A stretch of 64,000 nt of DNA from Sciurus carolinensis (taxonomy: Eukaryota > Chordata > Mammalia > Rodentia > Sciuridae), in contig NC_062216.1 of assembly GCF_902686445.1 (NCBI RefSeq), forward strand, positions 6,035,084 to 6,099,083, read 5' to 3'. Position 1 is the stretch's first letter, and every line of letters begins with the position of its first letter. Both the position numbers and the translations under genes were made by a program. The notes under the pieces are model-generated. The model was given only the letters and a program-made list of their open reading frames with translations. It searched no databases and had not been told where the DNA came from. Positions 1-64,000 of this stretch are shown here, in pieces.

Positions 1-150
1 TAGAAAATGGGTTGAATATTTGTACTATCAGACTCATAAAATTGTTGGAATGCCTTCTTCAGCTTCAGAGTCCCAGTTTGCTCTGCTGTGCAGTGGCTGA
101 AGATCCCTAGGGACAAAGACTGGCTCCTGAGCACCAGGAAATGTTATGTT

Positions 151-165
151 AAAATTCAAACTACA
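151..165. repeat. Target-site duplication, left copy, of L1 element 1
   Basis: The 15-bp word AAAATTCAAACTACA occurs here and again at 6003-6017, directly bracketing the L1 at 166-6002. This is the expected footprint of target-primed reverse transcription and fixes both ends of the insertion. Confidence 0.9.
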
Positions 166-330
166 GGGGCGATCCAAGATAGCGCGCTAGAGAGTGACTG
201 CATATCCTGTCACTCCAGAACCCAGGACTCAATAAGGGGAGGAATTGAGAGACTCGGACTAAAATAGAGCCACGGGGTGAGTCTCCCCCACTGGTTGAAG
301 CTCGGCCCGGGTGGCAGGCCCAGAGAGGGG

Positions 331-660
331 CAGCTTCTCAGAGCAGGGCAGGGCAGCTAGAGTCTTCCCCAGGTAGCCCTGCTCCCTCCAGCAGTGGGCT
401 CCTCCCACATGGCCAGCTTCTCAGAGCAGGTCCCCCAGTGAGAGCCTTTCTGCACAGAACCAGCTCCAAGTCCTGGAGCCAGCTCCAAGCTCCAGCCCAC
501 AGGCAGCTTCTGGACCAGGACAGGATAGCCAGGGACTTCCTCAAGCAGCCCTGCTCCCTCCAGTGGCAGGCTCCTTTCATGACCATCTTCTTGATGCAGA
601 CAGCCCAGTGAGAGCCTTTCCGCACAGAGACAACTCCAAGCCCTGGAACCAGTAGCGGGC
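331..660 (+). repeat. Two tandem monomers in the L1 element 1 5' UTR
   Basis: Two imperfect copies of a unit of about 172 bp (331-502 and 503 to about 660) share the blocks CAGCTTCT, GCCCTGCTCCCTCCAG, CAGTGAGAGCCTTTC and CTCCAAG in the same order. In other rodents L1 5' UTRs can be built of tandem monomers that act as the promoter. By analogy this pair is probably the internal L1 promoter. Confidence 0.75.
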
Positions 661-816
661 TAGGGGCAGCTTTCTTCGGAAGCACTGCATTATCAAGTTC
701 CTCCAAGACTTCAGGCTACTGAAGGCTGGGAGGTGATATACTGGAAATCTACAGGGACACTATAAGCCAATAGAGGAAATCTGCAATATCTCAGAGTCCA
801 CTGACATCTGACCATT

Positions 817-1869
817 ATGAGAAAACAAGGGAAGAAAATGTCCCAAACAAACCTAGATACTATATCAATAAAACCCAATGACAGCACAGCAGAAGAAATG
901 TCAGAAAGGGAGTTCAGAATGTACATAATTAAAACAATCAGTAAAGCAAATGAGGAGTGAAAGAGCAAATGCAGGCATTGAAGGAGGAGATGAAAGAGCA
1001 AATGCAGGCATTAAATGATCACACCAATCAACAGTTAAAAGACCAAATACGGGAAGCAAGAGATCATTTCAATAAAGAGTTAGAGATACTGAAAAAAGAA
1101 AAAAAAAAACAAACAGAAATCCTTGAAATGAAGGAAACAATAAACCAAGTTAAAAACTCCATAGAAAGCATAAGCAATAGGATAGAACACCTGGAAGACA
1201 GAACCTCAGACATTGAAGGCAAAATATTTAATCTTGAAAACAAAGTTGACCAAACAGAGAATATGGTAAGAAATCATGAACAGAATCTACAAGAATTATG
1301 GGATATCATGAAAAGGCCAAATTTAAGAATTATTGGGATTGAGGAATGCTTAGAGAAACAAACCAAAGGAATGAACAATCTATTCAATGAAATAATATCA
1401 GAAAATTTCCAAATCTGAAGAATGAAATGGAAAACCAAGTACAAGAGGCTTATAGGACTCCAAATATACAAAATTACAACAGACCCACACCAAGGCACAT
1501 TATTATGAAAATACCTAACATACAAAATAAAGACAGAATTTTAAAGGCCTCGAGAGAAAAGAATCAAATTACATTCAGGGGGAAACCAATAAGAATATCA
1601 GCAGATTTTTCAATCCAGACCCTAAAAGCTAGAAGGGCCTGGAACAACATTTACCAAGCCCTGAAAGAAAACGGATGCCAACCAAGAATCTTATACCCAG
1701 CAAAACTTACTTTCAGATTTGATGATGAAATAAGACCTTCCATGATAAACAAAAGCTAAAGGAATTTACAAAAAGAAAGCCGGCATTACAGAACATTCTC
1801 AGCAAAATATTCCATGAGGAAGAGATGAAAAACAATGATGCAAATCAGCAATGGGAGGAACTAGCCTAA
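817..1869 (+). pseudogene. L1 ORF1 (RNA-binding chaperone) remnant, element 1
   Basis: The start is taken at the ATG at 817, because the following residues (MRKQGKKM) match the start of the minus-strand L1 copy (MKKQGKKM at 22818). The frame stops at about 958, reopens at 957-1418 as a lysine- and glutamate-rich coiled coil, and changes frame at about 1420 into the RNA-recognition and C-terminal region (MENQVQEAYRTPN and on). Further breaks follow after 1759. A short tandem duplication of a roughly 30-bp block encoding KEQMQAL lies at 958-1010 in the coiled coil. In living L1s this protein trimerises and coats L1 RNA. This copy cannot make it. Confidence 0.9.
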
Positions 1870-1916
1870 AGGAATAGCCAAATAAAGGAGAAACCAAATC
1901 ATGTCAAAAAACAAAA

Positions 1917-4900
1917 ATGAGTCAAATGACTGGGAATACAAATCATATCACAATAATAACCCTGAATGTTAATGGCCTGAACTCATCAATCAAAAGACAT
2001 AGGCTGGCAGATTGGACTAAAAAGAAAAATCCAACAATATGCTCCCTGCAAGAGACTCATCTCAAAGAAAGAGATACCCATAGACTAAAGGTGAAAGGAT
2101 GGGAAAAAACATACCATGCACATGGACACAGCAAAAAAGCTGGAGTATCCATCCCCATTTCAGATAATGTGGACTTCAAGCCAAAACTAGTCAGAAGGGA
2201 TAAAGAAGGACATTACATTCTGCTTAAGGGAAGCATAAATCAGCAAGACATAACAATCATAAATATCTGTGCCCCGAACATTGGCTCATCCATGTACGTC
2301 AAACAAGTCCTTCTTAATTCCAGAAATCAAATAGACCACAACACAATAATACTAGGTGATTTTAACACACCTCTCTCACCACTGGATAGATCCTCCAAAC
2401 AAAAATTGAATAAACAAACCATAGATCTCAATAACACAATCAAAAATTTAGACTTAATGGACCTATATAGAATATACCATCCAACAAAGTACAGAACACT
2501 TTCTTCTCAGCAGCACATGGATCCTTCTCTAAAATAGACCATATTTTATGCCAAAAAGCTACAAGTACAAGAAGATAGAGATACTACCTTGTATTCTCTC
2601 AGATCATAATGGATTGAAATTAGAAATAAATGACAGAATAAAAAACAGAAACTTCTCCAATACCTGGAGATTAAATAACACGGTATTATATGATGAATGG
2701 ATAACAGAAGACATCAGGAGGGAAATAAAAAAATTCTTTGAAGTAAACGAAAACAAAGACACATCATATCAAAATCTCTGGGACACTATGAAAGCAGTAC
2801 TTAGAGGAAGATTTATTTCATGGGATGCATTCAACAAAAGAAGTAGAAATCAACAAATAAACAACTTAACATTATACTCAAAGCCCTAGAAAAAGAATAG
2901 CAGACCAACACCAAAAGTAGTAGAAGACAGGAAATAGTTAAAATCAGAGCAGAAATCAATGAAATTGAAACAGAAGAAACAATAGGAAAAATTAACAAAA
3001 TAAATAGTTGGTTCTTTGAAAAAATAAACAAAATTGATAAACCCTTAGCCACACTAACAAAGAGAAAGAGGGAGAAAACTGAAATTACTAAAATTTGGAG
3101 TGAACAAGGAAATATCACAACAGACACGAGTAAAATACAAACCATAATTAGAAGCTATTTTGAAAATCTATACTCCAACAAAGCAGAAAACCTCGAAGAC
3201 ATCAACAAGTTTCTAGAGACATATGAATTACCTAAACTGAACGAAGAGGATATACACAACTTAAATAAATCAATTTCAAGCAATGAAATAGAAGAGGTCA
3301 TCAAAAGCCTACCAACAAAGAAAAGTCCGTACCAGATGGGTTCTCAGCCGAGTTCTACAAAACCTTTAAAGAAGAGCTCATTCCAATACTCCTCAAAGTA
3401 TTCCATGAATAGAAGAGGAGGGAACCCTCCCAAACTCATTCTATAAAGCCAATATCACCCTGATACCTAAACCAGACAGAGACACATCGAGGAAAGAAAA
3501 TTTCAGACCAATATCCTTAATGAACATCGATGCAAAAATTCTCAACAAAATTTTAGCAAATCGCATACGAAAATATATTAAAAAGATAGTGCACCACCAT
3601 CAAGTGGGTTTTATCCCAGGGATGCAAGTTCGGTTCAACATTCGGAAATCAATAAATGTCATTCACCATATCAACAGACTTAAAGTTAAGAATCACATGA
3701 TTATTTCAATAGATGCAGAAAAAGCATTCGATAAAATACAGCATCCCTTCATGCTCAAAACACTAGAAAAAATTAGGGTAGTGGGAACATTCCTTAGTAT
3801 TGTAAAGGGCATCTACACTAAGCCCATGCATGGCCAATATCATTCTAAATGGTGAAAAACTGAAAGCATTCCCCCTAAAAACTAGAACAAGGCAGGGATG
3901 CCCTCTTTCACCACTTCTATTCAACATCCTCCTTGAAACTCTAGCCAGAGCAATTAGAAAAACCAAAGAAATTAAAGGAATACGAATTGGAAAAGAAGAA
4001 CTCAAACTATCCCTGTTCACTGATGACATGATTATATATTTAGAGGAACCTGGAAATTCCACCAGAAAACTTTTAGAACTCATAAGTGAATTCAGTAAAG
4101 TAGCAGGTTACAAGATCAATGCTCACAAATCCAATGCATTTTTATACATAAGTGATGAATCTTCAGAAAGAGAAATTAGGAAAATTACCCCATTCACAAT
4201 AGCATTGAAAAATATAAAATACTTGGGAATCAATCTCACAAAAGAGGTGAAAGACCTCTATAATGAGAACTACAGAACACTAAGGAAAGAAATTAAAGAA
4301 AACCTTAGAAGATGGAAAGATCTCCCATGTTCTTGGATAGGCAGAGTTAATATTGTCAAAATGGCCATACTACCTAAAGTGCTATACAGATTCAATGCAA
4401 TTCCAATTAAAATCCCAATGATGTACCTTACAGAAATAGAGCAAGCAATTATAAAATTCATCTGGAAGAATAAAAAAACCCAGAATAGCTAAAGCAATCC
4501 TCAGTAGAAAGAGCGAAGCAGGAGGTATCGCAATACCAGATTTTCAACTCTACTACAAAGCAATAGTAAAAAAATGGCATGGTATTGGTACCAAAATAGA
4601 CAGGTAGATCAATGGGACAGAAAAGATGACATGGACACAAACCCAAATAAATACAATTTTCTCATACTAGACAAAGGGTCCAAAAATATGCAATGGAGAA
4701 AAGATAGCCTCTTCAACAAATGGTGCTGGGAAAACTGGAAATCCATATGCAACAGAATGAAATTAAACCCCTATCTCTCACCCTGCACAAAACTCAACTC
4801 ACAATGGATCAAGGACCTCAGAATCAGACCAGAGACCCTGCATCTTATAGAAGAAAAAGTAGGTTCAAATCTTCAACTTGTTGGCTTAGGATCAGACTTC

Positions 4901-5742
4901 CTTAACAGGACTCCCATAGCACAAGAAATAAAAGCAAGAATCAATAACTGGGATAGATTCAAACTATAAAGCTTTCTCTCAGCAAAGGAAACTATCACTA
5001 ATGTGAAGAGAGAGCCTACAGAGTGGGAGAATATCTTTGCCAATCATACTTCAGATAGAGCGCTAATTTCCAGAATCTACAAAGAACTCAAAAAACTCTA
5101 CACCAAGAATACAAATAACACAATCAACAAATGGACTAAGGAAATGAACAGACACTTCACAGAAGATGATGTACAAGCAATCAACAGATATATGAAAAAA
5201 TGTTCAACATCTCTAGTAATAAGAGAAATGCAAATCAAAACTACCCTAAGATTCCATTTCATCCCAATTAGAATGGTGATTATCAAGAACACAAGCAACA
5301 ATAGGTGTTGGCGAGGATGTGGGGAAAAAGATGCACTCATACATTGCTGGTGGGGTTGCAAATTAGTGCAGTCACTCTGGAAAGCAGTATGGAGATTTCT
5401 CAGAAAACTTGGAATGGAACCACCATTTGACCCAGCTATCCCACTCATTGGCCTATACCCAAAGGACTTAAAATCAGCATACTACAGAGATACAGCCACA
5501 TCAATGTTCATTGCTGCTCAATTCACATAGCCAGATTGTGGAACAAACCTAGATGTCCTTCAATTGATGAATGGATAAAGAAACTGTGGCATATATATAC
5601 AATGGAATATTACTCCCCCAGAAAGAATGATAAAATTATGGCATTTTCAGTCAAATGGATGAAATTGGAGAATATGATGCTAAGTGAGATAAGCCAATCT
5701 CAAAAAACTAAAGGACAAATGATCTCGCTGATTAGCAGATGA
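1917..5742 (+). pseudogene. L1 ORF2 (endonuclease-reverse transcriptase) remnant, element 1
   Basis: Starts 47 bp after ORF1 with MSQMTGN. The endonuclease domain is visible at 1917-2640, with the NVNGLN, QETH, GDFN and SDHNG motifs. The reverse transcriptase follows at about 3280-4490, with a palm containing SIDAEKAFD and SLFTDDM, where the usual FADD is changed to FTDD. The C-terminal cysteine-rich region has a [18 protein letters not shown] stretch at about 5305-5355. The frame is broken at about 2537, 2889, 3830, 4490, 4969 and 5530, so no full-length protein is possible. The endonuclease nicks target DNA and the reverse transcriptase copies L1 RNA in active elements. Confidence 0.92.
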
Positions 5743-5764
5743 GGACATTTAATGGGGTGGGAGG

Positions 5765-5806
5765 GGTTAGCGTTAGGGTTAGGGTTTGGTTTAGGGTTAG
5801 GGTTAA
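5765..5806 (+). repeat. Telomere-like TTAGGG run inside the L1 3' UTR
   Basis: Five to six imperfect TTAGGG-type repeats (variants GTTAGCG and GGTTTGG) lie just after the ORF2 stop. The equivalent places in the other two L1 3' ends (about 9090-9125, and 17820-17900 on the minus strand) do not have it. Confidence 0.85.
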
Positions 5807-6002
5807 GGACGGTGGTAAGAATGGAGGAATGTAGGACTGACTAGAGGGAAAAGAGGGGTGGGAGGGGTGGGGGGAATGGAAAAAAATAACAGAATGAATC
5901 AAACAACATTACCCTATGTAAATTTATGATTACACAAATGGTATGCCTTGACTCCATGTACAAACAGAGAAACAACATGTATCCCATTTGTTTACAATAA
6001 AA

Positions 6003-6017
6003 AAAATTCAAACTACA
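6003..6017. repeat. Target-site duplication, right copy, of L1 element 1
   Basis: Same 15-bp word as 151-165, immediately after the A-rich end of the L1. Confidence 0.9.
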
Positions 6018-6129
6018 AAAAAAAATATTGTTGGAATGTTTGTATTGCAATAGTTCACTCTCATATCAGAGGGAATACAACAACTGATTCATTTTATTGT
6101 TTGTTAACACTTTTCATTTTGAAAATAAA

Positions 6130-6205
6130 AATAATGTATACATATATAGATATGTATATATATATGAACATATATAATATATAATATGTGTATACATAAA
6201 TATGT
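6130..6205. repeat. AT-rich TATA/TATG simple repeat
   Basis: Low-complexity run of TATATA, CATATA and TATGTATA blocks. No gene signal in it. Confidence 0.7.
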
Positions 6206-6334
6206 ATATTTCCATAGGCAATCTCTTAGGTGTTCCATTATGGTTTTAATGTGAAATTTTCAAACAAATAATTCTGAATATTTTTTCACATGCTTATTTG
6301 CCATTTGATTATCCACTTCAATGAAATATCTCCT

Positions 6335-6475
6335 TTTTAAAATTATTTATTTATTTTTCAATTTTTTTACAGACTGTGTTTTGATTCATTGTACACAAAT
6401 AGGGTACATAATTTCATTTCTATGATTGTACATGATGTAGATTCATACAATTTGTGGGTATTTCATTAAATTTTA
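6335..6475 (-). mobile_element. L1 3'-end fragment (reverse orientation)
   Basis: The reverse complement matches the last 130 bp of the L1 copies in this window (GATTACACAAATGG-like and GTACAAT-like blocks, then an A-rich tail seen here as T-rich sequence). A short 5'-truncated insertion, more diverged than element 1. Confidence 0.75.
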
Positions 6476-6569
6476 ACTGGAGTATTTATTGATTGTTCAG
6501 TTTTCTCGTCTTTGTATATTTGGTAAACAACCATGTGTATTGCAAATGTTTTCTGACAGTCAAAAAAGA

Positions 6570-7010
6570 AGAAGGAGGAGGAGAAGGAGAAGTCAGACCC
6601 AGAAGGACAAACACTACACACTCTGGCTTACATGTGGGTGCTAATGCTGATCTCAAAGGAGGAGAGCAGAAAGTGGTGACCAGAACTTCAGAAGATGTGG
6701 GAGAAAGGGGAGTGTTAATAGGTACAGAGGTACAGAGGGAGAGGAGAATGACTTCTAATGATGTATATAAAAGTAGAGTAACTAGAGTTGACAACAATTG
6801 ACAGGCATTTCAAAAGGAGAAGATTCTGAATGTTCCCAACAAAAAGAAATGACAAATGTTTGAAAACAAAATATTGGAGGTGGTTCACATGTCAGTTGAC
6901 CTGATCTCATTATGCATTTTATACATGTACTAAAATATCACTCTGAAGTTCATAAAAAGTGTAATTGCTATTTGTCAAGGAAAATTATATGTAAACACAT
7001 ATTTTATACT
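6570..7010 (+). mobile_element. Old mammalian L1 (L1MA-like) 3' end
   Basis: Carries the ordered 3' UTR landmarks of ancient mammalian L1s: a GTGGTGACCAGAA-like block, GTTGACAACAATTG, GATTCTGAATGTTCCCAAC, AAAGAAATGACAAATG, then TACATGTACTAAAATATCAC and an A-rich end. Clearly older than element 1. The ORF calls across it are chance. Confidence 0.8.
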
Positions 7011-7264
7011 TTCTAAAGAATAGAAAATAAAAAGTAAAGAGGAAGTATGAGTTTCAACATGCATAGAGAAGGTTTGATTATTAATACTAGAAAATCTGTT
7101 CCAGGTGAACCTAGATGTCATGCAGATCTCCTATAATACTTTGAGCTCTAAGACAGAAAATAATTAAAATTGTGCCTGCATCATTTTCTAGATGGGCAAA
7201 TTTATCATATTATTATGGTTTTATCAGATTCTGCTTATATCATCAGATAAATTAGGAGATGTGA

Positions 7265-7325
7265 TATCATATATATACATAATATATATATATATACATA
7301 TATAATTATATATGTATATAAAAAT
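7265..7325. repeat. (TA)n microsatellite
   Basis: Nearly pure alternation of A and T, with occasional C and G in TACATA and TATGTA. Confidence 0.85.
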
Positions 7326-7329
7326 CTGT

Positions 7330-8050
7330 AATCAGAGTCACAATTCATGTAAACTAGTCTTTTGTTTGGACATCAGATACACGTGGGTGAGTCAATTCTA
7401 CTTTTGTACAGAACATTAAATTCAACTACAAAAAAACAATGTTTGTTTTTTTATAGGAGAAATTGCAATTTGCATTACATTCAATTACATTATAATTGAC
7501 ATTAAAATTATATATGTAATTTTAATTTAAAGCAGAGATATCACATCTACTGAAAGTTAATACAGAAGGAAATTCTGATGGTTTCAGCTAATACTTGTTA
7601 AAATATCAAATGGAGCAATTATACCTTGCTAATCCCCAGGCATTCAATATAAACATCACTCTTGAACATCCTGGACCAAAAGCTTGTGGCAGAAGCATTA
7701 TGCCACTTGCAACCTCACTGCTTTTTCCTCCACTGAATGTCTAGATAGACTGGCAAGAAAGGGTCACTGACTCCTGCAGATGGAACTGCCTGTCACACAA
7801 ATGTGACATTCATGTGGTATACCTCCTCTATGATTGCTCTTGTGTTCCTGAACATGAATAAATCACTATGGTATTGTCTACCCAATTTGTTGACAGTCTT
7901 CCTTGGCTCTGTGAATTAACAAACACTGAGCAGATGCAGAAGTGTGAGTTACATCTTCTTGTGATTCATTTAGTTTTGGTGAAACTTCCTAGGTACAAGA
8001 TTCCTGTTTGGCAAAGAATATGAAAGGTTGTTAATATTTTCCACATAAAC
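7330..8050. other. No gene recognised
   Basis: AT-rich anonymous sequence. No long ORF, RNA gene or clear repeat family could be seen on either strand. Confidence 0.5.
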
Positions 8051-8056
8051 CATACA

Positions 8057-9305
8057 TTGCCAAAAACATGGTGCTTGGGAAACTGGAAACCCATAAGCAG
8101 CAGAATGAATCTAACCCCCTATCTCTCACTCTGCACAAAACTCAACTCAAAATGGATCAAGGACCTTGGAATCAGACCAGAGACCCTTCATCTTACAGAA
8201 GAAAAAGTAGGTGCAAATCATCATTTCATCTTAGGATCAGCCTTCCTTAACATGATTCCTAATCACAAGGAATAAAAGCAGTAATCAATAATTGGGATGG
8301 ATTCAAAGTAAAAAGCTTTTTCTCACCAAAGGAACCTCTTAGCAATGTGAAGAGAGAGCCTCCAGAGTGGAAGAAAATGTTTGCCACACACACTTCAGAT
8401 AGAACACTAATCTCCAGAATCTATAAGAACTCAAAAAACTTTTACACTAAAAATACAAATCAATGAAACCCAATCAACAAATGGACTACAGAAATGAGCA
8501 GACATTCACAGAAGAATATCTACAAGCAATCAACAGATACATGAAAAAATGTTCAACATCTCGAGTAATAAGTGAAATACAAATCAAAACTACCCTGAGG
8601 TTCCATCTCATCCCAATTAGAATGGCAATTATCAAGAACACAGGCAACAATAAGTGTTGGCGAGGATGTGGGGAAAAGGTACAGTCATACATTGCTGGTG
8701 GGGCTGCAAATTAGTGCAGCCATGCTGGAAAGCAGTGTGGAGATTCCTCAGAAAACTTGGAATGGAACCACCATTTGACCCAGCTATCCCACTCCTTGGC
8801 CTATACCCAAAGGACTTATAATCAGCATAGTACAGTGATGTAGCCACATTAAAGTTTGTAGCTGCTCAATTCACAATAGCTAAGTTGTGGAACCAACATA
8901 GATGTCCTTCAATAGATGAATGGATAAAGAAACTAAGGTATACATACTCAATTGAATATTACTCAGTCATGAAGAAGAATAAAATTAGGGCATTTGCAGG
9001 CAAATGGATGAAGTTAGAGAATATCATGCTAACTGAGTTAAGCCAATCCTAAAAAATGAAAGGATGAATGATCCCTCTGACTAGTTTATGATGATACATA
9101 ATGTGGGGGGGTGTAGGGAGGTAAGAATGGAGAAAGGATGGACTGTATAGAGGAAAAAGAGGGATGAGAGAAAAATAACAGAATGAGACAAACATCATTA
9201 CCCTATGTACACGTATGATTACACAAATTGTGTGAATCTACTTCATGTACAACAAGAGAAACAAGTTGGACCCCACTTGTTTACAATGAATGAGAATAAA
9301 TTATA
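8057..9305 (+). mobile_element. 5'-truncated L1 insertion
   Basis: Matches the last quarter of ORF2 and the 3' UTR of element 1. The first recognisable stretch corresponds to element 1 position about 4710; the CWRGCGEK region is at about 8655, and the A-rich end with AATAAA near 9295. Frameshifted throughout (72, 60 and 83-codon remnants). It lacks the telomere-like run found in element 1. Confidence 0.9.
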
Positions 9306-9309
9306 AAAG

Positions 9310-10690
9310 ATAAAGTGCTGTAGTCTTTGCATATAACCTTCCTACATCCTCTTGTATACTTCAAAACATCTCTAGATTATTATACCTAATAAAATGTGAA
9401 TTCTATGTAAATACTTGCTATAACATATTGTTTAGGGAATAATGAGATGAAAAATGTCCCTATATGTTTAGCACAGACACATTTTCTTTGTGTTTTTCAG
9501 TACACTTGGTTAAATTCCTGAATGTGGAACTCACAAAAATGGAGGACTGACTTCACTTTAGTTCACATAACTTGTGTAGAACCACACTGTGTGGGTAGAT
9601 TTATTAAAGATGTTGTGCTAAATTTAAAAAATATATTAATTCAGATATATTGGAATCATTCTCTAACCATTAATACTCTAAGACAAATAGTTTTTCCATT
9701 TTTACTTCCATGTGCATGCCACATTTCCCCAAAATGGGTCAATTATACTCTATTTGGTAGCATCCTAATACCAGAGCTATTGGAATAATTTTGATAACTT
9801 CTATAAGTTGAAAGACCAAGTACATGAGCAGTGTTTGTGAAATGCACCATAGTTTTAAGATTGTATATGTTGGTTTTGAACTCATTTAAAATTTTGAGTG
9901 AATTTAACCTATGCAAAGATTTTGGCTGAAAAATTGCTCAAAGTCAGTTTAATTCCAGATAGGCAGTTGTGCTCAGTCACTAATTTAACGACTGTGGAGT
10001 ATTTCATCTCTATCACCAGCATTTGCATTCACAAAACTTACCACTGACCTGATGATAGGGGTGTCTTTTCTTCTGAGGTGTTCTTTGGATATTACCTCAA
10101 GTTCCTTATGTGCACCTTTGTTGTGTATGATTCTGGAAAAAGAACTTTTCTCCAAAAAATTGGTAGAAGAAAAACATTGAAATGTATCACTGCCCATGAC
10201 TGTATAATTGCCCAATTGACATATCAGTGGAGCCGATATGCCAACTTAAGGGAAATTCTAGGTACTAGAAACACTGTCACATGCATCAAAGCTTGTGAAA
10301 TGTTTCAGAATTGGAGTACAAAAACTAAAAATAAAAATTGAGTTTGGGCAGATGAAAATCAGTGGAAAATGAGGAGGATCTCTCTACGAAAATAAACTCC
10401 AACATACATTAATAGTTTTTCCCCAAAAATCAAAACAATGATAAGAAAACTCTTCAATTGTGCTTGAATTTTAAAGTAGATATAACAACACCAGATGGAT
10501 TTCTTCTCACTGTTCCCTTCAAATTGGTAGATAAGCTAATTCATTTCTGCAACACTTTGCTTGATATTTCCAAACATATTTTCTGGTCAGGCATGCATCT
10601 AGATTGATGCAAAGTCACTGAATTGTAGCTGGACACTGGCCTTGGGGAATGCCTGCATATTTTGACCAAGAAAACATTTCTTCCTGCAAT
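9310..10690. other. No gene recognised
   Basis: AT-rich interval with only short ORFs (88 codons at 9522-9788, 87 at 10078-10341) that show no recognisable domain and have no paralog elsewhere in the window. Regarded as non-coding. Confidence 0.5.
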
Positions 10691-11060
10691 CTTGAGTTGG
10701 AGTTTGATTGGTGGGTGACCCCCTGGAGAGAGCATGTGGACAAATTACATGGGAATGAAAGGTCACCAGACTCTCGTCTGCAAGAAAAATCCGCACTGCA
10801 AACATTTGCACCACAGCCTCACATGCACACAGGGTAGTGCTCCCCCTCTGGTCATCACAGAAGCAGATTCCACTTCAGGGTCCTTCTCCCCACTGTGCCT
10901 GCTCCAGGGGAGGTTCAGATTCACTGCGGCACCTGGTCAGCAAATTCCTGCACAGTCCCGTCTTTCTCTGGTTCCCTAACTGCAGGAGCAGCCAGGTGTT
11001 CTCCACACCTTTCTCCTTTAGAAAATTATATCTCTGAGGAAGACCCAGAAGTCAGTACTC
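10690..11060 (+). repeat. Duplicon segment D, copy 1 (unknown nature)
   Basis: Shares ordered blocks with the reverse complement of 36190-36480 and 43080-43360: a CATGCACACAGG-like start, then CTTCTCCCCACTGTGCCTGCTC, CACCTGGTCAGCAAATTC, GCACAG, and CAGGTGTTCTCCACACC at the end. The three copies are all beside FAM90A-like copies. All three stay largely open in overlapping frames, but with no conserved start codon, and the encoded peptides differ too much to call a gene. Confidence 0.7.
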
Positions 11061-11800
11061 CTGGAAGAAGATTTGGTAGAAGACAGCTTTCCCCTCCCTC
11101 TCTACACTCTTCCTTCTCCTCTCCATTCATTCTCTGTACCTTTCCTTCCTTCCTGTATGTGCCTCAGTAACTAACTTTTGCTCACCTCAAGGAATATGAG
11201 ATGAACTCACACAGTACTTGGGATTGTCAGCACACATACCCTAGCACTCTGTCTAAATTCTGACACCATTTTCAGTGCCATCAAGGAGGAGGGAGATTTA
11301 ATTTGCTTTATCTTCTCTCACAGCCACGGAGTCCTTCTGCATTATAGTCAGATCTCTTCCAAAATATAGGAAATGGCAATTGCCTGTAAAAGATCTGTGC
11401 TCCTTCTAACTACAGCAGTGAGTCTCCAGTTGCTGATGGGTAGGATCACCTACAGAGTAAAAGCCTCTGTGTTCAGGCCTCAAATGAACACAATATTTTT
11501 ATCTGAGAATCTCACTTTTCCAACTTTATTATGGTTCAACAGAACATACAGTGATACATTTGTATCACTTTGTATGCAAAATATGTATCATCTTTGATTG
11601 CCATGCTGAAAATATTTCAGACCACTAGGAGTTCCACATCAGGCCTGTCGTGCATCAGTGCACAACAAGTGAATTTTGAAGTAGAGAAATGATTCTGAAA
11701 GAGATGTGTAGAGGAATGCACTCACAATGTGGACAGATTAAAATATGGGGTGCATTTCATTAGAATTAAAATGTATTTGAAACACATGTTTTCCATGATG
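11060..11800. other. No gene recognised; distal flank of FAM90A-like copy A
   Basis: Pyrimidine-rich stretch at 11080-11160, then anonymous sequence. From about 11750 it begins to resemble the 3' flank of copy B (43620-43840) and copy C (34800-34980), for example the AGACAGAGGTCCCAGTGATCAGC block near 11900. Confidence 0.5.
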
Positions 11801-12303
11801 AAAATAATCACAATTTGTAAGGGCAAGGTAAATATCCATTATGGTTTTACTGAAGGACTCTGCATTCAAAACTCCTATCTCAGACCAGGACACTGCTGCA
11901 AAGACAGAGGTCCCAGTGATCAGCTGGTGTTGCCTACAATTCTGTCATAGACAAGAGAGATTCATGGAGCCTGTGCTTACTTTACAATTAAATATATACA
12001 CCTCCAGTGTTCCTTCTTGGACTTCATATGCAATCCTTCATTTGCCAATTGAACAATACACAATACAATACACTTTGGAAATCCCAAATGAAGCTTCCAT
12101 CATTCAGAGGTGGAGAATATCAGAGCCAGTGTCTGTGTCTGCTCCAGAACTCTCTGCAGTCCTAGAATTTGCACCTGCCCCAGAGCTAGGAGGCTCCTCT
12201 CACCCATGTGCAACCTGCTTCCTTCATCTTTGCCTCCTCAGCCCGAAAGTGCCCCCTAAGACACTTGTGACTAGAAGTCCACTCTTCCCTGCATTGGAGT
12301 GCC

Positions 12304-15123
12304 TCACTCCTTGTCACTGTCCTCAGAGGAGGAGGACAAATGCTGATTCTCATAGAAGGCACTCATGGGCACATGAAAGCTGTGTTCCTCAGACATGACA
12401 AGAAAGGAGGTGTCTTATAGGAGCATTGGGCTGTGTAGGGGCAGAAGAAGTGGGAGCTGTACTGAACCTGGAGCTCCACCAGGCATGGTGCAGTCTCCTG
12501 TAGACCATTATGAGGGGCCATCGTGGAACCAAGCTGGCTGCTGCAGGGCTGGACGTGGTGCAGGGTGGGACACGATTCAATGCAGGGCTTTTCCTTGAGG
12601 GCAAAATTTCATGCTGGAAACTTGGGGTGGAATTTTTCAGGATCACGTGGTGTAACATTTGTTTCCAAGTCCACTTGAAAGTTTCAGAGAAGGCAGAAAT
12701 TGAACAGCTCCAAACATGGATTCCAAGGGCTCTATGGTGAAGTCAGGCTGGGGCCAAGGGTACATTTCTTTTGGGCATTCTGACAAGTCTTTAAAGGAAC
12801 CTGGGCATGCATTTTGTCTGAGGCCTTGATGCTGAGCTTTGGATCCTGGCCCTCTCTCCATGCTGTAGGCTACAGGCTACAGGCAAAGCTGTTTATTCAC
12901 ATCAGGACACCTGACTACTGACTGAGGTTTGAGCTCTGACTCCTGCCATGGTTGTGGAGGCAGCCTGGGAAACTTTAAAGAGATACCCTCTTACTTTCCC
13001 TCTGCTCTCTTTTCAAGGAGGGCAGGGATCTGGACACAGTGTCTTACTGCTGGCTGGCAGTTGACACTGGTAATCACATCCTGTCAGGTTTCGGGTGCAG
13101 CAACTGAGTAAAAGTCAAGTTCTTTACTTTGGAAGGAATGTGCTGAAGGGAGGATGGGTTTCTCATCAGCATTCTTGGCAGCTGACTGATTGGGGACCAC
13201 AGGGACCAGTACCGACATGTTCCCAGGTATTTACTTGGCAAAGGCCTCGCGGGATGCTGGAGGAGAGGACCAACATATTACAAGTTCATTACCAATGCTT
13301 TGTGTCAAGGAAAATTAAAAGCCACCTGTATAGGAAATAGAATGGAGAATGTCAAATTTCAGAGTAACCATTTGATTGGTAACTTCAAATACAGTGGGGT
13401 GTTCCACCTCAGTGATGATTAGTAAAACACCCATTACAGTATCTCTTTGACATATTTTATATCATAGTTGAGGATATCACATTCTTAATATGGGGTCTTG
13501 TAAACTAAGATGTAAAAGGCTATATTGTGCATTCTTCCATGCAATATATCTAGGTCATGCAACTTTGAGGACAGTGTGATGACTGAGGAGTTTTCATAGG
13601 AAATCTCAGATTGTTCCCTTTCTAGCAGTATGAAAAGTGCTGCATGGTACATTTTCTCATGATGAGGCATTTGATTAAACATACCCACAAACATGAGAGA
13701 AAGGACATGGAAGAGGTGGTAATCAGGTAGAGACTGGGTGGAGATTGACACTCAGATCAGCACAGGATACTGTCACTTTATTCCTAGTTCCTGCCTACAC
13801 TGGGGTTTCCTAGGAAATCTTCAGAGTGGAGTTTTTACTGCTGTTCTTCTTGCCTACAGAAAAAAAAAAAAAAAAAAACAGGGAATTTGAATAAATCCAG
13901 AGGAGGAGGAAATGTTTTAGGTTCCTTTTCCTTTGTGTTTGTTGTGACATGCTGTGACCCTCTCTAGGTCTGTGCATTCCCTCATGTCAGACCCCATCAC
14001 TATCTGCAGGCAGCCCTTCTCAATTTCCACTAAATCAATTCACATGGACTTCATTGTCTTTGTGCCTGACATGGTCATGTTTTTAGAGGGCCCTGAATTC
14101 TGCCCCTTACTGAATGCACAAGAAAATGGGCTAAGATTTTAACTCTTTGAGAGGGTGTCCTGGTCTATTTCTCTCTGCTTGTGCTTTTCTGCATGGACAT
14201 GACTGTGATCATCATGTAGAGAAAAAGAGACAACATTGCATTGGAATTCGGTGCCCAAGACTGGGATGCCCCCTTATCCATCACCCCTTTGTTCCTTGTT
14301 TCTTCTGTTTTTCAGGCTGGTTATAGCCTCCTGTGTTGTGGAGATTCTCAGTCTGCCTTGGTGCCTGACTCTCCATCTCATCCATTGGGTCAAAGATTTG
14401 AGAGGCCAGTGCCCAATCCCAGCACTTCATGGGCATCTTCTGCTCCTTTAAGTGTGTCCAATGCCCACAGTCCTTACACTTCAACTGTGGGATAAATGGA
14501 CAAGATTTCCTACATCAGCACCACCACAGCCAGCTCTGCAGCACTGAGATTGAGATGCATTGCCATGTCTTAATTTAGCATTGTTTTAGTTTAGGGACAT
14601 AGGGCTGTGAAACATGAAATCCTGGGTTCTTGAAGAACTAGAAGGTTGTCTGGATTCACATGTAATATAGAGGCACTAGAAGGAAGGATTCAGAGATTCA
14701 AGTTTGAGGACACTGGCCAGATTTCAACAAAAGGACAAACATTTGGATGAATAGGTCCCACATTGTTAGATAAGGTGCCTCCTCACATCATTGGAGTGTC
14801 CTAATCTACCTGTGAGGAGGTCCCAGGCCTGGCTTTCTTGGGTTGGAAAGAAACAATTGAGTAGCAGAGACAGAATTAATGATTATCTAACCCAGATTCT
14901 GACCCATTTCACCACCTGACTTCCATTTGCACAAATCTCCACCGACACTGGAGTCCTCCTCCTCTGGTGAGGGAGCCCACTACTCCAAATTTCCCTTCTG
15001 CTGAGGCATTTCATTCTGGGTTTTAATGAGACTCTAGGTTGGAGGCTGTGAGTAATGACCTGCTCACTCCGTCATGTTCTTAGAGTCAGGTTCTTCTTCC
15101 TCAGATGCTGAGATTGGAATTTC
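12304..15123 (-). pseudogene. FAM90A: FAM90A-like copy A, decayed
   Basis: Same four-exon layout as copy B, read right to left. Exon a: about 14949-15123. Its CTCAG acceptor is kept, but the ATG at 15073-15075 is followed by a stop after three codons, and the donor has changed to CCAG-TGTCGG. Exon b: about 14284-14484, zinc knuckle; CKDC and PMKCWD are recognisable, but a small deletion removes the GAFGH core. Exon c: about 13750-13856, next to an 18-bp A run. Exon d: 12304 to about 13303, with acceptor AG changed to AC and the C-terminal stop at 12304-12306. Several independent lesions make it a clear pseudogene, the most degraded of the three. It lies head-to-head with copy C across the inverted duplication, and its promoter relic is at 16.5 kb. 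Confidence 0.85.
13859..13879. repeat. A homopolymer
   Basis: A run of about 18-20 adenines (plus strand) directly against the splice-acceptor side of copy A exon c; on the coding strand this is a T run in the polypyrimidine position. Confidence 0.8.
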
Positions 15124-15639
15124 CTGAGTCACTGGAAAAGAAAATTTAATGTACACCCACAGAGTAAATGGGATCTCTATTGGACTGTCTTCATAATTGG
15201 TGTGGAACACATCCATGAGTATTGAGTAGAGCAGTAGAATAGGTGAAAGACAATTGAATATGGGAAGGAGAGAGGAGAAGTGCAACTGCTGAGTCTGAGT
15301 TAGAATAGGTTCCTCATTGTCTTCCATGTTTTTATAAACCTGTTGAAAGGAATGCATGATTTGTATAATGAAAAATATCCAATTAAAAGAGAGAAAATTT
15401 AACTTAAATAGCTAAACAACAAATTAATATGATGAAGGGAGGTAATCACAATGTATACAATTAGAGATAAAAAGGAGTTTCACTATGGTTACTCGAGAAA
15501 TTGAGACCACAATTAGGAATTTATTTCTTTAAAAAGAATCTGTGATCTTGAGCTGGAAAGTCTAGTGCAAACAGAAGTATTTCTCCACATATAGAATTCA
15601 CCAAAATTGACCTTGGAAAATATTTCCAAAACTAAATGT

Positions 15640-16250
15640 AGAAATAACAAAAACAGTATTTTAGTAGTAATGAATCACCAGAAATGAGAAGCTCAGGACT
15701 GGATGGGTTCACTGCTGAGTTTCACCAAACTTTCAAAATGTCCTATAGCAAGGATTGTAAAACTATTCCACAGAAATAAAAGAGAACAAATTATTCCGAC
15801 CACATTCTATGGGGCTAGCAAGAGTCTCAAACAAAACCTAATAGAGTGAAAGAGAGCAAAATAATGAGAAATATAAATGACAGTGAAATTCTGTCATTTT
15901 CAAAGGGATTAAAGATGGAATCACAGGACATTGGCTGCTAGACAGAGAAAACAAATGCTTCCTCTCAGGTGTGGAAACTAAGGAGAGAAATGACCAAAAT
16001 GCAGAAGAGGGGATGTTGGGGACAGGTAAGGGGATGGGAATGGAGAATGAGGGGAGGAGAAAATGGCTAGCAGAAGACTGTGTGGACATGACCCAGGGGT
16101 TACATGTTCATGTGTGGAAATATCACATCAATTAATGAATTAATCTCATTAACTGAAGGAATTTATATGTGTTCATCACTATCATTTCCAAATACCCTTG
16201 GTGAAAATTACCACTTTTCACATCTATTCACCATCTGCCCACAAGTATCA
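15640..16250 (+). mobile_element. Old L1 fragment (ORF2 piece plus 3' end)
   Basis: 15660-15800 resembles the ORF2 reverse-transcriptase region (GGACTGGATGGGTTCACTGC is the L1 GPDGF block). 15870-16060 resembles an ancient L1 3' end (TTCTGTCATTT, GGACATTG, a TGTGGAAACTAAG-like block). It lies antisense in the first intron of copy A. Copies B and C have antisense L1 in the same intron (47690-48345 and 29800-30970), so it may predate the duplications. Confidence 0.7.
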
Positions 16251-16439
16251 GGATGCAGAAATAAATGAGCTCTGAAATTTTAATACATGTGAAAAATTTA
16301 AATATAGAATGAATTATTTATCACTTGCAGTAGAAAGAAACACTTAAAACTGAAACAGAACTTGAACCTCAGGTATTGGGTTTCTCCACTCTATGAATTG
16401 CTCCAGCAATACTATGAAGAACACCTGGAAAAAGGATGT

Positions 16440-16770
16440 CAACTTAAGATTCCACAGTTCTGTTCTTTTCTCTCAGTAGGTTTTCGGTCAGGTGGCTGCT
16501 GGACACACAGCACAGGAAGAGATGCAGCCTGCAGGAGATCCCAGAAAAGGGCCAGTGTGAAGGAGGGTCACTGCCCTAGACTTTTATACTGAAACAGGGT
16601 CACATGTTCTAACTCCTCAGCTAATGCAATCAACCTAATCCCCCAGGAGAAATTTTTGGTTTATGAAAGAATCACACCTTTGCATCCCATCACTACCTAG
16701 GGTGCAAGATTTGCCAATCATTGTGTCCGGGATACATGCTGCTTCCCTGACCACTCTGTCAATATTTCTG
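16440..16770 (-). promoter_or_regulatory. TATA promoter and candidate first exon of FAM90A-like copy A
   Basis: On the minus strand the TATA box TATAAAAG is at 16581-16588. Upstream are ATTGGCAAATC (16706-16716 region) and a GTGTGA block. Downstream are the conserved CTGCAGGCTGCATCTC and CAGCAGCCACCTG blocks and a candidate splice donor CCAG|GTGTTC near 16428-16432. The same layout occurs upstream of copy C and 13 times in the 48-64 kb array. The CRE-like TGACGTGA of the array is not present here (GAACATGTGACCC instead). Presumed start site is about 25-30 bp below the TATA. Confidence 0.7.
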
Positions 16771-16779
16771 AACCAAATT

Positions 16780-17400
16780 TTTTTTTAGATACAGATTTAA
16801 AATGAACATTTAGAATGATTTGGAGATACTCCAAAGATTGCACATGCAAGTTGTTCTAGCAAGTCATCAATATTTATATATTTGAATTTCTCTTTTCTGA
16901 AGGAAATATTCCTGGCATTATAGGAAATGATGACTGAGTTAAAAGAAATAAACTGCACCCCTCAGTTACTTATGAAAAATACATTTGTCATTGGTGAATA
17001 TGAATCTCAGATTATGTTGAAGAGGATGTCTTTTTCAGCAGAATTTGGAATGACATTTCTGCATTTGGAAGGGACCACAATGACCACACTGCTGAAGGAT
17101 AGCCTGATGCTGAGCACTGATGTCCCTGGTTTGCCATGAGATTCAGGTGGGTCTTCTGAGTTCTGGGGCAGGAACAAGGTGTGTTTCTGGCATCAACCCT
17201 CCTCCTAGGGCATCCACTGTTGCCCTCAACTGGCCAAATCATTCAGGGTTGCTTTTGGCATGTAGGAAATACACCAGTGCCCTCTACCCTAACCAGTGGT
17301 CCACCCCTGCCCCTGACCAACAGTCATTCCCCGCACTGTGCCAGTACTTTCCTGCTGGTGTCTCTCTCTTTTTAGGTTCCTAAAATTCCAGACACAGTGA
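16780..17400 (+). repeat. Inverted-duplication arm segment, left
   Basis: 16780-16945 aligns with the upstream end of each array unit (for example 49330-49500), up to a GACTGAGTTAAAAG-like block. 17000-17400 is homologous in reverse to 28650-29035: the two share CATGAGATTCAGGTGGG, CCAGTGGT-like and GACCAACAGTCATTCCC blocks. Weak ORFs in both arms encode HEIQVGL-like peptides, but with no shared start and many indels, so no gene is called. Confidence 0.7.
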
Positions 17401-17663
17401 TTGGCACTTCTTAAAGCTCTTGGATGTGTCTACAGAGTTCAGATCACATGGTACCTGGGTATTTCAAGCACACTTATCTCCAACATCATAGAGGACTTAA
17501 TGCAAACTCTACTCCATGAGTCCCTTCATATTTCTTCCAAAGAGGGAAGCCCCCCACTTTTAAACTACCTCCTTACCCATTCAAAGCCATCATAAAATTC
17601 TGTCAAGAAAAACTGTTCAAGACAATTTGATAACTTGAGGGAGAGGAAAAATGGATTTCTTCA

Positions 17664-17674
17664 TGAAGTTTTTT
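17664..17674. repeat. Target-site duplication, left copy, of L1 element 2
   Basis: TGAAGTTTTTT here and at 24243-24253 on the other side of the element. The T-rich end merges with the reversed poly(A) tail, so the exact boundary is uncertain by a few bases. Confidence 0.8.
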
Positions 17675-17898
17675 TTTAAATTTATTTTTATTGTAAACAA
17701 TTGGGATACATGTTGTTTCTGTTTGTACATGGAGTAACAGCATACCATTTGCATATTCATACATGTACATAGAGTAAAGATGTTTGATTCACTCCATTAT
17801 TTTTGCCTTCCCCACCACCCCTCCCACCTCTCCTTTCCCTCTATACAGTCCCTCCTTCCTCCATTCTTGCCCCCTTCCCACCACCCCATTACATGTCA

Positions 17899-20800
17899 TC
17901 ATCCACTTATCAGTGAGATCATTCATCTTTTGGATTTTTGAGATTGGCTTATCTCACTTAACATGATATTCTCCAATTTCATCCATTTGCCTGCAAATGC
18001 CATAATTTTATTATTCTTTATAGCTGAGTAATATTCCATTGTATATATATATACCACAGTTTCTTTATCCATTCATCAATTGAAGGGCATCTAGGTTGGT
18101 TCCATATTCTGGCTATTGTGAATTGAGCAGCTATGAACATTGATGTGGCTGTATCTCTGTAGTATGCTGATTTTAAGTCCTTTGTGTATAGGCCGAAAGA
18201 GTGGGATAGCTGGGTCAAATGGAAGGTCCATTCCATGTTTTCTAAGGAATCTCCACACTGCTTTCCAGAGTGGCTGCACTAATTTGCAACCCCACCAGCA
18301 ATGTATGAGTGTACCTTTTTCCCCACATCCTCTCCAAAACCTATTGTTGCTTGTGTTCTTGATAATCGCCATTCTAGTTGGGGTGAGATGGAATCTTAGG
18401 GTAGTTTTGATTTGCATTTCTCTTATTACTAAAGATGGTGAAACATTTTTTCATATGTTTGTTGATTGCTTACTGATCTTCTTCTGTGAAGTGTCTGTTC
18501 ATATCCTTAGCCCATTTGTTGATTGGGTTATTTGTATTCTTGGTGTAGAGTTTTTTGAGTTCTTTATATATTCTGGAAATTAGTGCTCTATCTGAAGTAT
18601 GAGTGGCAAAGATTTTCTCCCACTCTGTAGGCTCTCTCTTCACATTGCTGATAGATTCCTTTGTTGAGAGAAAGCTTTTCAGTTTGAATCTATCCCAGTT
18701 ATTGATTCTTGCTTTTATTTCTTGTGCTATGGTTGTCCTGTTAATGAAGTCTGATCCTAAGCCAACAAGGTGAAGACTTGGACCTACTTTTTCTTCTATA
18801 TGATGCAGGGTCTCTGGTGTGATTTCAAGGTCCTGGATCCATTGTGAGTAGAGTTTTGTGCAGGGTGAGAGAAAGGGGTTTAGTTTCATTCTGTTGCATA
18901 TGGATTTCCAGTTTTCCCAGCACCATTTGTTGAAGAGGCTATCTTTTCTCCATTGCATATTTTTGGACCCTTTTTCTAGTATTAGAAAATTGTATTTATT
19001 TGGGGTTGTGTCCATGTCCTCTGTTCTGTACCATTGATCTACCTGTCTATTTTGGTGCCAATACCATGCTGTTTTTGTTACTATTGCTTTGTAGTAGAGT
19101 TTAAGTTCTGGTATTGCAATACCCCCTGTTTCATTCTTCCTGCTAAGGATTACTTTAGCTATTCTGGGTTTCTTATTCTTACAGATGAATTTCATGATTG
19201 CTTGCTCTATTTCTGTGAGGTACATCATTGGGATTTTAATTGGAATTGCATTGAATCTGTATAGCACTTTTGGTAGTATGGCCATTTTGACAATATTAAT
19301 TCTGGCCGATCCAAGAACATGGGAGATCTTTTCATCTTCTAAGGTCTTCCTTAATTTCTTTCTTCAATGTTTTGTAGTTTTCATTGTAGAGATCTTTTGC
19401 CTCTTTTGTTAGATTGATGCCCAAGTATTTTATTTTATTTTTTTTGAGGCTATTGCAAATGGAGTCGTTTTCCTCATTTCCCTTTCAGCTGTTTCATCGC
19501 TTGCGTTATAAAAATGCTGTAGATTTATGTGTGTTGATTTGATAGCCCGCTATTTTGCTGAATTCATTGATGAGGTCTAGAAGTTTTCTGGAGGAGGTTT
19601 TTGGTTTCTCTAAATATAGAATCATGTCATCTGCAAATAGTGACAGCTTAAGTTCCTCTTTTCCTATTCATATTCCTTTAATTTCTTTAGTCTGCCTAAT
19701 TGCTCTGGCTAGAGTTTCGAGGAGAATGTTGAATAGAAGTGGTGAAAGAGCACATCTCTGTCTTGTTCCCATTTTTAAAGGGAATGGTTTCAGTTTTTCT
19801 CCATTAAGGATGATGTTGGCCATGGACTTAGCATAAATAGCCTTTACAATGTTCAGGTATGTTCCTAATATCCCTATTTTTTCTAGTGTTTTGAGCATGA
19901 AGGGGTTTTGTATTTTGTTGAATGCTTTCTCTGCATCAATTGAAATAACCATATGATTCTTATCCTTAAGTCTATTGACATGATAGATTATGTTTATTGA
20001 CTTACGAATGTTAAACCATCCTTGCATTCCAGGAATGAACCCCACTTGATCGTGGTGCACAATTTTCGTAATATGTTTTTGGATATGGTTTGCCAATATT
20101 TTGTTAAGGATCTTTGCATCTATATTCATCCAGGATATTGGTCTCAAATTTTCTTTCTTTGATATGTCTTTTCCTGGTTTGGGTATGAGGGTGATATTAG
20201 CTTCATAGAATGAGTTCGGTAGGGTACACTCCTTTTCTATTTCCTGGAATACTTTGAGAAGTATTGGAATGAGTTCTTCTTTGAAGGTCTTGTAGAACTC
20301 GGAGGAGAATCCGTCTGGTCCTGGGCTTTTCTTGGATGGTAGATTTTTAATGACTTCTTCTATTTCATTGCTTGATATTGATCTGTTTAAATCATGTATG
20401 TCCTCCTGTTTCAGTTTGGGAGGAACATATGTCTCTAGAAATTTGTCAATGTCTTTGTTAGTTTCTATTTTGTTGAAATACAGATTTTCAAAGTAGCTTC
20501 TCATTATGTTCTGTATCTCAGTGGTGTGTGTCGTGATATTTCCTTCTGCATCATGTATTTTAGTAATTGGAGTCTTCTCTCTCCTTCTCTTTGTTAGTGT
20601 AGCTAAGGGTTTGCCTATTTTGTTTACTTTCTCAAAGAACCAACTTTTTGTTTTGTCAATTTTTTGAATAGTTTCTTTTGTTTCAATTTCATTGATTTCA
20701 GTTCTGATTTTAATTATTTCCTCTCTTTCTACTACTTTTGCTGTTATTCTGTTCTTCTTTTTCTAGGGCTTTGAGCTGTACTGTTAGGTCATTTAGTTGC

Positions 20801-21733
20801 TGACTTTTCATTCTTTTCTGGAATGAGCTCCATGCAATGAAGTTTCCTCTTAGTACCGCTTTCATAGTGTCCCAGAGATTTTGATATGTTGTATCATCAT
20901 TCTCATTGACCTCTAAGAATTTCTTAATCTCCTCCCTGATGTTTTTTGTTATCCATGTTTCATTCAATAGCATATTATTTAGTCTCCAAGTGTTGGAGTA
21001 ATTTCCCTTTTTTACTTTGTCATTGATTTCTACTCTCAGTCCATTATGATCTCATAGAACACAAGGCAGTATCTCTATTTTTTGCATTTCCTAAGGGCTG
21101 CTTTTTGGCATAACACATGGTCTACTTTTGAGAAGGTTCCATGTGCTGCTGAGAAGAAAGTGTATCCACTTGTTGATGGATGGAATATTCTATATATGTC
21201 TATTAACTCTAGGTTATTGATTGTGTTACTGAGTTCTATCATTTCTTTTGTTGGTTTTTGTTTGGAAGATCTATCTAGTGGTGACAGCGGTGCATTAAAG
21301 TCACCCAGAATTATTGTGTTGTAGGTCTATGTGATTCTTGAAATTGAGAAGGATTTGTTTGATGTACAGGGATGCACCATTGTTTGGGGCATAAATATTT
21401 ACTATCATTATGTCTTCCTGATTTATGGTTCCCTTAAGCAGTATGAAATGTCCTTCCTTACCCTTCTGACTAACTTTGGCTTGAAGTTCACTTTATCTGA
21501 TATAAGGATGGAAACCCCCGCTTTTTTACTGAGTCCATGTGCGTGGTAGGTTTTTCCCATCCTTTCACCTTTAGTCTGTGGATGTCTTTTTCTGTGAGGT
21601 GAGTCTCTTGCAGGCAGCATATTGTTGGGTCTTTCTTTTTAATCCATTCTGCGAGTCTATGTCTTTTCATTGATGAGTTTAGGCCATTAACGTTCAGGAT
21701 TATTATTGAGAAATGATTTGTATTCCCAGTCAT
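17899..21733 (-). pseudogene. L1 ORF2 remnant, element 2
   Basis: Starts MTGNTNH at 21733 with NVNGLN and QETH endonuclease motifs. A frameshift comes at about 21490. The reverse transcriptase is at 19668-20504, with [27 protein letters not shown] and SIDAEKAFN; the FADD box sits in another frame at about 19620-19640. The C-terminal part is at 18470-19285 and 18091-18417, with [12 protein letters not shown] CCHC residues (here FWRGCGEK). The stop equivalent to that of element 1 is at 17899-17901. At least six frameshifts or stops make it inactive. Confidence 0.9.
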
Positions 21734-21788
21734 TTGGCTTATTTTTGGTTTTTACGTTGGCTTGGTTTCTCCTTTGAGTGGTTTTTCT

Positions 21789-22827
21789 CTAAGGTAGTTC
21801 CTCCCTTTGTTGACCTACATTGTTGTTTTCATTTCCTCCTCATGGAATATTTTGTTGAGAACATTCTGTAGTGAAAGCTTTCTATTTGAAAATTCTTTTA
21901 ACTTTTGTTTATCATGGAAGGATTTGATTTGATTTTCAAATCTGAAGGTTAGTTTTGCTGGGTATAGGATTCTTGGTTGGCAACCATGTTCTTTCAGAGC
22001 TTGAAATATGTTGGTCCAGGCCCTCCTAGCTTTTAGAGTCTGGGTTGAGAAGTCGGCTGCTATCCATATTGGTCTCCCCCATATGTAATCTGATGCTTTT
22101 CTCTCGTGGCCTTCAAAATCCTACCTTTAATTTGAATGTTAGGCATTTTCATTATAATGTGCCTTGGTGTGGATCTGTTGTGATTTTGTGCATTTGGTGT
22201 TCTGTAAGCCTCTTGTATTTGATTTTCCATTTCATTCTTCAGGTTTGGGAAATTTTCTGATATTATTTCATTGAATAGGTTGTTCATTCCTTTGGTTTGT
22301 ATCTCTGTGCCTTCCTCAATCCCAATAATTCTTAAATTTGGTCTTTTCATGATGTCCCATAGTTCTTGGAGATTCTGTTCATGATTTCTTACCATCTTCT
22401 CTGTTTGGGCAACATTATTTTCAAGATGAAATATTTTGTCTTCATTGTCTGACATTCTGTCTTCCAAGTGGTCTAGTATGTTGGTGATGCTTTCCATTGA
22501 GTTTTTTATTTGGTTTATTGTCTCCTTCATTTCAAGGATTGCCATTTGTTTTTTTTTGTTTTGTTTTTTGTTTGTTTTGAGAATCTCTATCTCTTTGTTG
22601 AAATGATCTTTTGCTTCCTGCAGGTGCTCTTTCAGCTTATTGGTATTATCATTCATTGCCTGCATTTGCTCTCTTATCTCATCCTTTGCTTTGCGAATCA
22701 TCTTAATCATGTATAATCTGAAGTCCTTTTCTGACATTTCTCCTAACATACTGTCATTGGATTCTATTACTATAGAATCTAGGTTTGTTTGGATCATTTT
22801 CTTCCCTTGTTTTTTCATGTTGTTCAT
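21789..22827 (-). pseudogene. L1 ORF1 remnant, element 2
   Basis: The open frame from 22827 runs 255 codons to 22060: an N-terminal region, a long coiled coil (about residues 50-150), then the RNA-recognition domain (MKRPNLRIIGIEE at about residue 160). The ATG at 22818 (MKKQGKK) matches the ORF1 start of element 1 better. A frameshift at about 22060-22090 cuts off the C-terminal domain, whose remnant continues to the TAG at 21789-21791. This is the better preserved ORF1 of the two elements. Confidence 0.9.
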
Positions 22828-23529
22828 GTATCTTCCCCTCTAGCAGTGCAGATATGGGATATTGCAGATTTCCCCCTATAGGCTTATAGTGGCCCTATAG
22901 GTTTCCAAAACCCTTTCTTAAAGGGGAGATCAATATTATCAGTGCCCAAATCAGACACTATGCAATCCTAGACCAAATAGCCCCTATGGAGACAATAACA
23001 AAATTGTCATAATAAACAAAATGAGTTCAAATAATATCTTTGGTAAAACAAACAGATTTGCAATAAGGTCTGCAGTTTCAAATGGAGGACAAAGAGGATG
23101 CAGATGGATGTAGAATGTGACTGTTAATGGGATAAGAAAAGAATATACAGAAGTTCTAGAAAATAGAAGGGGTGAGAGTGTAATCCAAAGAAATCGAATT
23201 TTAGCATGCAAAAAAGGGAGAAAGAGACTCTGAGGGAACAGGTAAACAAAAGGAAAAGAAAGCAAGAAAAGTAAAGATATAAAAACTTAATTTTTTTTAA
23301 AAAGGAGAGAAAAGAAAATCTACTGTAAAACACTCATATACTAATGAAACCTCCCTGTGTTCAGTAGCCTGATGCATGAGAGGTACCTGACAATGAGCTT
23401 CAAGCCTCCAGCAGTCATCACAGGATGGAATTTGCCTCACTCAAAGATCGGAGCTAAGGCTTCCGGGATTATCCAAGATGGCTGCTCTGCTTTCGAAATG
23501 TGTTGGCAAATGGGAGCTGCAGCTCAGGG

Positions 23530-23800
23530 GTGGACGTGGTCAGCTGGAGGTCCTGGAGATGGGATGCAGTTGGTCCAGCAGGGGTCCTGGAGGTCCGGTG
23601 TGTTTGGTGTAGTTGTGGGATCCTGGAGGCCGGATGGAATCAGTCGGTCTGGGGTCCCGGTGATAGGGCGCAGTCAGTTGGTCTGGGGGTACTGGCGGCA
23701 GGGAGCAGTCAGTCAATGTGAAGGCCTCAGAGGCAGGGAGTGATTGGTCAGGCTGAGGGATCCTGGAGATGGGGCTCAGTCAGTCCAGCCAGGGGTCCTA
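23530..23800 (-). repeat. Minisatellite in the 5' UTR of L1 element 2
   Basis: Six to seven degenerate units of about 35-45 bp. Each carries GGTCCTGGAG or GGATCCTGGAG, a GGGNGCAGT-like block and a CAGTCNGTC-like block on the plus strand. The repeat sits in the position of the L1 internal promoter. Confidence 0.7.
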
Positions 23801-24242
23801 TGGGGCCTGGCTGTTTGTCTCAAAATGGCAGCAGCCACGTGTAATCAAACCTGCAGGTACTGTAATAGTGAACTTCCAGGCAGCAGCAGGCAGCTGGTGC
23901 TCCACTGGCGGTTGGCGATCAGTTTGCTGACTGTTGTCTGACGATCGGGAGGTGAACCTCGAGCGTTGGGTGATAGATAGGAGTAAGGCAGGCGATGGAC
24001 AGGTGAGAGTCAGGCAAATGGCGAATGATAGACACCTGACAGTGAGCAATATCCTCTCATAAAAGGCGTCGATATGTTGGCAGACTGCAGGTTATCACGG
24101 CAGACAAATGGGTAAACACCAGGGGATCGATAAGCAGCAAAAACTGCCTCACCAAGAAACAGATATCTTCTGCTTGAAACCTGGCATTATGGAGCAACAA
24201 GCAACGCAGCCTCCTTCTAGTCCGCCATCTTGGATCTCGTCG

Positions 24243-24253
24243 TGAAGTTTTTT
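24243..24253. repeat. Target-site duplication, right copy, of L1 element 2
   Basis: TGAAGTTTTTT, identical to 17664-17674. The flanking sequence continues the pre-insertion locus. Confidence 0.8.
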
Positions 24254-24254
24254 A

Positions 24255-24700
24255 ATGAATGCAAACTGCAGTTCTTTAGGGATCTTATTACTACACAAGA
24301 TCTTTTACTGAAAATACATATGAACACTCATACACACATACACACAAAGATAATTCTATTGTAGAATTTTTAATTTCCCTTATTTTAGGAGACTTCCTTC
24401 TAGTGTCCTTCAATCACAGCATCCCTAGTCCACTGTCTGGAATTTGTAATAACTGTCTGGTGTTCTCTGAAAATTTTTGAACATTCCTGTTAATCCTCCT
24501 TCTAAGCTTAAGATGTTTCACAAATAGTCATTGGAGGAAGAACATCCCAACCTCTCTAGGGAAGGAATTGGCTACATCCAGTTCTTGTGAATCAAATTAA
24601 GTGCTTAGAAATAATGGGTGGACCTGACACCAAGTGAGTGGGTGTAGTTTTAGACTAGTTATCACCTGAGGATATGGAAAAGCCTGTCCTTTGAAACCCA
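24255..24700. other. No gene recognised
   Basis: Anonymous AT-rich sequence continuing the inverted-duplication arm after the L1 insertion. Confidence 0.5.
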
Positions 24701-24715
24701 TCTCAGAAGGAGAAA

Positions 24716-25024
24716 TTGTCTCTTTCTCTAGGGATCAGGCAGGGACACCTTGGAGGCATTGATTCTGGTGACATGGAGGCAGCTTCAGCTCACTGTAGAG
24801 GTCAGGCTCTGTTTGATGACTTAATTAAATCACAATCTTCTCAACTAAATGGAGATGATTCCGAAGATCTTTTCAGTCCTCCTCTATCTGCAGAGTCAAC
24901 AGTGTCACCTTGGGCAGATGCACACTTTAAAATCAATTTGGCTCCCGTGGGGACACATCTGGCTCTCAGTGAGAAAGTGTCTCAGGAGAGACCTTCTGAG
25001 GATGCTCTAGGCTGTGGAATGTGA
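24716..25024 (+). CDS. Unrecognised ORF, possible exon (left member of inward-facing pair)
   Basis: An open frame of 102 codons, preceded by a pyrimidine tract with AG (TCTCTTTCTCTAGGGATCAG at 24717-24736), so it could be an internal exon rather than a complete gene. It is acidic and serine-rich, contains MEAASAHCRGQALFDDLIKS, and has no domain I recognise. Its reverse-complement paralog at 27476-27814 keeps the same frame: LEAASLHWRAQFLPND, then GESSESPR aligned with AESTVSPW, and VFQE aligned with VSQE. Two diverged copies staying open hint at a former coding exon. I do not recognise a function, and non-coding origin remains possible. Confidence 0.35.
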   Translation: MSLSLGIRQGHLGGIDSGDMEAASAHCRGQALFDDLIKSQSSQLNGDDSEDLFSPPLSAESTVSPWADAHFKINLAPVGTHLALSEKVSQERPSEDALGCGM

Positions 25025-25270
25025 GAAAACCATGCTAGGAGAGTGCAGCTCTGCAGGCCTGACACACCCTCCTCAATAAATGAAGTAAGTGGAGGAGAGG
25101 GTTAGAGGTGGAAGAACTCAAAGAATCTGTCTTGTTCAAGACAAAGGAAGTATTTGGGTAAATGAACAAATGTCAATGTCTCCAAGGATCCCTAAGGGAA
25201 ACCCATATTTTAGAGTGGTCTGAGACATTCCCATTGACAGGGGGAGCATGTCTTAGGACCAGTGGAGTTC

Positions 25271-25485
25271 TTTTTTTTTTTTTTTCTTCTCCTGGGGGCT
25301 TCAATTCAGTGGCACTCAAACATTGAACCATCTTTCCAGCTCATTTGTTATTTGATATACAGACATGTTCTCAGTGAGTTGCTTAGAGCATCAGTCTTGC
25401 TCAAGTTGTCTTTGAACTGACAATCCTACTTCCACAGACCCCAAACTAGTGGGATTCCATGCATGTCGACTGTGCCTGGTTCCAG
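25271..25485 (-). mobile_element. SINE, B1/ID-related squirrel-type, reverse orientation
   Basis: Begins with a T run (the reversed A tail). It then carries reversed 7SL- and ID-like landmarks: CACTCAAACATTGAACCA, GTTGCTTAGAG, GTCTTTGAACTGACAATCCT and GTGGGATTCCATGCATG, ending near CTGTGCCTGG. The overall order is that of the composite SINE common in sciurid genomes (from memory). Well diverged. Confidence 0.75.
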
Positions 25486-25499
25486 GAGGTTCTTTGCAT

Positions 25500-27470
25500 T
25501 CATGACAGTATAGGATTCCAGCATGCCACATCGAAGGCAAAGACAGAGTTTATTTAGGAAAGTAGATACTTATTCATGGGAGAATGGGACATCTGAATTG
25601 AGAGATACTTGTGTGTCAAACAAGGAACTTACACTCAAGACAGAAAGTGGCCCCTCCAGGGGTACAGACACCTAACCCTTGGTGCTTGGTGAAAATATTT
25701 AGAGTGACAGTTTCCAGGGTCTGCACTGGACATGCAGGCAGGCTGTGGCTGAACCACATCATGCTAGCCTTACCTGAGCTTCCACATTGGCCTCCTGCTA
25801 CAAGGCATGGTTCAGAAGTGTAGGGCAAAAACTTGTGGCTCAGGAATTACAATGGCTCCTGGACTTTTCTGTATTTCTGTGGCACATGGGCATTTTCTTT
25901 GACATTCAGTGTCTTTGTCTTTATTCCCAAGTTCCTGTCTCAGGAGTACCCAATCTTTAACCTCAGTGAGTGGAGTGAAACCCAAGATCCAGGAAGCAAG
26001 TTGGATCAGGTAAACAGCAACCTTCCTTCCTGTGGATCACGGGCCAATGCTGGGTCCCAAAGTGTGTGTATCTCAGACACTGACTCTGGCTAATGGGATT
26101 TAAATGTCATTTGGATATTAACACACTCAACCAGCATGTAAAAACTGCTACTCCAAGCCAATTTTATGAAAAATTGAGTTGATATGCAAGGGCGTATAAT
26201 AAATTCTCCTGTAAATAATCTATATGGTACAAATGATTCACTTGTGGAAATGCTGGGCAATCTATGGGATCTCCATCATTGTTAGCAGTACGCTGATTTG
26301 AGAGTCAAGTGTTCTGATCCCAGACAAGGTCAATGAAAGCCCTTGTGGACAAGGATTCCCCATCCTTCCTCATTTAGGTATTTAAAGTCACTGTGATCTG
26401 TGCCTAAACTTATTTCAATGTTTACACAAATCTTTCCATTGTGGACACTGCCTGCATGCTTTGATTTCTTTGCTATCCAAATCCCTTTCAAAGTCATGAG
26501 GTAATTACTTTTCAGCAGAGGTTATTACATTGTCCCTGACACAGTCTGCCTCACATTGGAACCATCTGGAGGCTGAAAACTCGTGTTCACACCACTCAAG
26601 TTTATTCTTAATAAGCACTTCAAATATGCATCACTGTGTTTTCTAATGTTCCTTAATAAAGCTGGAAAATTCTGGAGGTACAGATAAAATTTTGTTTCCT
26701 TTTAGACCTGCACAATGAGATTTTAAACTCTCTCTAGATGACTCTGAAAGTCACTGTTGTTTGGCATCACTGGACATGGTTTGCACAGACCAGAAATATG
26801 TTGTCCATCATTGCTGTTTTTGGCACTGGGAACACCGTCAAAAGAGAATCTGTGGCTCTCTAAGGAAAATGAAGCCAAATCTGCTCCTTCCTCCCTGAAA
26901 GCACTGATAGTGGTGTCCTTATTCAGAAAGTGTGTCTGGGTGAGAATGCTTTTGAAAACAAGGCAGGAGATAGCAGTGGAAAGCAGGGAGGAGAACCAGT
27001 TGGCTTTACATGGCTCCTGGATCTCTCATGAGCTGGACATCACATTGAGCATCAGGGCTCAAATCTAGGGAACCAGGATTTTGGAAACCAATGGCAGAAC
27101 AATGGCTTTCCATTTCTAATGAGGACAATGGTCCTGCTGAAGTTAGTTTCCCTCCAGTCTACTTCCTATGGGACTGTGTTGGGGGAAGCAGGCACTACAT
27201 GCTTTGCCTTTCACACAAACCCTCCTTCTTCAACCCAACTACAGTGTGTCCTTCCAAAGCTCCTTGAAATATCCCTTTATCTCTGTCCCTTAGTAAATGG
27301 ATTTGAAACACAATTTTTATTCCAGTAAGGCATTCACTGAGGAGCATGAGGGTGATGTCATGAGAAGGAGCCCCTGGCTGCTTGTGCCCATGCAAATATT
27401 CTTTCTGCATGGCATGGAGCATGAACTGCAGAAATACATGGCACCTACCTGTTGGGATGTGTGGAAGCCA
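25500..27470. other. Centre of the inverted duplication; no gene recognised
   Basis: Spacer between the two inward-facing ORFs. One exon-like stretch, about 25930-26010 plus strand, follows TTTATTCCCAAG and ends CAG|GTAAACAGC. It resembles 36510-36590, which ends CAG|GTAAGCAGC, so another duplicated piece may be present. ORFs at 25833-26093 and 26757-27068 show no domain I know. Confidence 0.45.
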
Positions 27471-27475
27471 GCAGC

Positions 27476-27814
27476 TTAAGCAGGCAGGGACAGAATGAAA
27501 TCCCCAGGGCTGCAAGGGGCCTGTGTCATGTGGTTGTGTATCACACACTGCTTGCAGGGAACAGGTGTGAAATTCTCCTGAAACACTGTTTGTAGAAGAA
27601 TCAAATTATTGTTCAACTTGGCATTTGTCCGAGGTGACTCTGATGACTCTCCAGAGAGATTAGAACCCAAGTATAGTGTAGCATCAGCTGCATGTGATGG
27701 AAAAGATGTAGATTTTGTAACATCATTAGGCAGAAACTGGGCTCTCCAGTGGAGTGAAGCTGCCTCCAGGTGTGGAGGATCAAATACCACAAGTGTACCC
27801 TGCTGGGACCTCAA
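27476..27814 (-). CDS. Unrecognised ORF, possible exon (right member of inward-facing pair)
   Basis: An open frame of 112 codons, paralogous to the plus-strand ORF at 24716-25024 over about 70 residues (shared EAAS, GESSESPR, NNL and FQE-like positions). Upstream on the minus strand is a CTCTCTCTCCCTCTTGAG pyrimidine tract, again acceptor-like. No domain is recognised and no function is proposed. The pair points at the centre of the inverted duplication, away from the FAM90A-like copies. Confidence 0.35.
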   Translation of the reverse strand: MRSQQGTLVVFDPPHLEAASLHWRAQFLPNDVTKSTSFPSHAADATLYLGSNLSGESSESPRTNAKLNNNLILLQTVFQENFTPVPCKQCVIHNHMTQAPCSPGDFILSLPA

Positions 27815-28209
27815 GAGGGAGAGAGAGATTCTCCCTCTGATATCCTTTTTAAACCAAAGGCTTTTTCTTATCCTCAGTCTACAGAGAGTCTACCACCCCA
27901 CCCTTCCTCTCCATGTCAGGTTCACCAATCACTTCTCACAACTTCATGGGAAAATTGGGTTAGGAATATTTGGTTGTACCCATTGAATTTCCTGTAGAGC
28001 ATTGGTGTGTCCTTTCACCAATTTATATTTGTGGAAGAGAAGAAGCATAGAAACAGATTGAATTGTCAGGATATTTAAGTACCAGGGATTAATTGATCAA
28101 GCACATTAAGAGAACTCCAGCACAGAATGAAAAATTCCAGGTAGTGATCCTGGGATATTGTTTGAAAATATATTTTCATTAAATCCCTAAAACAAAAAGA
28201 AAAACCACT

Positions 28210-28310
28210 GGAACAAAATTTGTATGAGGTGTGTGTTTTTTATGTGTGTGGTGTGTGAGTGTGTGTGTGTGTTTTTGTGTGTGTGTGTTTATATTTTCAT
28301 ATAGCTGTGT
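28210..28310. repeat. (GT)n microsatellite
   Basis: Interrupted GT and TG runs with T5-6 interruptions. No coding signal. Confidence 0.85.
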
Positions 28311-28599
28311 GTTTAAAACTATTTTCTGGTATGGGAATTTGCATATTAATAACATCTGACAAGTATTACAATTTTCATTTTTTCAAAGCATTTCTCTTAT
28401 TTAAGTCAACTTCCTGAGGGGGGGGAATAACCATTTTCATTCCTTCTGAGTTAAACCAATTATCTTGACTCTCTTTCCTGACAGATTTTCATGAAGGTTT
28501 TGGATTGGAAAGGAATTAGAAAAGACTCTACCTCTTTTTGGAAAAAATATGAAAGGAGTCATGTATGAGGGGTTACTGCTAGTTTTCTAAACATTTTGA

Positions 28600-29290
28600 G
28601 GTAAATGTGCATAAAATGCTCAGGTGCCAAGTGAACTGAGTGCTGTACCCACACCCCAGGACTGTGAGAAGTGCAAATCTCTGTGTCTGGAATTCTCAGG
28701 AACATAGAAAGGGAGACACCAGCTAGAAAAGTTTGGAACAGTGCTGGGAATGACTGTTGGTCAGAGCAGGATTGGAGCACAGGGCAGGGTAGAGGGCACA
28801 GGTGTGTTTCCTACCTGCCACAAGGCACTTAACAGTACTGAAGGATTTGGCCAGTTGAGGGCCCCAGTGGTCTCCCTGGAGGATGACCTGCCAGAGCCAC
28901 ACCATACTCCTCCAGTGGAACTCAGAAAGCCCCACCTGAATCTCATGGGAAAGCAGGGTTCTCACCCTCAGAAATCTGGCTATCTTTCAGCCATGTGGTC
29001 ATTCTGGACACTTCCATATCCAGAAATCTAGTTCCAAACTCCAGGGAAATAGAAAGACCTAGACTCTTCAATGTAAACTGGGATTCATATTCACCCCATA
29101 ATGTGTATTCCTTATAAATAATAGAATTGCTGAAATACTTTATCTAAGGCTTTCTTAGCTAAAATGGCAGGAAAATTGTTCAGAGAACAGTAATCAAAAT
29201 GTGTAAATATCAAATACTATTTAGATTATCTTGCATTTCCACCTTCCTAATGCTGCAAATCATTCTAACTCTTGAATTTGAACCTGTTCC
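28600..29290 (-). repeat. Inverted-duplication arm segment, right
   Basis: The reverse complement matches 16780-17400 in order. The part nearest the promoter (29160-29290) corresponds to 16800-16945 and to the upstream end of the array units. Confidence 0.7.
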
Positions 29291-29329
29291 TAAAGGTTTT
29301 GCCTCAGAAAGATTGACAATGTGGTCCAG

Positions 29330-29640
29330 GGAAGCAGCAAGTACCTAGGATGCAATAATTGGCAAATCAGATACCCTGAGCAGTATCATGTGATGCAAAG
29401 GTGTGAGTCATGAATTAACAGGAAATTGCAGCTGGGGAATTCTGTTGGTTTCAGTAGCTGACTTCTTTTATCGTGTGACCCCTGGGGCAGTATAAAAGTC
29501 CATGGCAGTGACCCTCCCTCACTGCCCCTTCCCCTGGCATCCTGGAGGCTGCATTTCCTCTTGTGCTGTGTCTCCAGCAGTCACCTGTCTGACAATATGC
29601 TGATGGAAAATAGGAGGAGAACAGGCTGCAGGCCTCTTCA
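29330..29640 (+). promoter_or_regulatory. TATA promoter and candidate first exon of FAM90A-like copy C
   Basis: ATTGGCAAATCAG at 29360, GTGTGAGTCATG at 29402 (AP-1-like TGAGTCA), a TTGGTTTCAGTAGCTGA block at 29446, and TATAAAAG at 29491-29498. Downstream are CCCCTGGCATCCTGGAGGC and CAGCAGTCACCTGTCTGACA, as in every unit of the 48-64 kb array and upstream of copy A. The CRE-like site of the array is replaced by ATCGTGTGACC. The candidate donor used elsewhere (CAG|GTGTT) is not evident; CAG|GTGTAAGG at about 29701-29713 is an alternative. AATAAA occurs at about 29769 and 29780. Confidence 0.7.
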
Positions 29641-29799
29641 GATTATGTGTTCTTCAGATTATGGCTGGAAAAATTAGTAGAGTGGAGAAAAGGAAAGAAT
29701 GCAGGTGTAAGGGTTGGACTAAGACCTGACTCATTCTAAACAGTTTGTCCTACTGCTGTCAAGCATAAAATAAACATTGAATAAATTTCTGATGGATTT

Positions 29800-30970
29800 G
29801 TGGGTGTGGACCTTGTCTCCACTCCTTTGCCTAATTCCTTAATGAGCTCTATAGGCCTTCTGGTGGAGTTTGTGGGTCTTCTAAATACAGTATCCTGTCC
29901 TCAGCAAACAGGAACAATCTGAGTTCCTCTTTCCCTATTTCTGTACACAGTTTCTTAATGTCTTTGTTTTGCTTGATTGTCATGGCCACAGTTTCACGAT
30001 TTATGTTGAAGAGGAGTGTGGAAAGTGGGCACGCTTGTCCTGTTCCTGTGTTTAGATAAAATGCTCTCTGTTCTTCCCCTGGATAATATTGTCCCTGGGT
30101 TTGTCAGCTATAGCCTTCAGTCTGCTGAGGTCAGTTCCCTTTAATCCCTAGATTTCCTAGTTTTTCTAATATTTTGGGGGAATGTAAGGAGATAGTCATG
30201 GGATTTTTGACCTCCTGTCTATTATGTGCAGAAATACATTCACTGATTTCCTTATGTCAAAACAAACTTGCATCCCAGAGTAAAAACCTCATGTGATCAC
30301 TGTGTACTATGTATAAAATGTGCTTTTGAATGCTGCTTTTCAGGATTTTATTATGAAATTATACATCTGTGTTCAGCAATGATACTGGTCTGCACCTAGT
30401 TTCCTTGAGTTTTTTGTTTCCTAGTTCAATTATCTTTTCTAATCTGTGGTCTCTGTTTCATAGATCAATGTCCTTTGTGTCCCTCTTTTTTGCTGTGACA
30501 TTTGTTATCTCTTTCTGCTTCTGATTTTGTATATCGTATCTTCTACTGTTTCTAAGAATTGATGATAACAAAGTAGGTTAGAAATTTGAGAATTTTAAGA
30601 CTTTTTGTAATGTAGGCAGCTCAATAAGATATTACTCAGCACTGCTCTTGCTATAAGCCAACAAGTGTTGTGTGTTTTGTTTCAATTTTCCTTTGACTGA
30701 AACAGTATGTAAAATTTCCTCCTCTGACTTTTTCAAAAACTCAGTGTTTGTTCAATGCAAGTCTTTCCATTTTTGCGTAGTTGATAATTTCACTGTTTCT
30801 CTTCTGTTGACTTGTAGTTTCATTCCATTTTGATCAGAAAAGTTGGAGGATAGTCTTTCATGAATTTTGTAACAATTGGACATTGATGTCAGGCCTAATA
30901 TATCCCATGGACACTTAAAGCCTGGATGTTTCCTTTGTTTATACATAGCGCACATATCCATATTCCAAAT
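29800..30970 (-). mobile_element. Old L1 ORF2 fragment, antisense in the first intron of copy C
   Basis: On the minus strand, a recognisable ORF2 piece at 30752-30961 contains SDQNGMKLQVNRRE, the L1 endonuclease SDHNGLKLEINDR block. The reverse-transcriptase and ORF2 middle region follows toward 29800 (AACATTGATG-like and TCTAAATACAG blocks). This is the same insertion as 47690-48900 beside copy B and so older than the duplication. Confidence 0.75.
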
Positions 30971-30974
30971 TTAT

Positions 30975-31530
30975 TAAACTGTAGTTAAATATTGGGGAGC
31001 CAATACAAGGCAACAAATAGAATCAAGATCATCAGCATTGAGTCTCATAGCAAAGAAAGAGAGTATCTATGTAAATTCATGCATGAAAATCACTTCATGT
31101 GGTAGTAAATGTATCAATACATATTTTCAAGAGAAACTGATGTATTTCTAATTCTCAGGTATATGTATAAGGGAATTACATGCACCCATCTTTCTTGTCA
31201 TGATGATTTCCTAAGTATGGGGAAACACAGTTGTTCTTACCTCTAATGCAGTGTGTGGTGAAGGAAATGAACACATTCTCTAGAATGTGTCCCTGAGTGC
31301 AAATCTAAAATAAGCATTCGTATATGAGGTGTCACGTACATAGTATGGTCCTATTCTAGGACCAGGTAGCTGTACTGATGAGGAAGATACTTCTGGGAAT
31401 GGGAAATCACACTGAAGGAAACAGACTTCCCACTGTTGTTGTGGGGTTTGCTTAACACCACAATGTGAACAGGTCCAAAGTCCATTCCATTTTGCTGTGG
31501 TTATGAATTTGTCCTTTTCTCTATGACTCA
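30975..31530. other. Intron 1 of copy C, no other feature seen
   Basis: Anonymous sequence between the antisense L1 and exon a. It aligns loosely with 47130-47690 reversed, beside copy B. Confidence 0.5.
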
Positions 31531-31531
31531 G

Positions 31532-34464
31532 GATATCCATGTCTCAGTATCTGAGGAAGAAGGATCTGAGGCCAAGAACATGAGACAGTGGGCAGGTCAT
31601 TGCTCACTGCCTCCATCTCAGAGGCTCATTAAAACCCAGAATGAGAAGCAGTAGCAGAAGGGAGCTATGGGGCACAGGACTCCCCCAGCAGAGCATGAAG
31701 AGTCCAAGGTAAGTGGAGGCATGGTTAAGTGGGGAGCCAGGGGCCAGGATGGGTCAGTGCCTGGCTTAAATATTAATGATTTGGCCTCTAAATCTCAACT
31801 GTTCTCTTAGAACCCATGAATACTGGCCTGGGCCGGCTCACAGGTATAGTAGTCCTTTTGTATGATGTGATGAAATACCTTCCCTCCAAATGAGGAACCC
31901 ATTCACCCAAGTTTTTTTCTGTCCTTGAATTGACTCTGTATCATTACCTTTGAGACATTCAAATCTTCCTTCTAGGGCTTCAAACAACAGATGCTTTCTA
32001 AAGAACTTTGGCAATCCTAGCAATCCCACAAATTCCTGGTGCACAGGTCTGAGTCTCTAATATAAAATGATGCTCAACTATGTCCTGAAAATCTATCTTA
32101 ACCTTGACACTGCTGGCAGTGTTTTTGCTGGCTCATGCCAGCTTGTCTTTTTGAACCCACAGGTGAAGTGCAAGGACTGTGGGGACTTTGAGAACACTGC
32201 AAGGAGCAGATGATACCCCATGAAATGCTGACATCAGGCACTGGCCCCACAGTCCTTGGGCCCAAAGGAGGAGAAGGAGAACCAGACAGCAAGGCAGCCT
32301 GAGAATCTCCATGACACAGGAAGCTTTAATCAACCTGAGAGACAGAAGGACCAGGGAGAAAGTTGAGAGATGGGGTAGTTGGGATCCAAACCTTGAGCAC
32401 TGACAGCAAAGGATTGGTGTCCCTCCTGCTATACACATTGTCACAGCCATGTCTAAGGACAGGGTAAGTGGAAAAGAAATAGGAAAGGACACCACATCAC
32501 ATAGCCACACCCTGGATCTCACTCCTTTCCATGCATCCATTAAGGGGCATGTTTCAGGGCCCTCTAGGAACATGAACATAACAGACATAATGGCAATGAG
32601 TCCTTGTGAGCTGACTAAGTGGATAATGAGAAGGACTGCCTGGAGTAAGGGATGGGGTGGGACAAGAGTGAAGGCACAGACCTAGAAATCCTCACAATGG
32701 GTCATACCAAACACTAAGGAAAATTCCCCAAAACTTTTCTTCTTTTGCTGGATTTATCCAAATACCATGGTTTATTCTGCAGGCAATAAGAAGAGCAGAG
32801 GAAGGCTCTGCTCCAGAAATTACCTAGAGGATCCCAGGGCAGGCAGCAACCATATTGGAGGGAAGAGACAGAATCCAGTGTCTATCTGAGGGTGAGTGTC
32901 TCCTTGTGCCTGCTCTTTTTCTCCTCTGGATAATCCTGATTTGTTCCAGTTCCATGTCCCTCTTTCCTGAGTGACTTGCCATCATCCATTAAGGGCAATG
33001 CGACTCAGGCTTGTGTGTATTTATGGTACGGTTTTTCTAATATTTTGCAGGATTCCTTTCATGATTCTCCTGATTTGAAATGGGGGTGCAGATGGACCAA
33101 GTTTATTCCAATGTCTGACATGATGGAATGTACTATGCAGGAATATTCATACTGAAGCTGGGTGAAAACTGTGATCTTTTATTTAAAAACTGCTCAGCCA
33201 CCAAACTGCTCAAAGGAGCATTAGCCATCTACATCACATGGAAGAACACATGAAACATTTTATATCTCTATTAATCAGGCCCAATGTTAAGAATGGGGTA
33301 TTTTCAAATATGCCATGAAATGTGTCCAGTTGATATTGTAGTTGGTGTTGTACTGATCACCAAAGATGTGGAGCTCCCCTTCTACATTACGTGAATGATG
33401 AATTGTGTTATTGTTGAATTTCAAGTCCTGCAGTCCATTTTCTATTTATTTTGTTTTCATTTTTCTTGACAGAGAGCAAGTACAAATGAATGTTTTATGT
33501 GCATTTCTTTACCTCCCTCAAAGCAGCAGGCTACTACCCATCCAAACTCCCTGGAAGAATTCTGTCCTGGGCCCTGTGTTGGAGAGTCAGCTACCTGTCA
33601 AGAACACTGAGGAGAGATCCATCCTCCCTACCACACAACCCTTCCAAAGAAATGAACTTGATTTCTACTCCATCCCTGTGCCCATGAAAGAACAGGAAGC
33701 AGCTACCACAGGCACCAGCCAGCCAGCAGTCAGACTCTGGTCTGAACACTCCCCTCCATGTGAAAGGAGCCCACGAATGCCCAGAGGGTGTATCCTCTAA
33801 CATTGCTCAGACTGCCTCTGAAAGGCATGACATGAGCCAGTGGCTCAATTCTCCACCAACTTCCAGGTGCTCTGATGTTAGCAAACAGCACTGCCTACAA
33901 TCTATAGAATGGAGCGAGGTCCAGGGTCTCACACTCAGCATCAGGGTCTCAGGTAAGGAACATGCCAGGATCCTGTCAAGAGAATCCAGATTGCCCCAAA
34001 GAAACTTAGACTCAATCCAAGATTGACTCCACAGGGGGGCTCTGACTGTCCAGGCTGGGAGGATTTTAAGTCCCTGCAATGTGTGTCAAATACAAGTAGA
34101 CTCAGAACAATAGTGGAAACCCAAGTGACCAGGAAATCTGTACTCCATGGTTCCAGCATGGATCTTCACCAACCACAGAAAAGCTCAGTGCTGAATCCTG
34201 TCCCACGGGCCCCAAGTCCAGTCTTCCAGCAGCCAGCTGTATTACATGACAGTCTCTCAGAAAGGTTTTCAGGAGACTACACTATGACATGGGAGCTCCA
34301 GGTTCATTCCAGCTCCAACTAATCCTTCTCCTACAAAGTCCAATGCTCCAGCTAAGAGCAATCCCTTCCTTGACATATCTGAGGGATACAGCACCAGTGT
34401 GCCAATGAGTTCCTTCTGTGAGGATCCTCAGATGTTCTCCTCTGAGGACAGTGACAAGGAGTGA
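31532..34464 (+). pseudogene. FAM90A: FAM90A-like copy C, pseudogene with near-intact exon layout
   Basis: Exon a: 31532-31708 (177 bp, acceptor CTCAG|G, donor AAG|GTAAGTGG), ATG at 31580, TAG at codon 25 (31652-31654). Exon b: 32163-32362 (200 bp) with a knuckle like that of B, but the donor GT is changed to TT. Exon c: 32783-32891 (109 bp, the same length as in B), containing an in-frame TAA as its second full codon. Exon d: 33473-34464 (992 bp), frameshifted near 33740 and again near 33960-34000, ending in SSEDSDKE and a stop. Exons a-c have exactly the lengths of B. Two nonsense codons, a lost donor and frameshifts make it non-functional. Its arm lies head-to-head with copy A. Confidence 0.87.
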
Positions 34465-36170
34465 GGTAATTCATGACAGGGAAGACTCACCTTCTAGTAT
34501 CACGTGACATGGAATGGAAAGTGGGACTAAGGAGGTAAAAGTGAAGGGAGCGGGCTGTGCATGGAGTACAGGACACTTCTAGCTGTGGGGCAGGTACAAA
34601 TTCTGGAACTGCATACAGTACTAGAACAGACACAGACACTTGCTCTGAATGATGGAAGCTTCTTTGGGGTTTCCAAAGTGATTTGTCAAATGGTCTCATG
34701 AAGGATTACGTATATTGTGCATAGAATGGAAAATGGAGTGGAGATGCTGATGTACCTATTGAACCGTAATGTAAATAGGAGGCTCATGTGATTCTGTTTT
34801 CCTATGACTGCATTCATGGCAACACTGGTTGATCACTGGGACCTGTGTCTTTTCAGCAGTGTCCTGTCTTGTGATGGGAGGGTTTGACAAGACTATGTCA
34901 GTGGAAACAATTTAGGACAGTTTCCTTGTCCTCACTCATTGTGCTCATTTATATTCTTTGCAAATATGTACTTAAAAAATTCATTTTAATCTTAACACAA
35001 TTCTCCCCATTTTTTATTGTGTCCACAGTTTGAGCACTTAGCTGTGCACATCCATTTCAAACCCATTTTTCTCCTCCAAGTTACACTCCCTGTTCTCAGG
35101 TGCTCAATAGGCATGAGTTGGAACCTCTTCAATGTGGCAATTCAGATCATTCATTGTGTTCGATGAAGTATGTGTCACTGTATTTTCCTTTATACCATAA
35201 TAAAGTCATGAAATTACATAGATTTTCCCAGATAAAAGAGTTTTTATCTTCATTTTGAGTCCTGAACCTTGAGGCTTTTCATACTGTCCAGGCGATCCTA
35301 CCATTCAGCAGTTGGGGAATGACTGCCATTTTGAGAAGGAGCACAGGATTCTACATGCATTCACCATGCCTAATCTTTAGAAAAAGGTCTGCCCAGGATC
35401 CACAATGTCTCTGTGACTCTCTAGGATGATTAAGCAGCTGAACTCTCCTTCCTTGCCAATGGAACTGACATTCAATTCCCTATTCAGAGACAGTGTCTGG
35501 GCTGGTAAAGAACTTCTTAATCCAGGCAGGTGACACCTGTGAGAACCCTGGGGAAATGTTTAGCTGCTCATGGCTCCTGGCACCCTCAGGCACTGCCACC
35601 TCTTTCTGAATCTGGGCCCAAATGACTCAGTGATGCTTCTGACCTACAAGGTCAGAACCAGGGATTGCCATCTTCAAAGGTATCAGTACTCTGCATTTAT
35701 TAGTTCCTGACCCACTGTATCTGGTACTACTGATTTGGTGGACACAGGTAGAACACAATCATTTCCTGCCACCATCTCTCTTTACTTCTGAAGATAACAG
35801 TGGGTTCTGGAGCACTCACCATTTACTCCAGAATGATCACTTGATTTCTTAGCCTGAATAATTGGAGATACAAAAAACATGATGTCTGACTAAGGCAGAT
35901 TTTAGTAAACTCAGTCAATTTTTTGAGTAGAGTAGGGTTTTCTGCAATTTTCCTGGTTCCTCAACTATTGTTCAGAGAGTCATGTTTACTGATGACTATC
36001 CTGGGAACCCCATTAGTGTGTGAGTTCATTCACATGCCCTTCTGTGTGAGCAACCTACAGTGACTGATACACATCCAGACAAGTATGGAATGGTACAGAC
36101 TGCTGAGGGATGTGAAGAGAAAGTGTAGAGTGGGCAGAAGAAAGGTTTCTATTACCCACTGTTCTTTCAG
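34465..36170. other. 3' flank of copy C; no gene recognised
   Basis: 34465-34980 resembles the 3' UTR of copy B in reverse (CAGAGGTC-like, TGGGAGGGTTTGAC and GCAAATATGTACTT blocks). The AATAAA that B uses is mutated here; another AATAAA is at 35199-35204. A very degraded SINE-like stretch may lie at about 35250-35390. Nothing else is seen. Confidence 0.5.
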
Positions 36171-36179
36171 GAGCAGCAA

Positions 36180-37030
36180 GCTGTGGGCACACCTGATGGG
36201 AGCAATGGTTTATGGAAGACTTATGTGGAGAACACCCAGCTGCTTCTGCAGTTATGGAACCTGAGAAAGGCAGTGCTGTGCTAGAATTTCCTGACCAGGT
36301 GCAGAAGTGGAGCTGGCCCCTCCCCTTGAGCAGACACAGTGGGGAGAAAGACCCTGCAGTGGAGCCTGCTTCTGAGATGAGCAGAGGGAGAGCACTATCC
36401 TGTGTGCATGTGAGACTTTGGTGAGAAGGCGGGCTGTGGAGTTTTGCCTGCAGATGGGAGCATCAATACATTTTATTGTCACAGATTATGTCCCTCATAT
36501 TCAGTACATCTCCTGGTAGTAGAAGACTTGAAGGTGTTTGAGGAAGAGGAGAGACCTGAAATCATGGCTCAGGTAAGCAGCACCTTCCACTCAGGAGAAG
36601 GGAGTAGAGCAGAACTGCTCAGGTGTTGGTACTTGTGGCCACATGTTTGTATGGAGACCATCTTAAGACATCAAGAAGCCATTCATTTCCTTCCTTTATC
36701 TGAAACTCAATCTTCTTCCAGGACTTACTGGAAAGGTTCACTGAGGTGCTGGAATGTGTGATCTTTCTGGAAGGAATGAAGGTTAAATACTGACTGTGAA
36801 CTCAGCACCTAGGTGGTAAGATACCTTCTCTAGGACCCTGGAAGTTGTGGTGCTGGAGAACTCTTAACCTACTGCCTGGGGGTTATTCTGTTGCCTACTG
36901 TAGGGGACTGATCCATGGAAATACCTGATATGTGCCATGGCGGAGGGTCTGGATGTAGGGAATGTGTACTGAACCTCATGTGGGTCACTTCCCCATCATG
37001 ACCCTACCCCAAAGACTGTGGTCGAGGTAA
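36180..37030 (+). repeat. Duplicon segment D, copy 2
   Basis: Homologous in direct orientation to 43070-43620 (GTGGAGAACACCC, GAACCTGAGAAAGGCAG, AGAAGACTTGAAGGTGT, GGTTATTCTGTT and CCATGGAAAT blocks), and in part inverted to 10690-11060. Relative to 43.4 kb it has about 300 extra bp at 36555-36845, including CATGGCTCAG|GTAAGCAGC, which looks like an exon end. A 105-codon ORF at 36444-36761 has no recognised domain. Confidence 0.75.
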
Positions 37031-37329
37031 AGCAGCTAACTATTAAGGAGAGAAGAATAGATGCCAACATTTCTGGGTGAGGATGGGAGGTTATTCCTCC
37101 TTCTATGTACCCAACTGTGTCATTGTTTTTTCAACTAGACCAACAGATGTTCCCAAAACAACCAGCATGCTGACAGGGGAATTGCAGGCATACATTGACC
37201 CCTGATGACTTCTTTTCTCTTGCTTCAAGCAAATGCCCACGAAGCTAAACTCAAAAAGCAATGGAGAACTGTTATTACTGCAGACATGTGGCTAGAAACA
37301 TGAACCATGTGGAACATGGATCATCCTAC

Positions 37330-37475
37330 TATTTCATTTTTATTAACTTCTTTTCTTTCTCCTTTATGTTGTCTCCTTTCCATTTATTTCATTCTTCTTT
37401 CTTTCTCCTTTTCTCTATTTCTTCCTTTTTCCTCTTCATTTGTTTCTTTTTTCTCTCTTGAATTTTGTGTTGTGT
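37330..37475. repeat. Pyrimidine-rich low-complexity (TTC/TTT) tract
   Basis: Strong C and T bias on the plus strand with CTTTCTCC and TTCTTTC words. ORFs here are composition artefacts. Confidence 0.75.
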
Positions 37476-37814
37476 ATTTGACCAGTTGTGTTTTACCACT
37501 CAACAATGTCCCCACACTACTTTCTTCTCCTGTTTCTCTCCAGTTATCATCTTTTGTCTATCTGCATTTATGATTTTCTCACCAAATGTGCAATTTTTAC
37601 TTCTTCATCTTTGTCTTCACCTTGTGTTAGAGTAGATAAAATTGAAATGAGAGATTACTTACTTTCTAAGTGCAATCTAGGCACTTACATATTTTAGGTG
37701 TTTTTTCTTATAGGGGCTTCCAGTTTCTGCAAAGTGGAAAGGTGGTATAAAACCAGGATATTAAACAGGAGGAATACAGGGAGGGTCAAGAAGGTAAAGT
37801 GGGGTAGACACTCC

Positions 37815-38076
37815 TCCTTATGACCTTGCAATTCAGAATATTCATATGATTTTTCTCCTGAGTGAGTTGCTATATGGTGTCTGAGGAAAGTGTTCTGACT
37901 AAAGGCTTTGCAACACAGATAAAATCTGTATCATGAATGTAATGTAGTCTCTCCTGCTGACTAAATTCAAGATAGAGATTGAAGGCTTTCCCACACATGG
38001 GTATATTCTCTTATGCATTATAAAATCAGAAGAGCATCTGAAGACTCTCCCACCAGAATGATGTTCATGTGGTTTC
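37815..38076 (-). pseudogene. C2H2 zinc-finger gene fragment
   Basis: Minus-strand remnants of Kruppel-type fingers: FRCSSDFIMHKRIYPCVGKAF, an FxCxxxFxxHKRI-linker-GKAF pattern, then further decayed fingers with FICVAKPLV and a TQEKNHMNI end resembling the TGEK linker. Most zinc ligands are lost and frames change, so this is a relic. The ERV LTR begins directly at 38077, so the retroviral sequence was inserted into, or recombined with, this relic. Confidence 0.6.
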
Positions 38077-38414
38077 TGTCTAGTACCGCGTTTCCCTGCC
38101 CGCAGAGAGACACGATACACGGATCCTGGTTCACTGCTTTAATTCTTTTTCTTTCTCCCCCCCCAACTTCCTGGTTACAGCGTCCTATATACAATAGCTC
38201 AACCAATCAGACAATAGTGCATGCACTTTTTACATGGACAGACTATAGCAAGGATACAGAGTATGTGAATATCGCACAAGGATCATGCAGACTTGCCAAC
38301 CAATTATGATTACTTCCGTAATTTTATTTCTCTCTCCAACTGCACTGGCAGTTTGCCAGCCGCCATCTTGGTGCCTTTGAGCACACCCTTGACTGGGGCT
38401 CTAAGACCCCGACA
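38077..38414 (-). repeat. ERV 3' LTR (338 bp)
   Basis: On the minus strand it runs from TGTCGGGGTC to CTAGACA, the canonical TG...CA ends. It holds a CCAAT box (GATTGGTTGAG), a TATA-like TGTATATAGG and an ATTAAA poly(A) signal before the end. A polypurine tract lies directly upstream. Size and layout are like those of IAP-type and other betaretrovirus-like rodent elements. Confidence 0.85.
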
Positions 38415-38432
38415 GCTCCCCCTTCTTTGTTT
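38415..38432 (-). promoter_or_regulatory. Polypurine tract
   Basis: On the minus strand AACAAAGAAGGGGGAGC abuts the TG start of the LTR, as required for plus-strand priming in retroviruses. Confidence 0.8.
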
Positions 38433-38575
38433 TAAAAACAAAAGTAAGGGGCCGTGCCTGTCTTAGGTTGTCCGTGGTAACTTACATTCTTACCTGTCAT
38501 TGGAATTCTGACCTCTAGGCGTCAGAACCCTGTCTTAGGTTGATATGTAGTTCCACAGATCTTACCCATCATTGA

Positions 38576-40566
38576 CTACCGGTCCAGCATACTAAGCCAA
38601 ATGGCTGGGGAGCTGCCTGTCTCCAATGCTGCAAAGGCTTGTTGTACAATATGTTGATTACGTATCATGTTAGCACGCAAGGCACAGATCCAACGAAGGA
38701 GAATGATAAGGAACAATAATAGAATTCCCTCCAAGGCTAGAAAACCAAACCACTCTTTGCCAAATTGAATAATGCCCTTAAATATATCAGTAAATTGTCC
38801 CATAGACAATGTTTGAACTTTGGTGGCATTAAGTTGTAATATTTCCAATCTCAGTCTTTGAGTTAGATTAGTAAATTTAGAAGTCCAAGTTCCTTTTAAC
38901 ATCTGTCATAGTTCCCTAGACATATTAGCGGTGGCAGTAAGGTTGTTATAAGATCTGGCAGTGACACATAGTTCACTCAGAGAATGGATGCAGTCAGCCT
39001 GCAGTACTTGTTCTAGTATGGCTATTTGTTCTTGTAGCAGGTCCACATGTTGATTAACTATCATTAGTCCAGAATAGATAGGTTCATTGATGGCTGTCTG
39101 AGTATCCAAGGCTTGAGCAGTGAGTGATGAAATATTGTTAAGAGCTTGGGCAGTAGGAACCGCAACTGCTAACGAAGCAGCTGCTCTGCAGCAGCTGCAG
39201 CTGAAACTGCAATGGTTGTTACAATGGCAGCAGTGATTCCAAAATCACGTTTGGTCCTAAGTAAAATATTTAAATCTCCAGAGTTAATTTTAAAAGGCAT
39301 AGGAATATGAGTGGGAATATTCATGGGAAGAGTGCCAGTATGTCTACTGGCATTCCAGCAGCTCGACATGACATAAGAGGAAGTACTACAATTTAGAATA
39401 TTAGAAGTATTATTAATTGAAGTCCAATTAAAGAGTAAAAAAATAAATGGAGGGTGTAAACATACAGGTGAGTCTGTGTACAATTGTCTATCTTCACATT
39501 ATTTCCAAAGGGGGTCCCAACGGAATGATTATATGAGAATCTTTTACATGAGCCTCCTTCCAAAAAGCTCATAGCATTAAGGGTGGTGCAGGAATCCTGA
39601 GTGTTACAAAGCAACCATATATTAAAAGGATTACCTGAAGGTGCAGATTTTGCATAAGTACCATTAAAATGAACTGGAGGGCAAGGAGTACTAGTAGTAG
39701 GAATAGTAGTAGTAGAAGTAGTAGTAGTAGTAGTAGTAGTACATGCACTAAAATATTTTTTTATGTTCCCTTCTTCAAATTGATAAACAATTCCGAGAAG
39801 ATTATAATTAGTAAAATTTACACTAGATGTAGTTTTGTTACAATGGTTGGCAAAAGGTATGGAAAATGAAAAGGATTTGCCCATGGTAACAAACACAAGG
39901 TAACCAGATTAGCATCCTGTAGGTGTAGGGGGCCAAGATAAAGTGAATTGACACTGAGGAAAAACATTAGGTTGAGGAAGCATTAAGGTTGTTGAGAGAT
40001 GGATATATATAAGGATCCACCTTATTAGGAGTTATTCCCACTAAGATGTATGTAAAACCCGTTTGAAAACCATTTAAAATAGGTTCAATAACTGAGCCAT
40101 TAGAATGAACTAGTTTCCCTACTGGAGCTTCAAGGGCCCATCGAAAAGCCTCCTGAAGTGACCCGGAGGGATTAAAATTAGGCAGACCTCTAAAGTGAAT
40201 AGATTTATTAGTGGGTATGAAATGACCTAAGGTCTGATTACTCAGGATTATACATGGTGGATGAGGTGTATTGGATAAATTTAAATGTATATAAAAGCAT
40301 AGACTTCTGGGAAGATCAAGAATAGAAAAGTTATTGGTAGCCTCTATTACATCCATGGGTACTGAAGGCATGTCAGTGGATGTGTTAATAGAAAAAAAAT
40401 AAGGTAGGACAGAGGAGGTATAACTTACAGGCATGGGAGTTGACCAGGACCGCAGTATGGCCCATAACTCCAAGTCATCTGGTTTCCATGGAATCGAGAT
40501 TGCTCTCATTGGGGCCCTTAGTATCCCCAGAATGCTGATTAGACTCATAATATGTTGAAGTAACAT
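38576..40566 (-). pseudogene. ERV env remnant
   Basis: Begins at the ATG at 40566, overlapping the end of the integrase frame. The surface-unit part (to about 39500) has many N-glycosylation sequons (NNF, NLS, NQT, NKS, NGS). A furin-like RTKR occurs at about 39265, followed by an alanine-rich fusion-peptide-like stretch. Then come a heptad region, a cysteine-containing immunosuppressive-loop position, and a hydrophobic membrane anchor at about 38660-38720. The frame is interrupted at about 39897-39966, 39480, 39170 and 38903, so no full envelope is made. Unusual: a pure threonine tract coded by a microsatellite at 39689-39741. Confidence 0.85.
39689..39741. repeat. (TAG/ACT)n trinucleotide microsatellite in env
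   Basis: The plus strand is GTA/TAG repeats with a few interruptions. On the env strand it reads ACT/ACA codons and gives two threonine runs separated by serine, isoleucine and proline. Confidence 0.9.
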
Positions 40567-42776
40567 CCTTAGGACTTGGTGTCACACAAGTCAATCGTTC
40601 AGGGACCCATACAGGTGTCGACTGGTCCTGTCGAAAAACACAAACCAAACCCGAGACCCATCCTAGGACAGGGTTTGGACACTTCCATGTTTCTATTAAG
40701 ATGTCTTTCCACATTACAACTTGCTTTGTAGAATTTTCAGGGGAACAATGATGGTCAGCAGCTGAACGCCCATCATTGTCTAAGGATAAAAAATTTAAAA
40801 TAAAAAGGACTAAGTTTAGTTTATCCTTAGGGGATCTGAGGGATGCCCCTATTCCCCCTTTTTGTTTTTGTAAATAATTTTTGAGTGTCAAATGAGTCCT
40901 TTCAATGATTCCTTGTCCTTGAGGATTGTAAGGGATACCTGTCACTAATTGAATATTAAAGGTTTTGGCAAATTGTTGAAAGGTTTTAGAAGTGTACGCT
41001 GGACCATTATCAGTTTTTATAATTTTTGGAGTGCTTCAGGAGGAGAATGTTTTTAAACAATGTTGTATAACATCGCGAAACTTTTCTTCGATAAGTGGGG
41101 AGGCCATAATAACTCCCGAGTAAGTATCTACAGAAACATGGACATATTTAAGATTACCAAATTCTGGAATATGGCTGACATCCATTTGCCAAGTAAGATT
41201 AGGTAACAAACCACGAGGATTTACTCCAAAAGATTGAACGGGAATTAATGGCACACAATGTTGACAATTTTTAACTATTTGTCAGGAAAGTGTTTGGGGT
41301 ATTTGAAATTTTCTACTTAACATTGTAGAATTAACATGAAAATTATCATGAAATGTTTTTGCTTGTTCTTCCACAGAAAAAATGAATTTTGTATGTGTAG
41401 CCAAATCTGCTATTTGATTTCCTTTATTTAATGGTCCGGGGAAGTTAGAATGTGCTCTTATATGTCCTATAAAGAAAGGGTGGTTGATGCTTTAGGATAT
41501 AGATTTGTAGGCTAATGAAATAAGGAGCAGCAGCAGAAGTGGTAGGAATATAAGGGACAGTTTCTGTTATAGATACAGAATTAACAATGTAATTGCTATC
41601 TGTTAGTAAGTTAAATGAGACATCAAAATATAACTCAAAAGCTAAAATTACTGCTGCTAGTTCAACTAGTTGAGCAGAAGAGCCAGAGACAATGGTTGTA
41701 TGTATTTTATCACCTGCTACAAGAGCTCCTGTTCCTTCTTTGGAGCCATCCATAAATATTGTAAGGCAACCTTCAGAAGGGTTGGTTATAGTAACTTTAG
41801 GGAATATAATAGGAGCATTCTTACAAAATTGGATACATGGATGTTGAGGATAGTGATTATCAAATTTAGCAGTGGTAGAACAGTAAATTATTGCCAATCT
41901 GCATCATTATTAACAAGCCATTGTATCTGGGCTGTAGTATAAGGTGTGATGATGGTAGCAGGGTGTGACACAAATACAGACACAGTTATTTATGCCTTTT
42001 AAAATGAGTTGAGCCACTGCCGTAGGATAAGGCTGTACAATTTTTGGTGTCGAACTGGCTAAATGAATACTTTGTAAGGGTCCCCCTTGCCATATTATGC
42101 CTGACGGACTATGATTTTCAGGGAGTATAATAAGATATAAGTGATAATTAGGGTCACAATGGCTAATCTGACATTCTTCTAGGCATTGTTGAACTAGAGA
42201 GATAGCTTGCCTAGCTTCAGTGGTTAGAGTTCTTGTAGAATTAAGGCTGGGATCACCTTTAAGTCTATCAAATAAAGGCTTTAGCTCTCCAGTAGAGAGT
42301 TTCAGATAAGGTCTAATCCAATTTATGTCTCCAAATAATTTTTGAAAATCATTTAGAGTTAGTAAGTGATCTAATCTAGTAGTTTATTTAAGAGGTCAGA
42401 CTGTAGTAGCGGAGAGCATAGTTCCTAAATAAGTCTTTAATTCTTCTGTTTGTATCTTTTCTGGAGCTATAATAAGATTCCAAGATTATAACTCTTTAGT
42501 CATATATGTTAATGCTTCTTCTACAATTGACTGATTAGGATGATATAATAAGATATCATCCATGTAATGATAGATCAATAAGTCCTTGTATATATTATGA
42601 GTGGAGTTAAGTGCTTTATCCACATAAATTTGACATAATGTAGGGCTATTAGTCATCCCTTGAGGCAAGACTGTCCACTCAAATCTTTTATCTGGTTTGG
42701 AATGATTGAGAGCAGGCAAGGTGAATGCAAATTTCAAGAGGTCATCTTTATGTAGTGAAATACAGAAAAAACAATC
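40475..42776 (-). pseudogene. ERV pol remnant (reverse transcriptase, RNase H, integrase)
   Basis: Reverse transcriptase at 42486-42737, with LPQGMTNSPTLCQ and the catalytic YMDD box at about 42545. A disrupted stretch follows at 41900-42480. RNase H is at 41445-41897, with the FMDGSKEGTG first catalytic aspartate, a glutamate in ELAAVILAF and an aspartate in LLTDSNYIV. Integrase fragments at 41036-41254 carry WQMDVSH (first catalytic Asp) and DTYSG; the one at 40475-40945 carries YNPQGQGIIERTH (catalytic Glu). A stop and frame changes between these blocks inactivate it. The front of reverse transcriptase is missing. Confidence 0.9.
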
Positions 42777-42778
42777 TT

Positions 42779-43055
42779 AGAGATGCTCTACAACTCCTCT
42801 GTCCTTGAGACTTGGAGAAATTATCTTGTTATAAAAAGCCTTTGTTACTAGTGGACTTTAAGAAGCAAGCAAGTTATGTGATCTGCACATGTGCAAAGTT
42901 AACTGTACTATGGAATGTATGTAACTTGATATGACCAAGGAAGAGATAATAAACTTGACTGGTTTTCCCATGAAAGCCACTTCTTGCTCTTTGCCATCCT
43001 GTGTGTTTGCCTCTTTATTAGCTCTCCCTCAACCCTTATAGCTGGACCCCAATTA
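42779..43055 (+). repeat. LTR-like fragment of a second retroviral element
   Basis: Plus-strand order of a TATA box (TTATAAAAAGCC at 42829), an AATAAA (about 42946), then a CT-rich tail with TTGCTCTTTGCCATCCTGTG, ending near CCCTCAACCC. That order is typical of an LTR U3-R-U5. It abuts the broken end of the ERV pol and has the opposite orientation. No internal region follows. Confidence 0.45.
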
Positions 43056-43069
43056 ACCATTACCCATGG

Positions 43070-43620
43070 GTGCCATGGTTTACAGGAGAATGGTGTGGAG
43101 AACACCCGGATGCATCTGTAGGTACTGAACCTGAGAAAGGCAGGACTGTGCAAGAATTTCCAGACCAGGTATAGGAGTGGAGCTGACCCTCCTCTTGAGC
43201 AGGCACAGGAGGGTGAAAGAATCTGCAGTGGAACCTCCTTCTGGGATGAGCAGAGGGAAAGCACTATCCTGTGTGCATTTGAGGGCATGGTGAGAGGTGG
43301 ACTGTGGGTGTTTTCTGCTTGATGCTGTGGGAACATCAAGACAATTTATTCCCACACATTACATCTTCATGCCCTCTTCAATGTCCCTCCTTTTCAGTAT
43401 GCTCTTGACAATAGAAGACTTGAAGGTGTGCGAGGAAGTGGTGGTGCTGGAGGAACCTTAGAATGCTGTCTGTTGGTTATTCTGTTCCATGCTCTAGGGG
43501 ACTGTGCCATGGAAATGTCTCAGCTGTGACATGGTGGAGTATACAGATGAGAATGTGTATCTAACCTGGATGTGGCTCCCCTCCCAAACAAGAGCCTACC
43601 CCAAAGAGCATGGTCCAGGA
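43070..43620 (+). repeat. Duplicon segment D, copy 3
   Basis: Direct-orientation match to 36180-37030, with about 300 bp missing after 43440. The 43080-43360 part matches 10690-11060 in reverse. It directly adjoins the 3' end of FAM90A-like copy B. Confidence 0.75.
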
Positions 43621-43626
43621 CAGACT

Positions 43627-43632
43627 TTTATT
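43627..43632 (-). terminator. Poly(A) signal AATAAA of FAM90A-like copy B
   Basis: On the minus strand CCTAATAAAAGTCTG lies about 510 bp after the stop codon of copy B, in the homologous 3' UTR. The same position is mutated beside copy A (CTAATGAAATG) and copy C. Confidence 0.6.
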
Positions 43633-44141
43633 AGGATTGAAATGAAACTTAAGTACATGTTTGCAAAGAAAGTAAATGAGCACAATGAGTAATGCCAAGG
43701 AAACTGTCCCCAATGGTTTCTACTGACATACTCTACAGTCAAGCCCTCCCATCACAAGCCAGGACACAGCTACAAAGACAGAGGTCCCAGTTATCAGCCA
43801 TTGTTTGCCCTCAATTCAGTCACAGGACAACAGGGAGTCACCCGAACCTCCTAGTTACACTATAGTTCAATACATACACGTGCATATCACCTCCATTTTA
43901 CATTCTATGGAGTGTACATACAATCCTTCACAGCCAGTTGACAAGTCACATCTGAATCTTCTGTCATTCAGAGCCAATGTCTGTGTCTGCTCCAGCACTC
44001 TATGCAGTCCCCAAATTTGCATCTGCCACATACGTGGGGAGGTCCTATGACCCAGGTGCAGCCGCTCCCTGCACCTCAGTCCCATAGTCCTCTCCAAGTC
44101 CCTTGAGACCAGAAGGTGAGTCTTCCTAGCCATGGAGTGCC

Positions 44142-45134
44142 TCACTCCATGTCACTGTCCTCAGAGGAGGAGGAAACCTGAATGTCCTCATAGAGGCAAC
44201 TCACAGGCACATGGGAACTGTGTCCCTTAGACTTGTCAAGAAAAGGGGCGCTCATAGCAGGAGCATTGGGCTTTGAAGGGGGAGAGGAAGGGGGAGTCAT
44301 AATGAACCTGGAGCTCCAACAGTCATGTTGCAGTCTCATGAAGACCATTCTGAGGGTCTGTCGTGGAACACAGCTGGCCGCTGGAGGATTGGACTTGGTG
44401 CAGGGTGGGACAGGATTCAGGACAGGGCTTTTCCTTGGAGGGTGAAGATCCATGCTGGAACCATGGGGTGGAGTTTTCCTGGTCACGTGGGGTGACACTT
44501 TGAATCTGAGTCCACTTGTAGAAGGCAGACACTGCACAGATGTGTAAACCTCCACGCCTGGACTTTCAGTGCTCCAATATGGAGTCAGGCTGGGGTTGCC
44601 TCTAAGTTTCTTTGGGGCATGCTGGATTGCCTTGACAGGATCCTGGGCATGTCTCTTGATGGGGGCCCTGACACTGAGTGTGGGGACCTGGGCTGCTCTC
44701 CATGCTGTAGCCTGCAAAAGAGCCGTTTGCTCGCATCAGGGACCCTGGCAATGGATTGAGTATGGAGCACCTGGCCCACCACATGGCTTTTAGAGATAGC
44801 CTGGGCCACATTAAGGGAGTCGCCTCTGGCTTTTCATCTGCTCCCTTCACATGGAGGGCAGTGTTCTGCCAGACCACCTTACTGCTGGCTGGCTGGTGCC
44901 AGTGATGGCTACCTCCTGTCCTTTCATGGGCACAGGGATGGAGTAGAAATCATGTTCATTTCTTCGGAAGAGTTTCCCTGTAGGGAGGATGGGTCTCTCA
45001 TCAGTGTTCTTGACAGGTGGCTGACTCTCCAATGCAGGTCCCAGGACAGAACTCTTGCAGGGTATTTGGATGGGCGGTGGCCTGCTGGTTTGCTGGATGA
45101 CAAGACATGCACATAAAGCATTCATTAGTACTTG
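44142..45134 (-). CDS. FAM90A: Copy B exon d (last coding exon)
   Basis: Acceptor TTTCTTGACAG|CAAGTAC. The frame starts QVLMNALC, runs 95 codons to a TGA at 44847 and is disturbed until about 44720. It is then open for 192 codons (44142-44717), through TLRMVFMRLQHDCWSSRF and the acidic SSSSEDSDME end. The exon length of 993 nt is a multiple of three, so start and end share a frame. The out-of-frame piece includes VAQAISKSHVVGQ, which matches the family. Confidence 0.85.
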
Positions 45135-45718
45135 CTGTCAAGAAAAAATGAAAAGCAAATAGGCAAAGCACTACAGAACATGAAATTCAAGAGTAAGACA
45201 ATTCATCAGTCACCTAAAGTAAAAGGCACGCTCCAACTCAGTGATCATTAGTAGAACACCAACTATAATATCAACCTGACATGTTTCAGGGCATATTGGA
45301 AAATATCCCATTCTTAACATTGGGCCTCATTGTTTGAGATGTAAAAGGCTGCTTAATGTGTTATTTTGTGTGATGCAGATGGCTAATGCTCCTTTGAGCA
45401 GAGTGCGATGGCTGAGGAGATTTCATACCACAGCTCAGAGTGTTCACCCACTTTCACTAAGAATATTCCTGCAGAGTACATTCTATCCTTTCAGACACCA
45501 GAATGAACTTGGTCCATATGCACTCCCATTCCTAATGAGGAGATATATGGAAGGAATCCCACAAAGTATTGCAAACACCATACCTGAAATACACACAAGC
45601 CTGAGGCACATTGCCCTTAATAAGCTATAGCAAGTCCCTCAGCAGCAGGGAAATGGAACAGGAAGAAATCAAGTTTATCCAGAGCAGAAAAAGAGCAGCC
45701 CAGCATGGAGATACTCAC

Positions 45719-45827
45719 CCTCAGAGAGGAACTGGATTCTTTCCTTTCCTCCCAATTTGGTTGCTGCCTCCCCTGAAGTCTCCTAGGAATTCTTTGGAGC
45801 AGAGACTTCCTTGGCTGCTCTTCTTGC
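45719..45827 (-). CDS. FAM90A: Copy B exon c
   Basis: Acceptor TTGTTCTGCAG|GCAAG, donor AGG|GTGAGTATC; 109 bp that complete the split AGG codon from exon b and add 36 codons (QEEQPRKSLLQRIP to SSSSLR). It matches FAM90A residues just after the knuckle region. Open in B; copy C has a TAA here. Confidence 0.85.
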
Positions 45828-46248
45828 CTGCAGAACAAACCAAGGTATTTGGATGAATCCAGAGCAGGAAGTAAATGTTCATGTCCCATTTCCCTTAGTG
45901 TTTGGTCTGATATGGTTTGACAGTTCCTAGATCTGTGCCTTCCCTTATGTCACGCCCACTCTGTAACTCCAGCCTGTCCTTCTCATTTTCCACTAAGTTG
46001 AATCACAAGGACTCATTGCTTTTGTGCTTATCATGGTCATGTTCCTAGAGAGCCCTGAATCCTGCCCCTTACTGGAGGCATGGGAGCAGAGTGGCATCCA
46101 GGGTGTGGCATTCTGAAGTGATGTCCTTACCTAATTGTTTTCCACTTACCCTGTCATTGCACATAGCTGTGATCATTCTGTGGAGGAGGAAGGACACCAT
46201 CCCTTTGACTTCAGTGCCCCAGCTTGGATCCCCCTACCCATTACTCAC

Positions 46249-46448
46249 CTTTGCCCCTGGTCTTTCCTTCTCTCAAGCTGCTTAAAGCTTTCTGTGTCAT
46301 GGAGAGTCTCAAGCTGCCTTGGTGTCTGGTTCTCCTTCTCCTTCTTTGGGCCCAAGTGTTGTGGGGCCAGTGCCCCATCCCAGCACTTCATGGGGCATCT
46401 TCTGCTCCTTGAAGTGTGTCCAAAGGCCCCACAGTCCTTGCACTTGAC
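46249..46448 (-). CDS. FAM90A: Copy B exon b, zinc knuckle
   Basis: Acceptor TTTTGCACCCACAG|GTC, donor AAAG|GTGAGTAAT; 200 bp, open throughout. It encodes VKCKDCGAFGHTSRSRRCPM and then KCWDGALAPQHLGPKKEKEN. The Cys-x2-Cys-x4-His-x6-Cys ligands fall at about residues 46, 49, 54 and 61 of the predicted protein, the family's diagnostic knuckle. Confidence 0.92.
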
Positions 46449-46901
46449 CTGTGGGTGCAAAAAGACAAGTCAGCACAAACAAATCCAGCTCTGCAGTGTC
46501 AAGGTTCAGATGGATTTTCAAGACTAAGTTAAGCTTTGTTTCAGATTACAGATGCAGACATGTGCACCAGGAATTTATATGATCGCCAGGATTGCTGAAG
46601 TTCTTTGGAAAGCATATGTTGTTAGAATCCCTAGTAGGAAGAATTGAATGTTCCAAAGGTGATGATACTGAGCCAGAATTCAAGAAAAGTAATAAACATG
46701 GCTGAATATGCTCCTAATTTGGATGGAAGATATCTCATCACATCATATGAACGGGCTCATTTACCTGTGAGCAGGTACCTGGCCTGGCCTTCATGGGTTT
46801 TAGCAGGAGATTTGAGTTGTAGAGACCAAATCAGCAATATCTGAGCCAGACTCTGACCCTTGCTACCCCCAGGCTCCTGACTCTTCCAGGCCTCCACTTA
46901 C

Positions 46902-47078
46902 CTGGGGGTTTTCCTCCTCTAGTGGGGTAGCCCTCTGCCCCACAGCTCTCCTCTGCTGGAGCTTATCAGTCTGGGTTTTAATGAACCTTTGGGATGGAGG
47001 CTGTGAGGAACGACCTTCCCACTGCCTCATGTTCTTGATGTCAGGTCTTTCTTCCTCAGAGGCTGAGATTTGGGTGTC
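46902..47078 (-). CDS. FAM90A: Copy B exon a, start codon exon
   Basis: Acceptor CTCTCCATTACTCAG|GAC, donor CCCCAG|GTAAGTGG; 177 bp. The ATG at 47028-47030 is chosen because the 43 codons that follow (MRQWEGRS to LEEENPQ) match the basic FAM90A N-terminus in length and in the RLIKTQ...QRRA...R.P..EE spacing. The frame is open upstream of this ATG to the acceptor, but without a better start. Confidence 0.85.
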
Positions 47079-47129
47079 CTGAGTAATGGAGAGAAGACAA
47101 ATATATTCATGACCACAAAGAAATGGTAT

Positions 47130-47690
47130 GTCCATTGGACTTTGTTTACATTGTAGTGTTGAGCAACCCTCACAACCACTGAGGAAATTCTATTTCCCAG
47201 AGTGCAATGCTCCATTCCCAGATGTGTCTTTTTCCACAGCTACAGGTACCTGGCCCTAGGAGGGGACCTTGCTAGGACTCTGACACATCATATATGGATG
47301 CTTATTTTAGATTTGCATTGGGTGACTGATTCTAGACAATATGCTCATTTCCTTTATAACACAGTGCATTAGAGATATGAACAACTGTTTTTCCCCACAA
47401 TTATGAAATAATGATTGTTACAAGGATGGATGGATGGAAGCCCCTTATGCACATCCTTGAAAATGAAAAGCACAACAGTTACCCTTCCAAAGTATTCACT
47501 GCTATATTAAATATCACCAGAAGTGATCTTCACAGCATGCATTCATGAAGATACTGTCTTGTGTTAGCTTTGGTAGATGAAGGTGATGGTCTGGATTCTA
47601 CTTGCTGCATTATATTAGCTCCCCAGTATTTAACTACAGTACTAGTAAATTTGGAATGAGAATATGTGCCCTATGTATGAACAAATGAAT
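47130..47690. other. Intron 1 of copy B, no other feature seen
   Basis: Anonymous sequence between exon a and the antisense L1 relic. Confidence 0.5.
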
Positions 47691-48345
47691 TATTTAGGCT
47701 CTAAATATCCATGGGATATATTAAGCCTGACATCAATGTCCAACAGTTACAAAACACTTGAAAACAGTATCATTCATCTATTCTGATCACAATGGAATAA
47801 AACTGCAAATCAGCAGCAAAAGAAAGAATAGGAGTTATCAACTAGGTCAAAATGGAAAAACTCCCCTTTGACAAAATCTGAGACTCTTGAAAAGTGTGGA
47901 GGGAATTTTACAAATTGCTTCAATCACAGGAAAATCAAAAAGCAACACATCAAACTTGGGGCTTACAGCAAGAGCAGTGCTGAGCAGTACCTTCATGAGC
48001 TGCCTACATTGCAAAAACTTTCAGAAGTCCCAAATTAGTAATCTACTTTGTTATCTCCAGTTCATAAAAAAGGAACAAGGCTATGAATGACCAAATCAGA
48101 ATCAGAAGAAGGTAATAAATATCACAGTACAAATGAAAAAAGGACACAAAGGACAGTGATCATGAAACAGAGACCACATTTTGGAAAAGATAACTGAGCT
48201 AGAAAAAAAAAATCTCAATGAAATCAGCTGCAGATCAATATCCTTGCTGAAAACAGATGCAGAATTTCATGAGAAAAGTCTGACCAACTGCATTCAAAAG
48301 CATATTTTATATGTAGTACACTAGTGATCACATTAGTTTTTTCCT
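47690..48345 (+). mobile_element. Old L1 ORF2 fragment, antisense to copy B
   Basis: Carries the endonuclease SDHNG-type block (TTCTGATCACAATGGAATAA at 47782) and then the reverse-transcriptase N-terminus (AAACAGATGCAGAATTTCATGAG and on). It continues without a break into the L1-derived part of the first array unit, so the array was amplified from this L1 plus promoter stretch. Confidence 0.75.
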
Positions 48346-48862
48346 TGGGTGAGTAAGTTTGGTTTGACATAAGGCAATCAGTAAGTGTATTACTGCACAT
48401 AATTGTCAGGAGGACAAAAATCCCATGAAGATCTCCTCACATGCCCAAAACCAGTTGCCAGAGTCCAGCACCCATTCGTGTTTACAAACCAGAAAAACTA
48501 GGAATAGAGGGAACTGACATCAGAAGCCCACAGGCTATAGCCGATGAATCCAAGGGCAATATTATCCAGGAGAAGAACCGAGAGCATTTTATCTGAACAC
48601 AGAAACAGGACAAGCATGATCACAAACCACACTCCTCTTCGATCAAAACCTCAAACTATAGCCATGAAAATCAAGCAAAAGATGGAAATTAAGTATCCTG
48701 AGTAGACAGAAACAGGGAAAGAGAACGCAAGATGGCCCCGTTGGCTGAGGATAGGATCCTGTATTTAGAAGACCCACAAACTCAGCCAGAAGACCTATAG
48801 AGCTCATAATGAATGAGGCAAGCACTGGAGACAAGGTCAACAACCCAAATCCATCACCAAGA

Positions 48863-48868
48863 TTTATT
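48863..48868 (-). terminator. AATAAA signal of array unit 1 (repeated in most units)
   Basis: GCACAAAATAAATCTTG on the minus strand, about 280 bp downstream of the unit 1 TATA box. Most other units keep the same hexamer at the same offset (for example 50092-50097, 52541-52546, 53771-53776); unit 3 has a changed sequence (TTTTTTTGGGC). Confidence 0.5.
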
Positions 48869-48990
48869 TTGTGCCCCTCAGTAGAAAGACACACAATTTA
48901 AAATGAAACAATCCTTAGCCCAGCACTGAAACCTCCTGCATTCCTTTTCCTCCAATCTATTAATATTTCCAGTAAAAAACTGAAAAACAC

Positions 48991-49350
48991 CTGAAAAGGG
49001 AAATCAATATGAGGTCCCACTGTTCTGCTCTTTTCTGTGAGAAGGTTGTCAGGCAGGTGGCTTCCAGAGGTACAACAGGGCAGGAGATGCTGCCTCCAGG
49101 ATGCCAGGGGAAGGACTAGGGAGGACTTGTCATGGTCCTGGACTTTTATACTGCCCAAGAGTGACGTGAACCATAACGCGGTGAGCTATTGTAACCAACG
49201 GAATCTCCCAGGGGCCATTTCCTGTAAATCCGTGACTCACACCATTGCACCACATGATTCTACCCGGGGTCACTAATTTGCCAATCATTGGGTCCTAGAT
49301 ACTTGCTACTTCCCTGGACCACTTAGTAAATCTTTCTGTGGCAAAAATCT
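48991..49350 (-). promoter_or_regulatory. Array unit 1: TATA promoter and candidate non-coding first exon next to copy B
   Basis: Read on the minus strand: CCAATGATTGGCAAAT (about 49275-49290), TGAGTCA in GTGTGAGTCACGG (about 49232-49244), a CCGTTGGTTACAATAGCTCA block, TCACGTCAC (CRE-like, about 49160-49168), then TATAAAAG at 49143-49150. The presumed start is at about 49115, followed by CCCCTGGCATCCTGGAGGC and a candidate donor CAG|GTGTTTTTC with the exon edge at 48991, giving a first exon of about 125 nt. Splicing to exon a at 47078 would make a copy B transcript. Transcription is inferred, not shown. Confidence 0.6.
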
Positions 49351-52300
49351 TTAAGATTATGTTCAGATTTGACAGGTGGAATGACTAAAATGACTTAGTA
49401 ACCTGACAAATGCAAGATACTCTAAATGGCATTTGGTACTTAATAATTTTGCTTCCTGTGTTCTGAATGATTAAATATCTTTTCTACCTAAGGAAGCCTC
49501 AGTTAAAATTCAAGGATTTCAGTAATTCTATTATTTGTAAGATACACATATGTTTACTACCTGGGGATGCAATTTGGTTGGACATAAGGAAATCAACAAA
49601 TGTATTTCTGCACATATTCATCAGCAGGATAAATATCGCTTGATTATCTCCATGCATGGCCTCCAAAAAGATGCCAGACTCCATCACCCATTTGTGCTTA
49701 CAACACCAGAAAATCTAGGGATAGAGGAAACTGACCCTAGCAGCCCACAGTTTATACCTCACAAATTCAAGGGCAACATTATCCAGGGGAAGAACTGAGA
49801 GCATTTTATCTGAATGCAGAAACAAGACAAGTGTGCCCAAATTCCACACTCCTCTTTAACCTAAATCTTGAGACTGAATCCAAGAAAATCAAGCAAAAGT
49901 TGGAAATTAAGTTTTCTGAGTAGACAGCAAAAGGGAAAGAGAAATCAGATTGGCCCCGATTCCTGAGGACAGGGTCCTGTATTTAGAAGACCCACAAACT
50001 AAGCCAGAAGACTTATAGAGCTCATAATAAATTAGGCAAAGAAGGGCAGAAAACACCAACACTGATAATCCATCAGCCATTTACAGAAAGATTTATTTTG
50101 TGCCCCTCAGTAAAAAGACACATAATTTAAAAAGAAACAATCCTTAGTCCAGCACTGAAAACTCTGGCTTCCTTTTCCTCCAATCTATTAATATTTCCAG
50201 CCACAGTCTGAAAAACACCTGGAAAACGGAAACCAATTTGAGGTCCCACTGTTCTGCTCTTTTCTGTGAGAAGTTTCTCAGACAGGTGGCTTCTGGAGGC
50301 ACAACAGGGAAGGAGATGCAGCCTCCAGGATGCCAGGGGAAGGACTAGTGAGGAATTGTCATGGTCCTGGACTTTTATACTGCCTCAGAGTGACGTGATC
50401 CAAAACGTGAGCTACTGAAAACAACAGAATCTCCCAGGGGCCATTTCCTGTAAATCCGTGACTCACACCATTACATCACATGACTCTACTCAGGGTCACT
50501 GATTTGCCAATCATTGGATCCTAGATACTTGCTGTTTCCCTGGAACACTTTGTCAATCTTTCTGTGGCGAAATCTCTTTAGCATTATGCTGAGATTTGAC
50601 AGGTGGAATAACTATAAGGACTTAGGAACCTGACAAATGCAAGATACTCTAAATGGCATTTGGTACTTACAAATATTGCTTCCTCTGTTCTGAATGATTC
50701 TTTGTCTTGTCTTTCTTCCTAAGGAAGCCTTAGTTAACAGTCAAGGATTTCAAAAATTCTATTATTTTTTAGAAAAACATATGTTTACACCTGGGGATGC
50801 AATTTGGTTGGACATAAGGAAATTAATAAATGTATTTCTGAACATAAACGTGAGGAGACAAATATCGCTTTTTTATCTCATGAATGCTCCCCAAAAGATG
50901 CCATAGTTCACAACCCATTTGAGCTTACAACACCAGAAAATCTAGGGATAGAGGAAACTAACCCTAGCAGCCCACAAGTTATACCTCACAAATCCAAGGG
51001 CAACATTATCCAAGGGAAGAACCGAGACAATTTTATCTGAATGCAGAAACAGGAAAAGCGTGCCCACATTCCACACTCCTCTTTAACCTAAATCTTGAAA
51101 CTGAATCCTTGAAAATCAAGCAAAAATTGGAAATTAAGTATTCTTAGTAGATGGCAACAGGGAAAGAGAACTCAGATTGGACCCAATTGCTGAGGAAAGG
51201 GTCCTGTATTTAGAAGACCCAAAAAAAGCCAGAAGTCCTATAGAGCTCATAATAAATTAGGCAAAGAGGTGGAGAAAAGAGCAACACCCCAAATCAACCA
51301 GCCCTTTACAGCAAGATTTTTTTGGGCCCCTCACTAAAAAGACACACAATTTAAAAAGAAACAATCCTGAGCCCAGCACTTAAACCTCTGGCATTCCTTT
51401 TCCTCCAATCTATTAATATTTCCAGCAAAAATCTGAAAAACACCTGAAAAGGGAAAACAACCTGAGATCCCTGTGTTCTGCTATTTTCTGTGAGAAGGTT
51501 GTCAGACATGTGGCTGCTGGAGGCACAATAGTGAAGGAAATGCAGCCTCCAGGATGCCAGGGGAAAGACTATTGAGGACTTGTCATGGTCCTGGACTTTT
51601 ATACTGCCCCAGAGAGACTTGAACCAAAACGTGAGCTACTGAGACCAATGGAATCTCCCAGGGGACACTTTCTATAAATTCCGTGACTCACACCATTACA
51701 CCACATGACTACTCAGGCTCCCTGATTTGCCAATGATTGGGTCCTAGATACTTGCTGTTTCCCTGGACCACTTTGTCAATCTTTCTGTGGCAAAACTCTT
51801 TAGGATTATGTTCAGATTGACAGGTGGAATAACTATAAGGATTAGGAACCTGACAAATGCAAGATACTCTAAATGGCATTTGGTACTTACTAATTTTGCT
51901 TCCTCTGTTCTGAATGATTTTTTGCCTTGTCTTTCTACCTGGGGAAGCCTTAGTTAAAAGTCAAGGATTTCAATAATTCTATTATTTGTTAGATACACAT
52001 ATGTTTACACCTGGGGATGCAATTTGGTTAGACATAAGGAAATTAATAAATGTATTTCTGCACAAAATTGTGAGCAGAACAAATATCACTTGTTTTTCTC
52101 ATGCATGCCCCACCAAAAGATGCAGGAGTTCATCGCCCATTTGAGCTTACAACACCATAAAATCTAGGGATAGAGGAAACTGACCCTAGCAGCCCACAGT
52201 TTATAGCTCACAAATTCAAGGGCAACATTATCCAGGGGAAGAACAGAGAGCATTTTATCTGAATACAGAAAAAGGACAAGCGTACCCACATTCCACACTC

Positions 52301-55300
52301 CTCTTTAACATAAATCTTGAAACTGTATCCTTGAAAATCAAGCAAAAATTGGATAGTAAGTATTCTGAGTAGTCGGCAACAGGCAAAGAGAACTCAGATT
52401 GGACCCGATTGCTAAGGACTGGGTCCTGCATTTAGAAGACCCACAAACTAAGTCAGAAGACCTATAGAGCTCATAATAAATTAGGCAAAGAAGTGCAGAT
52501 AATACCAACACCCCAAATCAACCAGCCATTTATAGCAAGATTTATTTTGTGCCCCTCAGTAAAAGGACACACAATATAAAATGAAACAATCCTTAGCTCA
52601 GGACTGAAACCTCCGGCATTCCTTTTCCTCCAATCTTTTAATATTTCCAGCAAAAATCTGAAAAATACCTGGAAAAGGGAAAACAACCTGAGATCCCTCT
52701 GTTCTGCTCTTTTCTGTGAGAAGGTTGTGAGACAGGTGGCTGCTGGAGACACAACAGTGCAGGAGATGCTGCCTCCAGGAAGCCAGGGGAAGGACTAGTG
52801 AGGACTTGTTATGGTCTGGACTTTTATACTGTCCCAGGTTGACGTGATCCAAAACGTGAGCTACTGAAACCAATGGAATCTCCTAGGGGCCATTTCCTGT
52901 AAATCCGTGACTCACACCATTATACAACATGACTCTTCTCTGGGTCCCTGATTTGCCAATGATTGGGTCCTAGATACTTGCTGTTTCCCTGGACCACTTT
53001 GTCAATCTTTCTGTGACAAAACTCTTTAGGATTATGTTCAGATTTGGCAGGTGGAATGACAATAAGGACTTCGGAACCTGACAAATGCAAGATACTCTAA
53101 ATGTCATTTGGTACTCACTAATTTTGCTTCCTGTGTTCTGAATGATTATATGTCTTATCTTTCTACCTACGGAAGCCTTAGTTAAAACTCAAGGATTTCA
53201 ATAATTCTATTATTTGTTAGATACACATATGTTTACACCTGGGGATGCAATTTGGTTGGACATAAGGAAATCAATAAATGTATTTCTGCACATAATCGTC
53301 AGCAGAACGAATAACACTTGATTATCTCCTTTTATGGCCTTCCAAAAGATGGCAGACTCCATCACCCATTTTTGCTTCAACACCAGAAAATCTAGGGATA
53401 GAGGAAACTGACCCCAGCAGTGCACAAGTTATAGCTCACAAATCCAAGGGCAACATTATCCAGGGGAAGAACAGAGACCATTTTATGTAAATACAGTAAC
53501 AGGACAAGTGTACCCACATTTCACACTCCTCTTTAACCTAAACCTTGAAACCGTATCCATGAAAATCAAGCAAAAGTTGGAAATTCAGTATTCTGTGTAG
53601 ACAGCAACAGGGAAAGAGAACTCAGATTGGCCCTTTGTGCTGAGGACAGGATCCTGTATTTAGAAGATACACAAAATAAGCCAGAAGACCTATAGAGCTC
53701 ATAATAAATTAGGCACAGAAGTGCAGATGATACCAACACCCCAAATCTACCAGCCATCTAAAGCAAGGTTTATTTTGTGCCCCTCAGTAGAAAGACAAAC
53801 AATTTAAAAAGAAACAATCCTTAGCCCAGCACTGAAACCTCTGCCATTCCTTTTCCTCCAATCTATTAATATTTACAGCAACTATCTGTAAAACACCTGG
53901 AAAAGGGTAACCAAATTGAGATCCCACTTTTCTGTTCTTTTCTGTGAGAAGGTTGACAGACAGGTGGCTGCTGGAGGCACAACAGGGAAGGTGATGCAGC
54001 TTCCAGGATTCCAGGGGAAGGACTAATGTGGACTTTTCATGGTCCTGGACTTTTATACTGCCCCAGAGTGATGTGAACCAAAATGTGAGCTACTGAAACC
54101 AATGGAATCTCCCAGGGGCCATTTCCTGTAAATCCGTGACTCACACCATTACACCACATGACTCTAGTCAGTGTTCCTGATTTGCAAATCATTGGGACCT
54201 AGATACTTGCTGTTTCGCTTGCCAATTTTGTCAATATTTTTGTGGCAAAAACTCTTTAGGATTATGTTCAGATTTGACAGGTGGAATAACTATAAGGACT
54301 TAGGAACCTGAAAAATGCAAGATACTCTAAATGGCATTTGATACTTACTAATTTTTCTTCCTCTGTTCTGAATGATTTTTTGCCTTGTCTTTCTACCTAA
54401 GGAAGCCTTAGTTAAAACTCAAGGCTTTCAATAGTTCTATTATTTGTTAGATACACATATGTTTACACCTGGGGATGCAATTTGGTTGGACATAAGGAAA
54501 TTAATAAATGTATTTCTGCACATAATCATAAGCAGAACAAATATTGCTTGTTTATCTCATGCATGGCTCCCCAAAAGATGCCAGACTCCATCACTCACTT
54601 GTGCTTACAACACCAGAAAATCTAGGGATACAGGAAACTGACCCTATCAGCCCACAGTTTATAGCTCACAAATCCAAGGGCAACATTATCCAGGGGAAGA
54701 ACTGAGAGCATTTTATCTGAATGCAGAAACAGGACAAGCCTGCCTACATTCCACAATCCTCTTTAACCTAAATCTTGAAACTGAATCCATGAAAATCAAG
54801 GAAAAGATGGAAATTCAGTATTCTGTATAGACAGCAACCAGGAAAGAGAACTCAGATTGGCCCCGATTCCTAAGGACAGGGTCCTGTATTTAGAAGAATC
54901 ACAAACTAATCCAGAAGACCTATAGAGCTCATAATAAATTTGGCAAAGAAGTGCAGATAAGACCAACACCCAAAATCCACCAGCCAATTACAACAAGATT
55001 TACTTTGAGCCTCTCAGTAAAAACACACAGAGTTTAAAAAGAAACAATACTTAGCCCAGCACTAAAACCTCTGGCATTCCTTATCCTCCAATCTATTAAT
55101 ATTTCCAGCAACAATCTGAAAAACACCTGGAAAAGGGAAACCAATTTGAAGTCCCACTGTTCTGCTCTTTTCTGCGAGAAGTTTGTCAGACAGGTGGCTT
55201 CTGGAGGCACAACAGGGAAGGAGATGCAGCTTCCAGGATGCCAGGGGAAGGACTAGTGAGGACTCTTCATGGTCCTGGACTTTTATACTGCCCAGAGTGA

Positions 55301-57719
55301 CGTGATCCAAAACGTGAACTACGGAAAGCAACGGCAATTCCCAGGAGCCATTTCCTGTAAATCTGTGATTGACTCACACCGTTACACCACATGACTCTAC
55401 TCAGGGTCCTTGATTTTACAATTATTGGGTCCTAGATACTTACTGTTTCCCTGGACCACTTTGTCAATCTTTTTGTGGCAAAAACTGTTTAGGATTATGT
55501 TCAGATTTGACAATTAGAAAGACTATAAGGACTTAGGATCATGACAAATGCAAGATGCACTAAATGGCATTTGGTACTTACTAATTTTGCTTCCTCTGTT
55601 CTGAATGGTTATTTTTCTTGTCTTTCTACCTAAGGAAGCCTTAGTTAAAAGTCAAGGATTTCAATAATTCTATTATTTGTTAGATACACATATGTTTACT
55701 ACCTGGGGATGCAATTTGGTTCAACATAAGGAAATTAATAAATGTATTTCTGCACATAATCATGAGCTGGACAAATATTGCTTGTTTATCTTGTGCATGA
55801 CCCCCTAAAAGATGCCAGAGTTCATCACCCTTTTGAGCTTACAACACCAGAAAATCTAGGGATAGAGGAAACTGACCCTAGTAGCCCACAGTTTATAGCT
55901 CACAAATCCAAGGGCAACATTATCCAGGGGAAGAACTGAGAGCATTTCATCTGAATGCAGAAACAGGAGAAGCCTGCCTACATTCCACAATCCTCTTTAA
56001 CCTAAATCTTGAAACTGAATCCATGAAAATCAAGGAAAAGTTGGAAATTAAGTATTCTGTGTAGACAGCAACCAGGAAAGAGAACTCAGACTGGACCTTT
56101 GTGCTGAGGACAGGATCCTGTAATTAGAAGATACACAAAATAAGCCAGAAGACTTATACAGCTCATTATAAATTAGGTAAAGAAGTGCAGATAAGACCAA
56201 CACCCCAAATCCACCAGACTTTTCAGCAAGATTCATTTTGTGCCCCTCAGTAGAAAGACACACATTTTAAAATGAAGCAATCCTTAGCCCAGGACTGAAA
56301 CCTCCAGAATTCCTTTTCCTCCATTCGATTAATATTTCCAGAAAAATCTGAAAATCACCTGGAAAAGGAAAAGCAACTTGAGGTCCCACTGTTCTGCTCT
56401 TTTCTGTGAGAAAGTTGTCAGACACGTGGTTTCTGGAAGCACAAAAGGGAAGGAGATGCAGCCTCCAGGATGCCAGGGGAAGGACTAGGGAGGACTTGTC
56501 ATGGTTCTGGACTTTTATACAGCCCCATAATGACGTGATCCAAAACATGAGCTACTGAAACCAATGGAATCTCCCAGGGGCCATTTCCAGGAAATCCGTG
56601 ACTCACACCGTTACACCAAATGACTCTACTCAGGGTCCGTGATTAGCCAATCATTGGGTCGTAGATACTTGCTGTTTCCCTGGACCACATTGTCAATCAT
56701 TCTGTGGCAAAAACTCTTTAGGATTATGTTCAGATTTCACAGGTAGAATGACTATAAGGACTTAGGAAAGTGACAAATGCAAGGTACTCTAAATGGCATT
56801 TGTTCTTTACTAAATTTGCTTCCTCTGATCTGAATGATTATATGTCTTGTCTTTCTACCTAAGGAAGCCTTAGTTAAAAGTCAAGGATTTCAATAATTCT
56901 ATTATTTGTAAGATACACATATGTTTACTACCTGGGGATGCAATTTGGTTGGACATAAGGAAATGAACAAATGTTTTTCTGCACATAATCATCAGCAGGA
57001 AGAATATCGCTTGAATATCTCCTTGCAGGGCTTCCCCAAAAATACCACACTCCATCACCCATTTGTGCTTACAACACCAGAAAATCTAGGGATAGAGGAA
57101 ACTGACCCTAGCAGCCCACAGGTTTTAGCTCACACATCCAAGGGCAACATTATCCAGGGGAAGAACTGAGACCATTTTATCTGAATGCAGAAACAGGACA
57201 AGCGTGCCCACATTCCACACTCCTCTTTAACATAAATCTTGAAACTGTATCCATGAAAATTAAGGAGAAGGTGGAAACTAAGTTTTCTGAATAGACAGCA
57301 ACTGTGAAAGAGAACTCAGATTGGCCCCGATTGCTGAGGACAGGGTACTGTATTTAGCAGACCCACAACCTCAGCCAGAAGTCCTATAGAGATCATAATA
57401 AATTAGGCAAAGAAGTGGAGATAAGACCAACACTCCAAATCCACGAGCCATTTACAGCAAGATATATTTTGCGCCTCTCAGTAAAAAGACACACAATATA
57501 AAATGAAACAATCCTCATCCCAGCACTGAAACCTCCGGCATTCCTTTTCCTCCATTCGATTAATATTTCCAGCAACAATCTGAAAAACACCTGGAGAAGG
57601 GAAAACAACCTGAGGTCCCTCAGTTCTGCTCTCTTCTGTGAGAAGTTTGTCAGACAAGGGACTCCTGGAGGCACAAAAGTGCAAGAGATGCAGCCTCCAG
57701 CATACCAGGGGAAGGACTA

Positions 57720-57800
57720 GTGAGGACTTGTCATGGTCGTGGACTATTATACTGCCCCAGATTGACTTGATCCAAAATATGAGCTACTGAAACCAATGGA
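57720..57800 (-). promoter_or_regulatory. Array unit 8: altered TATA box
   Basis: The TATA box reads TATAATAG (57744-57751) instead of TATAAAAG, and the CRE-like site has become TCAAGTCAA. Probably a weakened unit. Confidence 0.6.
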
Positions 57801-58944
57801 ATCTCCCAGGGGCCATTTCCTGTAAATCCGTGACTCACACCGTTACACCACATGACTCCACTCAGGGTCCCTGATTTGCCAAACATTGGGTCCTAGAACT
57901 TGCTGTTGTTTGGACCACTTTGTCAATCTTTCTGTGGCAATAACTCTTTAGGATTATGTTCAGATTTGACAGGTGGAATCACTATAAAGACTTAGGAACC
58001 TATCAAATCAAGGTACTCTAAATGGCATTTGTTATTTACTAAATTTGCTTCCTCTGTTCGGATGATTATATGTCTTGTGTTTCTACCTAAGGAAGCCTTA
58101 GTTAAAAGACAAGGATTTGAATAATACTATTATTTGTAGGATACACATATGTTTACTATCTGGGGATGCAATTTGGTTGGACATAAGGAAATTAATAAAT
58201 GTATTTCTGCACATAATCATCAGCAGGATGAATATCGCTTGAATATCTCCTTGCAGGGCTTCCCCAAAAATGCCACACTCCATCACCAATTTGTGCTTAC
58301 AACACCAGAAAATCTAGGGATAGAGGAAACTGACCCTAGCAGCCCACAGGTTATTGTTCACACATCCAAGGGCAACATTATCTAGGGGAAGAACCAAGAC
58401 CATTTTATCTGAATGCAGAAACAGGACAAGAGTGCCCACATTCCACACTCCTCTTTAACCTAAATCTTGAAACTGAATCCATGAAATCAAGGAGAAGATG
58501 GAAATTAAGTTTTCTGTGTAGACAGCAACTGTGAAAGAGAACTCAGATTGGCCCCGATTGCTGAGGACAGGGTCCTGTATTTAGAAGACCCACAACCTTG
58601 GCCTGAAGTCCTATAGAGATCATAATAAATTAGGCAAAGAAGTGGAGATAAGACCAACACCCCAAATCAACCAGCCATTTACAGCAAGATTTATTTTGCG
58701 CCCCTCAGTAAAAAGACACACAATATAAAATGAAACAATCCTGAGCCCAGCACTGAAACCTCCGGCATTCCTTTTCCTCCATTTGATTAATATTTACAGC
58801 AACAATCTGAGAAACACCTGGAAAAGGAAAAACAACCTGAGATCCCTCTGTTCTGCTCTTTTCTGTGAGAAGTTTGTCAGACAGGTATCTGCTGGAGACA
58901 CAATAGGGTAGGAGATGCACCCTGCAGGATGCCAGGGGAAGGAC

Positions 58945-59020
58945 TAGTGAGGACTTGTCATGGTCCTGGAGTATTATACTGCCCTAGGGTATCGTGATCC
59001 AAAACGTGAGCTACTGAAAC
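58945..59020 (-). promoter_or_regulatory. Array unit 9: altered TATA box
   Basis: The TATA box reads TATAATAC (58971-58978), and the CRE-like site has become TCACGATAC. The shared T in units 8 and 9 suggests they descend from one variant or exchanged sequence. Confidence 0.6.
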
Positions 59021-62000
59021 CAACAAAATCTCCCAGGGGCCATTTCCTGTAATCCTTGACTTACACCATTACAGCAAATGACTCTACTCAGAGTCCCTGA
59101 TTTGCCAAGCATTGGGTCCTAGATACTTGTTGTTTCCCTGGAACACTTTGTCAATCTTTCTGTGGAAAAACTTTAGGATTATGTTCAGATTGACAGGTGG
59201 AATGACTGTAAGTACTTAGGAACCTGACAAATGCAAGGTACTCTAAATGGCATTTGGTACTGACTAATTTGCTTCCTGTGTTCTGAATGATTATATATCT
59301 TTTCTTTCTATCTAAGGAAGCCTTAGTTAAAATTCAAGATATCAATAATTCTCATATTGGTTACATACACATATGTTTACTACATGGGGATGTAATTTCG
59401 TTGGACATAAGGAAATCAACAAATGTATTTCTGCACATATTCGTCAGCAGGATGAATATCGCTTGATTAGCTCTATGCATGGCCTTCGAAAAGATGCCAG
59501 ACTCCATCACCCATTTGTGCTTACAACACCAGAAAATCTAGGGATAGAGCAAACTGACCCTAGCAATCCACAGTTGATAGCTCACAAATCCAAGGGCAAC
59601 ATTATCCAGTTGAAGAACTGAGAGCATTTTATCTGGATGCAGAATCAAGACAAGCGTGCCCACATTCTACACTCCTCTTTAACCTATATCTTGAAACTGA
59701 ATCCAAGAAAATAAAGCAAAAATTAGAATTTAAGTTTTCTGAGTAGACAGCAACAGGGAAAGAGAAATCAGATTGGCCCCGATTCCTGAAGACAGAGTCC
59801 TGCATTTAGAAGACCCACAAACTAAGCCACAAGACCTATAGAGCTCATAATAAATTAGGCAAAGAAGTGCAGATAAGACCAACACCCCAAATCCACTAGA
59901 CGTTTACAGCAAGATTTATTTTGCGCCCCTCAGTAAAAAGACACACAATTATAAAATGAAACAATCCTTAGCCCAGGACTGAAAACCTCCGGCATTCCTT
60001 TTCCTACAATCTATTAATATTTCCAGCAACAATCTGAAAACACCTGGAAAAGGGAAACAACCTTGAGTCCCTATGTTCTGCTCTTTTCTGTGAGAAAGTT
60101 GTCAGACAGGTGGCTGCTGGAGACACAACAGGGCAGGAGATGCAGCCTCCAGGATGCCAGGGGAAGGACTAGTGAGGACTTGTCATGGTCCTGGACTTTT
60201 ATACTGCCCAGGGTGATGTGATCCGAAACATGAGCTACTGAAACCAATGGAATCTCCGAGAGGCCATTTCCTGGAAATCTGTGACTCGCACTGTTACACC
60301 ACATGACTCTACTCAGGGTGCCTGATTTGCCAATCATTGGGCTCCTAGATACTTGCCTTTTTTCCTGGACCACTTTGTCAATCTTTCTGTGGCAAAAATT
60401 CTTTAGGATTGTGTTCAGATTTGACAGGTGGAAAGACTGAGGACTTAGGAACCTGACAAATGCAAGAAACTTTAAATGACATTTGGTACTTACTAATTTT
60501 GCTTCCTCAGTTCTGAATGATTATTTGTCTTGTCTTTCTACCTAAGGAAGGCTTAGTTAAAAGTCAAGGACTTCAATAATTCTATTATTTGGAAGATACA
60601 TATATGTTTACTACCTGGGCATGAAATTTGGTTGGACTTAAGGAAATCAACAAAGGTATTTCTGCACATTATCGTCAGCAGGACGAATATCGCTTGATTT
60701 TCTCTTGCATGGCCTACCAAAAGATGCTAGACTCCAACAACCATTTGTGCTTACAACACCAGAAAATCTAGGGATAGAGGAAACTGACCCTAGCAACCCA
60801 CAGTTTATAGCTCACAAATTCAAGGGCAACGTTATCCAGGGGAAGAACTGAGAGCATTTCATCTGAATGCAGAAACAGGAAAAGCATGCCTACATTCCAC
60901 ACTCCTCTTTACCATAAATCTTGAAACTGTGTCCATGAAAATCAAGCAAACAGGGGAAATTAAGTGTTCTGTGTAGACAGCAACAGGGAAGGAGATCTCA
61001 GATTGGCCCCGTTTGCTGAGGACAGGATCCTGTATTTAGAAGACCCAAAAACTCAGCCAGAAGTCCTATAGAGCTCATAATAAATTAGGCAAAGAAGTGG
61101 AGATAAGATTAACACCCCAAATCCACCAACCATTTTCAGTAAGATTCATTTTGTCCCCCTCAGTAGAAAGACACACAATTTAAAATGAAACAATCCTTAG
61201 CCCAGCACTGAAACCTCTGGCATTCCTTTTCCTCCAATCTATTAATATTTCCAGCAACAATCTGAAAAACACCTGGAAAAGGGAAACCAATTTGAATTCA
61301 CAATGTTCTGCTCTTTCTGCGAAAAGTTTGTCAGACAGGTGGCTTCTTGAGGCGCAACAGGGAAGGAGATGCAGCCTCCAGGATGCCAGGGGAAGGACTA
61401 GTGAGGACTTGCCATGGTCCTGGACTTTTATACTGCCCCAGAGTGATGTGATCGAAAACGTGAGCTACTGAAACCAATGGAATCTCACAGGGGCCATTTT
61501 CTGGAAATCCCTAACTCACACCGTTACACCACATGACTCTACTCAGTGTCCCTGATTTGTTAAACATTGGGCCCTATACTTTCTGTTTCTCTGGACCACT
61601 TTGTCAATCTTTCTGTGGCAAAAACTCTTTAGGATTATATGCAGATTTAACAGTTGGAATGACTATAAAGACTTAGGAAACTGACAAATGCAAGATACTC
61701 TAAATGGCATTTGGTACTTACTAATTTTGCTTCCTGTGTTCTGAATGATTATAAATCTTGTCTTTCTACCTAAGGAAGCCTTAGTTAACAGTCAAGGATT
61801 TCAATAATTCTATTATTTGTTAGATACACATATGTTTACTACGTGGGGATGCAATTTGGTGACATAAGGAAATTAATAAATGTATTTCTGCACATAATTG
61901 TGAGCAGAACAAATATCGCATGTTTATCTCCTTGCATGCCCACCCAAAAGATGCCAGAGTTCATCACCCATTTGAGCTTACAACACCATAAAATCTAGGG

Positions 62001-64000
62001 ATAGAGGAAAATGACCCTAGCAGCCAACAGGTTATACCTCACAAATCCAAGGGCAACATTATCCAGGGGAAGAAACAGAGAGCATTTTATCTGAATGCAG
62101 AAACAGGAAAAGCATGCCCACATTCCACACTCCTCTTTCACCTAAATCTTGAAACTGAATCCTTGAAAATTAAGCAAAAATTGGAAATTAAGTATTCTTA
62201 GTAGACAGCAACAGGGAAAGAGAACTCAGATTGGATCCAATTGTTGAGGACAGTGTCCTGTATTTAGAAGACCCACAAACTAAGCCAGAAGAACTATAGA
62301 GCTCATAATAAATTAGGCAAAGAAGTGGAGATTAGACCAACACCCGCAAATCAACCAGCCGTTTACAGTAAGATTTCTTTTGCGACCCTCAGTAAAAAGA
62401 CACACAATTTAAAAAGAAACAATCCATAGACCAGCACTGAAACCTCTGGCATTCCTTTTCCTCCAATCTTTTAATATTTCCAGCAAAATCTGAAAAACAC
62501 CTGAAAAAGGGAAAACAACCTGAGATCCCTCTGCTCTGCTCTTTTCTGGGAGAAGGTTGTCAGACAAATGGCTTCTGGAGGCACAATAGTGAAGGAGATG
62601 CAGCCCCCAGGATGCCAGGGGAAGGAGTAGTGAGGACTTGTCATGGTCTTTGACTTTTATACTGCCCCAGAGTGACATGAACCAAAACGTGAGCTACTGA
62701 AACCAACGGAGTCTCCCAGGGGCTATTTCCTGTAAATCCGTGTCTCACACCATTGCACCACATCACTCTACTCAGGCTCCCTGATTTGCCAATGATTAGG
62801 TCCTAGATACTTGCTGTTTCCCTGGACCACTTTGTCAATCTTTCTTTGGAAAACCTCTTTAGGATTATGTTCAGATTGACAGGTGGAATAACTATAAGGA
62901 TTAGGAACCTGACTAATGCAAGATACTCTAAATGGCATTTGGTACTTACTACCTTTGCTTCCTTGGTTCGGAATGATTTTTTGCCTTGTCTTTCTACCTG
63001 GGTAAGCCTTAGTTAAAACTCAAGGATTTCAATAATTCTATTATTTGTTAGATACACATATGTTTACACATGGGGATGCAATCTGGTTAGACATAAGGAA
63101 ATTAATAAATGTATTTCTGCACAAAATCATGAGCAGAACAAATATCACTTGTTTATCTCATGCATGCCACATCAAAAGATGCCAGAGTTCATCAGCGATT
63201 TGAGCTTACAACACCAGAAAATCTAGGGATAGAGGAAACCTACCCTAGCAGCCAACAGGTTATAGCTCACTAATCCAAGGGTAACATTATCCAGGGGAAG
63301 AACCGAGAATATTTTATCTGAATGCAGAAACAGGCAAGCGTACCTACATTCCACACTCCTCTTTAACCTATATCTTGAAACTGTATCCTTGAAAGACAAG
63401 AGAAGATGGAAATTAAGTATTCTGAGTAGACAGCAACAGGTAACGAGAACTCAGAATGGCTCCAATTTCTGAGGACAGGATCCTCTATTTAGAAGACTTA
63501 CAAACTCGGTCAGAATTCCTATAGAGATCATAATAAATTAGGCAAAGAAGTGGAGATAAGACCAACACCCCAAATCCACGAGCCATTTACAGCAAGATTT
63601 GTTTTGTGCCCCTCAGTAGAAAGACACACAATTTAAAATGAAACAATCCTTAGACCAGCACTGAAACCTCCTGCATTCCTTTTCCTCCAATTTAATAATA
63701 TTTCCAGCAACAATCTGAAAAACACCTGGAAAAGGGAAAACAATCTGAGGTCCCACTGTTCCGCTCTTTTCTGTGAGAAGTTTGTCAGACAAGTGACTTC
63801 TGGAGGCACAACAGGGCACGATATGAAGCCTCCAGGATGCCAGGGGAAGGACTAGTGAGGACTTGTCATGGTCCTGTACTTTTATACTGCCCCAGGGTGA
63901 CGTGATCCAAAACGTGAGCTACAGAAACCAATGGAATCTCCCATGGGCCATTTCCTGTAAATCCGTGACTCACACCGTTACATCACATGACTCTACTCAG

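Follow-up and report, generated by a model that had tools for sequence, protein, structure and literature searches.

Gene families usually expand by the copying of whole genes, and the units of the D4Z4 macrosatellite contain the DUX4 gene. In primates, FAM90A reportedly forms tandem arrays of the whole gene (Bosch et al. 2007). That study is cited in the parts of PMC5854669 and PMC4255768 drawn on here. According to the parts of two further reports that we used, promoter repeats in the rDNA intergenic spacer enhance rRNA transcription (PMC1215480), and the 853-bp tandem repeats of maize b1 have demonstrated regulatory and paramutation activity (PMC3798267). No description of an array like the one reported here was recognised in the literature, as covered by titles and abstract openings with few subscription papers included.

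The window is the whole 64-kb stretch of squirrel DNA that was analysed. Self-BLAST of the window, a check that the first-pass annotation had proposed, revealed a series of direct repeats offset by multiples of ~1,228 bp from 48,358 to 64,000. Using a single unit as the probe, we found 12 full copies of 1,215-1,234 bp and one of ~920 bp cut at the window end, 12.75 units in total, with pairwise identities of 83.8-92.8%. A pattern search showed that the matched junctions are spaced ~1,220-1,233 bp apart (the pattern missed the one between units 9 and 10), and the junction sequence placed the gene-proximal edge at 48,329. Every unit faces copy B of a FAM90A-like gene on the minus strand. These results bear out the tandem array and the orientation claimed in the first-pass annotation, while its count of at least 13 becomes 12 full units and a partial one, and its start at 48,345 moves to the edge given above. 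The array is absent from the TRF list because the longest period there was 500, and it runs beyond 64,000, probably with more units. The units share no reading frame, the longest frame per unit being 44-149 codons and none being long across the 12 full units, and no RNA family matched the 64-kb window at the gathering score. The array and its first unit are located as follows.

48329..64000, minus strand: tandem array of ~1,228-bp units, 12 full and 1 partial (self-BLAST, unit probe, identities, junctions)
48329..49549, minus strand: unit 1, gene-proximal, in the ancestral position (junctions; B/C alignment continuous through unit 1)
48329..48853, minus strand: half of unit 1 that derives from L1 ORF2 and lies antisense to the promoter (blastn; consensus 723-1231 in the other units)

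To place the array in its gene context, we list copies A, B and C.

46902..47078, minus strand: copy B exon 2, with start codon, open
46249..46448, minus strand: copy B exon 3, zinc knuckle PF15288, E=2.4e-24
45719..45827, minus strand: copy B exon 4, open
44142..45092, minus strand: copy B exon 5, with a broken frame
28458..35453, plus strand: copy C, FAM90A-like pseudogene with in-frame stops in exons 2, 3 (two) and 4 and frameshifts in exon 5
29101..30295, plus strand: single unit counterpart at copy C, ATGTG at both ends
11287..17627, minus strand: copy A, FAM90A-like pseudogene with stops and frameshifts
16356..16770, minus strand: copy A counterpart of the promoter half, retaining TATAAAAG and CAGGTGTTC; L1 half not alignable

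The FAM90A-like identity proposed for the gene held up. Exon 3 of copy B carries zf-CCHC_6 (PF15288) at 85.4 bits, where the cut-off is 22, and the C-terminal ORF at 44145-44735 matched the Sciurus carolinensis 'Protein FAM90A1' (P0001) at 88%, with 93% of the 197-aa query covered. Among named proteins, those closest to the neighbouring genes are squirrel FAM90A. Among 19 ORFs and exons searched with Pfam, only PF15288, RNase_H, RVT_thumb, IN_DBD_C and rve scored above cut-off. An intact full FAM90A frame is absent from all three copies: A and C contain stops and frameshifts, and exon 5 of copy B carries a frameshift, missed by the first-pass annotation, at a place where the frame of Sciurus P0001 and P0005 is open. 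Copy B nevertheless has 227 open codons and an unbroken zinc knuckle, compared with the stops in C and A, which counts against the macrosatellite explanation given below. B-C dN/dS was 0.80 (bootstrap 0.56-1.15), in keeping with that explanation.

The unit stops inside intron 1 and exons 2-5 lie outside it, confirming that the 5' end rather than the whole gene was amplified and ruling out a whole-gene FAM90A array. Each unit is a composite of ~720 bp of gene 5' region and ~510 bp from an old L1 ORF2 fragment in antisense orientation, and this fragment, ~42% of the unit, had been overlooked before. By blastn the unit consensus matched L1 ORF2 at 62% (E 6e-36), the L1 half sharing ~62% identity with the window's two long L1s, and in unit 1 the match extends to 48,189, outside the unit. 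The L1 fragment predates the array, as it already sat in intron 1. The TATA block occurs once at copy C (TATA from 29,491, plus strand) and once at copy A (minus strand, within 16,356-16,770), as had been stated, with identities to the units of ~75% for C and ~57% for A. B/C collinearity is clean across the unit, and the ATGTG that bounds the C segment is also present in the array junctions. Because the unit is collinear with the single-copy flank at C and, in its promoter half, at A, it arose from the FAM90A-like family. An LTR origin of the promoter block is possible but found no support: upstream of the unit, A-C homology continues for ~640 bp from its start at C, and the rest of the intronic L1 that an insertion into L1 would leave beyond the promoter was not found.

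Unit 1 is a mosaic. Compared with the array consensus, its promoter half differs by 6.2% and its L1 half by 15.6% substitutions (44/711 vs 78/500, p=1.2e-7, with the breakpoint picked from the data), and none of the remaining 11 full units showed a comparable step (smallest p=0.042, unit 4). The promoter half groups with the homogenised array, which had also been missed. Head-to-tail units of ~1 kb or more with such signs of exchange characterise a macrosatellite.

We consider it probable that the array is a gene-derived macrosatellite, once homogenised and now drifting. In ancestral FAM90A-like copies the 5' region would have been of the TATA type, with an old antisense L1 fragment lying behind it in intron 1. 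At copy B, a ~1.2-kb segment reaching from this 5' region into the first part of the L1 would have been duplicated in tandem, perhaps through microhomology, for which the ATGTG observed at both ends of the C segment is a candidate, and further multiplication would have brought it to at least 13 copies. Unequal exchange or conversion would have homogenised these copies, reaching into the promoter half of unit 1, as its mosaic structure suggests; once homogenisation stopped, the units would have diverged as a near-star. In units 2-12, each unit carries 5.5-7.6% substitutions relative to their consensus. The unit tree is near-star, few of its nodes within units 2-13 being well supported (units 8/9, 100; units 3/12, 99), and adjacent units are not more alike (units 2-12, Mantel r=+0.29, the wrong direction). 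Against the macrosatellite explanation, the L1 half of unit 1 has 38 changes of its own, fewer than a constant rate would give from the 32 changes shared by the array plus each unit's own.

An unlikely alternative is that the array is a working multi-promoter element, in which many units would start transcripts spliced to the copy B exon 2 at 47,078, giving higher output or alternative untranslated first exons like the spacer promoters of rRNA genes. Homology to A and C makes the TATA block a candidate promoter, and the sites that bear on this reading are given below.

49143..49150, minus strand: TATAAAAG of unit 1 (motif search)
50379, 51603, 52828, 54057, 55287, 56519, minus strand: first base of the TATA box in units 2-7
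57751, 58978, 60203, 61432, 62661, 63886, minus strand: first base of the TATA box in units 8-13 (TATAAT in the first two)
48988..48993, minus strand: candidate donor CAG/GTG of unit 1, weak (sequence, donor scoring)

The results showed that TATAAAAG is perfect in 11 of the 13 units, always directed toward B, and reads TATAATAG in unit 8 and TATAATAC in unit 9, with GTATAA intact in all 13 by alignment. The multi-promoter reading also gains from the retention of the TATA block at A and C despite their low identity, from the acceptor context of exon 2, which looked good by eye, and from the enhancement of transcription by upstream promoter duplications in rRNA genes, as the part of PMC1215480 used here describes. 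Standing against it, the CRE-like site is unbroken in only 4/13 units and copy B is frameshifted. CAG/GT is present in 13/13 units, but the donor CAG/GTGTTT scored 5.0 bits vs 10.0-12.7 for copy B's own donors, ranked 5th among the 32 positive-scoring GT sites of the consensus unit and is degraded to TATGTGTTC at copy C, while copy A retains CAGGTGTTC; the working first exon proposed in the first-pass annotation thus loses its footing. No strong donor common to A, B and C was found between the promoter and exon 2, the best one common to all three lying upstream of the TATA box. The best donor common to B and C alone (48,441/30,183, 7.7/7.9 bits) falls in unit 1, within its L1 half, and does not rank among the 14 best donors of the array consensus, which also speaks against many units serving as first exons. 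The pyrimidine-rich stretch ahead of the unit 1 candidate donor also looked acceptor-like by eye. Nine stretches of viral contigs matched a 17-base TATA pattern, which we took as chance.

Divergence among units 2-12 (gaps counted) ranged over 4.5-11.1% per 50 bp, with 7.5% in the TATA window, and showed no conservation dip at the promoter, contrary to what a multi-promoter element would lead one to expect. We then scored each motif by the fraction of equal-length windows at least as conserved in units 1-12, which was 0.19 for TATAAAAG, 0.14 for CAGGTGTTT, 0.89 for the CRE-like site, 0.76 for CCAAT and 0.68 for AATAAA. Two values count against an unconstrained reading, namely CAGGTG alone (0.09) and the 10-mer CTTCCCCTGG just below the TATA box at consensus 462 (0.008, uncorrected for many windows). 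A>G and T>C changes showed no strand asymmetry (rate ratio 0.94, CI 0.67-1.32), which also weighs against transcription from the units. Two of the six strand comparisons leaned when all changes were used (C>A/G>T 0.67, p=0.01; A>T/T>A 1.35, p=0.053), neither being significant in singletons. Overall the units look unconstrained, and these indirect tests of divergence, motif conservation and substitution spectrum gave no sign of promoter, dosage or small-RNA function. With no clear selection on the promoter parts and with copy B frameshifted, the present array is, as judged from its sequence, most likely not a selected promoter bank. Stray transcription from intact TATA boxes is possible, and redundant promoters could function without conservation of each unit.

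The units are same-orientation upstream copies of what appears to be the gene's own promoter, as in ribosomal spacers. A mammalian Pol II counterpart of the rRNA spacer promoters would be a redundant set of a dozen-plus tandem TATA promoters, each with antisense L1 behind it, that feeds a single gene copy and is maintained as a group, so that individual units show no conservation. Its capped transcripts, made in the germline or the early embryo, would serve as alternative first exons or as a source of silencing RNA; we hold this to be quite unlikely.

We give little weight to the array as a source of noncoding RNA or silencing, whereby it would be transcribed including its L1-antisense half and its RNAs would silence FAM90A or L1 copies, or the array would be heterochromatic. 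An antisense L1 ORF2 piece does lie downstream of the TATA box in the units, and CpG transitions (42/208 vs 267/6422 at other C/G sites) indicate a roughly five-fold faster decay, which suggests germline methylation of the array and also fits units that look unconstrained; maize b1 upstream tandem repeats also act via RNA-mediated silencing, according to the part of PMC3798267 used here. However, the L1 piece is probably too distant from the long L1s of the window for small-RNA targeting, no frame is long in all units, and the missing A>G/T>C asymmetry tells against this reading as well.

It is improbable that the array is one end of a satellite, large or dispersed, that lies beside FAM90A by chance: it runs off the window and behaves like a satellite, but the collinearity of the unit with the gene flanks at C and A contradicts a chance position. 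We attach practically no credence to an assembly artefact, for although transition/transversion was 0.73 over unit pairs vs 1.47 between the two long L1 copies and 58 of 68 indels are 1 bp, no units are near-identical (maximum 92.8%), the tree contains supported unit groups, the CpG excess is a biological signature, the ratio is low outside the array too (B-C 0.91, A-C upstream 0.74), and the unit is single-copy at C. We also counted the low ratio against the macrosatellite explanation, which does not account for it.

As far as the cited parts of the reports go, the array resembles rDNA spacer promoters in consisting of upstream duplicates of a gene's own promoter, and maize b1 in being a ~1-kb non-coding upstream tandem repeat tied to one gene; those repeats are active, whereas here a single frameshifted Pol II gene copy is flanked by units that look unconstrained. 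With D4Z4 it shares kilobase-scale tandem units of gene-derived content, but D4Z4 units hold DUX4 and no squirrel frame is long in all units. The primate FAM90A arrays involve the same gene family and local amplification beside family members, yet there the repeat is reportedly the whole gene, and in the squirrel only the gene's front end and an intronic L1 were multiplied. One window keeps the intermediates, from the single-copy forms at A and C through the transitional unit 1 to the radiated array, making it a good natural example of macrosatellite birth from a promoter region. If other squirrels share the array, it would test whether repeated promoters outlive the gene that they served, and a demonstration that its units fire would place it beside the ribosomal spacer promoters as their Pol II relative.

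In a self-BLAST of the window, direct-repeat diagonals offset by multiples of about 1,228 bp covered the stretch from 48,358 to its end, and a single-unit probe detected 12 full copies (1,215-1,234 bp) plus a further copy, clipped to about 920 bp by the window edge. The amplified tandem cassette proposed by the first-pass annotation is thus a real array. It runs beyond 64,000 as well, so these counts are a lower bound. Matched junctions lay about 1,220-1,233 bp apart, and identity between units was 83.8-92.8%. The array is missing from the TRF list because the longest TRF period was 500. Across its 15.6 kb (48358-64000), no insertion against the consensus exceeded 4 bp and no deletion exceeded 10 bp, although the window outside the array is rich in L1 and retroviral insertions.

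The array lies upstream of copy B, one of three FAM90A-like copies that alternate in strand (A and B on minus, C between them on plus). The exons of copy B are as follows.

47,078-46,902, minus strand, exon 2
46,448-46,249, minus strand, exon 3, zinc knuckle PF15288 (E=2.4e-24)
45,827-45,719, minus strand, exon 4
starting at 45,092, minus strand, exon 5

The C-terminal ORF of copy B was 88% identical to a protein from Sciurus carolinensis that bears the name FAM90A1; this search gave 3 hits out of 25 candidates. Exons 2-5a gave 10 hits among 222 candidates, from S. carolinensis (3), Marmota monax (2), carnivores (3), gerbil (1) and gibbon (1). Copy B reads through 227 open codons before a frameshift in exon 5, where the squirrel FAM90A-like proteins P0001 and P0005 are open. 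Copies C and A both carry stops and frameshifts, and dN/dS between B and C was 0.80 (bootstrap 0.56-1.15; 307 codons, stop codons dropped). Because P0001, P0004 and P0005 are three distinct S. carolinensis proteins, the family is probably multi-copy in this species.

To define the unit, we compared it with copies A and C. Copy C (29,101-35,004) aligned without a break to copy B (49,549-43,622), and therefore unit 1 occupies the place of single-copy sequence in C. Copy A aligned to the units over the promoter half only. In its remaining half (consensus 723-1231) the unit carries a piece of an ancient L1 ORF2, in antisense (consensus, blastn E=6e-36 with 62% identity across 532 columns; at copy C, tblastn E=6e-20, with stops). 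In B and C this match extends past the unit into intron 1, indicating that the unit was cut without regard to gene structure; the same intron of copy A holds a different, scarcely overlapping part of antisense L1. Judged from these alignments, the unit is a piece of the gene front end plus intronic L1. At copy C the single-copy segment is flanked by ATGTG (29,101-29,105 and 30,291-30,295), and the displayed array junctions read ATATGTG. Tandem duplication may have arisen through microhomology between the ATGTG ends, a five-base match that chance can also produce.

Unit 1 is a mosaic against the array consensus, differing at 44 of 711 sites in the promoter half, as other units do, and at 78 of 500 in the L1 half (p=1.2e-7, with the breakpoint picked from the same data). 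Of the L1-half differences, copy C matched unit 1 at 32 and the consensus at 38, and matched neither at 8; the corresponding promoter-half figures were 9, 26 and 9. The L1 half therefore carries derived changes common to the array units and absent from unit 1, which argues for homogenisation after duplication, reaching roughly as far as the boundary between promoter and L1 in unit 1. A single constant rate does not fit, since unit 1 has acquired fewer private changes in the L1 half than such a rate predicts, which makes partial conversion or differences in rate likely. Units 2-13 formed a near-star tree with strong support for two pairs (u8/u9 and u3/u12), and no effect of neighbourhood on similarity was found among units 2-12. 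Both results would fit a burst, or homogenisation that ceased, after which the units drifted independently.

We consider the array probably a gene-derived macrosatellite, lying at the 5' end of a FAM90A-like copy that is decaying, and now unconstrained as far as the tests can see. That the units instead act as a bank of working promoters is unlikely. GTATAA is present in 13/13 units and TATAAAAG in 11/13, and the TATA box recurs at copies A and C, as the first-pass annotation had claimed; redundancy among units also weakens conservation tests. However, mismatch to the consensus per 50 bp in units 2-12 was 4.5-11.1%, and the 7.5% in the TATA window shows no drop at the promoter. The proportion of equally long windows conserved to the same degree or more was unremarkable for TATAAAAG (0.19) and CAGGTGTTT (0.14), and high for the CRE-like (0.89), CCAAT (0.76) and AATAAA (0.68) motifs; uncorrected, it was 0.09 for CAGGTG alone and 0.008 for one 10-mer below the TATA box. 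The A>G to T>C rate ratio was 0.94 (CI 0.67-1.32), without strand asymmetry, so germline transcription has left no visible mark, at limited power. The proposed first exon was not supported: its donor, CAG|GTGTTT, scored 5.0 bits against 10.0-12.7 for copy B's own donors, its counterpart is TATGTGTTC at copy C and CAGGTGTTC at copy A, and the pyrimidine-rich stretch before it looks acceptor-like by eye, so this exon is a guess. That the array is a source of RNA or silencing is likewise unlikely.

Among units, CpG transitions (42/208, against 267/6,422 at other C/G sites) were in excess, pointing to germline methylation of the array. Among six uncorrected strand tests on all changes, C>A differed from G>T (0.67, p=0.01) and A>T leaned over T>A (1.35, p=0.053), neither significant in singletons. 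Transition bias was nearly absent among units (ts/tv 0.74 over 872 non-CpG changes, 48358-64000; 0.55 in clean contexts; 0.76 and 0.68 in the two halves). Under the same filter, the window's two long L1 copies gave 1.34, the B-C gene bodies 0.91 and the A-C upstream region 0.74; the ratio is therefore low across the whole locus and lowest in the array. Single-base indels made up 58/68 among units, against 22/43 in B-C and 23/33 between the L1 copies.

Other elements in the window are as follows.

742-6012, plus strand, and 17675-22907, minus strand, two long L1 elements, 83% identical
5764-5805, telomere-like GGGTTA x7, close to the first L1's 3' end
38579-42383, minus strand, a decayed endogenous retrovirus located between copies C and B (Pfam matches to parts of the reverse transcriptase thumb, RNase H and integrase)

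Env-like ORFs in the retrovirus were seen by eye only. The second L1 starts about 50 bp past the end of copy A's similarity to copy C. Inverted similarity of 65% between 24500-24940 and 28052-27602 suggests that A and C are a head-to-head pair with upstream sequence in common.

Beta-defensin, USP17 and olfactory receptor genes are neighbours of FAM90A genes in other mammals (PMC2874809); Pfam recognised none of these among 19 ORFs and exons, a subset of the window. The array is not a whole-gene FAM90A array, since the coding exons fall outside its unit. Its layout is like that of rDNA spacer-promoter repeats (PMC1215480), and with maize b1 repeats it shares being an upstream non-coding array (PMC3798267). 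Activity defines both of those systems; for the squirrel array the likeness is one of layout and position.
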